Source of the DNA: Stentor roeselii
Taxonomy: Eukaryota > Ciliophora > Heterotrichea > Heterotrichida > Stentoridae
Direction of reading: 5' to 3'
Assembly: GCA_006503475.1 (NCBI GenBank)
Contig: RSEH01000190.1
Location: 1 to 64,000, forward strand
Length of the DNA: 64,000 nt
Position numbers and translations under genes: made by a program. The notes beneath the pieces are model-generated. The model did not search any database, was not told the origin of the DNA, and saw only the letters and a program-made list of their open reading frames with translations. Shown here piece after piece: positions 1-64,000 of this stretch (the stretch's first letter is position 1; each line of letters opens with the position of its first letter).

Positions 1-2
1 AA

Positions 3-1832
3 ACTTGGGCAAAAGATGCGAAAATAATAGATGATAAAATGATTACTGTTAACCACAACTTCAAATCGTATTTGATTGATTTGAAAAATCGTAATATTAT
101 GATGGAGCATCAAGTTAATTTTATTCCAATCAAAGATTGTGGCCGTGAGGTATTCGAAGTGAATCATGTTGAAGTTTCTAGTGATCGAAATTTAGTGGGG
201 TATGGATCGACTTTGTTACAGCAAATTGTTATTTACAGGCTTTTTAAATTTGAATTTGTTGAGCATATCAATACTTTTAACCCATTGCGATCGTTTTGTT
301 TTACCTCGGATAATCGTTTATTTTTAGTGGACTTTAATTTTAAAGATAATGATTATACTAATGAGATCAGGAATACTGTGAGCTTTTCAGAAGTATCGAC
401 TAAGTCTCAAGAGGCATCAGCTCCCAGTGATAATACAACTGAAAAAATTTTCCAAAACTTTTCTTCACATTTAATTGTTTCTGATCTAAAGTGTGAGTTA
501 ATCTATGCTCACATATTTGTTTATGGTCAGACTAATAAAATTTCAGTTCATTCTTTACCCAGCTGTAAACATACTTCTAACTATTACATAGATGAAGGTG
601 AAATTCCATTAAAAATACTTGAAGATAATAAGCATCAACAATATCTAATCATTTGTAAATCAGGAAATATTTTTTCTTTAGGATATAACAATCAACAACT
701 ATCTCCGTTAAAAATAAATAAAAGTATTCAAATTTCCTGTGTTTCTCAATTGCATGAGTATTTTCTAGCAGGTTCAACTCAAGGAGACATTTTAGTTTAT
801 TATCAAGATCTTTCTCTATTAAAAGTTTTAAAATTTCACACAACTCCGATAAAAACGATAAAAGTTCTCTTAAAATCATTTTACTCATTTGCAGAAAACT
901 GTTTTTTAGTAGAATGGGATTCAAAAAAGTTTACAAAAACACGAGTTTTCACTGAATACCTTAAAATTGAATCAGTTTTACTTAACAATAACTTTATTAT
1001 ATTCAGAAAACCCGGAGGTGAAACCGTGATTTTTAATCAAATAACGAGAATTGAGAAAAGATACAAAATTCATGGAAAAAGTGAGACTTTTTCTTTGTTA
1101 ACAAATGATAACTCTCAATTTTTCGTCTGTTTGTCTCGAAGAGGGAAAATGTCGATATTTGATGTTGATCGATCAGAAAAATATAAACAAAGATTCGAAC
1201 CTGGAACTCAAATTTTGTATATGACGAGTAATGACTGTCTTATTCTCTCTAAACAAGAAGGTTTATTTCACTTCGACCCAAGTACTAAAGAAGAAATTTT
1301 CTTGGGAAGCTTTGACAGATCGACTATAAAAGACTTGGCAATAACTGATCAATTATTAATTTTGGTTTCTGTTGAAAATTCAGTAACTCTTTTTGACTAC
1401 ACAAATGGAAACATCAACCAATTTAATATTCCTTGTTTTCCAGTAATCACCAAGGTCTTCATTGATTCCGATCACATTTTTTTCATAGCAAATCCTTCAC
1501 TATTTGCAGTCTATTCTCTCATAAAAGCTAACACTAGAATTCTCTCCAGCATCATGTCAACAATAAAAACTTTCAAAATGTTTAAAATTTTTGCACTGTT
1601 AAATGGATATTTAGTGATAACAACTATAACTTCAAGAAAAATCATTTTTAAAAGAAAGTTAAAAAATTTCATTAATTACCTGGAGGTCTATGACTCTGTG
1701 ATATATGCCTCGTGCTTTAAAACTTTCATCGAAATAAAACAGTTAAACAACATGTTTTACACTCGAGACCTTAATTTCTCAGAGATTCCAGAAGAATGTA
1801 AAACCACTGAAGTTCTTGAAAACTTCGAATAA
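3..1832 (+). CDS. Beta-propeller-like protein, 5' end outside the window
   Basis: The frame is already open at the left edge and runs through the first ATG (39) to a TAA, so the gene probably starts upstream; 597 residues follow that ATG. The protein has no recognisable catalytic motif. Its make-up, with short hydrophobic beta-strand-like stretches every 40 or so residues such as LIVSDLK, YLIICKSGNIFSLG, FLAGSTQGDILVYY and LLILVSVENSVTLFDY, resembles degenerate WD40 or other propeller blades; the GDILVYY and NSVTLFDY segments look like the end strands of WD repeats. There is no signal peptide or clear membrane segment. It is followed 81 bp later by a coiled-coil gene on the same strand. A propeller scaffold is my inference; no orthologue is recognised. 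Confidence 0.7.
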   Translation, partial: TWAKDAKIIDDKMITVNHNFKSYLIDLKNRNIMMEHQVNFIPIKDCGREVFEVNHVEVSSDRNLVGYGSTLLQQIVIYRLFKFEFVEHINTFNPLRSFCFTSDNRLFLVDFNFKDNDYTNEIRNTVSFSEVSTKSQEASAPSDNTTEKIFQNFSSHLIVSDLKCELIYAHIFVYGQTNKISVHSLPSCKHTSNYYIDEGEIPLKILEDNKHQQYLIICKSGNIFSLGYNNQQLSPLKINKSIQISCVSQLHEYFLAGSTQGDILVYYQDLSLLKVLKFHTTPIKTIKVLLKSFYSFAENCFLVEWDSKKFTKTRVFTEYLKIESVLLNNNFIIFRKPGGETVIFNQITRIEKRYKIHGKSETFSLLTNDNSQFFVCLSRRGKMSIFDVDRSEKYKQRFEPGTQILYMTSNDCLILSKQEGLFHFDPSTKEEIFLGSFDRSTIKDLAITDQLLILVSVENSVTLFDYTNGNINQFNIPCFPVITKVFIDSDHIFFIANPSLFAVYSLIKANTRILSSIMSTIKTFKMFKIFALLNGYLVITTITSRKIIFKRKLKNFINYLEVYDSVIYASCFKTFIEIKQLNNMFYTRDLNFSEIPEECKTTEVLENFE

Positions 1833-1913
1833 TTGTTTTTCTGAGCAAAAAACTGTCAATTTTTCATGATTTTAAACATTTATAGATATCCTTCACCTTT
1901 TCAATAATAATTT

Positions 1914-3263
1914 ATGTATTCCGATCTAAGATCAATTAATACTTCACAATGGACCAACATTCCAGCACCTTTAGTCCAGGCGATCAACATTTTAGTAAAA
2001 TCTTGCAGTCATCTCTGCGAAAGTCTTTTTTTAGTAAATAAAGAGTCCTGGTGTTCAGAGATAAGCGAGTCAATAACAACCCAACTAACAACTCTACAAA
2101 AGGAACAAGAATCAAAGATGAACTCAAAAATTTCCTCATCATTTTCCAACATTCAAGATAAATTCGCAAGTGAAATGCTGAGTTTCAAAAAGAACATCAG
2201 AGACGCTTTCGACCATATGACTGAAGAAGTCCACAACACCAAGTCTCAGATCTCAGGTTATCACAAAAGTTTCAAATCCGAGGTGGTTTCATTGAGAGAT
2301 ATTGTTTTATCAACAAAGGACTCGATAAAGACTGAACTGGCTTCGAAGTACATAAAACCAGAACAAGAAAGCTTAAGACTTGAATTTGAAGACCTTCGCA
2401 AAACTTTAGCCGGGCATGAAAAAGACTTGAAACTTTTCGGTCTTCAGTTTGATCGATTTAGTCATGATGTGAACGGCAGACTTGATAACCACCGAGATGA
2501 AATCAAACAAAATGAAAGAGAAATAAACACTATTAACAAAAGGTTTAATTATATAGTGGAAAATACCACTGAAACTCTAAGACAGAACTTTGAAAAGTAC
2601 ACAAGTCTCATGGAAGAATCAAAAAATGAACTACAAAAGAAACAGGATGAGTTTTTTGATGCTTTTCATAAACAAAGAGAAGAAATTATCAATGTTCTTG
2701 AAAAAAGAAGATGTGAAATGATATCGATTCATGAAAATACTAAAGAAACTTATGATAAACTTAAAAAAGATCAGGTAAGGTTATTTGAAAGATGTGATTT
2801 TTTAGAAAGAGATTCCAAGTTTCAGCTGGAAAATTTAAAAATCGAGATTCAAGGGTCGTTGTTGAAAACTTATGAAGAAACTAAAGGAAAACTTCTTGGA
2901 AATGTAAATGAAGAACTAAAATTAATCAAAGCTAAACTCGACTGGCTTCCTGCTACTAACAACCAGATGAATGACATGTCGCCTATTGAAGCTCGATTAT
3001 TTATTCTTGAGTCTCGGCTTCGAAGAGAAGAAAATAACAGAATAGTCCAGAAAATAGAAATTATGAAAGGTGATTGAAAAGTAGAACTTGAGGATAAGTC
3101 TTGGATGATGAAAAAATCGATCACTCCTACGGCGAATGATGAAAGTCATGGATATATTCGATTTCCTAAAAATAATAGCAGACAAATAGAAAAAAGAAGG
3201 TTTAAAACTCCGGATCTTGTTACTGTTGGGACTTCTAATTTGAGGAATATTGGATTAGTGTAA
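1914..3263 (+). CDS. Coiled-coil protein, two exons
   Basis: Joined exons 1914-3069 and 3085-3263 give 444 residues. The first exon alone would end at a TGA at 3075-3077, but that TGA lies inside a 15-nt GT-AG intron (3070-3084); removing it keeps the frame open for about 60 more codons to TAA. After an N-terminal helical segment (1-60), nearly all of the protein to about residue 385 is rich in E, K, Q and L with heptad spacing, typical of a long coiled coil. The tail is basic. A structural role in the ciliate cytoskeleton or at basal bodies is likely, but no named family is recognised. Confidence 0.85.
3070..3084 (+). other. 15-nt spliceosomal intron
   Basis: GTGATTGAAAAGTAG. It has GT...AG ends, A at position 10 and an in-frame TGA if retained. 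Removal joins two open frames. Confidence 0.85.
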
Positions 3264-3546
3264 AAATAGTTATGATAATATTGTTATTTATTTTATATTG
3301 AATGTCCTTTGCTCAGGAGATTAAATATATAATCAATTATCATTACAACTTCATAGAAAATAATTAATTTAAAGTATTTATATGAGTCAAACTTTAGCAC
3401 TATCCTTAAAACCACGAATATTTTGAAATTTACCTAATTCTTAGTTCTGATTAAATATACTAAACTTTACCACTCTAGCCACACTAAATCCTAACACAAA
3501 AAAACACCTTATCTATTATTCTATCCTATCACTTATTTACAATGCA
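3264..3546. other. Convergent intergenic spacer
   Basis: AT-rich spacer between the 3' ends of the coiled-coil gene and the PKD2-like gene. I see no ORF, RNA or repeat in it. Confidence 0.6.
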
Positions 3547-5844
3547 CTATTTAGTCATTTTCATCATAGACTTGAACAATTCCATTTGGAACAAAATAGC
3601 TTGAAAACTAAGAACCAAAGCTCTCCACACAATAAAAACAAAGTAAATAAGTACCAAATTTCCACTGTCCGTAAAATATTGGAAATTTCTACTGGTGGGC
3701 CAATGTCCACAAAAGGCCCGAATGGTTGATAAAAAGCTTCTTTCAATAGTGTTGAATGCTATATCACAAGGGCCGAGGAAGTAGTAAAGAAATAAAGAAA
3801 ATATTAAAATTGGCAACAAGTTTAAAAAGATATACTGCCCAATGTGAGAAAAAACCTGAACAATCACCTTGAAGAACTTTGAAACATCACTCATCCAGAT
3901 AATGATATACCTCAACACATTAAAAGCGAAGAATAAAATCATTAAAGTCTTTGCATCATTCAATATTGCAACTCCCTGCAGTGCTCCAAATAAATTATTA
4001 TAACCGGTTTTTACTTTAATGTCTTGTTCAAAATACCCGAAGTATAATGAAAGGTTCAATATCTCTAAAATTAAAGCAAAAATTAGAGTTATAATACTTA
4101 GCAACTGGTCTATTTTTGGCTTTTTTAGTCTTTTGAAGAAATTTTGTTGTGAATATTCTCTAATCTGTTCATAAATCTTTTCAGGGTCACCAGGAGGACT
4201 ATTAAAAACAAAAATATCAATTTCATTTTCATGTCTTAAATTTTGTCTAATTTCAAGAGCAAGCAAAAAAACAATAATAATCATAATAAAAGCATGTGAA
4301 ATTTCAATAGCAGTGGAATAAGGATGCATTTTAATACTATAAATTTTAAAATTCTGCACAAAAGTCCCTGAAGCTGAAATTTCGAAATACGGCATGATCA
4401 TAGTAATGATATCACTCGACGGGTTATAAACATTAAGCGTGATCATCACTGCTCTAGTTCCATCATCAATCCAATTTTGATTCTGTAAATTTGTGATATT
4501 TTGAACCCATTCAATATTATCTTGAATATCAAGATTATTCAAGTATCCTCCATTGGGGTAATAAGCAAGATCTCCATATACATAAATAGAAGTTGCTCTA
4601 GTCGTGTAGGTTTCATAGTCGCCATTCACCGAATCATTCAAGTCTTTTTCATAGCTTTGTAAAACAACTTGATACTCTTTTGTGCAGGTGTAGTTAAAAA
4701 TTCCATGAAAATCACATGATTTTTCTTTTGTTCTCAGTTGACGGATTTCGATGTATTGAAGACTGTAGAGATAATTTTCTAATATTCCGTAGTCACCATC
4801 AGAATACATTCGCATTTGAAGACTGTTTATGTAGTCCCACATCTTGGATATACTTGTCACTGTAAAAAATGATGACGTTGAAGCTGCACCGTAAAGACCT
4901 ATCGCTTCAATGTCGTCGAATCCGGTGTTCCAAAGAAATGTTTGAATTAACTTTTTGTTTATCCATGATGACTTTTCTACGTCTTTATCTGAAGATATCA
5001 TGAAAGTCCAGAGTAAGAAAAGAGTTAAAAATAAAGCCCATTGAATGATAAACTGGATTTTTGTCCATTTTTTTCGTTTTTTGAATTCTTCTTCTTTATT
5101 TATGTCTTGAGATCCCTTGTCTTTTTTCTTGGAGAGTCCCATCAACCTTTGAACAGGATCATCAGTTTCATGGTCAACGATATCACCTTCATGACTTTTC
5201 GGAAACAATTGATCCATTCTTTCCTTAAGCGACGTATAATTCCTTAAAACCAAATACAACAAAAAATTTCCCGACTTAACCTTAGCCTGCCTCCATACAT
5301 AAAGTTCCTTAATAATCTCCTGCTTCAATAAAAACAACTGTTGAATGCCATCATCAGGACACCCATCACTAAAAAATATCTCATCAATTGGTAAAGACCA
5401 GTAACTCGCGACCTGTTTCCTTAAATCTTGAAAAGTGTCTCCAAAGCTAACAAAAAACGAAATTTTAACATTTTCGAATTGGACGTCGACTGAAGTAATG
5501 GTTTCTTTTTTCTCTTCTTTCATTTTTTTCAGCTTTTTCACTTTGCTAGGTTTGACTCTTTCTGAGATAGGCTCGAATAGCTGGTTAAAAGCGATTCGAC
5601 TGAAAGCGTTTGAATAGGTTTCAAGCTCTTTTGGTGTCAAAACTCCTGAACTTTCATTGAACATCTCTCCAGGTTGACCTACTCTTGCTTCAAGACTCGC
5701 GATTTCTTGATTTTTTGAATTGATATTGTTGGTTAATTGGCGGATTTGCATTCTTGTTTGCTTGATCATCTCAGTTTTTAATCTCTGGGCTTCTCGAAGT
5801 TGCTCATGCTGATCTTTAAGACTTTTGAGTTCTTTTGCACTCAT
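3547..5844 (-). CDS. Polycystin-2-like TRP cation channel
   Basis: 765 residues. The order matches the PKD2 family: a cytosolic N-terminus with a coiled coil (1-50) and a possible ubiquitin-like fold (about 115-165); TM1 near 255-280; a large extracytosolic polycystin (TOP) domain to about 505, with paired cysteines (CDFHGIFNYTC) and the family-type stretch WIDDGTRAVMITLNVYNP; then five more membrane segments with a pore-helix-like TIRAFCGHWPT before the last. It probably conducts cations in ciliary or cell membranes. Unlike animal PKD2 it ends about 13 residues after TM6, without the C-terminal EF-hand and coiled coil. The ATG directly follows an in-frame TAA. It shares the window with a PKD1-type receptor (35306-46651), a possible partner by analogy. 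Confidence 0.88.
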   Translation of the reverse strand: MSAKELKSLKDQHEQLREAQRLKTEMIKQTRMQIRQLTNNINSKNQEIASLEARVGQPGEMFNESSGVLTPKELETYSNAFSRIAFNQLFEPISERVKPSKVKKLKKMKEEKKETITSVDVQFENVKISFFVSFGDTFQDLRKQVASYWSLPIDEIFFSDGCPDDGIQQLFLLKQEIIKELYVWRQAKVKSGNFLLYLVLRNYTSLKERMDQLFPKSHEGDIVDHETDDPVQRLMGLSKKKDKGSQDINKEEEFKKRKKWTKIQFIIQWALFLTLFLLWTFMISSDKDVEKSSWINKKLIQTFLWNTGFDDIEAIGLYGAASTSSFFTVTSISKMWDYINSLQMRMYSDGDYGILENYLYSLQYIEIRQLRTKEKSCDFHGIFNYTCTKEYQVVLQSYEKDLNDSVNGDYETYTTRATSIYVYGDLAYYPNGGYLNNLDIQDNIEWVQNITNLQNQNWIDDGTRAVMITLNVYNPSSDIITMIMPYFEISASGTFVQNFKIYSIKMHPYSTAIEISHAFIMIIIVFLLALEIRQNLRHENEIDIFVFNSPPGDPEKIYEQIREYSQQNFFKRLKKPKIDQLLSIITLIFALILEILNLSLYFGYFEQDIKVKTGYNNLFGALQGVAILNDAKTLMILFFAFNVLRYIIIWMSDVSKFFKVIVQVFSHIGQYIFLNLLPILIFSLFLYYFLGPCDIAFNTIERSFLSTIRAFCGHWPTSRNFQYFTDSGNLVLIYFVFIVWRALVLSFQAILFQMELFKSMMKMTK

Positions 5845-6003
5845 TTATTTGATGGTTGTTAAGACTAAACAAGTTCTAATCTTTGACTATTGAAAGTACT
5901 TCAAAAGATGGGAATTAGTGATTTTTAGTTTCATTCAATATTTCAAATATTTACTACCAAATATTTTTTGAATTATATTCAAAAGTTTCTTAGGATTAAA
6001 TAC

Positions 6004-7830
6004 TTAACTACTGCCCTTTGAATGGAAGTAAAGATAATGAATCACTGATATCGGGGACTCATCTTCCAATGCAACCATTTCATAAGTGAACAAAGTGACA
6101 CAGTCTGAAAAATTAATAAAACCTGAAGAATAAGGATCCACCTGAAGCACCAGCCGTGGGTAGTCCCCATCAACTCCAAGCCGAACACACAACATTCTAA
6201 ACTCCTCAGCACTTAAAATCCCATTTTTATCAAAATCCTCTTCTGTGAAGTTCTGAAAAAAGGGAAACAAAAGTGCCTCTCTAGCAGATAAATCATGATT
6301 CAATATAAAATTCATAAGTTCCACAAATGAAGCTTCTCCTTTTGCTACATTGAATTTTGTTTTACGAGCAAGGACGAGTTTTCCGATGTTTTCTTCGAGT
6401 AAGGTCTTGAAACTTCCGACCATGAACTCAGCTTCTTGGCTTGAAAACATTGAAACGATGATAGTTGCCCATTCATCTTCATCGAGAACTCCAACGACTT
6501 TTTCTTTTACTATGGAATTTACTTGACTTTCTCTCATGTAAGGATTGTTTTGCTGGATTTTAGCTTTAAGGAATTGTTTCATGTTTTCTTTTAGCTTCTC
6601 GAAGACTTGTCGGTAGTCCTCGTCTACTCGGTGATTTAACACCTTGCTGAATAAAGCAACTTCAGCGTCTGAACTTTCATGCTTGTCGATTGCTCGTAAG
6701 ATAAGCACGGACCATTCTGAGATTAAAGATTTAAGACCGTATTTTTGGTTCAGGTAGGTGTAGAGGAACTGGTCCATTGTTTCTCGAGGCATTCGAGAGT
6801 CTCGGCATTTTTCGTCGAATTTACCTTTGTTGAAGTAAATGTCTTCAATTGTTTCTTTTAGTTGACGCACTGTCATATCATGATTATTTGTTGTTCTCGG
6901 CTTTATTAAAGTTTTCCTAGGAATTTCTTTTAATTCTTTGATTTCTTTCATGGATTTCGATGGATTCGGCTTCAAACCTGGTTTGAATAATGGACTTGGT
7001 TGCTGTAGTTTTGATAAATCAGTCTTTGGTGGTAATGTGTTTCTTTCTATTGGCTTCGATTTTAAACGAAGGTCATCAATTTCGATTTGAAGTTCATTGT
7101 TTCGAAAGAATAGGTCTTGATTTTCTTGCTGAAGCTTTGATAAACTTGCATTTGAAATAGAAAGTTTTTCGCTTAGGGATGCGACCTGGGTCTTGAAGGT
7201 TTGACATGAAATGCATGAGGATGATGAAGGGTTTAAATCAATCGAACTCACCATGTTTGATAAGTTGGCTAAAGTATCATCTTTTGTTTCGATTGCTTCT
7301 TTAGGGTCGTTTATATCACAATTCCTCAAGCTACTCTCAAAATTTTCTCTTCCATTTCTAATTTCACTTGAATCAGCTGGACACGGTTGTCCACTCTGTC
7401 TTTCAGACCTAGTCAAGTTTTCAATAAAAATCTGAGAATCCCTAACATCTGCCTTAAGTTTTTCAATCTCATCCCTATAAAGCTTTGCATCTTTCTCAGC
7501 CTTATCAAAATTGGATTTAATCAAATCGATTTCCTGTAAAAGTTTGTTACGTTCGACTTCAAAGTTATTTTTCATTTCGTGCTTTCCTTGTTCAATGATT
7601 TCCAGAACTTCCTGAATAATCACTGCAACAACTCCAGATAATTCAGGACTTTTTTTGTGAATGACAAAGATGAATTTATCAGCGACAATTTTCCAAAAAG
7701 GGACTTTATCGAATCCAGATACAGTACTGACAGTATTAAGATCTTGATTAAGTCCACAAGAGAATTCTTTTTGGACTTCTTGAAGGTAGATGAGCTTTAG
7801 ATTTTCGATAGATTGAGAAAGTTTTTCCAT
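6004..7830 (-). CDS. Coiled-coil protein with C-terminal EF-hand
   Basis: 608 residues. Residues 85-145 and 205-250 are coiled coil, separated by a low-complexity linker; a Pro/Lys-rich linker (260-310) follows, then an alpha-helical domain. Near residue 550 is one canonical EF-hand loop, DFDKNGILSAEE, with Asp, Asp, Asn and Glu at ligand positions 1, 3, 5 and 12. A second loop, DPYSSGFINFSD, is degenerate (Tyr at position 3). It is probably a calcium-responsive cytoskeletal or basal-body component; the family is not recognised. It lies 159 bp downstream of nothing on its own strand: the next gene on the minus strand is the PKD2-like channel. Confidence 0.85.
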   Translation of the reverse strand: MEKLSQSIENLKLIYLQEVQKEFSCGLNQDLNTVSTVSGFDKVPFWKIVADKFIFVIHKKSPELSGVVAVIIQEVLEIIEQGKHEMKNNFEVERNKLLQEIDLIKSNFDKAEKDAKLYRDEIEKLKADVRDSQIFIENLTRSERQSGQPCPADSSEIRNGRENFESSLRNCDINDPKEAIETKDDTLANLSNMVSSIDLNPSSSSCISCQTFKTQVASLSEKLSISNASLSKLQQENQDLFFRNNELQIEIDDLRLKSKPIERNTLPPKTDLSKLQQPSPLFKPGLKPNPSKSMKEIKELKEIPRKTLIKPRTTNNHDMTVRQLKETIEDIYFNKGKFDEKCRDSRMPRETMDQFLYTYLNQKYGLKSLISEWSVLILRAIDKHESSDAEVALFSKVLNHRVDEDYRQVFEKLKENMKQFLKAKIQQNNPYMRESQVNSIVKEKVVGVLDEDEWATIIVSMFSSQEAEFMVGSFKTLLEENIGKLVLARKTKFNVAKGEASFVELMNFILNHDLSAREALLFPFFQNFTEEDFDKNGILSAEEFRMLCVRLGVDGDYPRLVLQVDPYSSGFINFSDCVTLFTYEMVALEDESPISVIHYLYFHSKGSS

Positions 7831-8280
7831 TTATCGATTAAATGATTGAGGATTGATTTTCAGTCTTGTTTAATTTTTTTAACTTTTCGAGAGGACAAGA
7901 TAGGAATGATTGAGTTTTCTTCTTCTTAGCTTCATGCCTATTTTTTTAGAACTTTTAAAGTATTCTAAGCCATGCTGGCTAACATCGAAGTCCTCATCTT
8001 CGTATATTGCTCTAAGTGAAAGATTTAATTATTTTCAATTATATTACTTGATTCCATTACCCTAATAGCTATTACAATCCATCAATTCATCAAATAGTTT
8101 CCATTATGGGTCATGATTATTTTAATCATTTGATATTATTTTGTTTCTCAGAATTATAATAATTGATATATTTCCTTTATTAAAGATCAGAAATGTTATA
8201 AATATGTATTATACATCGGTTTTAGCTTTTCAAATCGTTAGAATTTTTTTTTGATCAATATTTAAATGAATGACAATTAA
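7831..8280. other. Intergenic region, 450 bp
   Basis: AT-rich spacer between two minus-strand genes. A 49-codon open stretch without usable ATG or intron joins lies at 7879-8028 (minus). Otherwise I see nothing. Confidence 0.5.
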
Positions 8281-9408
8281 TTAATAGTTCTTGATTTTCC
8301 TGCCTTCCTTCCACTCCCCCTCTCGAGAGCCCATAACAGTGGTGTAAGTGCCTCGTCCTTCTTGTTTCCCATTGATCCATCCACCTTCATACTTCCTCCC
8401 ATCAGGCCATTCAAAAACCCCATATCCATGTTTTTTATCATCAACATATTCCCCTTCATACCTCCTGCCATCACTCCAAGTGAAAACTCCTTTTCCATCC
8501 ATTTTATTGTTTTTCCATTCTCCCACAAATTTCCTTCCATCACTCCAAACATAGTCTCCGAAGCCATGAATATTATTTTCCAAAAACTCTCCATCATAAG
8601 TGCTTCCATCAGCCCACTCGAACTTTCCATGTCCATGTTTTTGTCCATTTTCATAAGATCCTTGATATTTGGCGCCATCAGGCCAAGTCTCTACTCCGAA
8701 GCCGTGTTGTTTATCATTGAGCCAGCTGCCTTCATACTTGGCTCCGTCAGAATGAATGTAAATTCCTTTGCCTTCAGCCTTGTCGTTGACCCACTCACCT
8801 TCATAAACGTCTCCATTACTGTGAATCAAACGGCCTCGGCCGTTGGCTTTGCCGTTGACCCAGTAACCTTCGTATAAGGACCCGTCTTTCCAGACTTGAG
8901 AACCTTTTCCGTGCTTTTCATTTGAATCGTTCCACTCACCAGTGAAAATTGAGCCATTTTCGATCATCACTGGACCTCGCTTTAAACCAGAGGGATGTCG
9001 GTCTATTGAGGAATATATGAAGTCTCCTAAACGCGTTCGGATTGACTTGATTGTTGCTGATGAGTAGTCTGGAACTGAACCTGGACTTAGTTCTTGGATT
9101 TCTTGGGGTTTGGGTTCCACTGCTTGTTCTTTGTTATCTGCCGTGTTGTTGATTATCACTGGAGACGACTGAAGACGATAAACCGTTTTCACTGACCGAC
9201 GGTCCAAATAACCTCTAAGAAGACACTGCACATGAATCAGATCAGCTATGTCAGCCTTAGTCTCAGGAAGGTCCATCTCAGTGTCTTCTACTTTTTTATT
9301 GATGTTATCAAGAGACACTCTTTTGATAGACTCTTCTCCAGAGGGTATTTTTTCAGTAATGATTTGCTTTTCTTCAGAGGCTTTATGAATGCATGAACAG
9401 TTTCCCAT
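8281..9408 (-). CDS. Acylated IQ/MORN-repeat protein
   Basis: 375 residues. The N-terminus MGNCSC has Gly2 for myristoylation and nearby cysteines for palmitoylation, so membrane attachment is expected. An IQ-like calmodulin-binding motif, VQCLLRGYLDRR, sits around residue 65. From about residue 140 to the end there are roughly ten MORN repeats of 23 residues (pattern YEGEWxNxKxxGxGxxxxxDG), for example YEGEWVNDKAEGKG and FVGEWKNNKMDGKG. MORN arrays bind phosphoinositides or act as membrane-cytoskeleton spacers. The last repeat is divergent. It could be the regulatory half of a signalling complex, but no enzyme domain is present. Confidence 0.9.
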   Translation of the reverse strand: MGNCSCIHKASEEKQIITEKIPSGEESIKRVSLDNINKKVEDTEMDLPETKADIADLIHVQCLLRGYLDRRSVKTVYRLQSSPVIINNTADNKEQAVEPKPQEIQELSPGSVPDYSSATIKSIRTRLGDFIYSSIDRHPSGLKRGPVMIENGSIFTGEWNDSNEKHGKGSQVWKDGSLYEGYWVNGKANGRGRLIHSNGDVYEGEWVNDKAEGKGIYIHSDGAKYEGSWLNDKQHGFGVETWPDGAKYQGSYENGQKHGHGKFEWADGSTYDGEFLENNIHGFGDYVWSDGRKFVGEWKNNKMDGKGVFTWSDGRRYEGEYVDDKKHGYGVFEWPDGRKYEGGWINGKQEGRGTYTTVMGSREGEWKEGRKIKNY

Positions 9409-9481
9409 TTATTACGATTTCCTTTCTTATGGTTCTGAATATTTTAAACAACTCCAGAATTATCCGAAAGACTTAAAACTT

Positions 9482-10492
9482 TTATTTAGAAAAAGAAAGT
9501 TCTTGGGTGTCACCTTTGAAGATGAAGTACGCAACATGATTGTCGCTATCTGAAGACAATGAAAAAAAATGACCTCTGAACCGGCTTACTTCGAATGGGT
9601 CAAGCGAGAAGTACTTTCCTGTCACGAGTGTCATTTCAATGATTAGGGCGTAGTAAGGTTTTAACTCGATTGGGTTGTCGAAAAAAACTTCGTTAATGCA
9701 ATCTTTGTTGGTGTTCATTTGAAGGTCGACTTTTTCATTAAAAAATATTGAATTTCCGATTTTTACGATAACCTTTGCATCATTTCCTGTCATGTCTTGT
9801 CCGGATTTCGTGAAAATTCCTATTCCAGTGATTTGAACTTGAATTTTACTTAATAGCTTTAAAGAAATCACTTTGGGTCCTGAGGATTCAACGATTTTAA
9901 AGTGTTTTCTTTTAGATGTCCATAAAATACGGGTTTTATTTTTTAGTTTCGGCTTTAAAAGAAGTGAGTATCGCTCGATAAGAATGCTTTGAAGTTTGTT
10001 TTGGTTTATTGCTAGCATTGTCTCTACTTTTGACTTAATTTTCATGAAATCGTCAATTTCAAGTGAAAGTGAAAGATTTATTGTTTTTTCTACAGTGCTT
10101 GTTTCGTTTTCACTGATTTGCGGTGGATATGGAATGTTTTCCATCAAATCTTTAAGATTTAGAAGGTCTTTTAGAAGATTTTTGGTTATTTCTACTTGGC
10201 TTCGAATTTCTTTTATTGTGACCAGCTTATCTTGAAGTCCGTTTAAGTGAACAGAGTCTAACATTCTTTGGATTTTTGATTTTTGTGCTTCGAGTCTGAT
10301 GGATTTGATTATTGATGGAGGTATTTTGAAATCGAATTCTGAATTGCATAGTTGACAAGTTGTTAGATTATTATGAGCTAGGAATGAATAGCAGTTGGTG
10401 CAAATTGATGCACAACAACAGTATAAAAATGCTGGTTGTCTGGTTTTTTTGAAGTTTGATGAACAATAAACACACTTAGAAAATCCATCCAT
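9482..10492 (-). CDS. RING-like zinc-finger protein, PHR-like C-terminus (copy 1)
   Basis: 336 residues. The N-terminus carries CVYC...CCCASICTNC...CQLC, a RING-type cross-brace with Cys where the central His usually lies. A helical region (80-180) follows. The C-terminal 150 residues look like a beta-sandwich: LSKIQVQITGIGIF, then a series of strands, FFDNPIELKPYYALIIEMTL, and a final VAYFIFKG. This layout resembles the PHR domain of PAM/Highwire and BTBD proteins. A ubiquitin-ligase role is therefore plausible. It is the first of three tandem minus-strand paralogues (others at 10612 and 11991); the Cys pattern and sandwich are shared while overall identity is low, so the duplications look old. 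Confidence 0.82.
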   Translation of the reverse strand: MDGFSKCVYCSSNFKKTRQPAFLYCCCASICTNCYSFLAHNNLTTCQLCNSEFDFKIPPSIIKSIRLEAQKSKIQRMLDSVHLNGLQDKLVTIKEIRSQVEITKNLLKDLLNLKDLMENIPYPPQISENETSTVEKTINLSLSLEIDDFMKIKSKVETMLAINQNKLQSILIERYSLLLKPKLKNKTRILWTSKRKHFKIVESSGPKVISLKLLSKIQVQITGIGIFTKSGQDMTGNDAKVIVKIGNSIFFNEKVDLQMNTNKDCINEVFFDNPIELKPYYALIIEMTLVTGKYFSLDPFEVSRFRGHFFSLSSDSDNHVAYFIFKGDTQELSFSK

Positions 10493-10611
10493 TCTTCTAT
10501 TAATGTATCTGAGAAATCTTTCTATTATTATAACCTAAATACAGAAAAATCCTTTTGTATTTAAATCAATTCTAAAGCCCAGCTAATTTACCTTAATAAG
10601 TCATAACTACT

Positions 10612-11640
10612 CTATATTCCCTTTTTCTCTTTTATCTTTTCACATCTTATATATGCAAGACTGCCAAGAGAGTCATCAGCTCTAACTTCAAATTCAAATT
10701 CTTTTAACTTGGTAAAATTATTATAATTGACTAAAATCCTTTCATCATCATTAATCGAATACTCAAAACAGTACTTCAAGCCCTTCTTCATCTCAAAAGG
10801 ACTACACTCAATTTCAAACAAATACCTCTTTTTACATTCTAAGCCATTCATAACCTTTTGATTAAAAATAGTCTTTCCATTTTCGCCTACACTAACCTTA
10901 AAATGTCCTTCACTCATAACAGAATCGCCCTTAATACTCAAAAAGAGTCCAAATCCCTTTACAACAACATCAAATTTTGAAACATTCGTAACAAAAACAA
11001 AACTACAACCATTAAACTGACGACAAACAAGACTTTTCCCTAACCATATGACTCTCCTGGGACTTTCAACATGAAAAACTTCATACAAAAACAAAATTTC
11101 ATTTGAAATGTTTAAAAATTTGTCCAAATGAGTTTTTATAAAATTTTTCTTAATATTTGTGTCAGGTGGGTTCATGTTTAGCAAGTCATGCCTCTTCAAA
11201 TACTCGATTTTCTGATAATCTGTAACCAATTGGTTGACTTCATCGAAATCCACTGAAAATTTGCAGGAATTGTAAATATTTTGAACTGTTTTCAGATTAT
11301 TTAAAAGTCTTACACATGAATTTTGGTAATTTCCACTACTTTTAATCTTTTTCTTTAGTTTAATGTCGCAATTATTTCGCTTTCTGGTGTCTTGTTGGTA
11401 TTTGCTGTTGTCTTTGATTACTGCTGAGAAATACATGTCGAATTTTGAAGCTTGTTCTGGATTTGTTAATGAGTTGCAGAGAGGACAGGTAAATTCTGTG
11501 TCTTTCATTGATGCACGTGCTTTTTTTATAAAATCGATGCAGTATTTGCACATCACGCATTTGCATCGAAGTCTGTAAGGATAGCGTAACTCGGAGTAGT
11601 GTGAGTAGCAGTATTTGCAAATATTCTGATCTTGTTCCAT
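10612..11640 (-). CDS. RING-like zinc-finger protein, PHR-like C-terminus (copy 2)
   Basis: 342 residues. N-terminal CKYC...RCKCVMCKYC...CPLC gives a clear all-Cys RING-like finger. The middle is basic and helical. The C-terminal sandwich starts near VIWLGKSLVCRQF and contains FVFVTNVSKFDVVVKGFGLFL, RYLFEIECSPFEMKKG and SLAYIRCEK, matching the strand order of copies 1 and 3. The WLGKSL / WLGNSL signature is shared with copy 3. It is likely an E3-type adaptor, by inference. The start ATG is preceded by stops, and copies are separated by 119 bp (from copy 1) and 350 bp (from copy 3). Confidence 0.82.
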   Translation of the reverse strand: MEQDQNICKYCYSHYSELRYPYRLRCKCVMCKYCIDFIKKARASMKDTEFTCPLCNSLTNPEQASKFDMYFSAVIKDNSKYQQDTRKRNNCDIKLKKKIKSSGNYQNSCVRLLNNLKTVQNIYNSCKFSVDFDEVNQLVTDYQKIEYLKRHDLLNMNPPDTNIKKNFIKTHLDKFLNISNEILFLYEVFHVESPRRVIWLGKSLVCRQFNGCSFVFVTNVSKFDVVVKGFGLFLSIKGDSVMSEGHFKVSVGENGKTIFNQKVMNGLECKKRYLFEIECSPFEMKKGLKYCFEYSINDDERILVNYNNFTKLKEFEFEVRADDSLGSLAYIRCEKIKEKKGI

Positions 11641-11990
11641 TTATTAAGATGATAAATGAAATTATAGGGTTTAAGCTCTGAGGTTTAGACTATTTCAAAG
11701 ATTAGGACAATATTGATTGAGTTCTTTATTACTCATGGAAAATTTATTAAAAATCGAAATGACTTGAATTAATTTTTCTTTTCTTATTAGAGAACTTTTG
11801 AGTTAAGTAGTAAATAAGTCTATCTTTTACTAAATTTTCATTTTTGAAGAATTTCACCTAAAATTGTTTGAAATGCCTGAAGAATCTTAAACAAACAGGT
11901 AAAAATTTAACTTTATATAATATTCAACATATTGCAAGAAAATTAGTTAAAAAGTGAGATAAGCTTTCGAGTAATTTTTCTATTTAATTT
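11641..11990. other. Intergenic region, 350 bp
   Basis: AT-rich spacer between RING-like copies 2 and 3. No ORF, repeat or RNA gene is recognisable. It must hold the promoter of copy 2. Confidence 0.5.
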
Positions 11991-12989
11991 CTAGTTATCA
12001 TCTAATGAGAACTTGATATAAGCTAAACTCGAATGCTCTGGTTTTCCATTTTCAGATCTGATCTTCAATTTGATTTGCTCAACTTGATGAGTATTTTCAA
12101 ACTCAGTCATAATCATAATATTCTTATCATGATTCTCATAATAAGTGAACTCAAAAGTGTATTCCGAATTTTTTGATAAATTTAAGTCATTCAATGGTAT
12201 CTCAATCAAATACTTCTCCGAATAATCAGGAAAATCATAGTCAATACAATTCCTTTTCACAAAAATAACCTTTAAATTTTTCAATTTCCCTTCATTCTCT
12301 TCTCCATTCCCAAGATTCACTCCAACAGCAGCTACCTTCAAAGCCTCCGAAGACACATTTTTTACAAAAACTTTCTGACATTTTTCCACTGGCACAGAAA
12401 TTAAACTATTACCAAGCCATATCAATCCAGGTGATGGTGAAATATTGAGTTTTTGTGATTGAAGTAAATAATTATGAACTGGTTTTGAAAAATCAGTTGA
12501 AAAGCTCTTGACCATGTTCTTTAAAATATTCGGAGAGACTTTTTCAAGATCTGTCATTTGATGTTTTTTTATCAGTTCAATTTTTTCACGATATGAAAGA
12601 TCTTGATAAGAATTCGGTAAAGACTTGTATTTTTTTAGAAAGTTGTAACAAATCGTAAGGACTTCCAAATGATTTAAAGATTTTTCTCGTTCACTGATCA
12701 TCTCTTCAACAATATTAAGTTGATTTTGAAGTTCTGACTTGATTTCTTGACACTTTTTAGAATTTTTTCTGTATTGAGCGGAATTTTTAATTTTTTGATA
12801 GTTTCCTTTGTGAACTTCGACTGAGTCTAAATCCAAAGAATGTTGTTCTAAGGGACATTCAGTCATTTCTCTACTCTGAAAGAAATTAACACAAGCAGAG
12901 CAAAAAACACAGTTACATGAAAGTTTCATTGGTTGAAGACTTTCAGAATAATTCAAAAAGCACCACGTACAAACTTTAGAGCTATCCAT
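11991..12989 (-). CDS. RING-like zinc-finger protein, PHR-like C-terminus (copy 3)
   Basis: 332 residues. N-terminal CTWC...SCNCVFCSAC..., but the last expected CxxC is reduced to a single Cys (ECPLEQHS), so the second zinc site may use the following His or be weakened. A coiled coil spans about 75-110. The C-terminal sandwich has GLIWLGNSLISVP, KVFVKNVSSEALKVAAVGVN, KYLIEIPLNDL and SLAYIKFSLDDN. The ATG lies 21 bp downstream of the stop of the DSCC1 gene on the same strand, so promoter or 5' UTR must overlap that gene's end. Confidence 0.8.
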   Translation of the reverse strand: MDSSKVCTWCFLNYSESLQPMKLSCNCVFCSACVNFFQSREMTECPLEQHSLDLDSVEVHKGNYQKIKNSAQYRKNSKKCQEIKSELQNQLNIVEEMISEREKSLNHLEVLTICYNFLKKYKSLPNSYQDLSYREKIELIKKHQMTDLEKVSPNILKNMVKSFSTDFSKPVHNYLLQSQKLNISPSPGLIWLGNSLISVPVEKCQKVFVKNVSSEALKVAAVGVNLGNGEENEGKLKNLKVIFVKRNCIDYDFPDYSEKYLIEIPLNDLNLSKNSEYTFEFTYYENHDKNIMIMTEFENTHQVEQIKLKIRSENGKPEHSSLAYIKFSLDDN

Positions 12990-13010
12990 AATAATCTATA
13001 TTCTAAGTAA

Positions 13011-14096
13011 TTAACTAAGTTTATTCATATACACAACTGAGTTACCTTCAATGATTTTTTTTGTATATTTCAACAACATCTGCTGAAGGGTCATTAAAGA
13101 AACATCTTGAAGATAAACTTTTAATTCTTTTTCACTCCACTTTTCCTTCACCCCGAACAAGACCTGTAGACGCTCTTCAAGTGAATAACTCAACCAGTTA
13201 ACCGGTAGAAATTTTACAGTTTCTCGATAATTCTTCGTCCGAACCACTGCAATTCCTTCAATTTTATCCTCAAGACGAAACCCTCGAGTAATGAACTTAC
13301 GGAAAACGACTCGACTTTCAAGTTTTTCTAAAGCGATTTCAAACTCTTCTAAAAAATACTCGTCAAGAGTTAGAAATAAATCCCAAACACAAATTTGAAG
13401 AACTTTCAACTTTTCTGCTATGAAAAAGTCTTTTTCTACTGATCCTATTGTAGAGAGTAAAGATGTTAATATTTGGTAAGGCACGTCGGGAAGCTGCTCT
13501 GAAACTAAACGAACTCGGATTTCTTCCCAGTTGTTTTTCATTAAAATTAACATGAAATGCTTCAGGACTTCTACTCGGTATTCTTCGTCGAAAATACGCC
13601 AGCAGCCTTCGAATTCGAAGGCTTGGATTTTTTTTAGGTACTCGTGGATCTCGGATTCACTTGCCTGGACTTTTTGGAGGATTTCGAGGTAGGAGTAAAC
13701 TTGTCGCTTTTCTGATTAGAGGATACTGCTGTCGTTGTAGGTGTAGGGAGATTCTTTAAGTAGTGCAAGAACTTGATGCAAAGGCGGTATAACTTTTTCA
13801 CACTTGATTATCTCAAAAGCTGACTTCACAATTTCCGAGGGTGATCCAATTAAAATCGTATTACTTGTTTCACATTTTTTAAGTACATAAGAAGATACAC
13901 TTCCTGAAATGACAGCTTCTTGATTCGGTTCACCTCCAATATGAAGAGGTTTATACTCCAGCTCATTAATCAAGTCATCTGGAAGTTCAATTAAAAAGCA
14001 AGACTGAGAATTCGAACTAAAAGATTCACTATAATTGATCTCAATTTGCATATTAATTATCAAAGACTTTCCACTAAAATGGTAAAACTCCAACAT
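13011..14096 (-). CDS. DSCC1: DCC1-like subunit of the CTF18 clamp loader
   Basis: Complement of joined exons 13011-13711 and 13727-14096, 356 residues. The first exon holds the DCC1 signature: CFLIELPDDLINELE, then a strand pair, then SSYVLKKCETSNTILIG (family pattern CF-L-ELP, Y-L-ETSNT-LL). The second exon contains the winged-helix part, including EGCWRIFDEEY and the C-terminal LPVNWLSYSLEERLQVLFGVK. In other eukaryotes DCC1 joins CTF8 and CTF18-RFC to load PCNA and support cohesion and fork stability in the nucleus. The frame breaks at 13716 (TAA) unless the 15-nt intron is removed. Met1 follows an in-frame TAA; Met16 is an alternative start. Divergent from the LYR gene with 44 bp between ATGs. 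Confidence 0.85.
13712..13726 (-). other. 15-nt spliceosomal intron
   Basis: On the minus strand GTATCCTCTAATCAG: GT...AG, A at position 10 in CTAAT. Retention gives an in-frame TAA. Splicing fuses the two halves of the DCC1 protein. Confidence 0.93.
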
Positions 14097-14140
14097 TTAC
14101 CCTAAAATCCTAAACCTCACAATCTTCCCCACAATAAATA

Positions 14141-14644
14141 ATGGAGCCTCTGTTAAACCCTTTCACTCGTAAAAGAATCGTGGAAGGTCTTTACAGATCT
14201 CTTCAAAAATCCGGAAAACCCTTCAAAGACCCTCTAATATCCCAGTTCATCAAATCAACAACAAAATTCCAATTCCAAAAGTAACTAAAAAAAAGGAGTA
14301 AAACTTTAAACGACTACGAAGAAATGAAGTCCTTTCTCGAAAACCAACAAGATTTTTTAAAAACAATAGAAAAAGCTTCAAAAAATGACAAAGAATCCTT
14401 AAAATACCTGATAAACCTTACATATGGTCAGATAGTTTTCAGTCCTCGAAATGATTACTTCATTCAAGCGAAGTATCTTTCAAAGCTTCCATTCGGCAAC
14501 AAGAATTTCTTCGTGATTCCAAAAGAAGGCTACGGAATAACAGGTCCAGCGCCTTTACCACGTGAGTTCCGAGATCACCTTAAATCTTTAACCACATCCA
14601 ATCCAGACCTTTTAGACCTTTACAAAGACCTCCATTTCAAGTAA
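14141..14644 (+). CDS. LYR-motif protein, probably mitochondrial
   Basis: Exons 14141-14280 and 14296-14644 give 162 residues. The N-terminal helix contains the LYR tripeptide in VEGLYRSLQKSG, followed by a conserved-looking Phe-containing helix (LISQFIKSTTKFQF), as in Complex1_LYR proteins that bind the mitochondrial acyl carrier protein and assist respiratory complex or Fe-S assembly. The C-terminal half (GYGITGPAPLPREFRDHL) is not a known LYR extension. The sub-family cannot be named. The open frame starting at 14324 is only the internal part: the upstream exon supplies the LYR motif. It ends 18 bp before the next gene's ATG. Confidence 0.75.
14281..14295 (+). other. 15-nt spliceosomal intron
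   Basis: GTAACTAAAAAAAAG: GT...AG, A at position 10, A-rich. Retention creates AAG-TAA in frame; removal restores the LYR protein. Confidence 0.88.
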
Positions 14645-14662
14645 GTCTAAACCTCATAAATA

Positions 14663-17600
14663 ATGGCTTCCAATTACGAGCCCTTAAACGACGTCGAGGA
14701 GCGAATTGACCTTGACAAGAAAATGACTTCAACATTCTCTAACTGCACTGTTCTTCAATCAAACGTAACTCAGATCTTCCCCACAACCCGCGACGGGAAA
14801 GAACTAGTCATTGTTGGCTTTGAAGATGGAAAAGTTTGCTTCGTGTCGAACACTGTTCAGTACTTAAAAGGTCATTCTTTACAAGTAAGAAGAGTCCTGC
14901 TTACCAATGACGGTAACTTCGCAGTCACTTCTTCCAGAGACAAGACTGTAAAACTCTGGGACCTTTCCTCTGGCAATGAAAAATCTAGTTTTGACCTAGG
15001 CTCCGACGTGGTCTCAATCGCGATTTTCCACAACTTAATCCTTTCCGGCTGTGAAAACGGAAAAGTTCAGGTAATTGATTTAAACTCTGAAAAAATCTAT
15101 CAACTTGAAGGCCACAGTGAAATGATCAGGTGGGTCGCTTTCGCTCCTGACGGTTCAAAACTCTTTTCATTAAGCAATGATAAAACCGTTAAAGTTTACT
15201 CTTCTGACTTCTCTACACTCGCTTCGCTCGTGGGTCATCAAGGGTGGGTCAATCGAATTGACTTCTCCTTTGACAGTCGTTGGGCAGTGACAGGTTCGAC
15301 AGATGCGAAAGTGATTTTATGGGACTTGGAAACTTTTGAAATTCTTTCAGTTTTCGAAGGACATACTGACCAGATCTGGAGCGTCGCAGTCTCTCCTGAT
15401 GGGAAATGGGCAGCTTCAGGGTCCAATGATTTTTCAGTGTGTCTTTGGAACTTAACTGAAAAAAAGATTGAAGTTGTTTTCAAGGGCCATACTCATCAAG
15501 TGCCTCATCTAAAAATCTCTGCTGATGGGAAGTTTGTAGTTTCAGGGTCTTTTGATAAAACAATAAAACTTTGGAATATTCAAGAAAAACGACTTGAAGC
15601 TAGTTTTGAAGGACATACACATTTCGTGAGATGTGTTGAATTTTCTCAAGATGGTGAAACGATTTATTCAGGAGGAGCTGATAAAAGTTTAAGGAAATGG
15701 GGACTGACAACGAAAAAAACAACGAATGTCTTTTCAGGTCATTCTGATTGGGTTCGACGATTAGCAATTGTCCCGGGAAAGGAAAAGTTTGTCTCGGCAG
15801 GGAAGGATAAAAGTGTCAGGCTTTGGTCGATTTCGAAAGGACTGGAATTTACTTTCACAGGACATAAAGACGAGGTTTGGGGACTTGCAGTTACTCCTGA
15901 CGGAAAATACGCTGTTTCTGGCTCACATGATAAAACTGTTAAGATGTGGGACTTGGAATCAAGGACCTTAGCTCATTCTTTTGAAGGACATGAAAATTGG
16001 GTCACTTTTGTTTTTATTACACCTGATGGTCGATTCGCTGTCACTCCCAGTCATGACTCTACAATAGGAGTATGGGACTTGGCCAATCGGGTTTTAGTCT
16101 GCAAGATGATGGGTCACACTGGAGCTGTTGTCAGACTTTTACTATCAGATGACGGAAAAACTGTTTTTTCTTCATCTAGAGATAAAACTGTTAGAGTTTG
16201 GGATTTAATGTCAGGGTCTTTAACTTGTTGCTTTGCTGAACATTCTGATTTGATCTTGTCTCTTGCTGTCACTCGTGATTGCTCTGTGTTGGTCACTGGG
16301 TGTAACGATAAAACTCTTAGATTTTTCAGTGTTCAGGAGAAAAATATTAAAGCTTCCCTCCCTGGAGCTCATGGAGGAGATATCAACAGAGTCCTGATAA
16401 CTCCAGATCAACTCTGGGCAGTAAGTGCTTCAGACGACAAGACGATAAAGCTCTGGAACATGATGACTTTTCAACTCAGCTGGGTGTTAGAAGGTCATCA
16501 AAATATCGTCACATGGCTAGAAATGACTTCTGACGGCAAAACGATAGTCTCCGCATCTCGAGATAAAACAGTGAAAGTCTGGAACCTTAACAACTTTAAG
16601 TTAGAAGCTTCTTATAACAACCACTCAGATGTTCTTTACACCCTGGCAGTGACGGCAAATAACCATCATGTGATTTCAGGTTCTTTTGATAAAACAGTCG
16701 CCGTTCATAAATTGTTTAACAGAGTCGAAGTCCAGACAAGTATTTCAGGTGTTTTTAACTCGAGTCTTGAAGCAGCAGTGAAAGTTTTTAACTATAAAAG
16801 TCAGCCTTTCAGTGAAGATATGAAAGATGCGATTATTTTTCCATTACATGTGAATGTCCTGCATCTTTACGCTTATATGGACCAGCAGGAGGAGATGAAA
16901 GCGGCATTGGAAGTAGATACTCCTTATTTTACTTCTTCTCATTTTGGGTCACCGATGCTTCTGGCTATTCAGAGGAATAACTTCGAGATTATCAATGCAA
17001 TTATTGAGTACTTTGGAAGGATCTCCACAAATAAACCTGTTCGCTTTGATGTGTTTGGAACTTTGAAGGAAGACCTTCCGGAACTCTTGAAAATCAGACT
17101 CAGGACTATTGGAGACCTGCTCACTGACCTTCCCTTGATCGGCAACAGGACTGACCTGATCAAATACATCGGATTTGATGCGAAATTGCCTCAAATCACG
17201 TTTTCTGATATGCATGAGTTCAGCGGGTCACTTTTTCCTTTTAATGTACAGAATAAGGCCTTGATTCAAGTTAACTATTACGCTGTTCCTTTTAGAATCA
17301 ACTTAGAAACTGGGTCTACTGCGAGTTTGGAACTTTTGGATCAGTTAGAACATTCACCTAACAGTAATTTATTTGTTTCGAGACTTGTTCAAGCAATAAT
17401 TGATTATAAATGGGCTCGTCTTCAGAAGGAGTTCATTTTAGAATTTTTGAATTACGCCACTTTTCTGGTACTGATGTGTTTTTATTTAAGTAAACTCGAG
17501 GTGGATGTACTGGGTTATTTTTTTATCTTGTTTTTTAACTCTACTTGCCTTTTCTTGGAAATTTTGCAACTAGTTGCGAATGTTCCTCGATATTTCAAGT

Positions 17601-18388
17601 CTTACAGAAATATTTTAGATATGGTGAGGATTATTTATTGTTATGGGTTTATTTCTTATTTACTTATGAATAGAATGACTGATATGAAAAGTTATGATAT
17701 TGTTTATCTTAAGATTTTTTTGATGATTCTTTGTTGGGTCAAGGGAATTTTGTATTTCAGGATGTTTGATATGACTAGATACTTTGTGACTATGATTGGA
17801 GATATTTTAGTTGATTCTCTTGGCTTCACGACGATCTTTTTCTATTCAATTGTTTGTTTTGCTAATCTTTTTCAACTCATTTTAAATGATCCTGATGCGA
17901 GTTATTTGTCTTTGTTTGAAAACACTTTTGAAACTATTTTTGGAGGAGGAAATCTGCTGGAAGTTAAAACTCAGTCGGATAAGGCAAAGTGGCTGATTTT
18001 CTTTTTTACAACTTTGGTTGTTACGGTTATTATGCTGAATTTATTGATTTCTATCATTGGGGATACTTATGATCGGGTTCAAATGCAGAGTGCTGAGACT
18101 TCGAATAAGATTAAAATCAGCATGATTCATGAAATTGAGAAAATGTTCTTCTGGAAGAGGAATAGTGGAAGTGAGAAGTACATGATAATCTGCGACAAAA
18201 TAGAAGCCGAATCCACCGACTGGGAAGGAAAAGTAAAAACAATAGTCCAAGAGATCAATCTAATCGAAAAGTCCCAAACCGATTACTTCCGAACCCTAAT
18301 CTCAAAAGTATCAGAGCACAAAAGTGAATCCACAAGTTCAATCAAATCACTTGAAGAGAAGCTAGACAAGCTTCTATCTCAAAAGTGA
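14663..18388 (+). CDS. WD40-propeller / TRP-like channel fusion
   Basis: 1241 residues. Residues 40-685 hold about 15 WD40 repeats with good GH...WD signatures (FEGHTDQIWSVAV...VCLWNL, LEGHQNIVTWLEM...VKVWNL), enough for two propellers. A helical linker (about 700-860; HVNVLHLYAYMDQQEEM, SPMLLAIQRNNFEIINAII) looks ankyrin-like. Six membrane segments follow at about 922-945, 950-975, 986-1003, 1012-1032, 1043-1074 and 1109-1136, with the TRP-like S2-S3 motif YFKSYRNILD and a pore-region FGGGNLLEV before the last. The tail (1160-1241) is coiled coil. I infer a cation channel gated or scaffolded by the cytosolic propellers. Stop is TGA, rare here. Only 17-18 bp separate it from neighbours on both sides. 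Confidence 0.9.
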   Translation: MASNYEPLNDVEERIDLDKKMTSTFSNCTVLQSNVTQIFPTTRDGKELVIVGFEDGKVCFVSNTVQYLKGHSLQVRRVLLTNDGNFAVTSSRDKTVKLWDLSSGNEKSSFDLGSDVVSIAIFHNLILSGCENGKVQVIDLNSEKIYQLEGHSEMIRWVAFAPDGSKLFSLSNDKTVKVYSSDFSTLASLVGHQGWVNRIDFSFDSRWAVTGSTDAKVILWDLETFEILSVFEGHTDQIWSVAVSPDGKWAASGSNDFSVCLWNLTEKKIEVVFKGHTHQVPHLKISADGKFVVSGSFDKTIKLWNIQEKRLEASFEGHTHFVRCVEFSQDGETIYSGGADKSLRKWGLTTKKTTNVFSGHSDWVRRLAIVPGKEKFVSAGKDKSVRLWSISKGLEFTFTGHKDEVWGLAVTPDGKYAVSGSHDKTVKMWDLESRTLAHSFEGHENWVTFVFITPDGRFAVTPSHDSTIGVWDLANRVLVCKMMGHTGAVVRLLLSDDGKTVFSSSRDKTVRVWDLMSGSLTCCFAEHSDLILSLAVTRDCSVLVTGCNDKTLRFFSVQEKNIKASLPGAHGGDINRVLITPDQLWAVSASDDKTIKLWNMMTFQLSWVLEGHQNIVTWLEMTSDGKTIVSASRDKTVKVWNLNNFKLEASYNNHSDVLYTLAVTANNHHVISGSFDKTVAVHKLFNRVEVQTSISGVFNSSLEAAVKVFNYKSQPFSEDMKDAIIFPLHVNVLHLYAYMDQQEEMKAALEVDTPYFTSSHFGSPMLLAIQRNNFEIINAIIEYFGRISTNKPVRFDVFGTLKEDLPELLKIRLRTIGDLLTDLPLIGNRTDLIKYIGFDAKLPQITFSDMHEFSGSLFPFNVQNKALIQVNYYAVPFRINLETGSTASLELLDQLEHSPNSNLFVSRLVQAIIDYKWARLQKEFILEFLNYATFLVLMCFYLSKLEVDVLGYFFILFFNSTCLFLEILQLVANVPRYFKSYRNILDMVRIIYCYGFISYLLMNRMTDMKSYDIVYLKIFLMILCWVKGILYFRMFDMTRYFVTMIGDILVDSLGFTTIFFYSIVCFANLFQLILNDPDASYLSLFENTFETIFGGGNLLEVKTQSDKAKWLIFFFTTLVVTVIMLNLLISIIGDTYDRVQMQSAETSNKIKISMIHEIEKMFFWKRNSGSEKYMIICDKIEAESTDWEGKVKTIVQEINLIEKSQTDYFRTLISKVSEHKSESTSSIKSLEEKLDKLLSQK

Positions 18389-18405
18389 ATTAATTAGTTA
18401 GATAA

Positions 18406-18990
18406 ATGATTTACCAAAAAGACCTACGGCTCACAAACATCGACAAAGCCAGGCAACTAAAGCGTTCAATGAGCAACAACTCAACCCAATTCCAGCCAAT
18501 CAAGCTAAAATCCTTACAAGAAGCAAGAAACGAAGTAAAATCTTCCACAAACCGGAAATTTTCCCTGACACCTCCGGACTTCGACGGCAGTTTTGGAATA
18601 AATTTCAAAAAACTCATGAAAAACGATGAAAAAACAGGGAAAATCTCAGAAACTCAACAAACTATCACTGAAATCGATGAGACTTTAGAGAAAAATGAAG
18701 AACCTTCTGGAAAAAACAGGAAAAGACTTGTTTTTCATAAGAAAAAAGAGAATGAAAAGCAGCAGGTCTCAACACGTAGTCCAAGTAAGCCGAGTAAGAG
18801 ACAACTTTCAGGAAATAAAGAAATTCGAGGAAGTTCTCGAAGTTTTTCCAAGTCTAAAGTCCAGTCAACGATTTCTACGGTTCTTGATATCATTGAATAT
18901 GAGAAAAATGCTAAGAAAAGACTGACGAAAGAAGAAGAAAAAGGCTTGATCAGCAGGTTGCAGGGTAAAACTTTGTTTAAATTTGGTTAA
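18406..18990 (+). CDS. Small basic Ser/Lys-rich protein
   Basis: 194 residues, strongly basic and Ser/Thr-rich (RSMSNN, STRSPSKPSKRQLSG, RSFSKSKVQSTIS), mostly disordered, with a short helical C-terminus (EKNAKKRLTKEEEKGLISRLQ). Many RxxS and SP sites suggest phosphorylation. The ATG is 17 bp after the TGA of the channel gene and in another frame, so it is not a read-through extension; Met22 (18469) is an alternative start. Function unknown. Confidence 0.7.
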   Translation: MIYQKDLRLTNIDKARQLKRSMSNNSTQFQPIKLKSLQEARNEVKSSTNRKFSLTPPDFDGSFGINFKKLMKNDEKTGKISETQQTITEIDETLEKNEEPSGKNRKRLVFHKKKENEKQQVSTRSPSKPSKRQLSGNKEIRGSSRSFSKSKVQSTISTVLDIIEYEKNAKKRLTKEEEKGLISRLQGKTLFKFG

Positions 18991-19140
18991 TTTAGGGTTT
19001 TTTATGGGTTTAGAGGTTATTGAATTAATTTACTTTAAATCGGTGATTTTTTAGTAGTTCACGAAAATATCGGTGAAAATTTCTGGATTCAATGGTTTAA
19101 TTCTTTTAGCATATCTAATGATTATCTATTCTAATAAACC

Positions 19141-19830
19141 ATGTCAAGTCTTTCATTTCAAGAAAGATTCAAGAACAGGACTAACATCTTGTCAACCAAT
19201 GGAGCCATGCTTGTAAACCCGTCTTCATCAGTGCTCAGGCCGAAAGACTCACAGTTGCACTTGGATCAGCATCCAACTCAATTAAAACACATTCAAGGTT
19301 CTCCTACTTACAAGCTTGCGCATTCTGATTCGTCTTTTTATGGCTCTGAAGTTAAAGCTTTATCGGAAATGCCGTCTTTGCAAAGTGCTTCTTCACCTGA
19401 TAAGTATCAGTTTAAAGTACCTTCTAGGTCAAAAAACCAGTCAACAGTCCCTGTGCGAAAGAAACATTTGTCTTCTTTGATTGAAAGTGATGTGAATAAT
19501 AAGACTTACTCGAGGATTGACTATGTGCCTTACACGTTAAAAGATTATAAGACCATCAAGCCCAAGACCTACTACTTACTAGGAGGACTAGGTCCTTCAA
19601 ACATCGGAAGCGAAGATTGGAGTAAAAAGAAAGACCTAAACGAAAAGCGTTGGAACTACGGTAAAGACGTTTACTATTCCAACGCAGCGAAGATCCCAAT
19701 CTTACCAAGCAACTCTCCGACCGAAATAAAAGTCTTCAAAGACAATTCAAGAGCGCGTGCTTTAGATTTCGCAAAGAGTATAATAAGACCTCCATTAAAA
19801 GTCGGTTTATGGCCGAGTCGTGTTGAATAA
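19141..19830 (+). CDS. Conserved-looking protein with LGGLGP motif
   Basis: 229 residues. The N-terminal 110 residues are Ser-rich and disordered. The C-terminal half has a dense, conserved-looking block: YTLKDYKTIKPKTYYLLGGLG, then DWSKKK, EKRWNYGKDVYYSN and a Pro-rich end. The combination of YxLxDY, LGGLGP and EK..YGK.V...N recalls a motif found in some ciliary proteins such as animal JHY, but this is from memory and weak. No membrane segment or signal peptide. Convergent with the MFS gene: only 21 bp separate the two stops. Confidence 0.72.
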   Translation: MSSLSFQERFKNRTNILSTNGAMLVNPSSSVLRPKDSQLHLDQHPTQLKHIQGSPTYKLAHSDSSFYGSEVKALSEMPSLQSASSPDKYQFKVPSRSKNQSTVPVRKKHLSSLIESDVNNKTYSRIDYVPYTLKDYKTIKPKTYYLLGGLGPSNIGSEDWSKKKDLNEKRWNYGKDVYYSNAAKIPILPSNSPTEIKVFKDNSRARALDFAKSIIRPPLKVGLWPSRVE

Positions 19831-19851
19831 CTTATCTTAATATAAGACTAG

Positions 19852-21156
19852 CTAAGGACGTGCCGAAGCATAAGAATAGTCATTTTGTAAAGGATTTGAC
19901 GGGACCCTTCTCACAGGCAACAAAGGAACATCCAAGTTCAACACGAGTTTCGAGTACTTTTTATTCAAATAATGCGGAGCACAACGTTTCCATCCCCAAA
20001 CAAGCAGCCCACAAGACACCAACAAACTTCCTGCACAAATAACTTGCACTAAATAAGAAGACCAGTAAAGTAACTCATAACCTGCGAAGACTGTTAAAAT
20101 ACTTCCAACTTCTCCAATTGAAATCATTGCACCAAAGTAAAGCCCTGCAGGGTAAGGCCCTATGATTTTTGAGAGGATCACGAAAATGCAACATCTGCAA
20201 ACAGCGAAGCTGGTTGTTGTGGTGAAAAAACCGATATAGTATAAAACTCCTGAAGTGGATTTAAAGTCGATTAAAAATAACCATCCTGAAGAGCAAATCA
20301 CTGAAAAAATAACAAGAATCGTTTTTTCTTCCTCGATAAAACCATGTAAAAATATCAGAAAATAAAGGCCTAGTCCTGATAAAAACACTTCTAAAATGCT
20401 GTTAATGTAAGTCTGCATATTTCTTACCTCTTCCACCTCATTAAGTAACATAAAAAACTGGATTGTCTTTGAGTAATAAAGAACCGCTGAGAAGATAAAA
20501 CAGATAAAAACTCCAAATTTTGCTGGTCTTTCGTAATCTTTATAGCTACGGGTTCGATTTGCTCTTTTTTCAATAGTAAACTCTTGAAACTTGCTGAAAG
20601 TGAATAAAAAAGTAACAACTGCACAAAATAGCTCGGAAGAAGAATAAACCACAAGTCTCATTTCAGAAAACTTGTGAGTGATTTCTTGTAAAATAAGTCC
20701 TAAAGCGCCAGCAACTATGTCGAAAAGGCCGATTTCAGTTAGTACTCTCAGTTTATCGATATCGGCAACGACTTCTGAAACATATGCCTGCTCCACAGCC
20801 ATCACTCCTCCATTCCAAATACCGGCTAAGAACTTTACAAGTTCTACGATGTAAAAGTAACTGATTAGAGGAAAAAACTCTAAAAGAATACCTGTTAAGC
20901 TGCTTAGAACTCCGAATGAAATAGAAAGAAGTAATGCTTGCTTCGTTGATATAAAGTCTCGACTCATGCCAAGCCCGAGTGCGCCGACTATTTGACCTAA
21001 GGAATAAGCCAGGATTTGCTTTGGAAGGTCTTCGGATTTGGATGAAATGATCAAAAATGACGAAAAAAGAGACGTGCAGAATGTGTTAAGGTAAAAACTT
21101 AACAGGAACTTGTAGTGAGTTCTCCATGAGGTTTGGATTAGAGGACTTTTACTCAT
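19852..21156 (-). CDS. Major facilitator superfamily transporter
   Basis: 434 residues with about 12 hydrophobic segments in two halves of six. The loop after TM2 fits MFS motif A (GALGLGMSRDFISTKQALLLS region, G-x4-D type), and a charged central loop (KRANRTRSYKDYERP) separates the halves. The substrate cannot be told. The C-terminal tail has DVPLLP, a DxxLL-type sorting signal, suggesting lysosomal or endosomal membranes; that is inference. Its first codons and upstream DNA lie inside the first unit of a telomere-like minisatellite, so its promoter is within that repeat. Confidence 0.85.
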   Translation of the reverse strand: MSKSPLIQTSWRTHYKFLLSFYLNTFCTSLFSSFLIISSKSEDLPKQILAYSLGQIVGALGLGMSRDFISTKQALLLSISFGVLSSLTGILLEFFPLISYFYIVELVKFLAGIWNGGVMAVEQAYVSEVVADIDKLRVLTEIGLFDIVAGALGLILQEITHKFSEMRLVVYSSSELFCAVVTFLFTFSKFQEFTIEKRANRTRSYKDYERPAKFGVFICFIFSAVLYYSKTIQFFMLLNEVEEVRNMQTYINSILEVFLSGLGLYFLIFLHGFIEEEKTILVIFSVICSSGWLFLIDFKSTSGVLYYIGFFTTTTSFAVCRCCIFVILSKIIGPYPAGLYFGAMISIGEVGSILTVFAGYELLYWSSYLVQVICAGSLLVSCGLLVWGWKRCAPHYLNKKYSKLVLNLDVPLLPVRRVPSNPLQNDYSYASARP

Positions 21157-21550
21157 TTTTATAGTTGGGATTAATATAGTTTGGGAAATAACACCCTAAC
21201 ACCCTAGTCATTCTTATAGTTAGAATACAATAAGTGTCTGAAAAATAACACCCTAACACCCTCCTCATTCTTATCGTTAGAATACAATAAGGGTCTGAAA
21301 AATAACACCCTAGTCACTTTCATAGTTATAATATAGGAAAGGTCTGGAAACAACACCCTAACACCCTGTTTATTATTATTCTTCAGGTGAGAGAAAAAAA
21401 TCCTAGAATTATTTTTATATTTGAAATACACCACATGTTAGTAATACTCTACTCCTTCTAATATTAAGAAACCTGTAAATATCCTAAATAACACCTACTT
21501 ATTTTTAAAGTTATAATATACTATAATTCTGAGAAATAACACTCTAGTCG
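21150..21550. repeat. Minisatellite with telomere-like CCCTAACA blocks
   Basis: Degenerate tandem units, 57 bp for the first two (starting 21183 and 21240) and 49 bp for the third, then more diverged copies to about 21550. Each unit begins AATAACACCCTAACACCCT, i.e. up to two consecutive CCCTAACA octamers, followed by a segment like TCATTCTTATAGTTAGAATA. CCCTAACA is, as I recall, the heterotrich telomere repeat. The array fills the space between two minus-strand genes; one edge includes the start codon of the MFS gene and the other the stop codon of the next gene. Confidence 0.8.
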
Positions 21551-22104
21551 TAGGACCAGGCTTCTAGCTCAACATCTTCGTAAGGTGTTTCCTGCATATT
21601 CAAAGATATTTGGTTACATCTATGTGGCACCTTTTTGAACCTACTACTTTTTTTATCCTTACTTTCGGAGAAAGTATGTCGGCGAGGCACTTTACGATTT
21701 TCATATATTATTGAATTTGATCCGATAATTGACTGATTCGAGTAATCTTGTCGATATGATACTATTTGATTCATGTTTTTTACCTCAAGAGACATTTGAA
21801 GACTATTAATTGACGGACTTTTCGATTCACTTTCTTGAAAATTTAACAGTTTTGAAGAGAGTTGGATAAACTTTCTAGTCTTGGACTTATGCTGTTGATT
21901 GATCGGCTCTTGCGTTAGGCTTTTAGTTGGAATTAGTAACTTTAATGTAAGTTTTTCTAAGTCTACAGTCATTTTTGCTAGCTTTTTAGGAAGATCTGGC
22001 CGACGAGGCTTGTGCTGCTTTGGGACTAAAGGTGTGAAATAGTTACGAAGGGAGGACCTTCGGATTATTTCTTGGATTTTTTCTTTTTCTTGTGAAATGT
22101 TCAT
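21544..22104 (-). CDS. Small basic protein, unknown
   Basis: 186 residues, basic, rich in Ser, Lys and Gln, with a helical N-terminus (EKIQEIIRRSSLRNYF) and a basic middle (KPRRPDLPKKLAKM). The C-terminus is acidic (YEDVELEAWSYD). No domain is recognised. Its last codons lie in the final, degenerate unit of the telomere-like minisatellite, so the repeat may have altered its C-terminus. Likely nuclear or cytoskeletal by composition only. Confidence 0.62.
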   Translation of the reverse strand: MNISQEKEKIQEIIRRSSLRNYFTPLVPKQHKPRRPDLPKKLAKMTVDLEKLTLKLLIPTKSLTQEPINQQHKSKTRKFIQLSSKLLNFQESESKSPSINSLQMSLEVKNMNQIVSYRQDYSNQSIIGSNSIIYENRKVPRRHTFSESKDKKSSRFKKVPHRCNQISLNMQETPYEDVELEAWSYD

Positions 22105-22241
22105 CTTGGCTTATGGCTTGGAATTAAGTATTAGGATATGCATTTTGTTTTATTGGTAGTGATTGGGGATATGAATTTGGAATTAATTTTTTGACTTCTG
22201 GTGGATTTATTGGATTTCATTTTTTATACTTGGCTTATATT

Positions 22242-22424
22242 ATGGACTCACAACATAAGTTTAACAAGGCTGAGGAACTTTTGAAGATGATTAATAACTT
22301 TATCAATGATGATAAGTTTCAAGAAGCTGTTGATTTGATCAAAAAACATAAAGATCAATTTAAGTTCAGATTGCATAGTGAACCGAAAAATCAATCGACT
22401 GGGACTGAGGCTAAAAATAAGTAA
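22242..22424 (+). CDS. Small helical protein, 60 residues
   Basis: Starts at the ATG at 22242; an upstream open extension to 22191 lacks an ATG and is hydrophobic, unlike the rest. The protein is MDSQHKFNKAEELLKMI... with two amphipathic helices (about 5-22 and 24-40) and a polar tail. The helix pair could be one TPR-like hairpin. The codon use looks like its neighbours. Whether it is expressed cannot be told from sequence alone. Confidence 0.5.
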   Translation: MDSQHKFNKAEELLKMINNFINDDKFQEAVDLIKKHKDQFKFRLHSEPKNQSTGTEAKNK

Positions 22425-22614
22425 TTTAGGATTTTTTATAGAAATTCACTGAAAATTTAGTTTTTATAGAGTAAATTTTGCTGAAAACCTTTTTATTATA
22501 TTAACTCCAGTTATAAGATAGTCTTTTTATATCTAAATTGTAGAATATTCTTGAGTATTTGAATATGCCATTTATTACTAATCTCCTAACTCTTATTATC
22601 ATATATCTTCAACA

Positions 22615-23460
22615 TTAATATAACCTATATTCCTTCTTTATAGTCCAGCCAGCTGTAAGAATATTCGGACTAGCAACACTTAATACTTCAGCACTTCTCT
22701 TGAAAGGTTTCTGAATAAAACTGCTAGAACTCTTAACATTTTTCTTAAAAGGAAACAAGGTTTCACTTTCATATCTAAACCTACTGAAGACCTCAGAAGT
22801 GCTTCTTCCTCCAACTTTAAATGCCCTAATCTTATCCTCCAAGTTCCTATCATTACTTCTTACTTCAATTTCCTTTTCTTTCACTTCACTTTTCCCCTTT
22901 TTTTCACATTTCACATCAACAGAATAAGGAATTTTACTGAAAACCTCTGAAGTCTGTATGCTAGTTAAAAAAGGTGGCTTTTCTTTCCGATTTTTTCCTT
23001 TTTTCAAAACAATTTTCGAAATTTCTTTATTTTCAACATTTGAAAGAAATTCAGGCCGACTAAAAACTCGATTTTTGACAGGAACTAAAAAATTTTTCAG
23101 TCCTTTTCCCTTTTTTTGCAGTCTTTTTTCATTAAAAGCGTTTGGCATGTAAGGAAACTGGCTGGTTTCCGATAAAGACCCTGGAGGTCTAAAGGCTTTT
23201 CGTTTTTTGAAGGACTTTCCACGAGACGCATTTCGGGTCAAGTAGTATTTTGGGTCCTTGTATTCGAGTCCAGATGATATGAAACTTGAATCTGACTTTG
23301 AGTGATTCATTGAATGGGATTTTTTTTGTTGATTAGTTGAAGATTGGTGAGATTTGTAAAGAGCTGGTAAACTTGGCGGAGCTGGAGAATTTGATGAAAG
23401 ATATGAAAAAAAACCCAGTTTTGGCTTTAGGAAATTTGTGAGTTGCTGAGGAGCTGTCAT
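22615..23460 (-). CDS. Basic disordered protein with short internal repeats
   Basis: 281 residues, very basic (many KK and KGK runs: RLQKKGKGLKN, LKKGKNRKEKPP) and Ser-rich, predicted disordered. A short motif recurs: TSEVFSKIPYS, TSEVFSRFRYES and RSAEVLSVASP near residues 170, 220 and 260, suggesting a docking-motif repeat. No domain recognised. A role as nucleic-acid- or microtubule-binding linker is compatible with composition. Divergent from the first B-box/MORN gene; an 18-bp minisatellite lies between the two starts. Confidence 0.7.
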   Translation of the reverse strand: MTAPQQLTNFLKPKLGFFSYLSSNSPAPPSLPALYKSHQSSTNQQKKSHSMNHSKSDSSFISSGLEYKDPKYYLTRNASRGKSFKKRKAFRPPGSLSETSQFPYMPNAFNEKRLQKKGKGLKNFLVPVKNRVFSRPEFLSNVENKEISKIVLKKGKNRKEKPPFLTSIQTSEVFSKIPYSVDVKCEKKGKSEVKEKEIEVRSNDRNLEDKIRAFKVGGRSTSEVFSRFRYESETLFPFKKNVKSSSSFIQKPFKRSAEVLSVASPNILTAGWTIKKEYRLY

Positions 23461-23465
23461 TTTTA

Positions 23466-23698
23466 TTAGAGGTTTGATGAATGTTAGAGGTTTGGAGAAT
23501 TTGAGAGGTTTGAAGAATTTGAGAGGTTTGAAGAAATTGAGAGGTTTGAAGAATTTGAGAGGTTTGATGAATTTGAGAGGTTTGATGAATTTGAGAGGTT
23601 TGATGAATTTGAGAGGTTTGATGAAATTGAGAGGTTTGAAAAAATTGAGAGGTTTGAAGAATTTGAGAGAATTGAAGAAATTGAGAGGTTGAAGAAGG
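23466..23698. repeat. 18-bp minisatellite in a divergent promoter region
   Basis: About 12.5 head-to-tail copies of an 18-bp unit, TGAGAGGTTTGAAGAATT, with most variation at two positions (GAA/GAT and AAT/AAA). It fills most of the 311 bp between the starts of two divergent genes (23460 minus, 23772 plus). Length 18 keeps every frame open, so it also reads as a hexapeptide array (LRGLKN) that I do not regard as a gene. Confidence 0.92.
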
Positions 23699-23771
23699 TT
23701 ATGGGAATTTTATATTTATTTGAGATGAAGGTATCGAATTTTATTTGCTTCTATAAAAATCAATAATAAAT

Positions 23772-24662
23772 ATGAATTCAAATCCGAAATGCCAAAGAAA
23801 TAACTGCTCTGAAAAAATAAAATATTTCTGCACCTGCGACCCATCAATAAACTATTGCAAGACCCATGGATTATCCCACAGATGCGATAGTCATTCATCT
23901 TTAATCTTAATTTCACCATTGAAAAGTTCAGAAACCGAGATGGAATCACAAAGATCAATAAACGAAAATCAAGAAGTTCAAAAAATCGAATCTCTTTACA
24001 AAGAAATTCTAAAAAACCTATCAACTTTCATAAAAATCTTTTTATATAAAATAAGAAATGCTTTACCTTCACCAGCAGAATTATTTAACATAGAAACAAA
24101 CAAATTAATTCTTGATTATCTTAACACCTTCAGTCAAAAGATACTTGAAAAGCAAGTCCCTGACATACCTCAATTCAAAGTTTTTCATCATTTCAAAACT
24201 ATGACAATTGATAACAAATTTTATGAAGGACAATTCGATGAAAGTAACAATGGATATGGATTAGTTCAAGATAAAGGAAAATTTTATATGGGAGGCATCG
24301 TCAATGGTCATTATGAAGGCAGAGGGATTATGTTTTATGAGAATTGTGAATATTATCATGGTGATTGGAATGCTGGAAAGAGGAAAGGAAATGGAATTTT
24401 TGTTTTTAAAGATAAATCTAGGTATACTGGAGAATTTGATGGAAAATTTCAGGGATATGGCGAAATGGTTTATCCTAATGGAGATGTTTATCAAGGAAGC
24501 TTCAGAGATGGAAAAAGGAATGGATTTGGGAAGTATTTGACTAAGAAATCGGAATTTGCTGATTTTAAAGAAGCGGATTGGATTGATGGAGAGATTAAAA
24601 CAATATATGCAGTTTCAGAAAATGGGATATATAGGAGGTTTAGAAGTCGAGATATCGATTAG
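23772..24662 (+). CDS. B-box-like zinc finger plus MORN repeats (copy 1)
   Basis: 296 residues. The N-terminus holds a B-box-like zinc-binding pattern: CQRNNCSEKIKYFCTC...YCKTHGLSHRC. A helical region (about 60-135) ends in the motif KILEKQVPDIPQFK shared by all three paralogues. From 150 to 275 there are about five MORN repeats (YEGRGIMFYENCEYYHGDW, YQGSFRDGKRNGFGKY). A membrane- or cytoskeleton-linked scaffold is likely. The MORN part starts with a first repeat of the form FYEGQFDESNNGYGLVQDKGKF, also conserved among copies. Stop TAG, with TAA next. Confidence 0.88.
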   Translation: MNSNPKCQRNNCSEKIKYFCTCDPSINYCKTHGLSHRCDSHSSLILISPLKSSETEMESQRSINENQEVQKIESLYKEILKNLSTFIKIFLYKIRNALPSPAELFNIETNKLILDYLNTFSQKILEKQVPDIPQFKVFHHFKTMTIDNKFYEGQFDESNNGYGLVQDKGKFYMGGIVNGHYEGRGIMFYENCEYYHGDWNAGKRKGNGIFVFKDKSRYTGEFDGKFQGYGEMVYPNGDVYQGSFRDGKRNGFGKYLTKKSEFADFKEADWIDGEIKTIYAVSENGIYRRFRSRDID

Positions 24663-25530
24663 TAATTTAGTGATGTTTGATTGGTTATCTACAGTCATTA
24701 GTAATAATCACCGATATTTGGCCATTAATTACTTTGAGATATCTCTTGTTTGATATTCTCATTGTTGCTTCACTTATTGTTCAAGAAAAGGATTGTAATT
24801 TCTAGAAATATTTTTCATAATACAGCGAAATGAAAGGAAGAATTTCATTCTACTAATGAGTAATTTTCATAAATCATTGATCTAAACTAATATCAATAAC
24901 TTATGATTAAATCAAAATTCAAATAGATACTTATTTCTTTACATCGTCATATCACGCTACATTTGCATTAGCGTTATTTTATCAAAGGTTAGTTTTATAT
25001 TTATACTTAGCATCATAACTTCTAAATTTATTCGATATAAACAAGTAAAATTCTTATAAAATACATCTAAATGTGGTTTCGAATCTAATAAATATAATTG
25101 GCTACTATGAAATTCAAGGTTTTATTCTTTATCATAAGTTGAAGTGAGCTTTTAAGAGTTTGCTAATGATTTTTTTTTATAATATTCAATTTATTGGATA
25201 TAAAGTATAATATGAGGAATGTATTATTTTGTAGTAATTAAAGTATTCTTTTCATTATTTTATTTTTTAAATCGATTAGAGTAACTAAAAGTAATGATTT
25301 ATTCATCCAAAGATTTGGCAATTATTTTAATATAAAGGAATTTTGAAAATCATCCTGCTTTAGGCTATAATGCTGAATTTAATCTGATTTTTTACAATGG
25401 ATACTTATAACTTTTAGCAAAAATTTACAGACAATCAAAATTTTCAAATAAAATTAAAACCTTGCTTCTATTAAAATGATTTAAGATAATTGTAAGTTAT
25501 AAATCACAGTCATTCTTCATATCTAATAAA
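24663..25530. other. Intergenic region, 868 bp
   Basis: Very AT-rich sequence between B-box/MORN copies 1 and 2. I see no ORF, RNA gene, repeat or gene relic. Confidence 0.5.
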
Positions 25531-26424
25531 ATGGATTTAATCTTTCTATGCATCCATCCTAACTGCGATAAAATCTCAAAATACATCTGCCAAGCTGATA
25601 AAGCCATTACCTACTGTTCCGAGCACAAACAATACCACAAAAATCACTGCAATTCCCAACTAATAAACCTAAAAAACTACAACACCTCAAAAATTCAATC
25701 ATCAATAACTGACCTCTCCCAAATCCTCCCGACTCCAATATCAATCGACCAAATAAATGAAATACACGACGAAATACTTCAAAATCTTTCAAATTTCACT
25801 AAAAACCTTTCATCCCATCTAATTTCTTCTCTCTCCTCATGCAAAACCAAACAAGACCAAAAATGGAAATTCCAAATATTAACTTATCTTCAACTATTCA
25901 CTAAAAAAATCCTAGAAGACTATATCCCAGACCTTCCAGAATTCAAGAAAATTGATTCATTTCAAGTTTTTAGTTTCAATTCCAAACTTTTTGAAGGGAC
26001 TTTCGATGAAAAAATCACGGGATATGGACTAGTCCAGGAAGAAGGAAATGTTTACATGGGAAGCATTGTTGAAGGGCGATATGAAGGCAGAGGGTTCATG
26101 TTTTATGAAAATGGGGACAAGTATCATGGGGACTGGGAATGCGGGTTGAAGAAGGGCTTTGGGAGTTGGACTAGTAAGGATAAATCTCAGTTTAAAGGTA
26201 ATTTTGATGAAGGAAAGCCTAATGGAATTGGAACTATGATTTATTCTAATGGGGATAAGTATGAAGGGAATTTCTCACAAGGGGTTCGAAATGGAAAAGG
26301 AACTTATTTCTATAAAAAATCGAATTATGAGGATTTTGATCAAGGGAATTGGGTTCATGGAAAGTTAAGTGGAAATGCTCTGTTGGTACGTGGAGGATCT
26401 AGACATGAGAAAAAATTAAATTAA
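25531..26424 (+). CDS. B-box-like zinc finger plus MORN repeats (copy 2)
   Basis: 297 residues, same layout as the copy at 23772: zinc-finger pattern CIHPNCDKISKYICQA...YCSEHKQYHKNHC, helical middle with KILEDYIPDLPEFKK, then MORN repeats (YEGRGFMFYENGDKYHGDW, YEGNFSQGVRNGKGTYFYKK). The MORN half is clearly closer to copy 1 than the finger half is, so the ends evolve at different rates or were homogenised. The third codon positions differ from copy 1, so duplication is not recent. Confidence 0.88.
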   Translation: MDLIFLCIHPNCDKISKYICQADKAITYCSEHKQYHKNHCNSQLINLKNYNTSKIQSSITDLSQILPTPISIDQINEIHDEILQNLSNFTKNLSSHLISSLSSCKTKQDQKWKFQILTYLQLFTKKILEDYIPDLPEFKKIDSFQVFSFNSKLFEGTFDEKITGYGLVQEEGNVYMGSIVEGRYEGRGFMFYENGDKYHGDWECGLKKGFGSWTSKDKSQFKGNFDEGKPNGIGTMIYSNGDKYEGNFSQGVRNGKGTYFYKKSNYEDFDQGNWVHGKLSGNALLVRGGSRHEKKLN

Positions 26425-26559
26425 ATCAATAGGTAGATGTAGGAAAATGAATAAGTAATAATATTATGGGTTGTTTTATTAGTAATCGGAGAATAATCTT
26501 TCTCTATTAATCCTATTCACAGAAAATTCAATCATTTTAAAACTTTCGTTATAATAAAA

Positions 26560-27456
26560 ATGGATGACATCGAATATTGCTCATTCCCTACATGTCATTC
26601 AACAGCTACTTACATCTGCTACTGCCAAGAAAATCAATTATTTTGCATTACTCATAAAGAAGCTCACAAATTATCTTGCTCATCAGCCTTAGCAACTCTT
26701 AGAACCCATCGAATGTCAAGATCATTATCTCTAGACACCCAATCATCTCAAGAAATCATTGTACCAAAAATAGAATCAGAAATCATCAAAAGCAAACTTA
26801 ACGAAATCATAGAAAACCTGAAAAAGTTCTCAAATTTAATAATAAACCGATTCAAAACCCTTCCAAACTTCAGATCAGAAGCCGAGTACAACCAAAAGAC
26901 CATGATTCTAGACTACCTTCTTGAAACCAGTAGAAAGATCCTTGAAAACCAAGTACCTGACATGCCAAAGTTTATCAACTCAGGGGTTAATTTCAGGTCT
27001 TTTACAAAAGAAAATAAGGTTTATGATGGCTTTTTTAATGAAGAAGATTCTGGATATGGTTTTATACAAGATGATAACAAGTTTTATATTGGATCAGTTG
27101 TTAATGGAATATATTCGGGACATGGAATGATGATTAATTCACCAAATGATTATTATATTGGGTGGTGGAAGGATGGGGTAAGGTCTGGGTATGGGGTTTT
27201 ACGAAAACCAGATGGTACTTGTGCAAGGGGAAACTTTGATAATGATAAGCTTAATGGATATGCCACTATTGTTTATAGTCAGGGCGATAAGTATCAAGGG
27301 GATTTTATTGAAAGTAAAAGATCTGGACTTGGGAAGTATAGCTATAAGAAAAGTGATTATAGCGATTATGATGAAGGGGAGTTTTATGATGGGAGGATTG
27401 TAGGACGTGCGAAATTAGTTAGAAATGGACGTGAACATTTTAAGGATATTAGATAG
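26560..27456 (+). CDS. B-box-like zinc finger plus MORN repeats (copy 3)
   Basis: 298 residues. Finger pattern CSFPTCHSTATYICYC...FCITHKEAHKLSC, the shared RKILENQVPDMPKF segment, and four to five MORN repeats (YSGHGMMINSPNDYYIGWW, YQGDFIESKRSGLGKYSYKK). The first MORN repeats are more degenerate than in copies 1 and 2. It is the last functional-looking gene before a gene-poor zone with two decayed genes. Confidence 0.88.
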   Translation: MDDIEYCSFPTCHSTATYICYCQENQLFCITHKEAHKLSCSSALATLRTHRMSRSLSLDTQSSQEIIVPKIESEIIKSKLNEIIENLKKFSNLIINRFKTLPNFRSEAEYNQKTMILDYLLETSRKILENQVPDMPKFINSGVNFRSFTKENKVYDGFFNEEDSGYGFIQDDNKFYIGSVVNGIYSGHGMMINSPNDYYIGWWKDGVRSGYGVLRKPDGTCARGNFDNDKLNGYATIVYSQGDKYQGDFIESKRSGLGKYSYKKSDYSDYDEGEFYDGRIVGRAKLVRNGREHFKDIR

Positions 27457-27704
27457 TTTATTATTAGGATTATCTAAGGTTGTATAAGACTTAGTAAAGT
27501 GGAACTATTCGGGTGAATATAAATTTATAAATGATACATCTGGTATTAGATTTATTATTTTTCAGTAATGTATTGAGTAAGAAGTTAAATCTATATCAAA
27601 TCTTACAAATTTTCAAGATTATATGGAAGATTTTTTTTTAATAATCGATATAAATACTAGAAATAAGAAAATACTGATTATCTTATTAAATAATTTTCCT
27701 CGAT

Positions 27705-28970
27705 ACCAGGAGAGTCCTCTGAAAAATAGTTGATAGAAATTCATGAACTAAAATAGCAGCACCAAATGACCCAGAGATAGCCTTCGAATAATCAGATGAT
27801 ATTACAAACAAGCATCAGAATGATTTGCAAAAATCATTTCTAACATTTTTGTTCACTCTCCAAATCTAAACAGTCCAATCCCGAGAAACCGAAGCTATTA
27901 CTTACCATCTGAAGTCATCTAAAGTTCTTAAAGATATTCGTGTGTCTTTCTAAAACCCATTTCAAATTAAAACTACTCAAATCCCAAATTTTTATTGTTT
28001 TATGCGAAGCCGAAACACCGTTATTCTCATCAAGTATTATAATATTTTTTTATATCTACCTCATCAGCATCATTGAGTTCTTGAATATTCTTGGCATTTA
28101 ATCGTAAAGGTCAGGCTTTATCATGTAACCTGAAACTAGTAATGAGTTGTCTCTCCTGATAGATAATGATAAAGTTGTGTTTTTTTTTCGTGCGGGGCGG
28201 GTTGAATAAGCTGAGAGCCTGCAGCCTAGTTTCAAATTATAGTAGAGTTATCAGTGGATGAGGAGTAGGCGTATTCCAACTTTAGATAAGATTAGACTAG
28301 CGAGTGCTCCTTTGTTTCCTGATATTTTTTGAACAAGTTTTTTTCTAGATATCCAAAACTCCAATGATTCCATAATGTCTTACTGATGCACACAGTTCAA
28401 TAAATTTTTGAAATAAGATTAAGATTTAAATACCCAAATGTTTGAAAATATTAGGTTATCTCACAAGGCACTCCAATCCTTCATTTTTGGTACTTGTTTA
28501 TAATGATCAACATTTACTATTTTCTGCATCTAGAGTTGAATATCAATACACTTTATCTGTCTAAGGCTTGGAAAGTGAAATAATTTTTTAACCATTAGGA
28601 CTGAAAGCAACCCATCAGATCATCTCTGAATGTCCTTGATGACTTATCTCAACATCAGTGTCCAAATCTATTAAATAAACTTTTACCTTACTCAAGTAAT
28701 CAATGATAAATTTGAAAAATCGCAATAGACAATAGATTAGCCTTGCAGTCAAAAGTTTTATGAATATCATCATTTTACAAATCCCATAAGAATACCATCC
28801 CATCGTTAGAAGAGGTGATTACGAAGTTCTGATCAAAAGCAACAGAGACCCTTCTGACCTGCTGATAATATTTTAATAAATACCTCCCATTATATTCATC
28901 TACAAAACAGACTTTTTCATCTTAGCATCCAACATTTGCTAAATCATGTCCAGACTTCGAAAAATAACAA
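27705..28970 (-). pseudogene. Decayed WD40 gene related to the WD40-TRP fusion
   Basis: Minus-strand pieces match, in order, the propeller part of the gene at 14663: 28778-28864 reads QVRRVSVAFDQNFVITSS...FLWDL (parent QVRRVLLTND...VKLWDL); 28591-28635 reads GHSEMI, stop, WVAFSPNG (parent GHSEMIRWVAFAPDG); 27940-28020 reads TIKIWDLSSFNLKWVLERH (parent TIKLWNMMTFQLSWVLEGH); 27740-27783 reads AISGSFGAAILVHE (parent VISGSFDKTVAVHK). Frames shift between pieces and many stops occur. It spans about 1.2 kb where the parent uses 1.85 kb, so about five blades are lost; no channel domain is seen. Confidence 0.88.
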
Positions 28971-30251
28971 ATTTGGTAAATTTGACTGCAAATCCTCCTG
29001 TTTTTAAATAAATAACTCATGGCTTCGTCAAGATCATCCTGAAATCCATCTTCGCCAGAAAATTAGTTCCTTCAATGAGTTCCCGATCTATATTTCGAAT
29101 GGATTAGTTAAAATTGGTTTAAACTATAAATTCATCTGGATCTAACTCAATATAATGATTATGTTGTAAGATTTCAAAAAATCTTCGAATGCAGGAATAG
29201 TTAAATTTAGGGTGCTATACATTTATATAAATATATATTTTTTATTTAGTTATATAACACTAGGATAGCTATCACATTTTATCCTAAACTATTGATGCTT
29301 ATAAAAGGTATAAGAATTAAAAGTGTTAAATAAATTTTAAAGTATTTAAGATTAAATAAGTCTTTTTGGAACTTCTTAAGATTTCTAATTTTAATCTTGA
29401 GGAAATAAAAAAAATTGTAAGGAGGATTACAAAATATTTAAAAATTCATCAATTAACTTAAGAGATACAATATACATGTAAAAACTTTCATTTGCATGGG
29501 CAGAGGAACTGCTTTAAAAAATAAGAAAAACTTTGAATTATAGTAATAATTTATAGACTTAAAATATTCCTGTGTATAATGTTTAGTCTTTGAAGTTTAT
29601 ATGTTAATTATTTAGACCTGTTTATACACGTGGGATAAAATGGTGACTCAAAACTTTATATTTTTAAACTAATCTTATCTATCAAGTTTTACTGCTACTA
29701 AAATCAAGCAGAATTAAATTAAAACTATTTCTAGAGTGAATTTATTTGTTTTATCAAAAGACAATATTTAAGTATTAATGCTTAAAACCTACCTGATTAG
29801 AATTCAAGTTTTGACGAGAAATTTGCAATGAAGATTATCGCCAGCGATATGAGTAATCTTCAAAATAGCAAGGAAATAGTAAATAAAAAAGCCTTGACTA
29901 ATTCAATGAAATTTATCTAATAATTAATATTTGACTGCTATCCATTTAATATATCCGAACTAACTCACAATAGCAGCCCTTAGTAATTTTCCCGCAATGA
30001 GTATCTTACATTCCTTTATATCAAGATTCTAAAGCTCACCACAAGAACTCTAAAAAAAAACCTTAAAAAAAAGTAAAATTTTCAAAAAAACCAAACCTTA
30101 AAGTCCAAAACTTCATCAACATCTCAAAAATTTAAATTTCTACCTAAATCATACCTCTGTATCCAATATTAAAAAGCCCTAATATAAATATTCCTTCTTT
30201 GATTTAAATTTTTCTGTGGTATTAAATTAATGGTGGAAACTCTTTATAAAA
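28971..30251. other. Gene-poor AT-rich region, 1.28 kb
   Basis: Upstream side of the decayed WD40 gene and promoter side of the kelch/oxidase gene. The first 200 bp (to about 29190) may be the former N-terminal part of the pseudogene, but I could not align it. The only ATG frame of note is 30 codons at 29828-29920 (plus), too short to call. A-rich runs lie at 30050-30110. Confidence 0.5.
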
Positions 30252-33200
30252 ATGGGTTGCATCAGTCCTAAAAACAAAAGCCACAGAGTTGACAGTACCA
30301 TTCAGGAGGTCAACAGGTTCTTTTACTTCTCAAGAGTCACTAAAACTCTTTACGAGGTGACTTCAGAACAAGTCCTCGAGTTTAAACTGAAGGGCGAGAT
30401 TGAAGCTTATCGCGATTCAGCCATCTCGACGCTTAACACTGACAAGATCGTTGTGATTGGAGGGTCAAACTTCTACAGTGAGCTTACTAATCAAGTTTAT
30501 TTAATAGATTGCTCTACTGTAACAATCCATGATTACGGAAAAACTCCTGTTAGTACTAAGGATGGGCATATATTGGTTAAAGGAAATACATTGTACTTTG
30601 TAGGAACTACTATTGAGGCTAATGAACACTCTGGATTATTTATAGGTGGGCCTGTTATGATTTATAGCTTAAGCAGTCACGAATGGACTGTTATTCCTCC
30701 TGAAAAGATCTCAAAAAATCATTTTTATTCATTGGCAAGGAACAAAAAAACCAATGATGAAATTAATTTAGATCAAATCGACTTCAATTTGAATTCAATC
30801 ATTTCTCCTGGAGTATTCATGTACGATGAAAGGTTGTACTATGTCGGCGGCAGAATATTTGACGGTAATGAATATGTTCCGTCGAAAAAAGTCTTCTCAT
30901 TAGGGATTAATGAATGGGATTTGCGACTTGAACCTTTCTCGCTGCCTGTTACTTTAATAAACCCTTTGTGTATTAATAAAGGACATGTTCCGTTCATAGT
31001 AGGAGGCTTTTTAGAAAATGGAAAACCAAATTTGGATATTTTCAACTTTAAAGCAAAATCTAATGATATTCAGCAATATGCAAAATCATTCGAAACCAGT
31101 CTAGAAGAAAACTATTCTCCACAAATCATTCACAAAGATATCATTTTCCATTCAATTCCAAAATTCTGGATAATTCCAGAAGAATCTAACGACCTGATAA
31201 GTTACACAGTATCCAAATCTCCAGGAGACATAAAAGAATCAGTCCGAAGAACCTTTAACCCTTCCTCATCCTCAATAGAAGCTCAATACATTCAAGTAAA
31301 CAACCGAACTTTAACCGTAATGGAATTCGTTGCATCCAACGGTGACTACCTTTCAGACAACAACGGTAAGCAGGTCCTTCTCTTCGAAAGCGGAATGATA
31401 AACTTAGCTTCAACAGCATTTCACGTAGATGAAAATTTAACCATAATTTGTAAACCTTTACTCCGTAAAGACATCTCATCAAATCACAAAATAATTTTCA
31501 AGCTAAACCGAAAAACTGCAGTTTTCACCTTAGAAAGCCATTTTCTACACCCTGGCGAAATGACTCTGAACTTCGAGCATCTCCTCGATCGAAAAGACCC
31601 TCCTTCCCCTATTCACTGGGCAAGTCCAGTAACGATAAACAAAGTCCACTACACAAACTGGAGTCGAACAATAACAGCTAATAAAATTTGGACCGCAGCT
31701 CCGAAAAACTTCGAAGAAGTTGAATTGATTTGTAACTGGGGAATGGAAAATGAATATTTAATAAGGCCAAGAGGTGTTATTCATGGATGGTCACCTTTAA
31801 CAATTTTAAATCAAGAGAAGGCAAAGGTCCTTCTAGTTGACCTTACCAAGTTCCCAGGGCCGATGAAGTTTAACTCTTCTGGTCCTTATGGTCCTTGTGT
31901 TACTGTTTCAGCTGGAACGACTTTAGGAGAATTATTAAAATTTTTAGAACAACAACAAGGAACTGGAGAGGCTCCTGGGTGGAGCTTTCCTCATACACCT
32001 GCACCTGCTCATCTTACTATTGGAGGAGTTTTAGCGATTAATGCACATGGCTCTGCGATTCCAGTGGAAACTGAGAATTTTCAGGTATCTTATGGGTCGT
32101 TAAGCAATCATATTTTAGAACTATGGGCAGTTGTTACTGACCCTAAATCAAGTAATCCTAAACGGTATATTGTTAAGAAATTTGATAGAAAAGATAAAGA
32201 TATCAAAGCGTTTTTGGCTCATTTGGGAAGAACGATTGTTGTCCAAGTTACCTTGAAAGTGATTCCTAATTACAATTTAAGATGTCAGAGTCTTGTTAAT
32301 TTAAGTTTTGAGACTTTATTTGCAGAACCTGTTAATGGTAAAAATCCGGAAAATTCGATAGGGTACTTAGCAGAAAGAGCTGGAAGAGTGGAAGTCATCG
32401 GCTTTCCTTTCACTGAGTATCCTTGGACTAAGGTCTGGACACATGAAGCAGAAATTCCGATAGGCAGTGTAAAAGTAGAAAATATGAACAACTATCCTTT
32501 TTCTGATTCTTACCCAGACTACATCACAGATTTATTGAAAAAAGTTACATCGATTCCTGAAGTGACTCCACCTTTATGCCAAATAATGTCGAAATACACA
32601 AATTTCGAACTAGTTCAACAAAACTTAACTGATCTTTGGGGTCCTTCTAAAAATACCTTGATTTATATCAGGGACCAGACGTTAAGGGTCACTGCCAACG
32701 GGTATGCTATTCACATGAACCGAAAATACATTCAACAGGCTTGTTATTTATTTTATACGAAATTCGATCAGTTGATTAAAAAATACGATGCAAAGGGACA
32801 GTGGCCTATTAATTCGCCTTTAGAAATTAGAATCACTGGACTTGATAAAAATGAATATATTTTTGATAATTCTGATGATGAATTTAATCGACCTGTCATT
32901 TCTGCTCTTGCTTATAGTCAGTTGGATAAGGAAAGAAACTGGGATGTCGCGGTTTGGCTTGATATTTTAACTATTCCAGGAACTAAATATTCTGATAAAT
33001 TTTATGCGGAGTTTGAAAATTGGCTTGATGATAATTTCAATGATGAAAATGCAAAAATTTTTGTGGAGTGGTCGAAAGGATGGGCTTATACTGAAAAAAT
33101 GGGAGCGTGGAGTGATGGAAATTCTATTCAAAGTATTAGGAATGCATTTACTGAAGGGAGGGCTAGAGATGATAATTGGAAGTGGCAGGGAAAGACTTTG

Positions 33201-33260
33201 GAAAAGTATGATGCTGGGAATATTTTTTACTCTGGATTGAATAGGGTGTTATTTAGTTAG
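30252..33260 (+). CDS. Kelch-like propeller fused to class-II cholesterol oxidase-like enzyme
   Basis: 1002 residues. MGC at the start suggests myristoylation and palmitoylation. Residues 20-330 look like a kelch-type propeller (YYVGGRIFDGNEYVPSKKV, PFIVGGFLENGKPNLDIFNF). From about 455 the protein matches bacterial FAD-linked class-II cholesterol oxidases: NWSRTITANKIWTAAP, RPRGVIHGWSPLTI (His near 510 is the expected covalent FAD ligand), TIGGVLAINAHGSAIP, YGSLSNHILELWAVVTDP, AHLGRTIVVQVTL, and in the substrate-binding cap RVTANGYAIHMNRK, PLEIRITGLD, WDVAVWLDILTIPGT and EWSKGWAYTE. The predicted reaction is sterol 3-hydroxyl oxidation with H2O2 production. The oxidase part is probably of bacterial origin. 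All main motifs are present, so it may be active. Confidence 0.9.
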   Translation: MGCISPKNKSHRVDSTIQEVNRFFYFSRVTKTLYEVTSEQVLEFKLKGEIEAYRDSAISTLNTDKIVVIGGSNFYSELTNQVYLIDCSTVTIHDYGKTPVSTKDGHILVKGNTLYFVGTTIEANEHSGLFIGGPVMIYSLSSHEWTVIPPEKISKNHFYSLARNKKTNDEINLDQIDFNLNSIISPGVFMYDERLYYVGGRIFDGNEYVPSKKVFSLGINEWDLRLEPFSLPVTLINPLCINKGHVPFIVGGFLENGKPNLDIFNFKAKSNDIQQYAKSFETSLEENYSPQIIHKDIIFHSIPKFWIIPEESNDLISYTVSKSPGDIKESVRRTFNPSSSSIEAQYIQVNNRTLTVMEFVASNGDYLSDNNGKQVLLFESGMINLASTAFHVDENLTIICKPLLRKDISSNHKIIFKLNRKTAVFTLESHFLHPGEMTLNFEHLLDRKDPPSPIHWASPVTINKVHYTNWSRTITANKIWTAAPKNFEEVELICNWGMENEYLIRPRGVIHGWSPLTILNQEKAKVLLVDLTKFPGPMKFNSSGPYGPCVTVSAGTTLGELLKFLEQQQGTGEAPGWSFPHTPAPAHLTIGGVLAINAHGSAIPVETENFQVSYGSLSNHILELWAVVTDPKSSNPKRYIVKKFDRKDKDIKAFLAHLGRTIVVQVTLKVIPNYNLRCQSLVNLSFETLFAEPVNGKNPENSIGYLAERAGRVEVIGFPFTEYPWTKVWTHEAEIPIGSVKVENMNNYPFSDSYPDYITDLLKKVTSIPEVTPPLCQIMSKYTNFELVQQNLTDLWGPSKNTLIYIRDQTLRVTANGYAIHMNRKYIQQACYLFYTKFDQLIKKYDAKGQWPINSPLEIRITGLDKNEYIFDNSDDEFNRPVISALAYSQLDKERNWDVAVWLDILTIPGTKYSDKFYAEFENWLDDNFNDENAKIFVEWSKGWAYTEKMGAWSDGNSIQSIRNAFTEGRARDDNWKWQGKTLEKYDAGNIFYSGLNRVLFS

Positions 33261-33989
33261 ATGATTATTAGATTTTTTATGATTTTTTGATTTTTATTCG
33301 AGGATTCATTGATTGTTGATTTAAGTAATGGAAAGTTTAGCATAAGATATATAACGAAAAAATCTAGTTATTGATTAGTTTCCATTCAACTATATTTCTT
33401 ATTGGTCCTTCTAACACTTATAACTGCTCTAAATTCAATAATTATTAAAAATTTGATTATACAGGCTTCACATATTCTCATTAAACTTGATATATTCGAT
33501 AAATTCTTTAACTTAAACAGTATTCATTATTTTCAGAATAAATATTGTTTCCTGCACTTATTGAAAACATCAACTTTTGTTAAAAAACTCTGCAAAAATT
33601 ATTCTCAAAGAAATGTTTGTCTAGAAATAAAAGCAAACAAAATTAACTCGACTCTTTACCCCTGATATCCGTATCTAATAAATAAATTTAAATACAAGAT
33701 AAATTAAAATATGAGTTTTCAGCTCTCTAACTTCTTTCTTAATCTCAAGTAATCAAATAACTGAGCCATTCATCTAAAATTTCCCTTTGAGTTAAAATGA
33801 GCCTATTAATTAATGGCTGATATTCTTCTATAAATGGAATGAATGGTTGACATCCTTTTATAAATGGATTCTTTGTCCAGAGAAAAATGCCATAGATTTA
33901 AAAGTCCTTAGGAGAATAGTTATTTTCTTTCTTAAAACACTAGAAAACTTAACAGAAGGTAATATTAGATAAAATGATAGAGAAAATTA
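33261..33989. other. Intergenic region, about 730 bp
   Basis: AT-rich. An ATG-less open stretch at 33402-33665 is hydrophobic and basic with no family features. A pair of diverged direct repeats of about 29 bp (ATAAATGGA core) lies at 33819-33878. No gene is supported. Confidence 0.5.
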
Positions 33990-35060
33990 AAGGAAAAGAT
34001 GAAAATCTTTACGGATTCCGCCTTACCGTGGTGGAAACAGACAAGATAATAATGGTAATATGTTCGAACCTGCAAATGATGTGACAAGCAAAATATTTTA
34101 AAGGACTATTGATATCAGAAGTTCAGGAATTCGGAATGTTCTTAGGAAGCCATATTTTTAAGAAAGATCACTTTTTACTTCCTAGAGACTACTGTTGAAG
34201 TAAATAAGCACTTTGGGATTTTTGCAAAAGGATCTGCTATACTTTTCAACTTAAATAGCAATCAATGGATGTAGTCCCTCCTGAAATGTTTCCAATTCAA
34301 GTATTTGTCGTTTACCAGAAATTTCATCACTTATAATAGTTTCGACTTGGATTAAATCAACTTTAACATTAAGTCCCTCTAATATCCTATAACTTTTTTG
34401 TTCAATGATCAGATTATTCTAATGGTAGCAGGATTTAATGTCTATAAATATGTTCCATATATGAAAAGATTCTTAGGAATTCTTAACTGGATTGCGATTA
34501 AAGCCTTTCTAGCCACCAAAGTTTTTATCAATCAATTATTTATAAATAAAAGTCTTACTGATATCATAGCTGGCGGCAATTTGTAAGATGAAGAACCAAA
34601 TTATGATATTTTTTTATTCATATAACTTAAGATAAAAATGATTTAAATGGTTTAATGATAAATTTGAGAGTCTTTAAAGGTGAGCTTTATTTATATAATT
34701 TGATAATTTTACAATTGAATTTAAAAGAGTGAGATTTTAACTGATTAATTATTTTATACTCAATTTGATTTTATCGAATCGGGATGCTATAAGAAAATAA
34801 TATTCTCTGGTGTTCTGTTAATTGGGTAGTTATTTCAGCATTTGCTTACAGTTAGATCAGGACAAAGAATTTGATGCTGCTTTGTGAGTTTTTTGACACT
34901 TCTTCTCTTAACCATTTTTATTTAAAACTCGAGCAAAAGTTTAATGTTTAGTGCGAAGGTTTAAATTGATTATCGAAGGACTGGACTTATATTCATGAAA
35001 AAAGACTTAGGAGTAATAGTAAAGTAATCCAGGGCATTAAAGATGAATTACTGATAATAC
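33990..35060 (+). pseudogene. Decayed copy of the kelch/cholesterol-oxidase gene
   Basis: Pieces align in order with the gene at 30252: 34010-34190 with its first blades (TDKII-VIC versus TDKIVVIGG); 34189-34300 with 30606-30700 (ending in the equivalent of VIPPE); 34410-34600 with 30820-31045 (VAGFNVYKYVPYMKRFLGI versus FDGNEYVPSKKVFSLGI); 34838-35060 with 32904-33180 (SAFAYSQLDQDKEFDAAL versus SALAYSQLDKERNWDVAV). The FAD domain (about 1.9 kb in the parent) is missing, and stops and frameshifts are frequent. A tandem duplicate that decayed. Confidence 0.85.
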
Positions 35061-35305
35061 TGTTAAAAATGATGACATTATGCATCAAAAAGACCTTATC
35101 CAACAATAATACTATTAATCTCTTAATTCATATCTAACCAAGACATTATTTATTCAATAATAATATTCATGAATAACTATCTCTGAATATCCCAACATTT
35201 AAATTCCCCAAAATTCCCTCCCTCCTAAAACATCCAATCCAAAAAAATTTCTCCAAACACATCCCTATCAACTCCAATCTCCATAAACCAAATTAAAAAA
35301 TCCTA

Positions 35306-38300
35306 TTAACGAATATCCTGTTTTTCCGTTCCTTCTCGAGATCCAAGTTCATCCATGGACTCACTTTCAACTTTCCTCTTTTTCCTCTTTTCAAAGCACT
35401 TATAAAAGCAGACCCTAATCTGCAAGATAACTCCAAGATTAGGAAAAATCCACTTCATCAAAAGATATTCAAAACCCGGCATAAAAAAGAAGTCTCCGAT
35501 ATACCCAGTGACAGTTGTAACGATCCACTTATAACTAACAGAAATATCCAAGTTCATAGCGAACATAGCGATGCTCCAAGAGAACCAGATCATAAGCGGC
35601 CAGCAAAAAGCAAGACAGCCGATTCTTCTCCACCTGTTCTGCTTGATAATCCTGACATTTTCATCTTTAGACCATTTGATATTAACAGGGTTGTTTTTCG
35701 TCAAGTAAGCAACGACCACTTCAATGCAGAACATGATGATAGTCGAGTAAACCATAACTAAAAAGTCTCTAAAAGTATACCCGCTGATTGCTTCTCTTAT
35801 CGTTGTCGCTTCTTCACCGCCACCCCCATCATAAAACAATCCAATAAAATACATCTTTCCAATCAAAACCGTGAAAATCATGGTGCAAGTCGAAAGTCTA
35901 AAAGCATTCGGGTCAAACAAGAAGAAAATCCTTAAAAACTTGTGATTATGAATCAAGTTTTTTATACGAACTCTCGCTTTAATGATGATATTTTCTTCTT
36001 TCTTCGGGTCTAGCATCTCACCTTCAGCGATGTCTGAGTCGACCATGATAGCTTCGTCATTTTGAGAGATATGAAGACTTTGCTCTTGGGCTTCAACGAC
36101 TTTTAAAACGTTTTGATTGTCGATTTGTTTGATGATTTCTTTCATATCTTCAGCGTCTTTTGATCCTACTAAAATTGCGATGATTACGTAAGCTACTAAA
36201 AGAGTTCCACAAACATAAAAGCCGAGAGCACTAGTCGCGTTTAAGTCTTTTAATGATTTAAAGTCAGTGGTTTGGGCGAAGTTGTTTGAAGGAAAAAATC
36301 CGCCTCCTTCAGTTCCTTCCCCTGCTGAGAAGAAAGAAAGATGACTACATTCACAGATGATTGAAAATGTCTTCACCTCAACAACAGTGCACCCGAATGA
36401 GTCCCATTGATAACTTTCATTTAAAAAAACACAAGCAGGTTTTTTCACAGTCTCAACACTAACAACCGGCACTTCTAACAGAAATTTACTAGTCTTTAAA
36501 CTGACATCTTTTAAAAGTCCTTCTTGAAAAACAGAAATCGATAACACGTCAGGAACTGATTCACTTTCACCTGTTGAATCAAGTTTAACAGTACTGAAGT
36601 GCATTCCTATTTTCAACCCCCCTGCCATCTGTTGAAAGACCTCACTGGGCACGTTGACTGAAGCCAGGCCTTCTGTTTTCAACTGAGCACCTGAGGTATA
36701 ATCATTAAAAACCAGTGACTGCATCGTCATTTGATTTGTTTCAAGTTGATTTTTCTGCCCTGGAATCATTTTTTTCATCATTCCTGAATTCACGTTGTTG
36801 AGGACTTGATGCAAGGAGTCCATTGAAGCTGTCTGGTTGTAAAGTGCTGAAAGTTTCATTTTTACTGAATTATCAACTGAGTCTAAAAGGTTTTCTGCCT
36901 GGTCTTTAGTGAGTCCTAAGTGATCAGTTTGGTTTAACAGCTGGTGAATCAATTGAGTTGTCTTGTTCAGGTTTTCTTCTGAACGAAGGTTAGGGTTTTG
37001 GGTCAGGTCTTGAAGTAAAGAACTCGTCAAGTCGATTAGCTCTGGACTTGCCATGCTTAGTTCTATTAAAGAAGAGACTTTTTCTTGGATTAAAAAAAGA
37101 GTCTCTTGAAGTTTTGTGTCGAGCTCTGGGAAAGTCTCAGTATCGCTCCGGCGGTTTAGACTTGCTGATAGAATATTGCTTAAAACGTTTGGAAGTAAGT
37201 CGAAACGCACTTGATTCAAGGAATTTGAAGTTTTTTTCAAGAATTCATCGATTTTTGATTGGTCTTGTTTTTTTATTGTGACTGTTAAAGTCTCTTCGGA
37301 ATAATCACCTAGACTATCGAAGACTTTAGTAAAAACTGTAAGTTTTTCACCTTTGTAAGGAAGGATTAGTTTAGCTGAGTTGCTGATACTTGTTGGAATT
37401 AAGATAAAGGATATGTTTTCTTGAATATACCCGAAGTTGTAGAGAAGTGGATAGTTTTTTTCAGTGTCTTGCCAGTCGTTTGTTAAGAAATAAAATTCAG
37501 TTTCTAGCTCAGTTCCTTCATTGGGAGTGACTGAAAATATTCCGAATTTTGGTGGAGAGTTCATGGTGAAGTCGTAGTAGTATTCACTTGAAGAGCCACT
37601 CTCAGAAGTCATTTCAAGGACTAGCTTGTAACTCTCGCCTTGAACCAAGCCACTTGGATCTATCCCTATATAGACCTGGTCTGTCGGAGTTATGAAAATC
37701 GAGTCTTTTCCTTCCACTCTCCAGGAAAAACTGAAAACATCAGTTTCTTCATAAATCGCTTTAAAAGTAAGTTTTTCAGATATCTTGAATACCCTTTTTT
37801 CAGTACTTGTAAGTGCCTCGACTATTTGAACTTTTGCAACTTTCCAAGAAACGATTTTTAAGGCAAGGGAAAGTGAAGATGAAATGAATTCAGAGGTTTC
37901 TTGGTCGAGTTGGTAGTTTAAAGTTACTGTTAAAACTAGCTTGTCAAGTGCCTGACTCTGCAGAAAAGTCCTGGGAATAGTCACTATTGACTTATTGTTC
38001 GTGAATTGGAACTTGCAAGGCCTTCCCAACAAGAAACATTCCCAAGTGAACTGAAAATTCGTATTTTCAGGAAGCGGGTTTAATATCAAAGAGCTGATAG
38101 TCAAGTCTTCTAGACTTGAAACAAAGCCCCCGATACGATCTGTTGAAATTATCAGGTCTGAAGGAAGAATCTTGATGTTCAGCTGTGAGATTGACTCGGC
38201 TTTAGACAATGTCTCAGTCACTGTTAGCTCAAATTTTAATATTCCAGGTAAGAAGAAGTTTTCAGGAATTTTCACTGAAGTGGGAACTGTTTGTAAAGCC

Positions 38301-41300
38301 CAGAACTTGTCGAAGTCAGCAGAGATTTCTTTTTGGTTTTTTAGTTTCCAGGAGTAATTAAATAAAGGGTTTTTTGAGCAGGTGTCAATTGATTTTATAG
38401 AAAATTGACAGGGTGATGACTGTTTACAAGAGTTTTCATTTACTTGTTCGAAAAGGACAGTGATTTTATTTTCTGTTGTCAATAAAACCTTTGATGTTGT
38501 TGAGTCTTGGTAATCAAATCGATTTTTTACAGTTAAAGTTATCAGAATTGTACCTTCTTCAAGTAAATCTCTTGGAATAGGGTAGATCGAAATCCCTTTT
38601 TTTGAAAGTTCTGGAATTTCTTTATCATTTAACACAAATTCCCATTGATACTGAAGATCATCAAGTAACTTTCCAGTGGATAAACTTCCATCAACAGTTA
38701 AATTCTGACAATTAAGCAAAATCGTATCTGGAACACTGATGATAGCTTTGGGTGTTGGAAACTCAGCTGAAAACTTCAAAGAAACACTGACAAATGTTGA
38801 GTTAAACCCACATTCCTGCCGAGTTCCAATAAGACTTTTCTCTAAAAACGAAATCGTTTCTTCCTTTAAAGTATTCCCTTTTCCTAAAACAATAGTAAGA
38901 ACTTTAAGATTTTCAGAAAAAATACATGAAAACCCTGCACCTAGCTTGAAAATCACACTTTCATTAAACAAAGCCTTACAAGGTACTTTTATAACAGGTA
39001 CTTCAAAGTTAATGATAACCTGCATAAAGCTATTATCAAAGTACCCAGAGACTTCTCCTTGTTGTAGCCATCTAGTGCAATTATCACATTTATCTTGATA
39101 AATTTTCTGTATTCCTGGACATCTACAAGAATTACTTCTAATATCATAATCTGCGCCTTCAGCGCAGGCACATGGAAAAGTTTTACTCACAGACCCATCC
39201 ACACATTGAGTGCAGTTTTCATTTAAAAACTGAAAAGTCTTACACAGAGGGTCAGGGTGAATATTACAATTTACTTCACTTGAACACCCTGTCAAGCACT
39301 CAACTCGACAACGCCCGCAGCGGAGCTGCGGGCCAGGAAATTCATTAAAAAGACAAGAAGATAAAAATTCATTCATCTCTAAACATTCAGAACCCGAGCA
39401 AGAATCAAGTGGGTCAAAGTTGTTAACCAAAAAATTAAAAAAACTCACTCTGTATATATACCCTGTAAATGAACTCACTATTCGCCCTCCTAAAAAGAAA
39501 TAACTTGTTAAGGGCTGGTTAAAGATTGAATTTATTTCAGCTTTTATTTCTATTTCTTCGTTGTTTAGATAGGTTCTTAATGTTAACTTGTTTGAAGTGA
39601 AGTCAAGAGACCAACGGAAATGATACCAAAGGCCTGGAGTTATTGGCGAGGAATGGTTCAGATTTGATGAAGAGAATGTGTCGGTTATCATGTAGCTTAG
39701 GAAGAGTTGAGGCGATTTTGAAGTTATTTGGTGGGAAAGAGAGATGAAGGGAAATTTTTCGTCTGATAGAGATAATAATTGACCTGGGTTTAAAGGGTTT
39801 AGGAAAAGTTCAAATGTGTGGGTGTTGCTTACTCGAAGGGTAGATGGCTTTTGAGGGGTCCCTAGGGTGGCTGATGAACGGTTGAAGTAAAGACCTCGTT
39901 TGTAGAGGAGGAATGGGTCGAGGTTATCGTATTTTGGCCAGAAACTGTCGTCGAGGCCCATGTACATCTGGTATTTTCCACTGGTGATCACATTACTAAC
40001 CCTGTTAAAAGTAAAAGAAAAAACCCTAACATCATTACGATTGCATTTCCAATCATCACTTAAATCCCCATCCCCACAATAACTCAAGCAAGTGCCATCA
40101 TAATTTTTGAAAAATGGTCTAATACAATTCTGATCACTTTCCATCAAATAACTGCACCCTTCATATCTCGGTAAACAACGAGCACATTTTCCGCTTTCCT
40201 CAACCCAAATCGATTTTTCCATACATCTCAAGCAAGTAGATTCACTATTACTACAAACATCACAATATTCATCATTGCAAGGTCTACAGTCATTCGGCCT
40301 TCTACAATTACAAAGATTAGGACAAGCAGAGCAACTCTTTCCATTAAAATAATAAAAAGGTCTACAATTCCAAAGAAAAGAGCCAATCATTAAAACATCA
40401 GAAAGATCATTGAAATTAACAGCTTCAGACCAATAGTTAAATGAGTAAATCCAGCCGATTATCCCTGAACCGATTGAAAAGCTTGAAGGCCAGTCAAGGT
40501 AATAATCATTTACTTTCTCTTCAGAGAAAAAAGTGTCTTGTCTGATAGAGATCGTCAGAGGTTGGCCTTGTTCTGATTTAACTGAAACAAATAAAAAACT
40601 CCAGGTGTCTATATTAAAGTTGTTATTCAAACTAAAGGAAAATACCTGGTTTTGAAGAGTTATTGAAATTGATAACTTTTTTCTTGAAGTTTCTATAAAA
40701 AATGATGGCTTTTCTAGTACTCGACCCAGACTTCGAGAATTGATCCACATTGATATTGAGAAAATATTTGAAAACATTGAAAATTCTGGACCTGTCAGTT
40801 GAGAGCCGTTAAAATAAACCCCTCTTAAATAACCGATCAAAGGAGGCTCTTTTGAAGCATAAATAAAAGAAAGGTCAGGGTTTTCAGTCTGAAAAATTCC
40901 GTCAAGTTGATTAAAAATAATCCTTGCGCTAGTCATTTCAGAAGCGATACAAGATGTATCAACCTGCTTGTAAAATAAAGGACATTTAACAGTGCAGAAG
41001 TGGTTTAAAGTGATATAGCAGCTAGTACAAGAACTATAACTCGCGTCGTTGCAAGTTTTACACGCTGGGTGACAAGGTAAGCACTTGCTTCCGAAATTTA
41101 CTTTTCCTTCTGGACAAACACAGTTAGATTCAGCATAAATAGCTTCAGGAGAACATTTTTTGCAAGAGGTTGAATCGAATGAATCACAAGAGTCACAAAG
41201 GATATTCGAGCAAAGTGAACAAGTGTCACTGTATCTGCAAGTAAGACATGTCAACATGCATTTCTTGCAAGTATTTCCTTCGTAGTACTCTTCAGGAAAG

Positions 41301-44300
41301 CAAGGCCATAAAGTTGGAATAATTGAAAGAAAGTCATCATTGTTTTCAAGGGAAGTTATTGAGTATGTAAAAGAATACACCCATGATCTTAGTGTAGAAG
41401 TTGCAGTGCTTATCATTAAATTTCCATCAATATCTAAAAAACTTCCAGGAAATGAAGTATCTTGTCTTTCTTCATTTAAAAATAGAGATATTTTCACGTT
41501 ATCACCATCAATGTCAACTGTTAAAGTAAGCAAGTTCCATGTATTTAAACAGGCTTTATTTTGGTTAACCTGTTTTTCAACCCCGCCTTCTAGAACTATT
41601 TTAATAATAACATTAATATCAGTGATCTCTATTCCAAGTTTCGGCTTGTAAAGAAATACTCCTGTAGTGTAAGGGTGCACCCAGGACTTGATACTGAAAA
41701 TATTAGACAGAAGAAGTGGAATTATTGATTCAAGATACAAAGTTTTTAAATAAAGACCTCTTTTGTATCCGAAAATTTGACTTGGAGTGGCTTGGGCAAC
41801 AGGACTTGTTTGGATTATGTTGAAGAAGTCGGAAAGAATATCGGTGTTTAACTTGGTTGTTGAAGTTAAAAATCTGTTGAAGTCAATATTGAACTTTTGA
41901 TGACCTATTGAGAGACAATCAGGATTTTGTTCGGTGTAAAGGTAAGGACAAACTGAAGTGCATTTTTGATTTAGGTTGAATTTGCAGGTAGAACATCCTA
42001 AATGGGTTATAGTTGTACAAGATGTGCATGAATTGTGACATGATTCACATTTGTCTTTATTACGAGCATATCCTTGCAAGCATGAGCAGTTATGGGTGTT
42101 AATATCCCCTTTTTCAATACATCTACTGCAATAAGAAGAGAAATTATCACAAGCAGCACAATTAGGAGATGAACAAAGTGTGCAAGTATCTACATATCTG
42201 CAGGTACTACACTGAGAAAGACAAGGTTTGCATTCTCCAGAAACATCCATCATTGATAACGAGCAAGTCCATATCTCAATATCAGCTCTGATATTTAAAT
42301 ATTGATTAGTTTCAAGTAAATATGCTAGATATTGAATTCTATAAATCCATCCTTGATAGAAATTATTATTCAAACGAAGGATAACAATAGGTTGTTTCGT
42401 GTCAAGGAAATGAGGAATATTTCGAGTTCCTAACAACTCATTTTCCAGCCAAACATTATAAACGCCATTTGATGCTGAGGCTTCATATGTCATTGTAATT
42501 AACACCCAGCTATTAAAATCTATATTTTTCTCTTCACTGTTCAAATTAACACCATTCAAAGTAATATATTTCTCATAAAATCCTAATGAAAATCTATTCA
42601 AAACATTCAATACTGAACCTTTTTCAGGTTTCACTAAAAACTGAATCGTAAATTTATTAGAAAACATGAAACTCGTTGCAGAATTTAAAGTAGATAAACT
42701 ATTCATCAGTATTCCTCGAGCATATGCGATTTTAGGTATAATAAGTGCGTTATTCTCTTTATAATTAAAGGAAAGGTTAGGATCAGTTGTTGTAAAAGGA
42801 TTATTCAGCCTGTTGAATTCAAGTAAAAAGCTGTTGCCAAGGCGAGGATTGCAAGAAAACTTCCCAAAAGAATCAAGAATTTTTTCGTAATAATTCGGAC
42901 AATCATGTGTGCATAGTTCATTTAAAGTGCCTGCACAAGTCGAGCATCCCAGATAAGTTCCATCAGTGCAGGTTGCACATTGACTGGAGCATGAAGAGCA
43001 GAATCCGTTGTTTAGGTAAAACCTGTCCCTGCATCTAGTGCATGTGTTTCCATTTGTTCCAGTACAGTCAGCACACATGATGACCTGGCATCCCCAGCAC
43101 TGATTATCTCTTGAATACATTCCAACATCACAAAAACATTTCCCATCATTATCCATTGAAGCACCACTTGCACAACTTATGCATGTATTCGGTGACTGTG
43201 AAGAACATTCAACGCACAGCGGTTGACAAGGGTAGCAATTTTCATTTAACTGATAATAACTTTGTCTGCAAACACAGATGTCGCCTTCCCGTCTTGCATT
43301 CTCAGCGCAAGAGTTGCAGGATAATTCTGTGTCTTTTTCGCAGTTTCGACATAATGGATGATAGCATATTGAACAGTTGGTACTGAATCGACATGTTGTA
43401 CATGATGGGCTGCATTGAAAGCACTCATCGATTAACTGGTATTTACCTATTCCACAAAACCAGGTATCTATATATGAATACTCAAAATCAAACACCATTG
43501 AATTTTGATTTAATCCTATTTTATAAACCCAAAAACTATTTATAAAATCCCCAAATATTGTAGTACTCTGATTAGAACTTTTAAAAAAATTTTGAGAACT
43601 AGGTGTTGATTCAAATTGATTGGGAGAATCTTGCTCTTTAAATTCAATAGAAAACAAAGAATTTTGAATCACTGCAGAAATTTTAAGATTAATCCAATAT
43701 TCAGGATAAATTCTTGTAAAACTTTTCTTTATCAGTCCATTGAAAGTGAGAATTGAAATCGAATATTGACTAATATCTACACTTATTGAAAGTTCTGTTC
43801 CAAATGAAGAAACTCGATTAATAAATGTAACTTTTTCTGGTAACTTAACCCAAGCAGCCAATTGAAAAATAGGACTAATAATAAAAGAGCTGGTATCAAT
43901 TCTTTTAGTATACCAACCTCTTTTATACTGAAAGGTACTACCTGGAGCTGCTAACATAGAAATAGTTGAATTTGTAGAATTCATATTCAAGGTGTTAAAA
44001 TCCCATTCAACATATTGAGGACTTCCTTCTTGTAGAAAGCAAACCCCGTTGAGATCATTAAAAAGAAGAGGGCAACCTCGAATACAAATGCCATTAAATA
44101 AGTTATATCCAGGAAAACATGAAGTACACTTATCCAAAGCGTTTAAACTGCATGAAACACAATTCAAAGGACAAGTACTTAAACAGCCTCTATCATCTAA
44201 ACATCCAATGCAATTGCAAGTAACACATCCACCTGCTGAAACATAACTCATCAAATTACAAACACTTAATACTCCTGAATCAATTCCATTTAAACTGAAT

Positions 44301-46651
44301 TCATTACTAATCATGTTGTAGTAGTTAAGATCACTATATCCATAGTTATACAAAAGGAAAGTCGCAGTTAAATCAGTTTTAATTTTAAAACTCATCCGAA
44401 TTCTACTTAAAGTTGTAGAATTATCATAAAAGAAAATTTCTTTAATAGTTCCATTCACCTGGACATACTGGGTGTAAAGTCTTGCAAGATTCGCCTGAGG
44501 ATGAAAAACATTCCAGATGTTTTCAACAGTTCTCTTCGAAATAGCTGTCCAATGTTCATTAACAAGAACGTTAATCCCTAACACCTTCAAAAAAAACCCA
44601 TCAAAAATAAAAGAATAAATTTCATCAAAATAATCATGAAAAAATCCAATCGCTATTTTTCCAGAAGTTATTATTTTTATCCACATTCCTTGATTTAATT
44701 CAGGCATCATGAAATAAGATTCAATAGAAGATACAAATGAACTACTTGAAAAAAATATTCCTCTTGAAGGGATGAACCTTGGGGCGTTTCCTTCAATTGA
44801 AATGAAAGATAAACTTGAATGGTTACTTGAAATGGCTCCATTGAACTTAACTAAACGAATTTCATTTATTTTTGAACAGTTTCCAGAAAGATCTGCTTCA
44901 GTGAGTATAGGACAAGAATCATAACAATACCCTTTAAACCGGTAATTAAAACATGTAAGACATTCAAAGTACTTCCCACTTCCACAGTTGATACATGCAG
45001 GATCAGCACAAAAATTACAATCATTGAAACTTCTACAGTTCATAATACTCTCTCCACATAACTCTGCTTGATTCGAGGTCTTGTTAAAGAAATAACCTAA
45101 TTCATAAGTTTCAGGACATGCATGGGTTGAATAGCTTTGAACACTACAAGGAAAGGACAACATTGGAAGGTAAAACCGGATTTCATTGTCAAGTGAAGCA
45201 AGAAAGAGAAACATCCATCCTTTAAAGAGCCTTTGTCCTTTTCCAACATAAAAAGACCCTTCTAAAGTAGGAGTATCAGATGAAGAGAAAAATGAATCAG
45301 TACTATTTATACTATTTATCCATTCATTTTTCATTGCTTTTATCTTGAAAGTAAATGAATCTTTTATTATCAGGAAACTTATGAAGAACCATTGATTTTT
45401 TTTTAATTCAATGATTGACATGGTACCTGTGTAACTTGTTGGGGTATAAGAAAATATTGCACTTAAATAGTTTATTGATAAATCGAAGTTATCTCCTGAA
45501 AATAAGCCGATGTTTTCTAAATGATCTGGCCTTATCCAGAAGGAAAAACAAGATTGAAGATAGAAGTAAGTGATATTTGATTGTAAAGTGTAGAAATTCG
45601 TTACTCCATTGAAGTACCTTCCTCGGTTTACTCCATATAAGGCCTGTTCAGAACTAGGTATTAGTTTATTAATAGTCCCTCCATCAGAAATAGTGTCACT
45701 TAAAGTATCAAAAGAAAATATCATCGCTTTTTTATTACTTTTTAAACAAGTTGTTGAAGACTCTTCCTGATAATAAAAAATTGGGCAAGTGGTTTTACTA
45801 GTAATCTTTAAATTTTCAATAACAACTTCAAGTTTTCTATGTTTTTCTTCATTCATCTGACAGCACTTCAAAAAGCAGTTGTTTCCAAAGCACATTAAAC
45901 ATTCACTGCTCTGCAAATTCTGACAAATCTCGATTTTTTCAAATTTTCCAGAATTTTCATGATTAAAAACACGAAATTCCTTTAAAAGTCCAACAAAAAG
46001 TTCCCCTCCAACAAAAAAGTCAATTTTTTCCATAAAAAAATCAAAATCCTCAGAAATTTCTTCAGTTCTTCTATTTTCATTAATCATAATTTTTAGCTCC
46101 ATTGATTTTTTTTTCCTTTTCACATTGAGGACCAGGTGAATCGATTGGAAACCCAAATCAAAAACTGTTGTTTTACTGAATGTTTTAATTGAAAGGGTCC
46201 TTTTATTAAGACTTTGAGATACCCAGACTTTTATGTTGCCTGAAGAATCACTGGTTATTGTTCCTGGAGAAAGAGGCAACACTTTTAGCTCCAGGGTAAA
46301 GACTGGGGAAAGAGAAATTTTTTGCTTATTTAGGATCATCGTTGAGTTTGAGATTGCTAGTCCTTCTTCTGTATGGACTGGACTAAAAATGATTGAAGTT
46401 CCGGATATTAGGCTGGAGAATGGGACTTTTGAGAGATTTGGTAAGGAAGAGGATTCTGAGAAGTCGAGGATTAAGGGTGACCTCATTCGACATTCAGAGC
46501 CTTCGATCTCAAACCCACTCGGGCAGTACCCAAGACAGATCCCCTGAACCCAAACTCCTTTCAAGCACTCCAATTTCTCAATAACCTCATCCCTCTGATA
46601 ATCCATCTCACCTATGACAAATCTAAAAAAACTAATCAGCCAAATAAACAT
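35306..46651 (-). CDS. Giant polycystin-1/REJ/GPS-type membrane receptor
   Basis: 3781 residues. A signal peptide (1-15) is followed by about eight modules (57-2500), each a concanavalin/LamG-like domain (RGxYFNG..., WIRP, W-F-I) plus a furin-like Cys-rich segment (CSTCRYVDTCTLCSSPNC). A REJ-like region (about 2540-3150; CQNLTVDGSLSTG...YQW) leads to a GPS motif near 3407-3440 (FGCTVVEV...IICECSHLSFFS), the usual autocleavage site. TM1 is near 3475, then four more (about 3585-3730) resembling TM2-5 of PKD1. The PLAT domain and polycystin channel block of PKD1 are absent. I infer an adhesion or mechanosensory receptor, perhaps partner of a PKD2-type channel. No introns break the 11.3-kb frame. 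Confidence 0.9.
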   Translation of the reverse strand: MFIWLISFFRFVIGEMDYQRDEVIEKLECLKGVWVQGICLGYCPSGFEIEGSECRMRSPLILDFSESSSLPNLSKVPFSSLISGTSIIFSPVHTEEGLAISNSTMILNKQKISLSPVFTLELKVLPLSPGTITSDSSGNIKVWVSQSLNKRTLSIKTFSKTTVFDLGFQSIHLVLNVKRKKKSMELKIMINENRRTEEISEDFDFFMEKIDFFVGGELFVGLLKEFRVFNHENSGKFEKIEICQNLQSSECLMCFGNNCFLKCCQMNEEKHRKLEVVIENLKITSKTTCPIFYYQEESSTTCLKSNKKAMIFSFDTLSDTISDGGTINKLIPSSEQALYGVNRGRYFNGVTNFYTLQSNITYFYLQSCFSFWIRPDHLENIGLFSGDNFDLSINYLSAIFSYTPTSYTGTMSIIELKKNQWFFISFLIIKDSFTFKIKAMKNEWINSINSTDSFFSSSDTPTLEGSFYVGKGQRLFKGWMFLFLASLDNEIRFYLPMLSFPCSVQSYSTHACPETYELGYFFNKTSNQAELCGESIMNCRSFNDCNFCADPACINCGSGKYFECLTCFNYRFKGYCYDSCPILTEADLSGNCSKINEIRLVKFNGAISSNHSSLSFISIEGNAPRFIPSRGIFFSSSSFVSSIESYFMMPELNQGMWIKIITSGKIAIGFFHDYFDEIYSFIFDGFFLKVLGINVLVNEHWTAISKRTVENIWNVFHPQANLARLYTQYVQVNGTIKEIFFYDNSTTLSRIRMSFKIKTDLTATFLLYNYGYSDLNYYNMISNEFSLNGIDSGVLSVCNLMSYVSAGGCVTCNCIGCLDDRGCLSTCPLNCVSCSLNALDKCTSCFPGYNLFNGICIRGCPLLFNDLNGVCFLQEGSPQYVEWDFNTLNMNSTNSTISMLAAPGSTFQYKRGWYTKRIDTSSFIISPIFQLAAWVKLPEKVTFINRVSSFGTELSISVDISQYSISILTFNGLIKKSFTRIYPEYWINLKISAVIQNSLFSIEFKEQDSPNQFESTPSSQNFFKSSNQSTTIFGDFINSFWVYKIGLNQNSMVFDFEYSYIDTWFCGIGKYQLIDECFQCSPSCTTCRFSTNCSICYHPLCRNCEKDTELSCNSCAENARREGDICVCRQSYYQLNENCYPCQPLCVECSSQSPNTCISCASGASMDNDGKCFCDVGMYSRDNQCWGCQVIMCADCTGTNGNTCTRCRDRFYLNNGFCSSCSSQCATCTDGTYLGCSTCAGTLNELCTHDCPNYYEKILDSFGKFSCNPRLGNSFLLEFNRLNNPFTTTDPNLSFNYKENNALIIPKIAYARGILMNSLSTLNSATSFMFSNKFTIQFLVKPEKGSVLNVLNRFSLGFYEKYITLNGVNLNSEEKNIDFNSWVLITMTYEASASNGVYNVWLENELLGTRNIPHFLDTKQPIVILRLNNNFYQGWIYRIQYLAYLLETNQYLNIRADIEIWTCSLSMMDVSGECKPCLSQCSTCRYVDTCTLCSSPNCAACDNFSSYCSRCIEKGDINTHNCSCLQGYARNKDKCESCHNSCTSCTTITHLGCSTCKFNLNQKCTSVCPYLYTEQNPDCLSIGHQKFNIDFNRFLTSTTKLNTDILSDFFNIIQTSPVAQATPSQIFGYKRGLYLKTLYLESIIPLLLSNIFSIKSWVHPYTTGVFLYKPKLGIEITDINVIIKIVLEGGVEKQVNQNKACLNTWNLLTLTVDIDGDNVKISLFLNEERQDTSFPGSFLDIDGNLMISTATSTLRSWVYSFTYSITSLENNDDFLSIIPTLWPCFPEEYYEGNTCKKCMLTCLTCRYSDTCSLCSNILCDSCDSFDSTSCKKCSPEAIYAESNCVCPEGKVNFGSKCLPCHPACKTCNDASYSSCTSCYITLNHFCTVKCPLFYKQVDTSCIASEMTSARIIFNQLDGIFQTENPDLSFIYASKEPPLIGYLRGVYFNGSQLTGPEFSMFSNIFSISMWINSRSLGRVLEKPSFFIETSRKKLSISITLQNQVFSFSLNNNFNIDTWSFLFVSVKSEQGQPLTISIRQDTFFSEEKVNDYYLDWPSSFSIGSGIIGWIYSFNYWSEAVNFNDLSDVLMIGSFLWNCRPFYYFNGKSCSACPNLCNCRRPNDCRPCNDEYCDVCSNSESTCLRCMEKSIWVEESGKCARCLPRYEGCSYLMESDQNCIRPFFKNYDGTCLSYCGDGDLSDDWKCNRNDVRVFSFTFNRVSNVITSGKYQMYMGLDDSFWPKYDNLDPFLLYKRGLYFNRSSATLGTPQKPSTLRVSNTHTFELFLNPLNPGQLLSLSDEKFPFISLSHQITSKSPQLFLSYMITDTFSSSNLNHSSPITPGLWYHFRWSLDFTSNKLTLRTYLNNEEIEIKAEINSIFNQPLTSYFFLGGRIVSSFTGYIYRVSFFNFLVNNFDPLDSCSGSECLEMNEFLSSCLFNEFPGPQLRCGRCRVECLTGCSSEVNCNIHPDPLCKTFQFLNENCTQCVDGSVSKTFPCACAEGADYDIRSNSCRCPGIQKIYQDKCDNCTRWLQQGEVSGYFDNSFMQVIINFEVPVIKVPCKALFNESVIFKLGAGFSCIFSENLKVLTIVLGKGNTLKEETISFLEKSLIGTRQECGFNSTFVSVSLKFSAEFPTPKAIISVPDTILLNCQNLTVDGSLSTGKLLDDLQYQWEFVLNDKEIPELSKKGISIYPIPRDLLEEGTILITLTVKNRFDYQDSTTSKVLLTTENKITVLFEQVNENSCKQSSPCQFSIKSIDTCSKNPLFNYSWKLKNQKEISADFDKFWALQTVPTSVKIPENFFLPGILKFELTVTETLSKAESISQLNIKILPSDLIISTDRIGGFVSSLEDLTISSLILNPLPENTNFQFTWECFLLGRPCKFQFTNNKSIVTIPRTFLQSQALDKLVLTVTLNYQLDQETSEFISSSLSLALKIVSWKVAKVQIVEALTSTEKRVFKISEKLTFKAIYEETDVFSFSWRVEGKDSIFITPTDQVYIGIDPSGLVQGESYKLVLEMTSESGSSSEYYYDFTMNSPPKFGIFSVTPNEGTELETEFYFLTNDWQDTEKNYPLLYNFGYIQENISFILIPTSISNSAKLILPYKGEKLTVFTKVFDSLGDYSEETLTVTIKKQDQSKIDEFLKKTSNSLNQVRFDLLPNVLSNILSASLNRRSDTETFPELDTKLQETLFLIQEKVSSLIELSMASPELIDLTSSLLQDLTQNPNLRSEENLNKTTQLIHQLLNQTDHLGLTKDQAENLLDSVDNSVKMKLSALYNQTASMDSLHQVLNNVNSGMMKKMIPGQKNQLETNQMTMQSLVFNDYTSGAQLKTEGLASVNVPSEVFQQMAGGLKIGMHFSTVKLDSTGESESVPDVLSISVFQEGLLKDVSLKTSKFLLEVPVVSVETVKKPACVFLNESYQWDSFGCTVVEVKTFSIICECSHLSFFSAGEGTEGGGFFPSNNFAQTTDFKSLKDLNATSALGFYVCGTLLVAYVIIAILVGSKDAEDMKEIIKQIDNQNVLKVVEAQEQSLHISQNDEAIMVDSDIAEGEMLDPKKEENIIIKARVRIKNLIHNHKFLRIFFLFDPNAFRLSTCTMIFTVLIGKMYFIGLFYDGGGGEEATTIREAISGYTFRDFLVMVYSTIIMFCIEVVVAYLTKNNPVNIKWSKDENVRIIKQNRWRRIGCLAFCWPLMIWFSWSIAMFAMNLDISVSYKWIVTTVTGYIGDFFFMPGFEYLLMKWIFPNLGVILQIRVCFYKCFEKRKKRKVESESMDELGSREGTEKQDIR

Positions 46652-46921
46652 TTATATAAACCATAAAAATTATCTCAAATTTAAAAAAGCCCAAAAATGC
46701 TAAATACCTAACCCCATCCTCCATCAGAACCCAAAACCTAAAAATCAAAAAGCCCAAAACCTAAAAATCAAAAACCCAAAACCTAAAAATAAAAAAACCC
46801 AAAAATCTCAAAAAAACTTTCAAAAAAATAAAAAAATCCAAAACTCTAAAAAAAACTCAAAATTTCTAAATCCCAAAACCTCCAAATCAGATATAAAATA
46901 AAACTCTCTTCATTTCAATCA
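46652..46921. repeat. A/C-rich spacer with short tandem repeats
   Basis: Between the giant receptor's start and the tRNA. Three diverged copies of CCCAAAACCTAAAAATCAAAA (about 22 bp) occur at 46730-46800, then shorter A-rich variants. Nothing else is seen. It must contain the receptor's promoter. Confidence 0.7.
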
Positions 46922-46994
46922 GCTTCCATAGCTCAGTAGGTAGAGCATTAGGCTGTTAACCTAAAGGTCAGTGGTTCAAGCCCACTTGGTAGCG
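46922..46994 (+). tRNA. tRNA-Asn (anticodon GTT)
   Basis: A complete 73-nt cloverleaf: acceptor GCTTCCA/TGGTAGC with one T-T mismatch, D-arm GCTC...GAGC, anticodon stem TTAGG/CCTAA with loop CTGTTAA, five-base variable loop AGGTC, and T-arm AGTGG-TTCAAGC-CCACT. Box A (TAGCTCAGTAGG) and box B (GGTTCAAGCC) are intact. No intron. A run of seven T follows at once and serves as RNA polymerase III terminator. CCA is not encoded. Confidence 0.97.
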
Positions 46995-47001
46995 TTTTTT
47001 T
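46995..47001 (+). terminator. RNA polymerase III T-run terminator
   Basis: Seven T residues directly after the tRNA discriminator base. Confidence 0.85.
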
Positions 47002-47029
47002 CTATCAAATGATTGAAAGATAATCTTGA

Positions 47030-47431
47030 ATGGCCAGTTTAAGTCTTCTTCTAAACATCTTTCGTTTCTCAGCAATGTTAGCATCTTTCGCTTTTTTAAA
47101 CGACTTGTCGACATACCTGAAACTTGCATTGGCTTCAACTGTTGGATACAGTTTTTCAGTTGTTTTTGTTCCTCAGTCGTTCTTCGGCGTGATTTGCCAC
47201 AAGTGCATCAGTCATGTGCCCAGTACAGCGCTTTTAGTCCTTACGACTGACGTGGAAACCCGCTTTAGACCTGTTCTTCTTATCCTGTGCACCGTGCAGT
47301 ACCTCGGCCTTTGGCTTGAGATGTACGCGAATGTCTTTACCTTGAAGCTTAAACGTGAAATATCTACGAAAAGTCCTCCAAGATTTTTAGATGAGATGCT
47401 TTATCTCGCACATGATGTAAGAAAAAAATAG
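47030..47431 (+). CDS. Small multi-span membrane protein
   Basis: 133 residues with three or four hydrophobic segments (about 4-22, 32-55, 64-72, 78-101) and a charged C-terminal tail ending RKK. An in-frame TGA directly precedes the ATG. The stretch YLGLWLEMYANV recalls the WLQMY segment of phosphatidylinositol synthases, but the catalytic CDP-alcohol phosphotransferase signature (DGxxAR...D) is absent, so I do not assign it. Starts 35 bp after the tRNA. Confidence 0.68.
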   Translation: MASLSLLLNIFRFSAMLASFAFLNDLSTYLKLALASTVGYSFSVVFVPQSFFGVICHKCISHVPSTALLVLTTDVETRFRPVLLILCTVQYLGLWLEMYANVFTLKLKREISTKSPPRFLDEMLYLAHDVRKK

Positions 47432-47668
47432 ACTTTTTTAGCTGTTCATATCTCTTGTAAGACTGGAATCGCTTTCAGTCATTTTGAGGAAAATCCGGCT
47501 TATTTTGGACTTTTTGGACTTTTTTTGATTAGGAATTTGGTTAATCTTGGAAATTTGTTGAAAAGTGTCTGGAGTATTGTTGAACTGGAACCGAAGAAGA
47601 AAAATTAGGATTAGATAATTATCGAATTTTTTAAGATTTGTTGAAAAATCAGGCATTTTTAGGTTATA

Positions 47669-48436
47669 ATGAAACTGGAAGGAAAAGTCGCCATTGTCAC
47701 TGGAGGAGCTTCTGGACTTGGGGAGGCTGCTGTTAGGGAGTTTATTAAATTTGGAGCCAAAGTTGCAATCTGGGACTTGACTCAGGATCTTGGAGTTAAA
47801 CTTGTGCAAGAGCTGGGAAGTAATTCTTTTTTTATTAGGGTGGATGTTACTTCGGAGGAATCTGTGAAGAATGCCTTGGCTGAAACTGTTTCTAGATTTG
47901 GAAAGGTTGATGTTTTGTTGAACTCTGCTGGAATTTTGATTGGTAGGATGATTGTCACAGCGAAGACAGTCCACCCACTAGAAGACTTCGAAAGAGTGAT
48001 CCGAGTAAACCTAACCGGCACATTCAACGTGAGTCGTCTAGTCGCTAAGCAGATGTCAACTCAAGCAGAAATCGAAGGAGAGCGAGGAGTGATAATTCAC
48101 GTGGCAAGCATAGCAGCCTTCGAAGGTCAAAGAGGCCAATGCGCTTATTCCGCAAGCAAAGGGGGAGTAGTAGGTCTGACACTTCCAATGGCAAGAGACC
48201 TTCAAAGTTACAAGATTCGAGTCAATTCGATGGCTCCAGGTCTTTTCGCAGGGACTCGAATATTCCCCAACGGGCATAACAAGGACCTTTTATCACCAAT
48301 GATTAAAGAAATTCCCTCTGGAAGGACAGGACATCATCATGAATTCGCTCATGCTGCAAGGTTCTTAGTTGAAAACAGTTATATGAATGGAGCTGTCCTT
48401 AGATGTGACGGAGGCATTAGACTTCCTAATATTTAG
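47669..48436 (+). CDS. HSD17B10: 3-hydroxyacyl-CoA dehydrogenase type 2-like SDR
   Basis: 255 residues, a full-length classical short-chain dehydrogenase. NAD-binding TGGASGLG is at residues 11-18, D64 in DVTSEE, NSAG at about 86-89, catalytic Ser in HVASIAAFEGQ, and YSASK with Tyr/Lys. Segments TGTFNVSRLVA, YSASKGGVVGLTLPMARDL and VNSMAPGLF are those of HSD17B10, a mitochondrial enzyme of isoleucine and short-chain acyl-CoA oxidation that in animals is also an RNase P subunit. No clear N-terminal targeting peptide; the animal enzyme also lacks a cleaved one. The ATG at 47669 aligns with the family start. Confidence 0.9.
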   Translation: MKLEGKVAIVTGGASGLGEAAVREFIKFGAKVAIWDLTQDLGVKLVQELGSNSFFIRVDVTSEESVKNALAETVSRFGKVDVLLNSAGILIGRMIVTAKTVHPLEDFERVIRVNLTGTFNVSRLVAKQMSTQAEIEGERGVIIHVASIAAFEGQRGQCAYSASKGGVVGLTLPMARDLQSYKIRVNSMAPGLFAGTRIFPNGHNKDLLSPMIKEIPSGRTGHHHEFAHAARFLVENSYMNGAVLRCDGGIRLPNI

Positions 48437-49033
48437 ATTAGATATTAAAAGATTCTTGAAAATTTTTATGGAAATTAATGTTTTGGGGAGTTTTCATTGA
48501 TTTTAATGGAAAAATAAGGAGAATTTATTTTTTGGGGATTTGTGTTGGTTTTTAATTGGATTTGTTTTAGGGGTATTGTTTAGAAGGGTTTGGAAAAAGA
48601 ATGAGGATTTTTGGTCGGAGCTTTGATTGTTACTTGAATTATCTTCGGGGTGTAAAATTTTAGATGAGGGTTGCTTCTGGTAACAAATGAAATTAATATA
48701 AAATTATTATACAATACTTTAAGATTTCATATAAGATTACCTTTTCTATATATGTTCAGATTGTTTTAAGGCTTTGGTATGTGTTCAAAAGTGTTTGTAT
48801 CGAGAGGGTGTTCCTTATTCCATGAAAGACAATCACGCGAGGTTCATTTTCACTAAAAAAATCCAGAAAAGCCCTAATAATGACCTCCCAATATCAAGAC
48901 TAAAGTAAAAAAATTTCAAACAATGAACATCCATTAATTTTCCCATTAAAAACCAAAATCAAATAACTCAACTTCAACATAATTCTAATCCAATCTTAAT
49001 CCTTCAAAAAAATATTAAAACCAATCATAAAAT
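48437..49033. other. Convergent intergenic region, 597 bp
   Basis: Between the 3' ends of the HSD17B10-like and COQ11-like genes. AT-rich, with G/T-rich sequence at 48480-48610. No ORF, RNA or repeat is seen. Confidence 0.5.
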
Positions 49034-49747
49034 CTAAAAATTTCTTCCAATTCTTTCAATATCATCCACATCAAAAATACCAAACCTCAATTCAGGTTCA
49101 AACAAGCTCCTAACCGTGACCTTGGCAACGACTTCAACATCAAGTGACCTAGCAGGTACAAAATTCCTTCTAACCCACTCAAAGCCTACAGCCTTCCAAA
49201 CTTTATCAGGAAGATGAAGAAGATCAACACCCAAAGCAATTCCTTTCAATTTCAAATGATTCTGATCATACATAAACCCGGGTCTTATAATCGAATAAGG
49301 AATGCTTTCCTTGTTTTTCATCAAAAATTCCTCAACTTCTCTCTTAGTGTTGATATATCCAGGGGCAAAACATATTCCTCTCTCTGAACTCAAGTAAGCG
49401 AAAGGAATGTCTTTTCCTTTTATTTCGTTTAGAATGGTTAAAGCTGTATCACGATTCATTTGAAGATAACTTCCGGAGTAATTCGCTTGTTGCCATGGAA
49501 ACTTCTTTTCTAGAAGGACTCCGATTGAATGAACTACGCCTGAAACTTGAGGAAGAAGAGAAGAATAAGATGATGGGTCTAATGCGTCGCCTTTTATGTA
49601 AGTCACTTCTTTTTGCCAGGCTTCTTTGAACTTCGGCTGGCCTGATCGAGAGATTGCGATTACTTTTAAGTTTTGGGATAAAGCGTATTTGCAGATTGAG
49701 GAACCTACGAACCCGTTTCCACCGAAGATTAAAAGGGTTTTAGACAT
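49034..49747 (-). CDS. COQ11-like atypical SDR
   Basis: 237 residues. N-terminal LLIFGGNGFVGSSICKYAL is an atypical-SDR dinucleotide-binding motif (GGNGFxG), followed by IAISRSGQP, VVHSIGVLLE, AYLSSERG, GYINTKREVEEFL and SIIRPGFMYD. This order is that of yeast COQ11 (YLR290C) and the related NDUFA9 family, mitochondrial inner-membrane proteins of coenzyme Q synthesis or complex I. The tyrosine of the usual SDR catalytic YxxxK is kept as YINTK. An obvious targeting peptide is lacking. Which of the two families applies is not certain; the length and the SISRSG-type segment favour COQ11. Confidence 0.85.
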   Translation of the reverse strand: MSKTLLIFGGNGFVGSSICKYALSQNLKVIAISRSGQPKFKEAWQKEVTYIKGDALDPSSYSSLLPQVSGVVHSIGVLLEKKFPWQQANYSGSYLQMNRDTALTILNEIKGKDIPFAYLSSERGICFAPGYINTKREVEEFLMKNKESIPYSIIRPGFMYDQNHLKLKGIALGVDLLHLPDKVWKAVGFEWVRRNFVPARSLDVEVVAKVTVRSLFEPELRFGIFDVDDIERIGRNF

Positions 49748-49858
49748 TTACTTATTACTGGTAAGATGGAGGCTTGTGGAAATGGGTTAGATTGATTCCT
49801 TAGTTAAAAAAATCAAGTTAAAAATAATCCACCTAAACCTCATCCCAATAATTATCCT

Positions 49859-50266
49859 CTAATTATTTCCTGCCCTCAAATCATTTTCCCTAACCTGTTC
49901 ATAAAGCCTATCAACCTGTTTCCTTACATGAAAAATTTCTACCTCTTCATCTTTCAACATACCAACAGGTTTTTCCACTTTTTTTCTAATTTCCCTTCTT
50001 TCCTTTTCAACCTCTTCACTTCTATTCGGCCTGACATTGAACTTCCTCTGAACAGGTTCATATTGAATATCATCTAAAATGACTTTCCGTGCAGTGGGTA
50101 GTTTGACATCGAGGTCTATTTGTTTAAACAAAGGAACAACTATTTTTTCAGCTGAAATTTCATCAGCGATCTCTTGACCAGTTTTTTCTATTTTTTCAGT
50201 CCTTTTCGGGGCGAGTTTGGAAAGATTTTGTTTGAAAGCCTGGGTAAAAATAATGGTTTTGATCAT
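49859..50266 (-). CDS. Small charged protein, unknown
   Basis: 135 residues from the ATG at 50266 (the frame stays open a little further but without an ATG). The N-terminus MIKTIIFTQAFKQNLSKLAPKR is hydrophobic then basic, compatible with a mitochondrial presequence. The rest is highly charged: KQIDLDVKLPTARKVILDD, then EVEKERREIRKKVEKP and a helical C-terminus. A mitochondrial ribosomal or matrix protein would fit, but I recognise no family. Start codon only 10 bp from the divergent neighbour. Confidence 0.6.
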   Translation of the reverse strand: MIKTIIFTQAFKQNLSKLAPKRTEKIEKTGQEIADEISAEKIVVPLFKQIDLDVKLPTARKVILDDIQYEPVQRKFNVRPNRSEEVEKERREIRKKVEKPVGMLKDEEVEIFHVRKQVDRLYEQVRENDLRAGNN

Positions 50267-50276
50267 TATATTGAAA

Positions 50277-51167
50277 ATGTTCTCAATTAGATCTTCAAAT
50301 TTTTTTGCATCACCCAAGTCGCCGGTTCCGGACTTTTCGGAGTTTACACTTGAGTTGTCTCAGATCTCTGAAGTTGAACAGACAGTTTTTTCGCCTTTGA
50401 ACTCGTCGATTAATGAGTCGAAGATCGAGTACTTTAAAAATTCGCCTTCAGTCAACACGTTTAAAGTCAGGGAAAGTTTCATCGCAGGACTTTTAAGCCA
50501 AGAACTCACTTTGCAAAGAGCTCTCAGTGAAAGTTCACTAAAAGTCAAACAGTTAGAAATCGATTTAAATTTTTACGTTGAACAGTTTCGAATTGTTAAT
50601 GATGAAAACTTAGCCCTGCAGTCCTTATTGATTGAAAAAGATAAAATTATTGATGAACTTGTTGCTGATTCCACGAAAATAAATCAGAAACTTGAAGAAA
50701 GAAAGTATTTATCGAAAGGAAGTTCTGATGATGACTGGTCAAATGAATATTCTCGAAAAAGTCCAAAAAATCTTCAAGAAAGTTCTGAAAAGTTACAAAA
50801 AACTCAAGAAACTTGTGTAAATACAACTTGCAGTCATCATTCAACTGACAGTATCAACAATAAAGAAATTTTTAGACTTTTGAAAGAAAATGAAAACTTG
50901 AAAATAGAAATTTGTGAATTAGAGAATCAAATGAAAAAGCAGGACTTTTATATTATTAAAGAATTAAAAAGTGAGTTGAAAGTTAATGACTCTGAAGGGT
51001 TGATTAGGAGAGTGCTTTATCTTCAAGAACATTTTCATCAGACGAAAGAAATTTTACCTGTTTATAGTCAGATCTCTTCGATTGTTTCGAAAGCGGTCGG
51101 GCGGATGGTTACAGAGCATTCGGGGATTATTCAATTGGTCAAATCTAAGTTCCTTCCACAAGTTTAG
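50277..51167 (+). CDS. Coiled-coil protein, unknown
   Basis: 296 residues from the ATG at 50277; an in-frame ATG at 50253 is an alternative that would overlap the divergent gene's start. Ser/Pro-rich N-terminus (ASPKSPVPDF), coiled coil at about 65-130 and 195-245 (LLKENENLKIEICELENQ), and a helical C-terminus (SIVSKAVGRMVTEHSG). Likely basal-body or cytoskeletal by composition; no named family. Confidence 0.72.
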   Translation: MFSIRSSNFFASPKSPVPDFSEFTLELSQISEVEQTVFSPLNSSINESKIEYFKNSPSVNTFKVRESFIAGLLSQELTLQRALSESSLKVKQLEIDLNFYVEQFRIVNDENLALQSLLIEKDKIIDELVADSTKINQKLEERKYLSKGSSDDDWSNEYSRKSPKNLQESSEKLQKTQETCVNTTCSHHSTDSINNKEIFRLLKENENLKIEICELENQMKKQDFYIIKELKSELKVNDSEGLIRRVLYLQEHFHQTKEILPVYSQISSIVSKAVGRMVTEHSGIIQLVKSKFLPQV

Positions 51168-51203
51168 TCATATCCCAACCCAACCCTCCAACCCTAAATA
51201 AAA

Positions 51204-52190
51204 ATGGTCTCCGTTCAGCCAAAGTCTCTTGAAATCTCAACAGCAATGTGTTACAAGAACAAGCTTCTCGCCAGTTACAAATCCGACGCAACCCTTCACC
51301 TATTCTCTCTAAGTGCCCTTCCCTACCTTCACCTAAGCCATCTTCATACAAAAGGCCAAATCCAAAGTATCGACTGGGGATTCAAGCGTGACCAAATCTT
51401 GACCTGTGGAGACTCCGAGGTCTTAATCTTAAAAGTCTCAGAAAAAACAAAGTAACTTTTAATCAGCACCATTGAACTACTTCAGCAATTTCCATTCAAT
51501 GCATCGATGGGAGTTTTCAGCTATCAAAACGACTTCATCATTATCGGCAGTACTTCAGGCGAGGTGCATCACGTGAATTTAGAAACTGGTTCAAAGGTCT
51601 TTAGTTACTTTCACAAGGGTAAAGTGACAGGAGTCGATATTAACTATGAAGACGATTTAATAGTCTCCGCGTCTTTTGATGGTACTTGCTTGTTACACAA
51701 GGCCAGTGAGAGGAAAAAGTTAAGGACTTTGGAATTCGCTGAACATGGACAGTCGAAGAACCTGCCGTTCTTTGGATGCAGGTTTTCGAAAAGAGGAGAC
51801 GTTTTGTTTACTGTCAGTTCTGATGAGTATTCTTTTCTTACTCAGTGGGATATGAAGGAACTTGCACCGATTGTTACGTTTCGCATTCATCATGCACCTA
51901 TCAGTACTTTTAATATGAGTCTTGATGGGTTCTTTTTGGGAATCGGGACTCAAGATGGATGGGTCAGGATTTTAAATACTAGGACTATGGACTTTGAAAG
52001 GAAAAGTAAAGAGTTTGAATTACCGGTCTCGGCTTTTTCTTTTACTTATGATAGTCGACATGTTGTAGTCGCCTCTGGATATGAGTTTAAGAATATGTTT
52101 AATACTAGAGGAGAAGGGTTCTTCTCGAAAGCATCGAAGATTTGGGTGATTTCAATCTTTTTGTTGTGGTTCTATTTATATTTTAGTTAA
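51204..52190 (+). CDS. SEC12/PREB-like WD40 protein with C-terminal anchor
   Basis: Exons 51204-51451 and 51467-52190 give 323 residues. WD40-type blades run from the start (ALPYLHLSHLHTKGQIQSIDW) through DDLIVSASFDGTCLLHKA and APISTFNMSLDGFFLGIGTQDGWVRIL. The C-terminus is one hydrophobic helix (IWVISIFLLWFYLYF) that would anchor the propeller on a membrane facing the cytosol. A small WD40 protein with a C-terminal anchor and this blade order matches SEC12/PREB, the SAR1 exchange factor that starts COPII coat assembly at the ER. Blade sequences are divergent, so the name is probable, not certain. The luminal tail is absent. Confidence 0.72.
51452..51466 (+). other. 15-nt spliceosomal intron
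   Basis: GTAACTTTTAATCAG: GT...AG, A at position 10. Retention gives AAG-TAA; removal fuses the WD40 halves. Confidence 0.93.
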
Positions 52191-52283
52191 GATTTCTTGG
52201 GAATTGTTGACTTTTCATAAATTTAAAGCTAAAATCGAATCCCAATACTAAGATACACCAGCTGATAATTAATCAAATACTAT

Positions 52284-52380
52284 TCCCCCCAAACCCCACC
52301 CCAAACCTCCTCAATCCCCCTCTCCCATTCCCAATCCCAATCCCAATCCCTCTAACCCCTCTCAAACCTCTTCAACCCTC
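52284..52380. repeat. C-rich tract with CCCAAT repeats (G4-prone minus strand)
   Basis: Between convergent genes. The plus strand is almost free of G; 52324-52350 reads CCCATT then three CCCAAT units and CCC, so the minus strand holds five G3 runs with 3-base loops, a classic quadruplex pattern. Flanked by further CCCC runs. Confidence 0.8.
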
Positions 52381-52456
52381 CATCCAATATCCTCCATCCA
52401 ATCAAAAAACCTTTAAAACCCTTCTCAACCAAAGCTAAAATCAACATCCTACTATA

Positions 52457-52834
52457 TTACTTTAAAACTGTTTCCTCTACTTTTTTGTTTCTCTTATAAC
52501 AAGCTTGGCACTGTCCTTTTGCGTACTTTTTCTTGAGCTCCAACTGGCGGGAACAGCTAAGACAAGTGAAAAGCAAAGTTCCAGGTTTCAAATTGGCCAG
52601 ATCAGGTTCAAAGTCCTTTGAAGGCCTTCCTCGCTTTCGTGGTCCAAGTTCAGTGGAGTACTGGACGTGGATGCCGACATAAGGATTAGTCCAGGAGGTC
52701 GGTGGTTTTGACACACATAGCTTTTTTCTACTCTTTAATCGTAGAATATCTATGGTATCTGAATATTGACTAGTAAATTTCCTGATCTGTTCTAGTTTTT
52801 TATTAAATTCAATAGTGTTCTGAACAAGGTCCAT
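52457..52834 (-). CDS. AT-hook and zinc-ribbon small protein
   Basis: 125 residues. The middle has PRKRGRPSKD, a textbook AT-hook (core GRP flanked by basic residues) that binds the minor groove of AT-rich DNA. The C-terminus has CLSCSRQLELKKKYAKGQCQAC, a CxxC-14-CxxC zinc-binding pair. The N-terminal 45 residues are helical. It is probably a nuclear DNA-binding or chromatin protein; the family is not recognised. Confidence 0.78.
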   Translation of the reverse strand: MDLVQNTIEFNKKLEQIRKFTSQYSDTIDILRLKSRKKLCVSKPPTSWTNPYVGIHVQYSTELGPRKRGRPSKDFEPDLANLKPGTLLFTCLSCSRQLELKKKYAKGQCQACYKRNKKVEETVLK

Positions 52835-53033
52835 ATTGATATCAGGCAGATTTTCAACACAGAGATAGATGAAAGTTTAAATATTCACTTTGGCCCAGGG
52901 AATATAGAGGAAATCGATTGGTTGGATGTTTTTATGAATGGGGATCATGAGAAGTTTATTGGCCTTATTTAATTACAGTTATAGCATTAGAAAATTAGAT
53001 TTATGTTTCAGGTTTTACTCTTTCTCCTATATA

Positions 53034-53240
53034 ATGGAAAAAAGCACTCCCAAAGAAACAAAAGTCCAACAAGACCGCTTTTGGACCTGGAGAGTCAACC
53101 GCGAAGAAAACCTGATCATCAAAGAATTCGAAGACATAGAAGAGCGTTCATCAAACCAAGAAAGACTTCAAAAAAGCATCATAAAAGCTAAAATAGTAGC
53201 AGAAAACTTAAAACACAGGGCAACATCCATGAATCCCTAG
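53034..53240 (+). CDS. Small charged helical protein, 68 residues
   Basis: Starts at the ATG at 53034; the same frame is open to 52938 but that part is hydrophobic and unlike the rest. The protein has a short basic start (MEKSTPKETKVQQ), an aromatic segment RFWTWRVNREEN and a long charged helix to residue 62. This size and layout recall small axonemal microtubule-associated proteins, but no family is assigned. It ends 40 bp before the CDC45 stop on the opposite strand. Confidence 0.55.
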   Translation: MEKSTPKETKVQQDRFWTWRVNREENLIIKEFEDIEERSSNQERLQKSIIKAKIVAENLKHRATSMNP

Positions 53241-53280
53241 TTTAACTAAAAAAAATCCTCATCTAAACATCTTAATTAAT

Positions 53281-54930
53281 TCAAATATCTTCATTGGTAA
53301 GTTTTTCAATGAAAGCCTGAAAATGTTCTTTCTTAACCTCAATATAAGCATCTTCAAAGAAGTCCCTTCTGAAGTCAGCTTGAACCGCTTCAGCAGCTTC
53401 ATGAAATCTCCATCCAAAGTCATTTTTATCCTGTAATTTACTGATGACTCCACAAACAAAATAAGTATTTCGACTTGAATTAAAAACACATAAAACCATA
53501 GGCTTCGGTCTCACATTAGTCCTTAAGCTTTGATAAGCCTCTTGAATAAAGCAGTTCAATTTTTTTATTGCTAAAGGATGATGAAAAAATTTTATCTGAT
53601 TGATGGAGTCGCTGCTTATAATTGCATATCGAAATTCATTTGCAGGGCTGATGACTTTCTTTTCAATCAGGGCAGTGCCTTGTTGAATGACGGCTTTTTG
53701 TAGTTCAATTGCGAGTTTAATGCCTTGTTCGAGTTTTCCTTCTTCAAGTAGCGCATCATGTGCAGTCCAAAAGTTCCGAAGCCACTTGTCTTGCAAGGTG
53801 ACTTCTTCATCAGTATCCTCAAGAAGACCAGGGTATTCAAAAAGTGCACTGATTGCATAAACGACGTCAGAAGCACTGTATTGCCTTTTACGACTGTATT
53901 GTCTAACACAAGTCGTGATGAATAAATCATCAATATCATACTGACTTCCAATCAACGGAAGCTTTTCCCTTAAAGTAGCTTTAAACTGACTCTTCATAAA
54001 TCGATATTGTTGTTTGCATTCTTGTAAAGGTATTCCTATTTGTGCTAATATTTCATTCAACTTATTTTTTCCAGGTTCTTTCCAGATGCCAAGGCGAGAG
54101 GCGATATAATTAGAATGATAAAGACTATCATAAAGTGACCAATGTCGATACAACATGATCCTTAAGTCCTTATGTTCAATGAAAACACTTGAAACTGGCT
54201 TCTGTTCCGTCTGTATCTCAAAATTACAAGAATCATCTTCAACACGTGAAGGAACTTTATAAATATTAGCAGGGTGACTTACCACTTCATTAATACAAGC
54301 ACTTATTTTCCCTTCATAATCCACTCTATCAATTTTACTATGCAACAGCTGGTCAGTGAGTCCAACAATCCACAACCAAAGCAACTCCAAACTAGCCCTA
54401 TTCAATTCCCTTGCAAGAGAATAAATCACTCCAGAAGTCGCTGCGGCGAAGAAGACTCCAGTTGAGTCACTTTCAACAACCAGTCTTCTTGGCTTCATTT
54501 CCCGCCTTTCAGGGTCAGAGGAAATTGCGTCTTGATCTTCAGCTGAGAGGCTTTCATCAAAGACCCGAACGAGGGTGCTTTTCAGGTAGTTTTGAATGTA
54601 GGGCCTTTGACTGTCAAATATGTAGCAGACCAGGTCTTTTGACTCGATTAAACCTGTCATGTCGGCGGAACCTCCGCAGTTGAATAAGACGATCGTGTGA
54701 AGACTTGGGTCTGATACTGACGAGAGAGAGTCTTGAAGTTCTGAGTAGTTCGCTACGGGAGTCACGCAGTATTGGACGGCGTCTTTGTGTAGAAGAGTTG
54801 TGAATATTTTGCATGCACAGATTGCGTCTACGTCGCCTGATACGTAGATTAGGATACTACAACCTTTGTCTAAAGAGTCTTGACGGATTTGGTTGTACGC
54901 CTCGGTTAGATCGGATAGGTTTATTCTCAT
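53281..54930 (-). CDS. CDC45: CDC45 replication factor
   Basis: 549 residues, the usual family length. The N-terminus has ILIYVSGDVDAICACKIF, the inactive DHH-type motif typical of CDC45, then HTIVLFNCGGSADM, VCYIFDSQRP and, after an acidic segment, LLWLWIVGLTDQLLHSKID and IMLYRHWSLYDSLYHSNY, all in family order. CDC45 joins MCM2-7 and GINS as the CMG helicase at replication forks. The acidic insert is shorter than in animals. The stop is TGA, one of only two here. The ATG is at the family start. Confidence 0.95.
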   Translation of the reverse strand: MRINLSDLTEAYNQIRQDSLDKGCSILIYVSGDVDAICACKIFTTLLHKDAVQYCVTPVANYSELQDSLSSVSDPSLHTIVLFNCGGSADMTGLIESKDLVCYIFDSQRPYIQNYLKSTLVRVFDESLSAEDQDAISSDPERREMKPRRLVVESDSTGVFFAAATSGVIYSLARELNRASLELLWLWIVGLTDQLLHSKIDRVDYEGKISACINEVVSHPANIYKVPSRVEDDSCNFEIQTEQKPVSSVFIEHKDLRIMLYRHWSLYDSLYHSNYIASRLGIWKEPGKNKLNEILAQIGIPLQECKQQYRFMKSQFKATLREKLPLIGSQYDIDDLFITTCVRQYSRKRQYSASDVVYAISALFEYPGLLEDTDEEVTLQDKWLRNFWTAHDALLEEGKLEQGIKLAIELQKAVIQQGTALIEKKVISPANEFRYAIISSDSINQIKFFHHPLAIKKLNCFIQEAYQSLRTNVRPKPMVLCVFNSSRNTYFVCGVISKLQDKNDFGWRFHEAAEAVQADFRRDFFEDAYIEVKKEHFQAFIEKLTNEDI

Positions 54931-55099
54931 TTTTAATCAGAGGGTTAGGGATTTCAGGAAGGTTTTGGCAGGAGTGGGAATTTAATTAGAGTTTATTTAT
55001 CAAGCAATTATGCTAAAGTAATTAAACCCAAAATCAACCCATAAAAACTCTTTATTTCAATCCTCTCTAAACCAAAAAAAAATAATTCAATCCTTTCTA

Positions 55100-58000
55100 T
55101 TAGTTATTCCTCAAAATGATATACTTGAAAGATCTACTCACAGCAAACACCGCTTCTTGTTTCCCAACAGAATCAGAGTCAGGCATGATTTTAGCAGTAA
55201 GAAGAATATTGAAAGCTTCTTTAGGTTTCAACGGTATTTTCCCAAATATTCCACTCATGCCCATAGAGATCTTATGCAACTGGTTAACAGTGAAATTTTT
55301 ATTCGGAAGGATATTTTTCAGTGCTTTTTCCATGACTTCCGTATTTACTTGCCCTGCACTTCCGAAATGAGAAGATTTTTCTAGGTCTTCAATTGCAGGT
55401 AGTTCAAGAGTACTCAAAACAAGGTCGAGGAACTTGCATGCTTGATCAAATGTTGATGAAGTCTTTAAGTCGGTCTCTGTGTCTGATACGTCGGATGAGG
55501 ATGGAGACTCGGCTTTCGGGACTGTCATTTTTTTCTCTTGTCGGACTCTTTGGTGCTCTACTAGTTTTGCTTTCTTTTGAAGCGCTGTTGAACTGTTTTT
55601 TGAACTGGAACTTGAACTTGAACTGGAACTGGATGAGCTGGACTTTTTCTTCGCTACATTCTTTTTTTTGCTAGAGGACGATGATGAGCTGGAACTCGAT
55701 GACTTCTTCTTTGCCTCATGAGTCGCAACCCCTAATTGAGTCTTTGCTTTTTTGTTTGAAGATGAAGAACTTGAAGAAGACTTTTTACCCGGGATTTTAG
55801 CAGCAGAGATTGAGGGATGCACTTCAGATGATTTGACATCTACTTTCACCGAAGGGTTCTGGATACTAGGTGGCTTGATTTCAATAGATTTCTTTTTACC
55901 TGATGATGAAGATGATGATGAAGATGATGAAGAGGATGACGAAGACTTCTTCTTAGAAATTTCTACTTTTGCATTGGATGAAGGCAACTTGATTCCTGCT
56001 TTCCTTGAATTACTTGAGCTGGAACTGCTTGATGATTTTTTGCTTAAGTGAACTTCAGATTTTGGAAGTATGGTAGGGGGTTTGATCTCGACTTTTGCTG
56101 TAGAGCTAGGAACATTCACACTAATCTTTTTCTTATCATTTGAACTACTTGATGATGAGGAAGAGCTACTCTTTTTAGCACCTATTTTTACTCCAGGAAC
56201 ATTTATTTCAGCTTTAACTGTTGGAACAGAAGGCTTAATCTGGACTTTTTTCTTGTTTGAAGATGAAGATGATGATGAAGACGAAGAGCTGCTCTTTTTA
56301 CCACCTAGTTTGACTTCAGGAGCTTTTATTTGAGCATTAATACTGGGAACTGAAGGCTTTATTTGTGCTTTTTTCTTACTTGATGAAGACGAAGAACTAC
56401 TTTTTTTAGGAGCTATTTTGACTTCTGGGGCTTTAATTTCTGGTTTAACTATCTGTGCAGAAGGTTTGATTTGGATTTTTTTCTTGTTTGAGGAGGATGA
56501 CGATGAAGAAGATGAAGACGAAGAACTGCCTTTTTTAAGTCCTAGTTTGACTTCAGGAGCTTTTATTTGAGAATTAACATTTGGAACTGAAGGCTTTATT
56601 TGCACTTTTTTCTTATTTGATGATGATGATGAAGAGCTGCCCTTTTTTCCTTGAACCTTTAACCCAGGAGCTGAAATATCTACCTTAACAGCAGGAGCAG
56701 GTGGTGTAACATGTACCTTTTTCTTACTTGAAGAAGAAGAGGAGCTCTTTTTCCCTCCAATTTTTACTGCAGGAACTTTAACTTCAGCTTTAACAGCCGG
56801 AACAGATGGTTTAATTTCTATCTTTTTCTTCCCTGAAGAAGAGGAAGATGATGATGAACTGCTCTTTTTTCCTCCGATCTTTACTCCTGGAACTTTAACA
56901 TCAGTCTTAACAGCAGGAACTTTAACATCAGCCTTAACAGCCGGAACAGATGGTTTAATTTGAACCTTTTTCTTTCCTGAAGAAGAGGAAGATGATGATG
57001 AACTGCTCTTTTTTCCTCCGATCTTTACTGCAGGAACTTTAACATCAGCCTTAACAGCAGGAACCGATGGCTTAATTTCTATCTTTTTCTTTTTAGAAGA
57101 AGAGGAAGATGAACTGCTCTTTTTGCCTCCGATCTTTACTCCTGGAACTTTAACATCAGCCTTAACAGCCGGAACATTTGGCTTAATTTGGATATTTTTC
57201 TTTTTAGAAGAAGAGGAAGATGAATTGCTCTTTTTTCCTCCAATCTTGACGGCAGGAACTTTAACATCAGCCTTAACAGCAGGAATAGTTGGCTTAATTT
57301 GGATATTTTTCTTTTTTGAAGAAGAGGAAGAAGAACTGCTCTTTTTACCTCCGATCTTCACTGTAGGAGCTTGGATGTCAGCCTTGATAGAAGGAACCGA
57401 TGGCTTGATTTCTATCTTTTTCTTGCTGGAAGATGATGATGAGCTGCTCTTTTTACCTTTGATATTGACAGTAGGAGCTTTGATGTCAGCCTTAACAGCC
57501 GGAACCGTTGGCTTAATTTGCACATTTTTCTTTTTAGAAGAAGAGGAAGATGAGCTATTCTTTTTCCCTCCTATCTTGACGGCAGGAACTTTGACTTCAG
57601 CCTTAACAGCAGGAACCGTTGGCTTAATTTGTACATTTTTCTTTTTTGATGAAGAGGAAGATGAGCTACTCTTTTTTCCTCCTATCTTTACTTCAGGAAC
57701 TTTAACATCAGCCTTGATAGTTGGAACAGATGGTTTAATTTGAACCTTTTTCTTACTGGAAGATGATGATGATGAGCTACTCTTTTTTCCTCCGATCTTG
57801 ACTGAAGGAACTTTTACATCAGCTTTAACAGCCGGAACCGTTGGCTTAATTTGTACCTTTTTCTTGCTGGAAGATGACGAAGATGATGATGAGCTGCTCT
57901 TTTTTCCTCCAATCTTGACTGCTGGAACTTTTACATCAGCTTTAACAGCAGGAACAGTTGGCTTAATTTGGACATTTTTCTTTTTAGAAGATGAAGAAGA

Positions 58001-61000
58001 CGAGCTACTCTTTTTTCCTCCGATCTTGACCTCAGGGACTTTAACATCAGCCTTAACAGAAGGAACAGTTGGCTTAATCTGGACATTTTTCTTTTTAGAA
58101 GAAGAGGATGATGAGCTACTCTTTTTTCCTCCAATCTTGACGGCAGGAACTTTGACTTCAGCCTTAACAGCAGGAACTGATGGCTTTATTTGGATATTTT
58201 TCTTTTTAGAAGATGAAGAAGATGAATTACTCTTTTTTCCTCCGATCTTGACCTCAGGGACTTTAACATCAGCCTTAACAGCAGGAATAGTTGGCTTAAT
58301 TTGGACATTTTTCTTTTTAGAAGAAGAGGAAGAAGAACTACTTTTTTTTCCTCCGATCTTAACTTCAGGAGCTTTAATTTCAGCCTTGATAGTAGGAACA
58401 GATGGCTTAATTTGAACCTTTTTCTTTTTAGAAGATGAAGAAGATGAACTACTCTTTTTTCCTCCTATCTTTACTGCAGGAACTTTTACATCAGCCTTAA
58501 CAGCAGGAACAGTTGGTTTAATTTGAACCTTTTTCTTTTTAGAAGAAGAGGAAGATGAACTACTCTTTTTTCCTCCTATCTTGACTGCAGGAACTTTAAC
58601 ATCAGCCTTGATAGCTGGGGCCGATGGTTTAATTTGAACCTTTTTCTTTTTGGAAGAAGAGGATGACGAGCTACTCTTTTTTCCTCCTATCTTGACTGCA
58701 GGAACTTTGACATCAGCTTTAACAGCAGGAACTGATGGTTTAATTTCTATCTTTTTCTTGCCTGAAGATGAGGAAGATGATGATGAACTGCTCTTTTTTC
58801 CTCCTATCTTGACTGCTGGAACTTTTACATCAGCCTTAACAGCAGGAAGAGTTGGTTTAATTTCAACCTTTTTCTTTTTAGAAGAAGAGGAAGATGAGCT
58901 ACTCTTTTTTCCTCCTATTTTGACGGCAGGAACTTTAACATCAGCCTTAACAGCCGGAATAGTTGGTTTAATTTGAACATTTTTCTTTTTAGAAGAAGAG
59001 GAAGATGAACTACTCTTTTTTCCATCAATCTTGACAGCAGGAATTTTTACATCAGCTTTAACGGCCGGAACAGTTGGCTTAATTTCCACTTTTTTCTTTT
59101 TTGAAGAAGATGATGATGAACTACTCTTTTTTCCACCAATCTTGACAGCAGGAATTTTTACATCAGCTTTAACGGCCGGAACAGTTGGCTTAATTTCCAC
59201 TTTTTTCTTTTTTGAAGAAGATGATGATGAACTACTCTTTTTTCCACCAATCTTGACAGCAGGAACTTTGACATCAGCTTTAACAGCTGGAACTGATGGT
59301 TTAATTTCTATCTTTTTCTTGTTGGAAGATGAAGATGAGCTACTCTTTTTACCACCAATCTTGATTGAAGGAGCCTTAACATCAGCCTTCACAGCTGGAA
59401 CCGTTGGCTTAATTTGTACTTTTTTCTTGCTTGAAGAAGATGATGAGCTACTCTTTTTTCCACCGATTTTTACTGCAGGAACTTTGACATCAGCCTTAAC
59501 AGTCGGAACTGATGGCTTAATTTGTACCTTTTTCTTTTTGGAAGAAGATGATGATGAACTACTTTTTTTTCCACCTATTTTGACCTCAGGAATTTTTACA
59601 TCAGCTTTAACAGCTGGAACCGATGGCTTAATTTCCACTTTTTTCTTTTTTGAAGAAGATGACGATGAACTGCTCTTTTTTCCTCCGATCTTTACTGCAG
59701 GAACTTTAATGTCTGCCTTAACTGCTGGAACTGATGGTTTAATTTGGACCTTTTTCTTGCTTGAAGACGATGATGATGAGCTACTCTTTTTTCCACCAAT
59801 CTTGACAGCAGGAACTTTAACGTCAGCTTTAACAGCTGGAACTGATGGTTTTATTTGCACCTTTTTCTTTTTGGAAGAAGATGAAGATGAGCTACTCTTT
59901 TTTCCACCGATCTTGACGGCAGGAACTTTGACGTCTGCCTTAACTGCTGGAACCGATGGCTTAATTTGAACCTTTTTCTTACTGGATGAAGAGGAAGATG
60001 AACTGCTCTTTTTTCCTCCGATCTTTACAGCAGGAACTTTAACGTCGGCCTTAACAGCTGGAATTGATGGCTTAATTTGTATCTTTTTCTTTTTGGAAGA
60101 AGATGATGATGAACTACTCTTTTTACCACCAATCTTAACCTCAGGAACTTTAACATCAGCCTTGATAGCAGGGGCCGATGGTTTAATTTGTACCTTTTTC
60201 TTGCTGGAAGATGATGATGAGCTACTCTTTTTTCCACCGATCTTTACAGCAGGAACTTTGACATCAGCCTTAACAGCTGGAACTGATGGCTTAATTTGTA
60301 TCTTTTTCTTTTTAGAAGAAGAAGAAGATGAGCTACTCTTTTTCTTGCCGATCTTGACTTCAGGAACTTTAACATCAGCTTTAACGGCCGGAACAGTTGG
60401 CTTAATTTCCACTTTTTTCTTTTTTGAAGAAGAGGATGATGAACTACTCTTTTTTCCACCAATCTTGACAGCAGGAATTTTTACATCAGCTTTAACAGCC
60501 GGAACAGTTGGCTTAATTTGTACCTTTTTCTTTTTGGAAGAAGATGATGATGAACTACTTTTTTTTCCACCTATTTTGAATGAAGGAACTTTGACATCAG
60601 TCTTAACAGTCGGAACTGATGGCTTAATTTGGATATTTTTCTTTTTAGAAGAAGAGGAAGATGAACTACTCTTTTTTCCTCCGATCTTCACTGCAGGAAC
60701 TTTGACTTCAGCCTTAACAGTTGGAACCGATGGTTTAATTTGGACCTTTTTCTTATTTGATGATGATGATGAACTGCTCTTTTTTCCACCGATCTTGGCA
60801 GCAGGAACTTTGACATCAGCCTTAACAGCCGGAACTGAAGGTTTAATTTGTACCTTTTTCTTTTTGGAAGAAGATGAAGATGAGCTACTCTTTTTTCCAC
60901 CTATCTTGACCTCAGGAATTTTTACATCAGCTTTAACAGCGGGAACCGATGGCTTAATTTGTACCTTTTTCTTTTTGGAAGAAGATGAGCTACTCTTTTT

Positions 61001-64000
61001 ACCTCCGATCTTGATCGCAGGAGCTTTGACGTCTGCCTTAACAGCAGGAACCGATGGCTTAATTTGCACCTTTTTCTTTTTAGAAGAAGAAGAAGATGAA
61101 CTGCTCTTTTTTCCTCCGATCTTTACTGCAGGTATTTTGACTTCTGCCTTAACAGCCGGGACTGATGGCTTAATTTGTACCTTTTTTTTGCTTGAAGAAG
61201 AGGAAGATGAGCTACTCTTTTTTCCACCGATCTTTACTGCAGGAACTTTGACATCAGCCTTAACAGCTGGAACTGATGGCTTAATTTGAACCTTTTTCTT
61301 TTTGGATGAAGAGGAAGATGAACTGCTCTTTTTTCCACCTATTTTGACTGCAGGAACTTTAATGTCTGCTTTAACAGCTGGAACTGATGGCTTAATTTGT
61401 ATCTTTTTCTTGTCTGAAGACGATGATGATGAGCTACTCTTTTTTCCTCCGATCTTTACTGCAGGTACTTTGACTTCTGTCTTAACAGCTGGAACTGATG
61501 GCTTAATTTGTATCTTTTTCTTACTAGATGAGGAAGATGAACTGCTCTTTTTTCCTCCGATCTTTACTGCAGGTACTTTGACATCAGCCTTAACTGCTGG
61601 AACCGATGGCTTAATTTGTATCTTTTTCTTTTTAGAGGAAGAGGAAGATGAACTGCTCTTTTTTCCTCCTATCTTTACCGCAGGAACTTTAACATCAGCC
61701 TTAACAGTCGGAACTGATGGCTTAATTTGTACCTTTTTCTTTTTGGAAGAAGATGATGATGAACTACTTTTTTTTCCTCCTATCTTTACCGCAGGAACTT
61801 TAACATCAGCCTTAACAGCCGGAATTGATGGCTTAATTTGTACCTTTTTCTTGCCTGAAGATGAGGAAGATGAACTACTCTTTTTTCCTCCTATCTTGAC
61901 TGCAGGGACTTTGACGTCTGCCTTAACTGCTGGAACCGATGGCTTAATTTGAACTTTTTTCTTTTTAGAAGAAGAGGAAGAAGAGCTACTCTTTTTTCCA
62001 CCTATCTTGACAGCAGGAACTTTAACCTCAGCCTTAACAGTCGGAACTGATGGCTTAATTTGCACCTTTTTCTTTTTAGAAGAAGAGGAAGATGAGCTAC
62101 TCTTTTTTCCACCAATCTTGACGGCCGGAACTTTGACGTCTGCCTTAACTGCTGGAACCGATGGCTTAATTTGAACTTTTTTCTTTTTTGATGAAGAGGA
62201 AGATGAGCTACTCTTTTTTCCACCAATTTTGACTGCAGGAACTTTGACGTCAGCCTTGATAGCTGGGGCCGTTGGCTTAATTTGAACCTTTTTCTTTTTC
62301 GAAGAAGAGGAAGATGAACTACTCTTTTTTCCTCCTATCTTGACTGCAGGAACTTTGACGTCCGCCTTGATAGCTGGAACTGATGGCTTAATTTGCACCT
62401 TTTTCTTTTTGGAAGAAGAGGATGAGGAACTGCTCTTTTTCCCTCCTACCTTGATCGAAGGAGCCTTTACATCTGCCTTAATAGAGGGAACTGATGGCTT
62501 AATCTGAACTTTTTTCTTGCTTGATGAAGATGAGCTGCTCTTTTTCACTCCTATCTTTATCTCAGGAGCCTTTACAGCAGGGACTGAAGGAATTTTTGCT
62601 TTTTTCTTATTTGAACTTGATGAGCTGGATGATGATTTTTTACCAGTTATTTTAGCTGAAGGACCTTTGACGTCTGGAACCTTTACGTCAACTTTGACAT
62701 TAGGCTTGATCTGAATCTTCTTTTTCTTAGAACTCGAGGAACTTGAAGAACTTCTTTTGCTTCCAATCTTAACAGCTGGGCCTTTAATCTCAGCCTTGAC
62801 TGTGGGAACTGAAGGCTGAAGTTTTACCTTCTTTTTTTTGCTTGAACTACTTGAAGAACTGCTTTTACCAATTTTAACACCAGGTTTTTTCACCTCTGGG
62901 ACTTTTATTGAAGGTGTTAATACGTTTAATTTTGCTTTTTTCTTCTTTGAGTCACTGGAAGAGCTCGATGATCCTTTTTTCATAATGATTTTAGGAGGTT
63001 TGACTTCTATGCTAGTTTTAACCTTCTTTTTGTTAGAGCTACTAGACGAGGAGCTCGAACTTTTCTTCTTCAAATTAATTTCTGGTGCCTTCACGTTAAC
63101 TGATGGGAGTTTTGCTTTACCTTTTTTCTTATTGAAGCTCGAAGAACTTGAAGAATTTTTCTTTTTACCCTTGACAATTTTAGGAGTAGCGAGATTGACA
63201 TCTCCTTTAATTTCTCCACTATATGAAGTATTTTTGAATTTGCTTGAACTACTCGATGTTGCTTTTTTCCTATGAACAAAGGGTTTAGGCATTTTAGTTG
63301 GTGACTTTTTGCCGGCTTTGCTACTACTCGAGCTGGAGCCTTCTTTTAATTTAATGCCAACATGAACTTTTGGTTCTTCAGGAAGTTTGAAGTCCAGAGA
63401 TGCTTTTCCTTTCTTTTTACCACTTGAATCAGAGCTTGACTTCTTTACTTTCACTTTTATTTTAGGAACTTTGACTTTCTTCTTTTTACTTGAGTCAGAT
63501 TCTGAATGTTTGTCTTTTTGATTCTTTTTATCGCTTGAGCTTGATGACTTTTTCTTTCCTTTGACAATTTTAGGCTTTTCAACGATTTTCTTCGATTTCT
63601 TTTTACTAGAGCTGGAGCTGCTTGACTTAGACTTCTTCTTCTTTTTCTTATTATCAGAACTAGAACTAGACGATTTCTTCTTCTTCTTATCCTGCTCCGA
63701 ATGATGCTTTTTATGATGACCATGTTCACTGGGTCGGTGTTGTATACTAAAAACAAACCAGTTTCCTTTATCTCTCCTTCTAACTGCCACATGTGGGAAA
63801 GAAATAAAAATAGAATGAGAACTAGTCCCAATAGTCGGATAATTTTCTTCCAACTCAAAGTTAAGTCCATCAATCTTATTAAACTTCGGACCCGCACTAT
63901 CAATTGAAAACTCGAAGACATTTTTATTATATTCTCCAGTTGTGGGGTGTTTTCCTCCAGCAAGTATCGCGTAATTATCCAACGATGCGACTTTAGGGTT
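55100..64000 (-). CDS. Giant kelch plus Ser/Lys-repeat protein, 5' end outside the window
   Basis: At least 2966 residues; the frame is open to the right edge, so the start lies outside. The first 100 residues are the end of a kelch-like propeller (YAILAGGKHPTTGEYNKNVF, then LEENYPTIG). Then comes a 2700-residue array of about 60 units of about 37 residues: KKKKVQIKPSVPAVKADV, then KVPAVKIGGKK and six to twelve Ser. A non-repetitive helical C-terminal domain of about 135 residues (TFDQACKFLDLVLSTLELP, VNQLHKISMGMSGIFGKIP) ends at TAA. Very basic unless the serines are phosphorylated. It may be an extended scaffold or matrix protein; AHNAK (VxVPxVK rhythm) and silaffin-like Ser/Lys proteins are analogies only. 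Confidence 0.9.
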   Translation of the reverse strand, partial: NPKVASLDNYAILAGGKHPTTGEYNKNVFEFSIDSAGPKFNKIDGLNFELEENYPTIGTSSHSIFISFPHVAVRRRDKGNWFVFSIQHRPSEHGHHKKHHSEQDKKKKKSSSSSSDNKKKKKKSKSSSSSSSKKKSKKIVEKPKIVKGKKKSSSSSDKKNQKDKHSESDSSKKKKVKVPKIKVKVKKSSSDSSGKKKGKASLDFKLPEEPKVHVGIKLKEGSSSSSSKAGKKSPTKMPKPFVHRKKATSSSSSKFKNTSYSGEIKGDVNLATPKIVKGKKKNSSSSSSFNKKKGKAKLPSVNVKAPEINLKKKSSSSSSSSSNKKKVKTSIEVKPPKIIMKKGSSSSSSDSKKKKAKLNVLTPSIKVPEVKKPGVKIGKSSSSSSSSKKKKVKLQPSVPTVKAEIKGPAVKIGSKRSSSSSSSSKKKKIQIKPNVKVDVKVPDVKGPSAKITGKKSSSSSSSSNKKKAKIPSVPAVKAPEIKIGVKKSSSSSSSKKKVQIKPSVPSIKADVKAPSIKVGGKKSSSSSSSSKKKKVQIKPSVPAIKADVKVPAVKIGGKKSSSSSSSSKKKKVQIKPTAPAIKADVKVPAVKIGGKKSSSSSSSSKKKKVQIKPSVPAVKADVKVPAVKIGGKKSSSSSSSSKKKKVQIKPSVPTVKAEVKVPAVKIGGKKSSSSSSSSKKKKVQIKPSVPAVKADVKVPAVKIGGKKSSSSSSSSGKKKVQIKPSIPAVKADVKVPAVKIGGKKSSSSSSSSKKKKVQIKPSVPTVKADVKVPAVKIGGKKSSSSSSSSKKKKIQIKPSVPAVKADVKVPAVKIGGKKSSSSSSSSKKKIQIKPSVPAVKTEVKVPAVKIGGKKSSSSSSSSDKKKIQIKPSVPAVKADIKVPAVKIGGKKSSSSSSSSKKKKVQIKPSVPAVKADVKVPAVKIGGKKSSSSSSSSSKKKVQIKPSVPAVKAEVKIPAVKIGGKKSSSSSSSSKKKKVQIKPSVPAVKADVKAPAIKIGGKKSSSSSSKKKKVQIKPSVPAVKADVKIPEVKIGGKKSSSSSSSSKKKKVQIKPSVPAVKADVKVPAAKIGGKKSSSSSSSNKKKVQIKPSVPTVKAEVKVPAVKIGGKKSSSSSSSSKKKNIQIKPSVPTVKTDVKVPSFKIGGKKSSSSSSSSKKKKVQIKPTVPAVKADVKIPAVKIGGKKSSSSSSSSKKKKVEIKPTVPAVKADVKVPEVKIGKKKSSSSSSSSKKKKIQIKPSVPAVKADVKVPAVKIGGKKSSSSSSSSKKKVQIKPSAPAIKADVKVPEVKIGGKKSSSSSSSSKKKKIQIKPSIPAVKADVKVPAVKIGGKKSSSSSSSSSKKKVQIKPSVPAVKADVKVPAVKIGGKKSSSSSSSSKKKKVQIKPSVPAVKADVKVPAVKIGGKKSSSSSSSSSKKKVQIKPSVPAVKADIKVPAVKIGGKKSSSSSSSSKKKKVEIKPSVPAVKADVKIPEVKIGGKKSSSSSSSSKKKKVQIKPSVPTVKADVKVPAVKIGGKKSSSSSSSSKKKVQIKPTVPAVKADVKAPSIKIGGKKSSSSSSSNKKKIEIKPSVPAVKADVKVPAVKIGGKKSSSSSSSSKKKKVEIKPTVPAVKADVKIPAVKIGGKKSSSSSSSSKKKKVEIKPTVPAVKADVKIPAVKIDGKKSSSSSSSSKKKNVQIKPTIPAVKADVKVPAVKIGGKKSSSSSSSSKKKKVEIKPTLPAVKADVKVPAVKIGGKKSSSSSSSSSSGKKKIEIKPSVPAVKADVKVPAVKIGGKKSSSSSSSSKKKKVQIKPSAPAIKADVKVPAVKIGGKKSSSSSSSSKKKKVQIKPTVPAVKADVKVPAVKIGGKKSSSSSSSSKKKKVQIKPSVPTIKAEIKAPEVKIGGKKSSSSSSSSKKKNVQIKPTIPAVKADVKVPEVKIGGKKSNSSSSSSKKKNIQIKPSVPAVKAEVKVPAVKIGGKKSSSSSSSSKKKNVQIKPTVPSVKADVKVPEVKIGGKKSSSSSSSSKKKNVQIKPTVPAVKADVKVPAVKIGGKKSSSSSSSSSSSKKKVQIKPTVPAVKADVKVPSVKIGGKKSSSSSSSSSKKKVQIKPSVPTIKADVKVPEVKIGGKKSSSSSSSSKKKNVQIKPTVPAVKAEVKVPAVKIGGKKNSSSSSSSKKKNVQIKPTVPAVKADIKAPTVNIKGKKSSSSSSSSKKKIEIKPSVPSIKADIQAPTVKIGGKKSSSSSSSSKKKNIQIKPTIPAVKADVKVPAVKIGGKKSNSSSSSSKKKNIQIKPNVPAVKADVKVPGVKIGGKKSSSSSSSSKKKKIEIKPSVPAVKADVKVPAVKIGGKKSSSSSSSSSSGKKKVQIKPSVPAVKADVKVPAVKTDVKVPGVKIGGKKSSSSSSSSSSGKKKIEIKPSVPAVKAEVKVPAVKIGGKKSSSSSSSKKKVHVTPPAPAVKVDISAPGLKVQGKKGSSSSSSSNKKKVQIKPSVPNVNSQIKAPEVKLGLKKGSSSSSSSSSSSSSNKKKIQIKPSAQIVKPEIKAPEVKIAPKKSSSSSSSSKKKAQIKPSVPSINAQIKAPEVKLGGKKSSSSSSSSSSSSNKKKVQIKPSVPTVKAEINVPGVKIGAKKSSSSSSSSSSNDKKKISVNVPSSTAKVEIKPPTILPKSEVHLSKKSSSSSSSSNSRKAGIKLPSSNAKVEISKKKSSSSSSSSSSSSSSSGKKKSIEIKPPSIQNPSVKVDVKSSEVHPSISAAKIPGKKSSSSSSSSNKKAKTQLGVATHEAKKKSSSSSSSSSSSKKKNVAKKKSSSSSSSSSSSSSSKNSSTALQKKAKLVEHQRVRQEKKMTVPKAESPSSSDVSDTETDLKTSSTFDQACKFLDLVLSTLELPAIEDLEKSSHFGSAGQVNTEVMEKALKNILPNKNFTVNQLHKISMGMSGIFGKIPLKPKEAFNILLTAKIMPDSDSVGKQEAVFAVSRSFKYIILRNN
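56690..62520 (-). repeat. In-frame tandem array, about 52 units of about 111 bp
   Basis: Core of the giant gene's repeats, highly similar at DNA level, with unit length varying by whole codons (mostly in the Ser run). Serines use both AGY and TCN codons in mixed order within a run, and most changes between units are silent or conservative. Flanking units on both sides (to about 55700 and 63550) are more diverged, as expected if the centre is homogenised. Confidence 0.9.

Follow-up and report, generated by a model that had tools for sequence, protein, structure and literature searches.

Results

The window, i.e., the whole 64,000-nucleotide stretch of Stentor roeselii DNA analysed here, carries at positions 30,252 to 33,260 of the forward strand a single open frame of 1002 codons, in which a kelch part is followed by a class II (VAO-type) cholesterol-oxidase part. 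The frame is bounded by an in-frame TAA seven codons 5' of the ATG and by a TAG stop; it holds no TGA codon, and therefore its translation is the same if TGA is read as Trp. The features of the locus, with their basis in brackets, are:

30252..33260, + strand: fusion gene for a 1002-aa protein with kelch, beta-sandwich and class II cholesterol-oxidase-like parts (open frame, Pfam, PDB sequences, paralogues)
30252..30287, + strand: N-terminus MGCISPKNKSHR, with Gly2 an N-myristoylation and Cys3 a palmitoylation candidate (sequence)
30252..31211, + strand: kelch module of a native ciliate family, residues 1-320 (Pfam, family profile, 25 other genomic places)
31212..31265, + strand: variable junction, residues 321-338 (over these 18 codons one paralogue is 33% and the other 11% identical)
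31266..31601, + strand: unnamed beta-sandwich domain, residues 339-450 (a few bacterial class II cholesterol-oxidase relatives have a homologous extension at the N-terminus)
31602..33257, + strand: residues 451-1002, the VAO-type catalytic domain, made up of an FAD-binding part and a cholesterol-oxidase substrate-binding part (PF09129) (Pfam, PDB, model)
31782..31784, + strand: codon of His511, equivalent of Brevibacterium sterolicum His121 (covalent FAD; sequence alignment)
31950..31997, + strand: longer loop ending F-P-H-x-P-A-P, residues 567-582 (common to the bacterial sister clade)
32823..32831, + strand: codons 858-860, with Glu858 and Arg860 equivalent to B. sterolicum Glu475 and Arg477 (sequence alignment)
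33920..34619, + strand: kelch part of a relic copy next to the fusion, decayed and with several stops (matches at 33920-34072, weak, and 34152-34619)
34687..35073, + strand: 3' part of this relic's oxidase, likewise decayed (local DNA score 87.5; 200 shuffles gave no more than 50)
63731..64000, - strand: kelch module of the same family, heading a giant Ser/Lys-repeat protein (window frame 55100-64000; the match runs on to position 64645 of the contig, C106)

Pfam matches follow one another along the protein in the order kelch (PF24681), FAD_binding_4 (PF01565) and Chol_subst-bind (PF09129). The substrate-binding match is at 1.2e-91 (307.6 bits against a cut-off of 25, residues 676-1001), and the FAD_binding_4 match (1.4e-7, 31.7 bits, cut-off 26.4) identifies a VAO/PCMH FAD-binding domain. 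Among PDB sequences the protein matches 3js8 (2.5e-122), 1i19 and 2i0k, and the model of the catalytic domain superposes on 3js8 with a TM-score of 0.95 (rmsd 2.2 Å) and on 1i19 with 0.94, both normalised by target. In the B. sterolicum enzyme, His121 links FAD covalently while Glu475 and Arg477 are catalytic (PMC7588053). The equivalent positions His511, Glu858 and Arg860 are invariant in all 84 aligned rows, including all three ciliate copies. The original prediction of a C-terminal class II cholesterol oxidase with its flavinylation histidine is therefore borne out by PF09129, 3js8 and the alignment, and the enzyme part, judged from its sequence, probably oxidises sterols and produces hydrogen peroxide.

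Other oxidase classes fitted poorly. Sugar-lactone oxidases, named beforehand as the best matches that would speak against the assignment, did not come out on top in the libraries searched: the sugar-1,4-lactone oxidase (ALO/GULO) model TIGR01678 scored 30.3 bits against a cut-off of 396.8, and lactone dehydrogenases rank below cholesterol oxidases by fold. No GMC family, as expected of a class I cholesterol oxidase, was found among the seven Pfam matches at E up to 1.

The kelch match itself (9.2e-10, 38.6 bits) falls below the 50-bit cut-off of PF24681. A profile of the ciliate kelch family matches PDB kelch domains, with 2woz at 4.1e-15, and the family occupies 25 further places in the same genome. 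The structure model has pLDDT below 50 in 27 of the 33 ten-residue blocks of residues 1-330, its alignment being without other kelch sequences. The N-myristoylation consensus consists of Met-Gly at the start and small residues around position 6, and 18 of 21 other kelch-family frames begin with Met-Gly, against 3 of 34 unrelated long frames. The three fusion copies start with MGCISP (the window copy), MGSDSS and MGSTSS, Gly2 being common to all, so the dual acylation once proposed for the N-terminus stands as a candidate for the window copy, with its Cys3, and not for the other two. The ciliate-like character of the module also held, and can now be stated more closely, as it is one member of a native, mostly Met-Gly family. 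Members such as those on contigs C135, C66 and C49, and the Ser/Lys-repeat giant, resemble it in N-terminus and kelch module (22-32% identity by blast) but carry other tails, e.g., Ser/Lys repeats or coiled coil. PF09129 was found in this genome in the three fusions only.

Besides the window copy, the genome holds two further full-length fusion copies, each about 63% identical to it; the first is intact, whereas the other has a single one-base frame break. The window copy and a second lie on contig C106, another on C502. A chance fusion is excluded because these copies exist, and together with the single frame, the Pfam order and the 3js8 match they confirm the predicted joining of a kelch part to a class II cholesterol-oxidase domain. 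Values of pN/pS, which are rough because synonymous change is near saturation, were 0.36 for the kelch part, 0.58 for the middle domain and 0.25 for the oxidase between the window copy and copy 2, and 0.19, 0.50 and 0.24, respectively, between copies 2 and 3; on these rough figures all parts of the fusion copies are under constraint. Contamination was rejected: contig C106 terminates in a telomere, the fusion has a gene from its own kelch family beside it, and further fusions lie on C106 and C502. The telomere repeat, present 461 times in the genome, indicates a heterotrich ciliate.

The middle domain (residues 339-450) matched nothing over cut-off in Pfam and NCBIfam, its stretch in the window having no Pfam match at all, and nothing among PDB sequences (best E 0.17). 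By tblastn it was found in Okeania (3.8e-8) and Westiellopsis (3.0e-5). A profile of six bacterial stretches, run against 1613 frames, gave three matches, which are the three fusions, and a single-protein search likewise placed the domain in this genome in the fusions only. It was detected in 5 of the 10 bacterial genomes of the clade described below, and is absent from Saprospiraceae, in the group nearest the ciliate trio. Among 292 genomes of the Westiellopsis phylum and 398 of the Variovorax phylum it was seen in the seed genome alone. The bacterial version is predicted to fold with a pLDDT of 91.6. Foldseek returned cholesterol-dependent cytolysins as its best two rows and most of the first 26, weakly (TM 0.44-0.52 by query), one row being pneumolysin's membrane-binding domain as a separate structure; superposition on other beta-sandwiches is equally good or better. 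The domain may help the enzyme to meet sterol membranes.

Homologues were sought in collections of prokaryotes, phages, viral contigs and plasmids. In the resulting tree the ciliate trio groups with ten bacteria from seven phyla (support 100/100; 100 in the quick tree), a clade of 13 rows that is patchy among bacteria and separate from the characterised enzymes. The motif F-[PA]-H-x-P-A-P occurs in 13 of 84 rows, exactly this clade. Within it, the nodes around the trio have moderate support (91/92 and 92/91), the quick tree leaving their branching order unresolved, and a long branch (0.85 and 0.99) leads to the ciliate copies. Four bacterial relatives (in Westiellopsis, Okeania, Variovorax and Micropruina), along with a fifth locus that is in pieces (L029), have the same beta-sandwich directly before the oxidase, the same loop and 43-48% identity to the ciliate protein in the oxidase; they lack the kelch module, and their frames can begin directly at the beta-sandwich.

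These comparisons amend the earlier account of a transferred enzyme in two respects. Its placement among bacterial sequences stands, but its nearest kin are the seven-phylum clade and not the classical actinobacterial or proteobacterial enzymes. The original prediction also put the boundary of the parts near residue 450 (about 31600); by homology the bacterial part starts near residue 339 (about 31266), and thus what was given a ciliate kelch scaffold includes residues 339-450. A viral carrier was rejected: all 35 loci on viral contigs match at 38%, and by their match ranges 29 of them stop no more than about 0.7 kb from a contig end, resembling host flank.

Discussion

From sequence comparison, a bacterial protein piece appears to have been built into a new eukaryotic protein. 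We propose that a heterotrich ciliate lineage gained an ultimately bacterial gene for a small beta-sandwich and a VAO-type sterol-oxidase domain, that these ended up behind one of its own Met-Gly kelch members, where other members have other tails, and that the fusion gene duplicated to give at least three copies and a relic. Gly2 would be myristoylated and, in the window copy, Cys3 palmitoylated; a lipidated N-terminus would therefore hold the kelch propeller at the cytosolic membrane face, where it could bind a partner. With FAD linked to His511, a 3-beta-hydroxysteroid drawn from the membrane would be converted to the 3-ketone and the electrons handed to O2, giving H2O2. We consider this full explanation rather probable, a judgement made jointly on the fusion being one gene that encodes one protein, its bacterial origin, the kelch fusion, the duplication and the proposed working as a membrane-tethered sterol oxidase.

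The substrate is where a competing reading is strongest. The sister clade may differ from characterised cholesterol oxidases and act on another polycyclic or hydrophobic alcohol, which we regard as a serious minority possibility. Both trees place the trio outside the clade holding Chromobacterium haemolyticum, which we take to be near kin of Chromobacterium sp. DS-1, the source of 3js8, and we know of no assayed member of the 13-row clade. A Tat-like secretion motif is found in none of the ten bacterial clade rows (the frame upstream of L029 being broken) against 49 of 71 others, and the loop differs in all 13. The neighbour frames (20 frames at 7 of the 10 loci, several probably not genes) held one suggestive operon only, in Westiellopsis, where the oxidase gene comes after one for a PhyH-type dioxygenase and one resembling squalene-hopene cyclase; however, a single operon in a single species is thin and would still indicate cyclic isoprenoids. 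Against a non-sterol substrate also stand the retention of all catalytic residues and the strength of the substrate-binding match. Compared with the Chromobacterium sp. DS-1 (3js8) and B. sterolicum (1i19) enzymes, the ciliate domain shares the whole catalytic fold, the FAD histidine and the catalytic Glu and Arg, while the protein adds the kelch and beta-sandwich parts and the longer loop, lacks the Tat-type start and belongs to another clade.

Somewhat less probable, as a departure from direct uptake from a bacterium by this lineage, is that the oxidase arrived through another eukaryote or by eukaryotic inheritance. The prokaryotic and viral make-up of the collections leaves room for this, and the long ciliate stem (0.99) fits missing intermediates, but the nearest available relatives are bacterial and five of them have the companion domain. 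That the oxidase no longer catalyses and acts instead as a sterol-binding sensor or scaffold is improbable: it is fused to an apparent scaffold family and exists in several copies, yet His511, Glu858 and Arg860 are retained in every copy and, of all the parts, the oxidase shows the strongest constraint when the window copy is compared with copy 2. Two adjacent genes or an assembly join, read as a single frame across a poorly conserved junction, are very improbable, as the paralogues speak strongly against them, with the identical in-frame join on a second contig, a third copy joined likewise save for its frame break about 180 codons before the join, and constraint on either side of the junction.

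On the favoured reading of a membrane-held sterol oxidase, dietary sterols are the likely substrate because no sterol or tetrahymanol cyclase turned up: an exon-by-exon family search of this perhaps incomplete assembly, with prokaryotic positive controls, gave no SQHop_cyclase (squalene/oxidosqualene cyclase) match. More tentatively, a sterol-auxotrophic ciliate could have built a targeted, peroxide-producing sterol oxidase by setting a bacterial membrane-engaging beta-sandwich and oxidase on a lipidated kelch scaffold, so confining oxidation to a chosen membrane or cortical site for sterol handling or peroxide signalling.

The locus appears to be a clear example of a native eukaryotic gene family gaining a bacterial piece as a tail: the companion beta-sandwich marks the bacterial kin and three constrained copies show retention, with a decayed copy alongside. 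If active, the enzyme would let a ciliate in which sterol and tetrahymanol synthesis may be missing act on sterols from its diet, and the clade of bacterial sterol-oxidase relatives, apparently never assayed, would become worth testing. The titles and abstract openings of the literature searched, most subscription papers being outside its scope, report no ciliate, protist or kelch-fused cholesterol oxidase. The Carb::Aldo fusion of Colepidae ciliates likewise joins a transferred bacterial domain to a native ciliate one, but it combines an aldo-keto reductase with a carbonic anhydrase in another ciliate group, and RNAi and an enzyme assay were used there to test function (PMC13344042).

A kelch-oxidase fusion, most likely one gene

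The gene occupies a single open frame, with an in-frame TAA seven codons ahead of its ATG and no in-frame ATG between the two:

30252-33260, + strand, 1002-codon kelch-oxidase fusion

Because the frame lacks TGA, its translation is the same whether or not TGA is read as tryptophan. Pfam placed a kelch domain at residues 34-154, FAD_binding_4 at 482-602 and the cholesterol-oxidase substrate-binding domain (PF09129) at 676-1001 (E 1.2e-91). Codon use correlated with that of other window genes at 0.88 in the kelch part and 0.90 in the oxidase part, the resemblance that an old acquisition would give, and at 0.48 in the short middle part. The fusion is real and agrees for the most part with the original prediction; the frame is most likely one gene, in which a known enzyme fold is placed in a new multidomain setting.

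The original prediction had called the enzyme a class-II cholesterol oxidase, and rightly so: besides the PF09129 match, a PDB sequence search (E up to 0.1) matched only 3js8 (2.5e-122, residues 453-996), 1i19 and 2i0k, three entries whose names or titles identify them as cholesterol oxidases, and the catalytic residues are kept. For the B. sterolicum enzyme, PMC7588053 names His121 (covalent FAD), Glu475 and Arg477; their counterparts in the window protein are His511, Glu858 and Arg860, at a constant offset of 52 (hand count on the PDB-match alignment). Equivalents occur in all 84 alignment rows, i.e., 80 loci (the best 80 of 431 relatives), one plasmid sequence and the three ciliate copies, and 2i0k, titled a His121Ala mutant, has Ala at the aligned position. 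The catalytic domain was modelled well within the full protein (from residue 481 onwards, 45 of the 53 ten-residue blocks reach pLDDT 85 or higher). By predicted fold the alternative of a sugar-lactone oxidase falls behind, since lactone dehydrogenases rank next (TM about 0.7) after the top match, 3js8 (TM 0.95 by target, rmsd 2.2 Å).

The bacterial unit includes a middle domain

The junction, previously placed near residue 450 (~31600), had to be moved, as the bacterial unit is longer and a ~110-residue upstream domain comes with the oxidase. Among the best 80 of 431 relatives from a search of genome contigs, four of the ten closest (Westiellopsis L024, Okeania L027, Variovorax L030 and Micropruina L032) carry this domain 5' of the oxidase in open frames, and a fifth (L029) has it in pieces. 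Searching by tblastn with window residues 319-455 recovered L027 (3.8e-8) and L024 (3.0e-5). A profile built from six bacterial stretches alone was run at E up to 10 against 1613 frames, drawn from the window and the fetched ciliate loci; it matched three, all of them fusions (copy 3, 3.8e-14; copy 2, 2.8e-11; window, 6.6e-8), and no other kelch protein among these frames. A whole-genome search with a single protein likewise placed the domain in the three fusions and nowhere else, and Pfam and NCBIfam gave no above-cut-off match for it. The domain is present in five of the ten clade genomes, was looked for and absent in the Saprospiraceae genome, and occurs in 1/292 and 1/398 genomes from two phyla, each sole carrier being the seed genome.

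The bacterial domain was predicted as a confident beta-sandwich (pLDDT 91.6). In Foldseek the two top rows, alone in reaching E <0.001, were cholesterol-dependent cytolysins, which also supplied most of the top 26 (TM 0.44-0.52 by query). One row, 5cr8, is the membrane-binding domain of pneumolysin on its own, which suggests that the model matched this part of the cytolysins. Superposition was equal or better with 2mca (TM 0.60) and with transthyretin-like proteins (0.56-0.58), so the result from this predicted model gives the fold class only, and a membrane role is a guess. In L029 the beta-sandwich domain also stands as a separate short frame (1314-1628), adjoining a second copy near the oxidase.

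Phylogeny and bacterial relatives

Both a quick tree (84 rows) and a careful tree (38 of those rows) grouped the ciliate trio with the same ten bacteria from seven phyla (SH-aLRT 100, quick; bootstrap/SH-aLRT 100/100, careful), namely two cyanobacteria, a Saprospiraceae, a gemmatimonad, an acidobacterium, Sphingomonas, Variovorax, a deltaproteobacterium, Micropruina and a Solirubrobacterales bin. The split separates this group from Chromobacterium, Burkholderia, Streptomyces and Pseudomonas. The predicted grouping among bacterial sequences stands; the kin as first described do not, the trio's clade being apart from Chromobacterium, Streptomyces and Pseudomonas. Within the 13 rows the careful tree joined the trio to the cyanobacteria and Saprospiraceae at 91/92 only, the quick tree did not resolve its position, and the ciliate stem was long in both.

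The motif F-[PA]-H-x-P-A-P occurs in 13/13 clade rows and 0/71 others. An upstream Tat-like motif was found at 0/10 clade loci (the L029 upstream frame is broken) versus 49/71 others; the pattern applied was strict and overlooks certain cases, Burkholderia starts among them. At Westiellopsis L024 (116-2127) the oxidase has two genes ahead of it, one for a PhyH-like dioxygenase and one squalene-hopene-cyclase-like, an order that suggests a cyclic isoprenoid pathway; no shared neighbour genes were seen among the remaining scanned frames (20 in total, seven clade loci).

Class II cholesterol oxidase genes also occur in 35 IMG/VR contigs (L130-L164), each 38% identical to the query; 29 of these loci end within about 0.7 kb of the contig end, and they are probably the host flank of prophages.

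The kelch part is native to the ciliate

Searching the genome with the whole window protein gave 30 places: five fall in the three fusions or the relic, and the remaining 25 match the kelch part. A Met-Gly start (first ATG) was found in 18 of 21 kelch-family frames from 20 fetched stretches and in 3/34 other frames of at least 200 aa, low-complexity frames having been removed before counting. Family tails include Ser/Lys repeats, coiled coils and others, and a profile of 18 hand-picked members, all Met-Gly, matches PDB kelch domains (2woz, 4.1e-15). The kelch part of the fusion is native to the ciliate. One further member lies in the window:

55100-64000, - strand, giant Ser/Lys-repeat protein with the same kelch module at its head (>2960 aa, ~37-residue repeat by eye)

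Ser/Lys-repeat tails were also observed on kelch-family frames of contigs C135, C297 and C316.

Copies, constraint and a relic

PF09129 matched three places in the 44.4 Mb ciliate genome, every one a kelch-oxidase fusion; beside the window gene lies a decayed copy.

C502, fusion copy 2, 999 aa, intact
C106:67908-70900, fusion copy 3, one frame break near codon 140
33920-34619, relic kelch part with stops, just 3' of the window gene
34687-35073, relic oxidase remnant (local score 87.5, above all 200 shuffles, maximum 50)

The window protein is 63% identical to copy 2. Constraint was estimated per protein part as pN/pS from Nei-Gojobori proportions, and the ratios are rough because the window gene is near synonymous saturation against the other copies. 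For kelch, middle and oxidase respectively they were 0.36, 0.58 and 0.25 (window versus copy 2), 0.32 (178 codons), 0.50 and 0.30 (window versus copy 3) and 0.19 (180 codons), 0.50 and 0.24 (copy 2 versus copy 3; 0.37 over the first 138 codons). Of the three parts, the middle domain shows the weakest constraint; at the junction, the 18 codons 321-338 change almost freely (0.65; 1.0 versus copy 3).

Function and sterol supply

Enzyme chemistry is assigned by family membership, and we infer the substrate and cellular place of the fusion. Myristoylated proteins face the cytosol. For the fusion, a candidate for myristoylation, this would speak against a secreted weapon and in favour of action at the inner face of a membrane. 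For squalene/oxidosqualene cyclase, PF13243 and PF13249 both had no match in the ciliate genome, the responding controls being prokaryotes; if this absence is real, the oxidase substrate would be dietary. Tetrahymena is described in PMC8079401 as able to synthesise tetrahymanol or to take up and modify dietary sterols.

Telomere, genetic code and other window genes

The telomeric end of C106, the window's contig, is (TGTTAGGG)n, i.e., the Blepharisma repeat CCCTAACA given in PMC9942806, on the opposite strand. A 32-base stretch of (TGTTAGGG)n had 461 matches genome-wide, overlaps counted; the listed places cluster in blocks, each at the low end of a contig or at a single high position on it, and the end itself is established for C106. 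The host is accordingly taken to be a heterotrich ciliate. The nuclear code of the host may be the Blepharisma code.

Two window frames are longer with TGA as Trp, and several others were described by eye:

1914-3077, + strand, gains a protein-like 61 residues with TGA as Trp
50079-51167, + strand, longer with TGA as Trp
9482-12989, - strand, three adjoining, paralogue-like ~335-aa frames with CxxC-type N-termini (zinc-binding or RING-like head)
23772-27456, + strand, three adjoining ~297-aa frames, Cys/His-rich head and MORN-like repeats
14663-18388, + strand, 1241-aa frame with apparent WD40 repeats and an ion-channel-like C-terminal part
35306-46651, - strand, uninterrupted 3781-aa frame, Cys-rich repeats and C-terminal membrane part, polycystin- or adhesion-receptor-like in appearance
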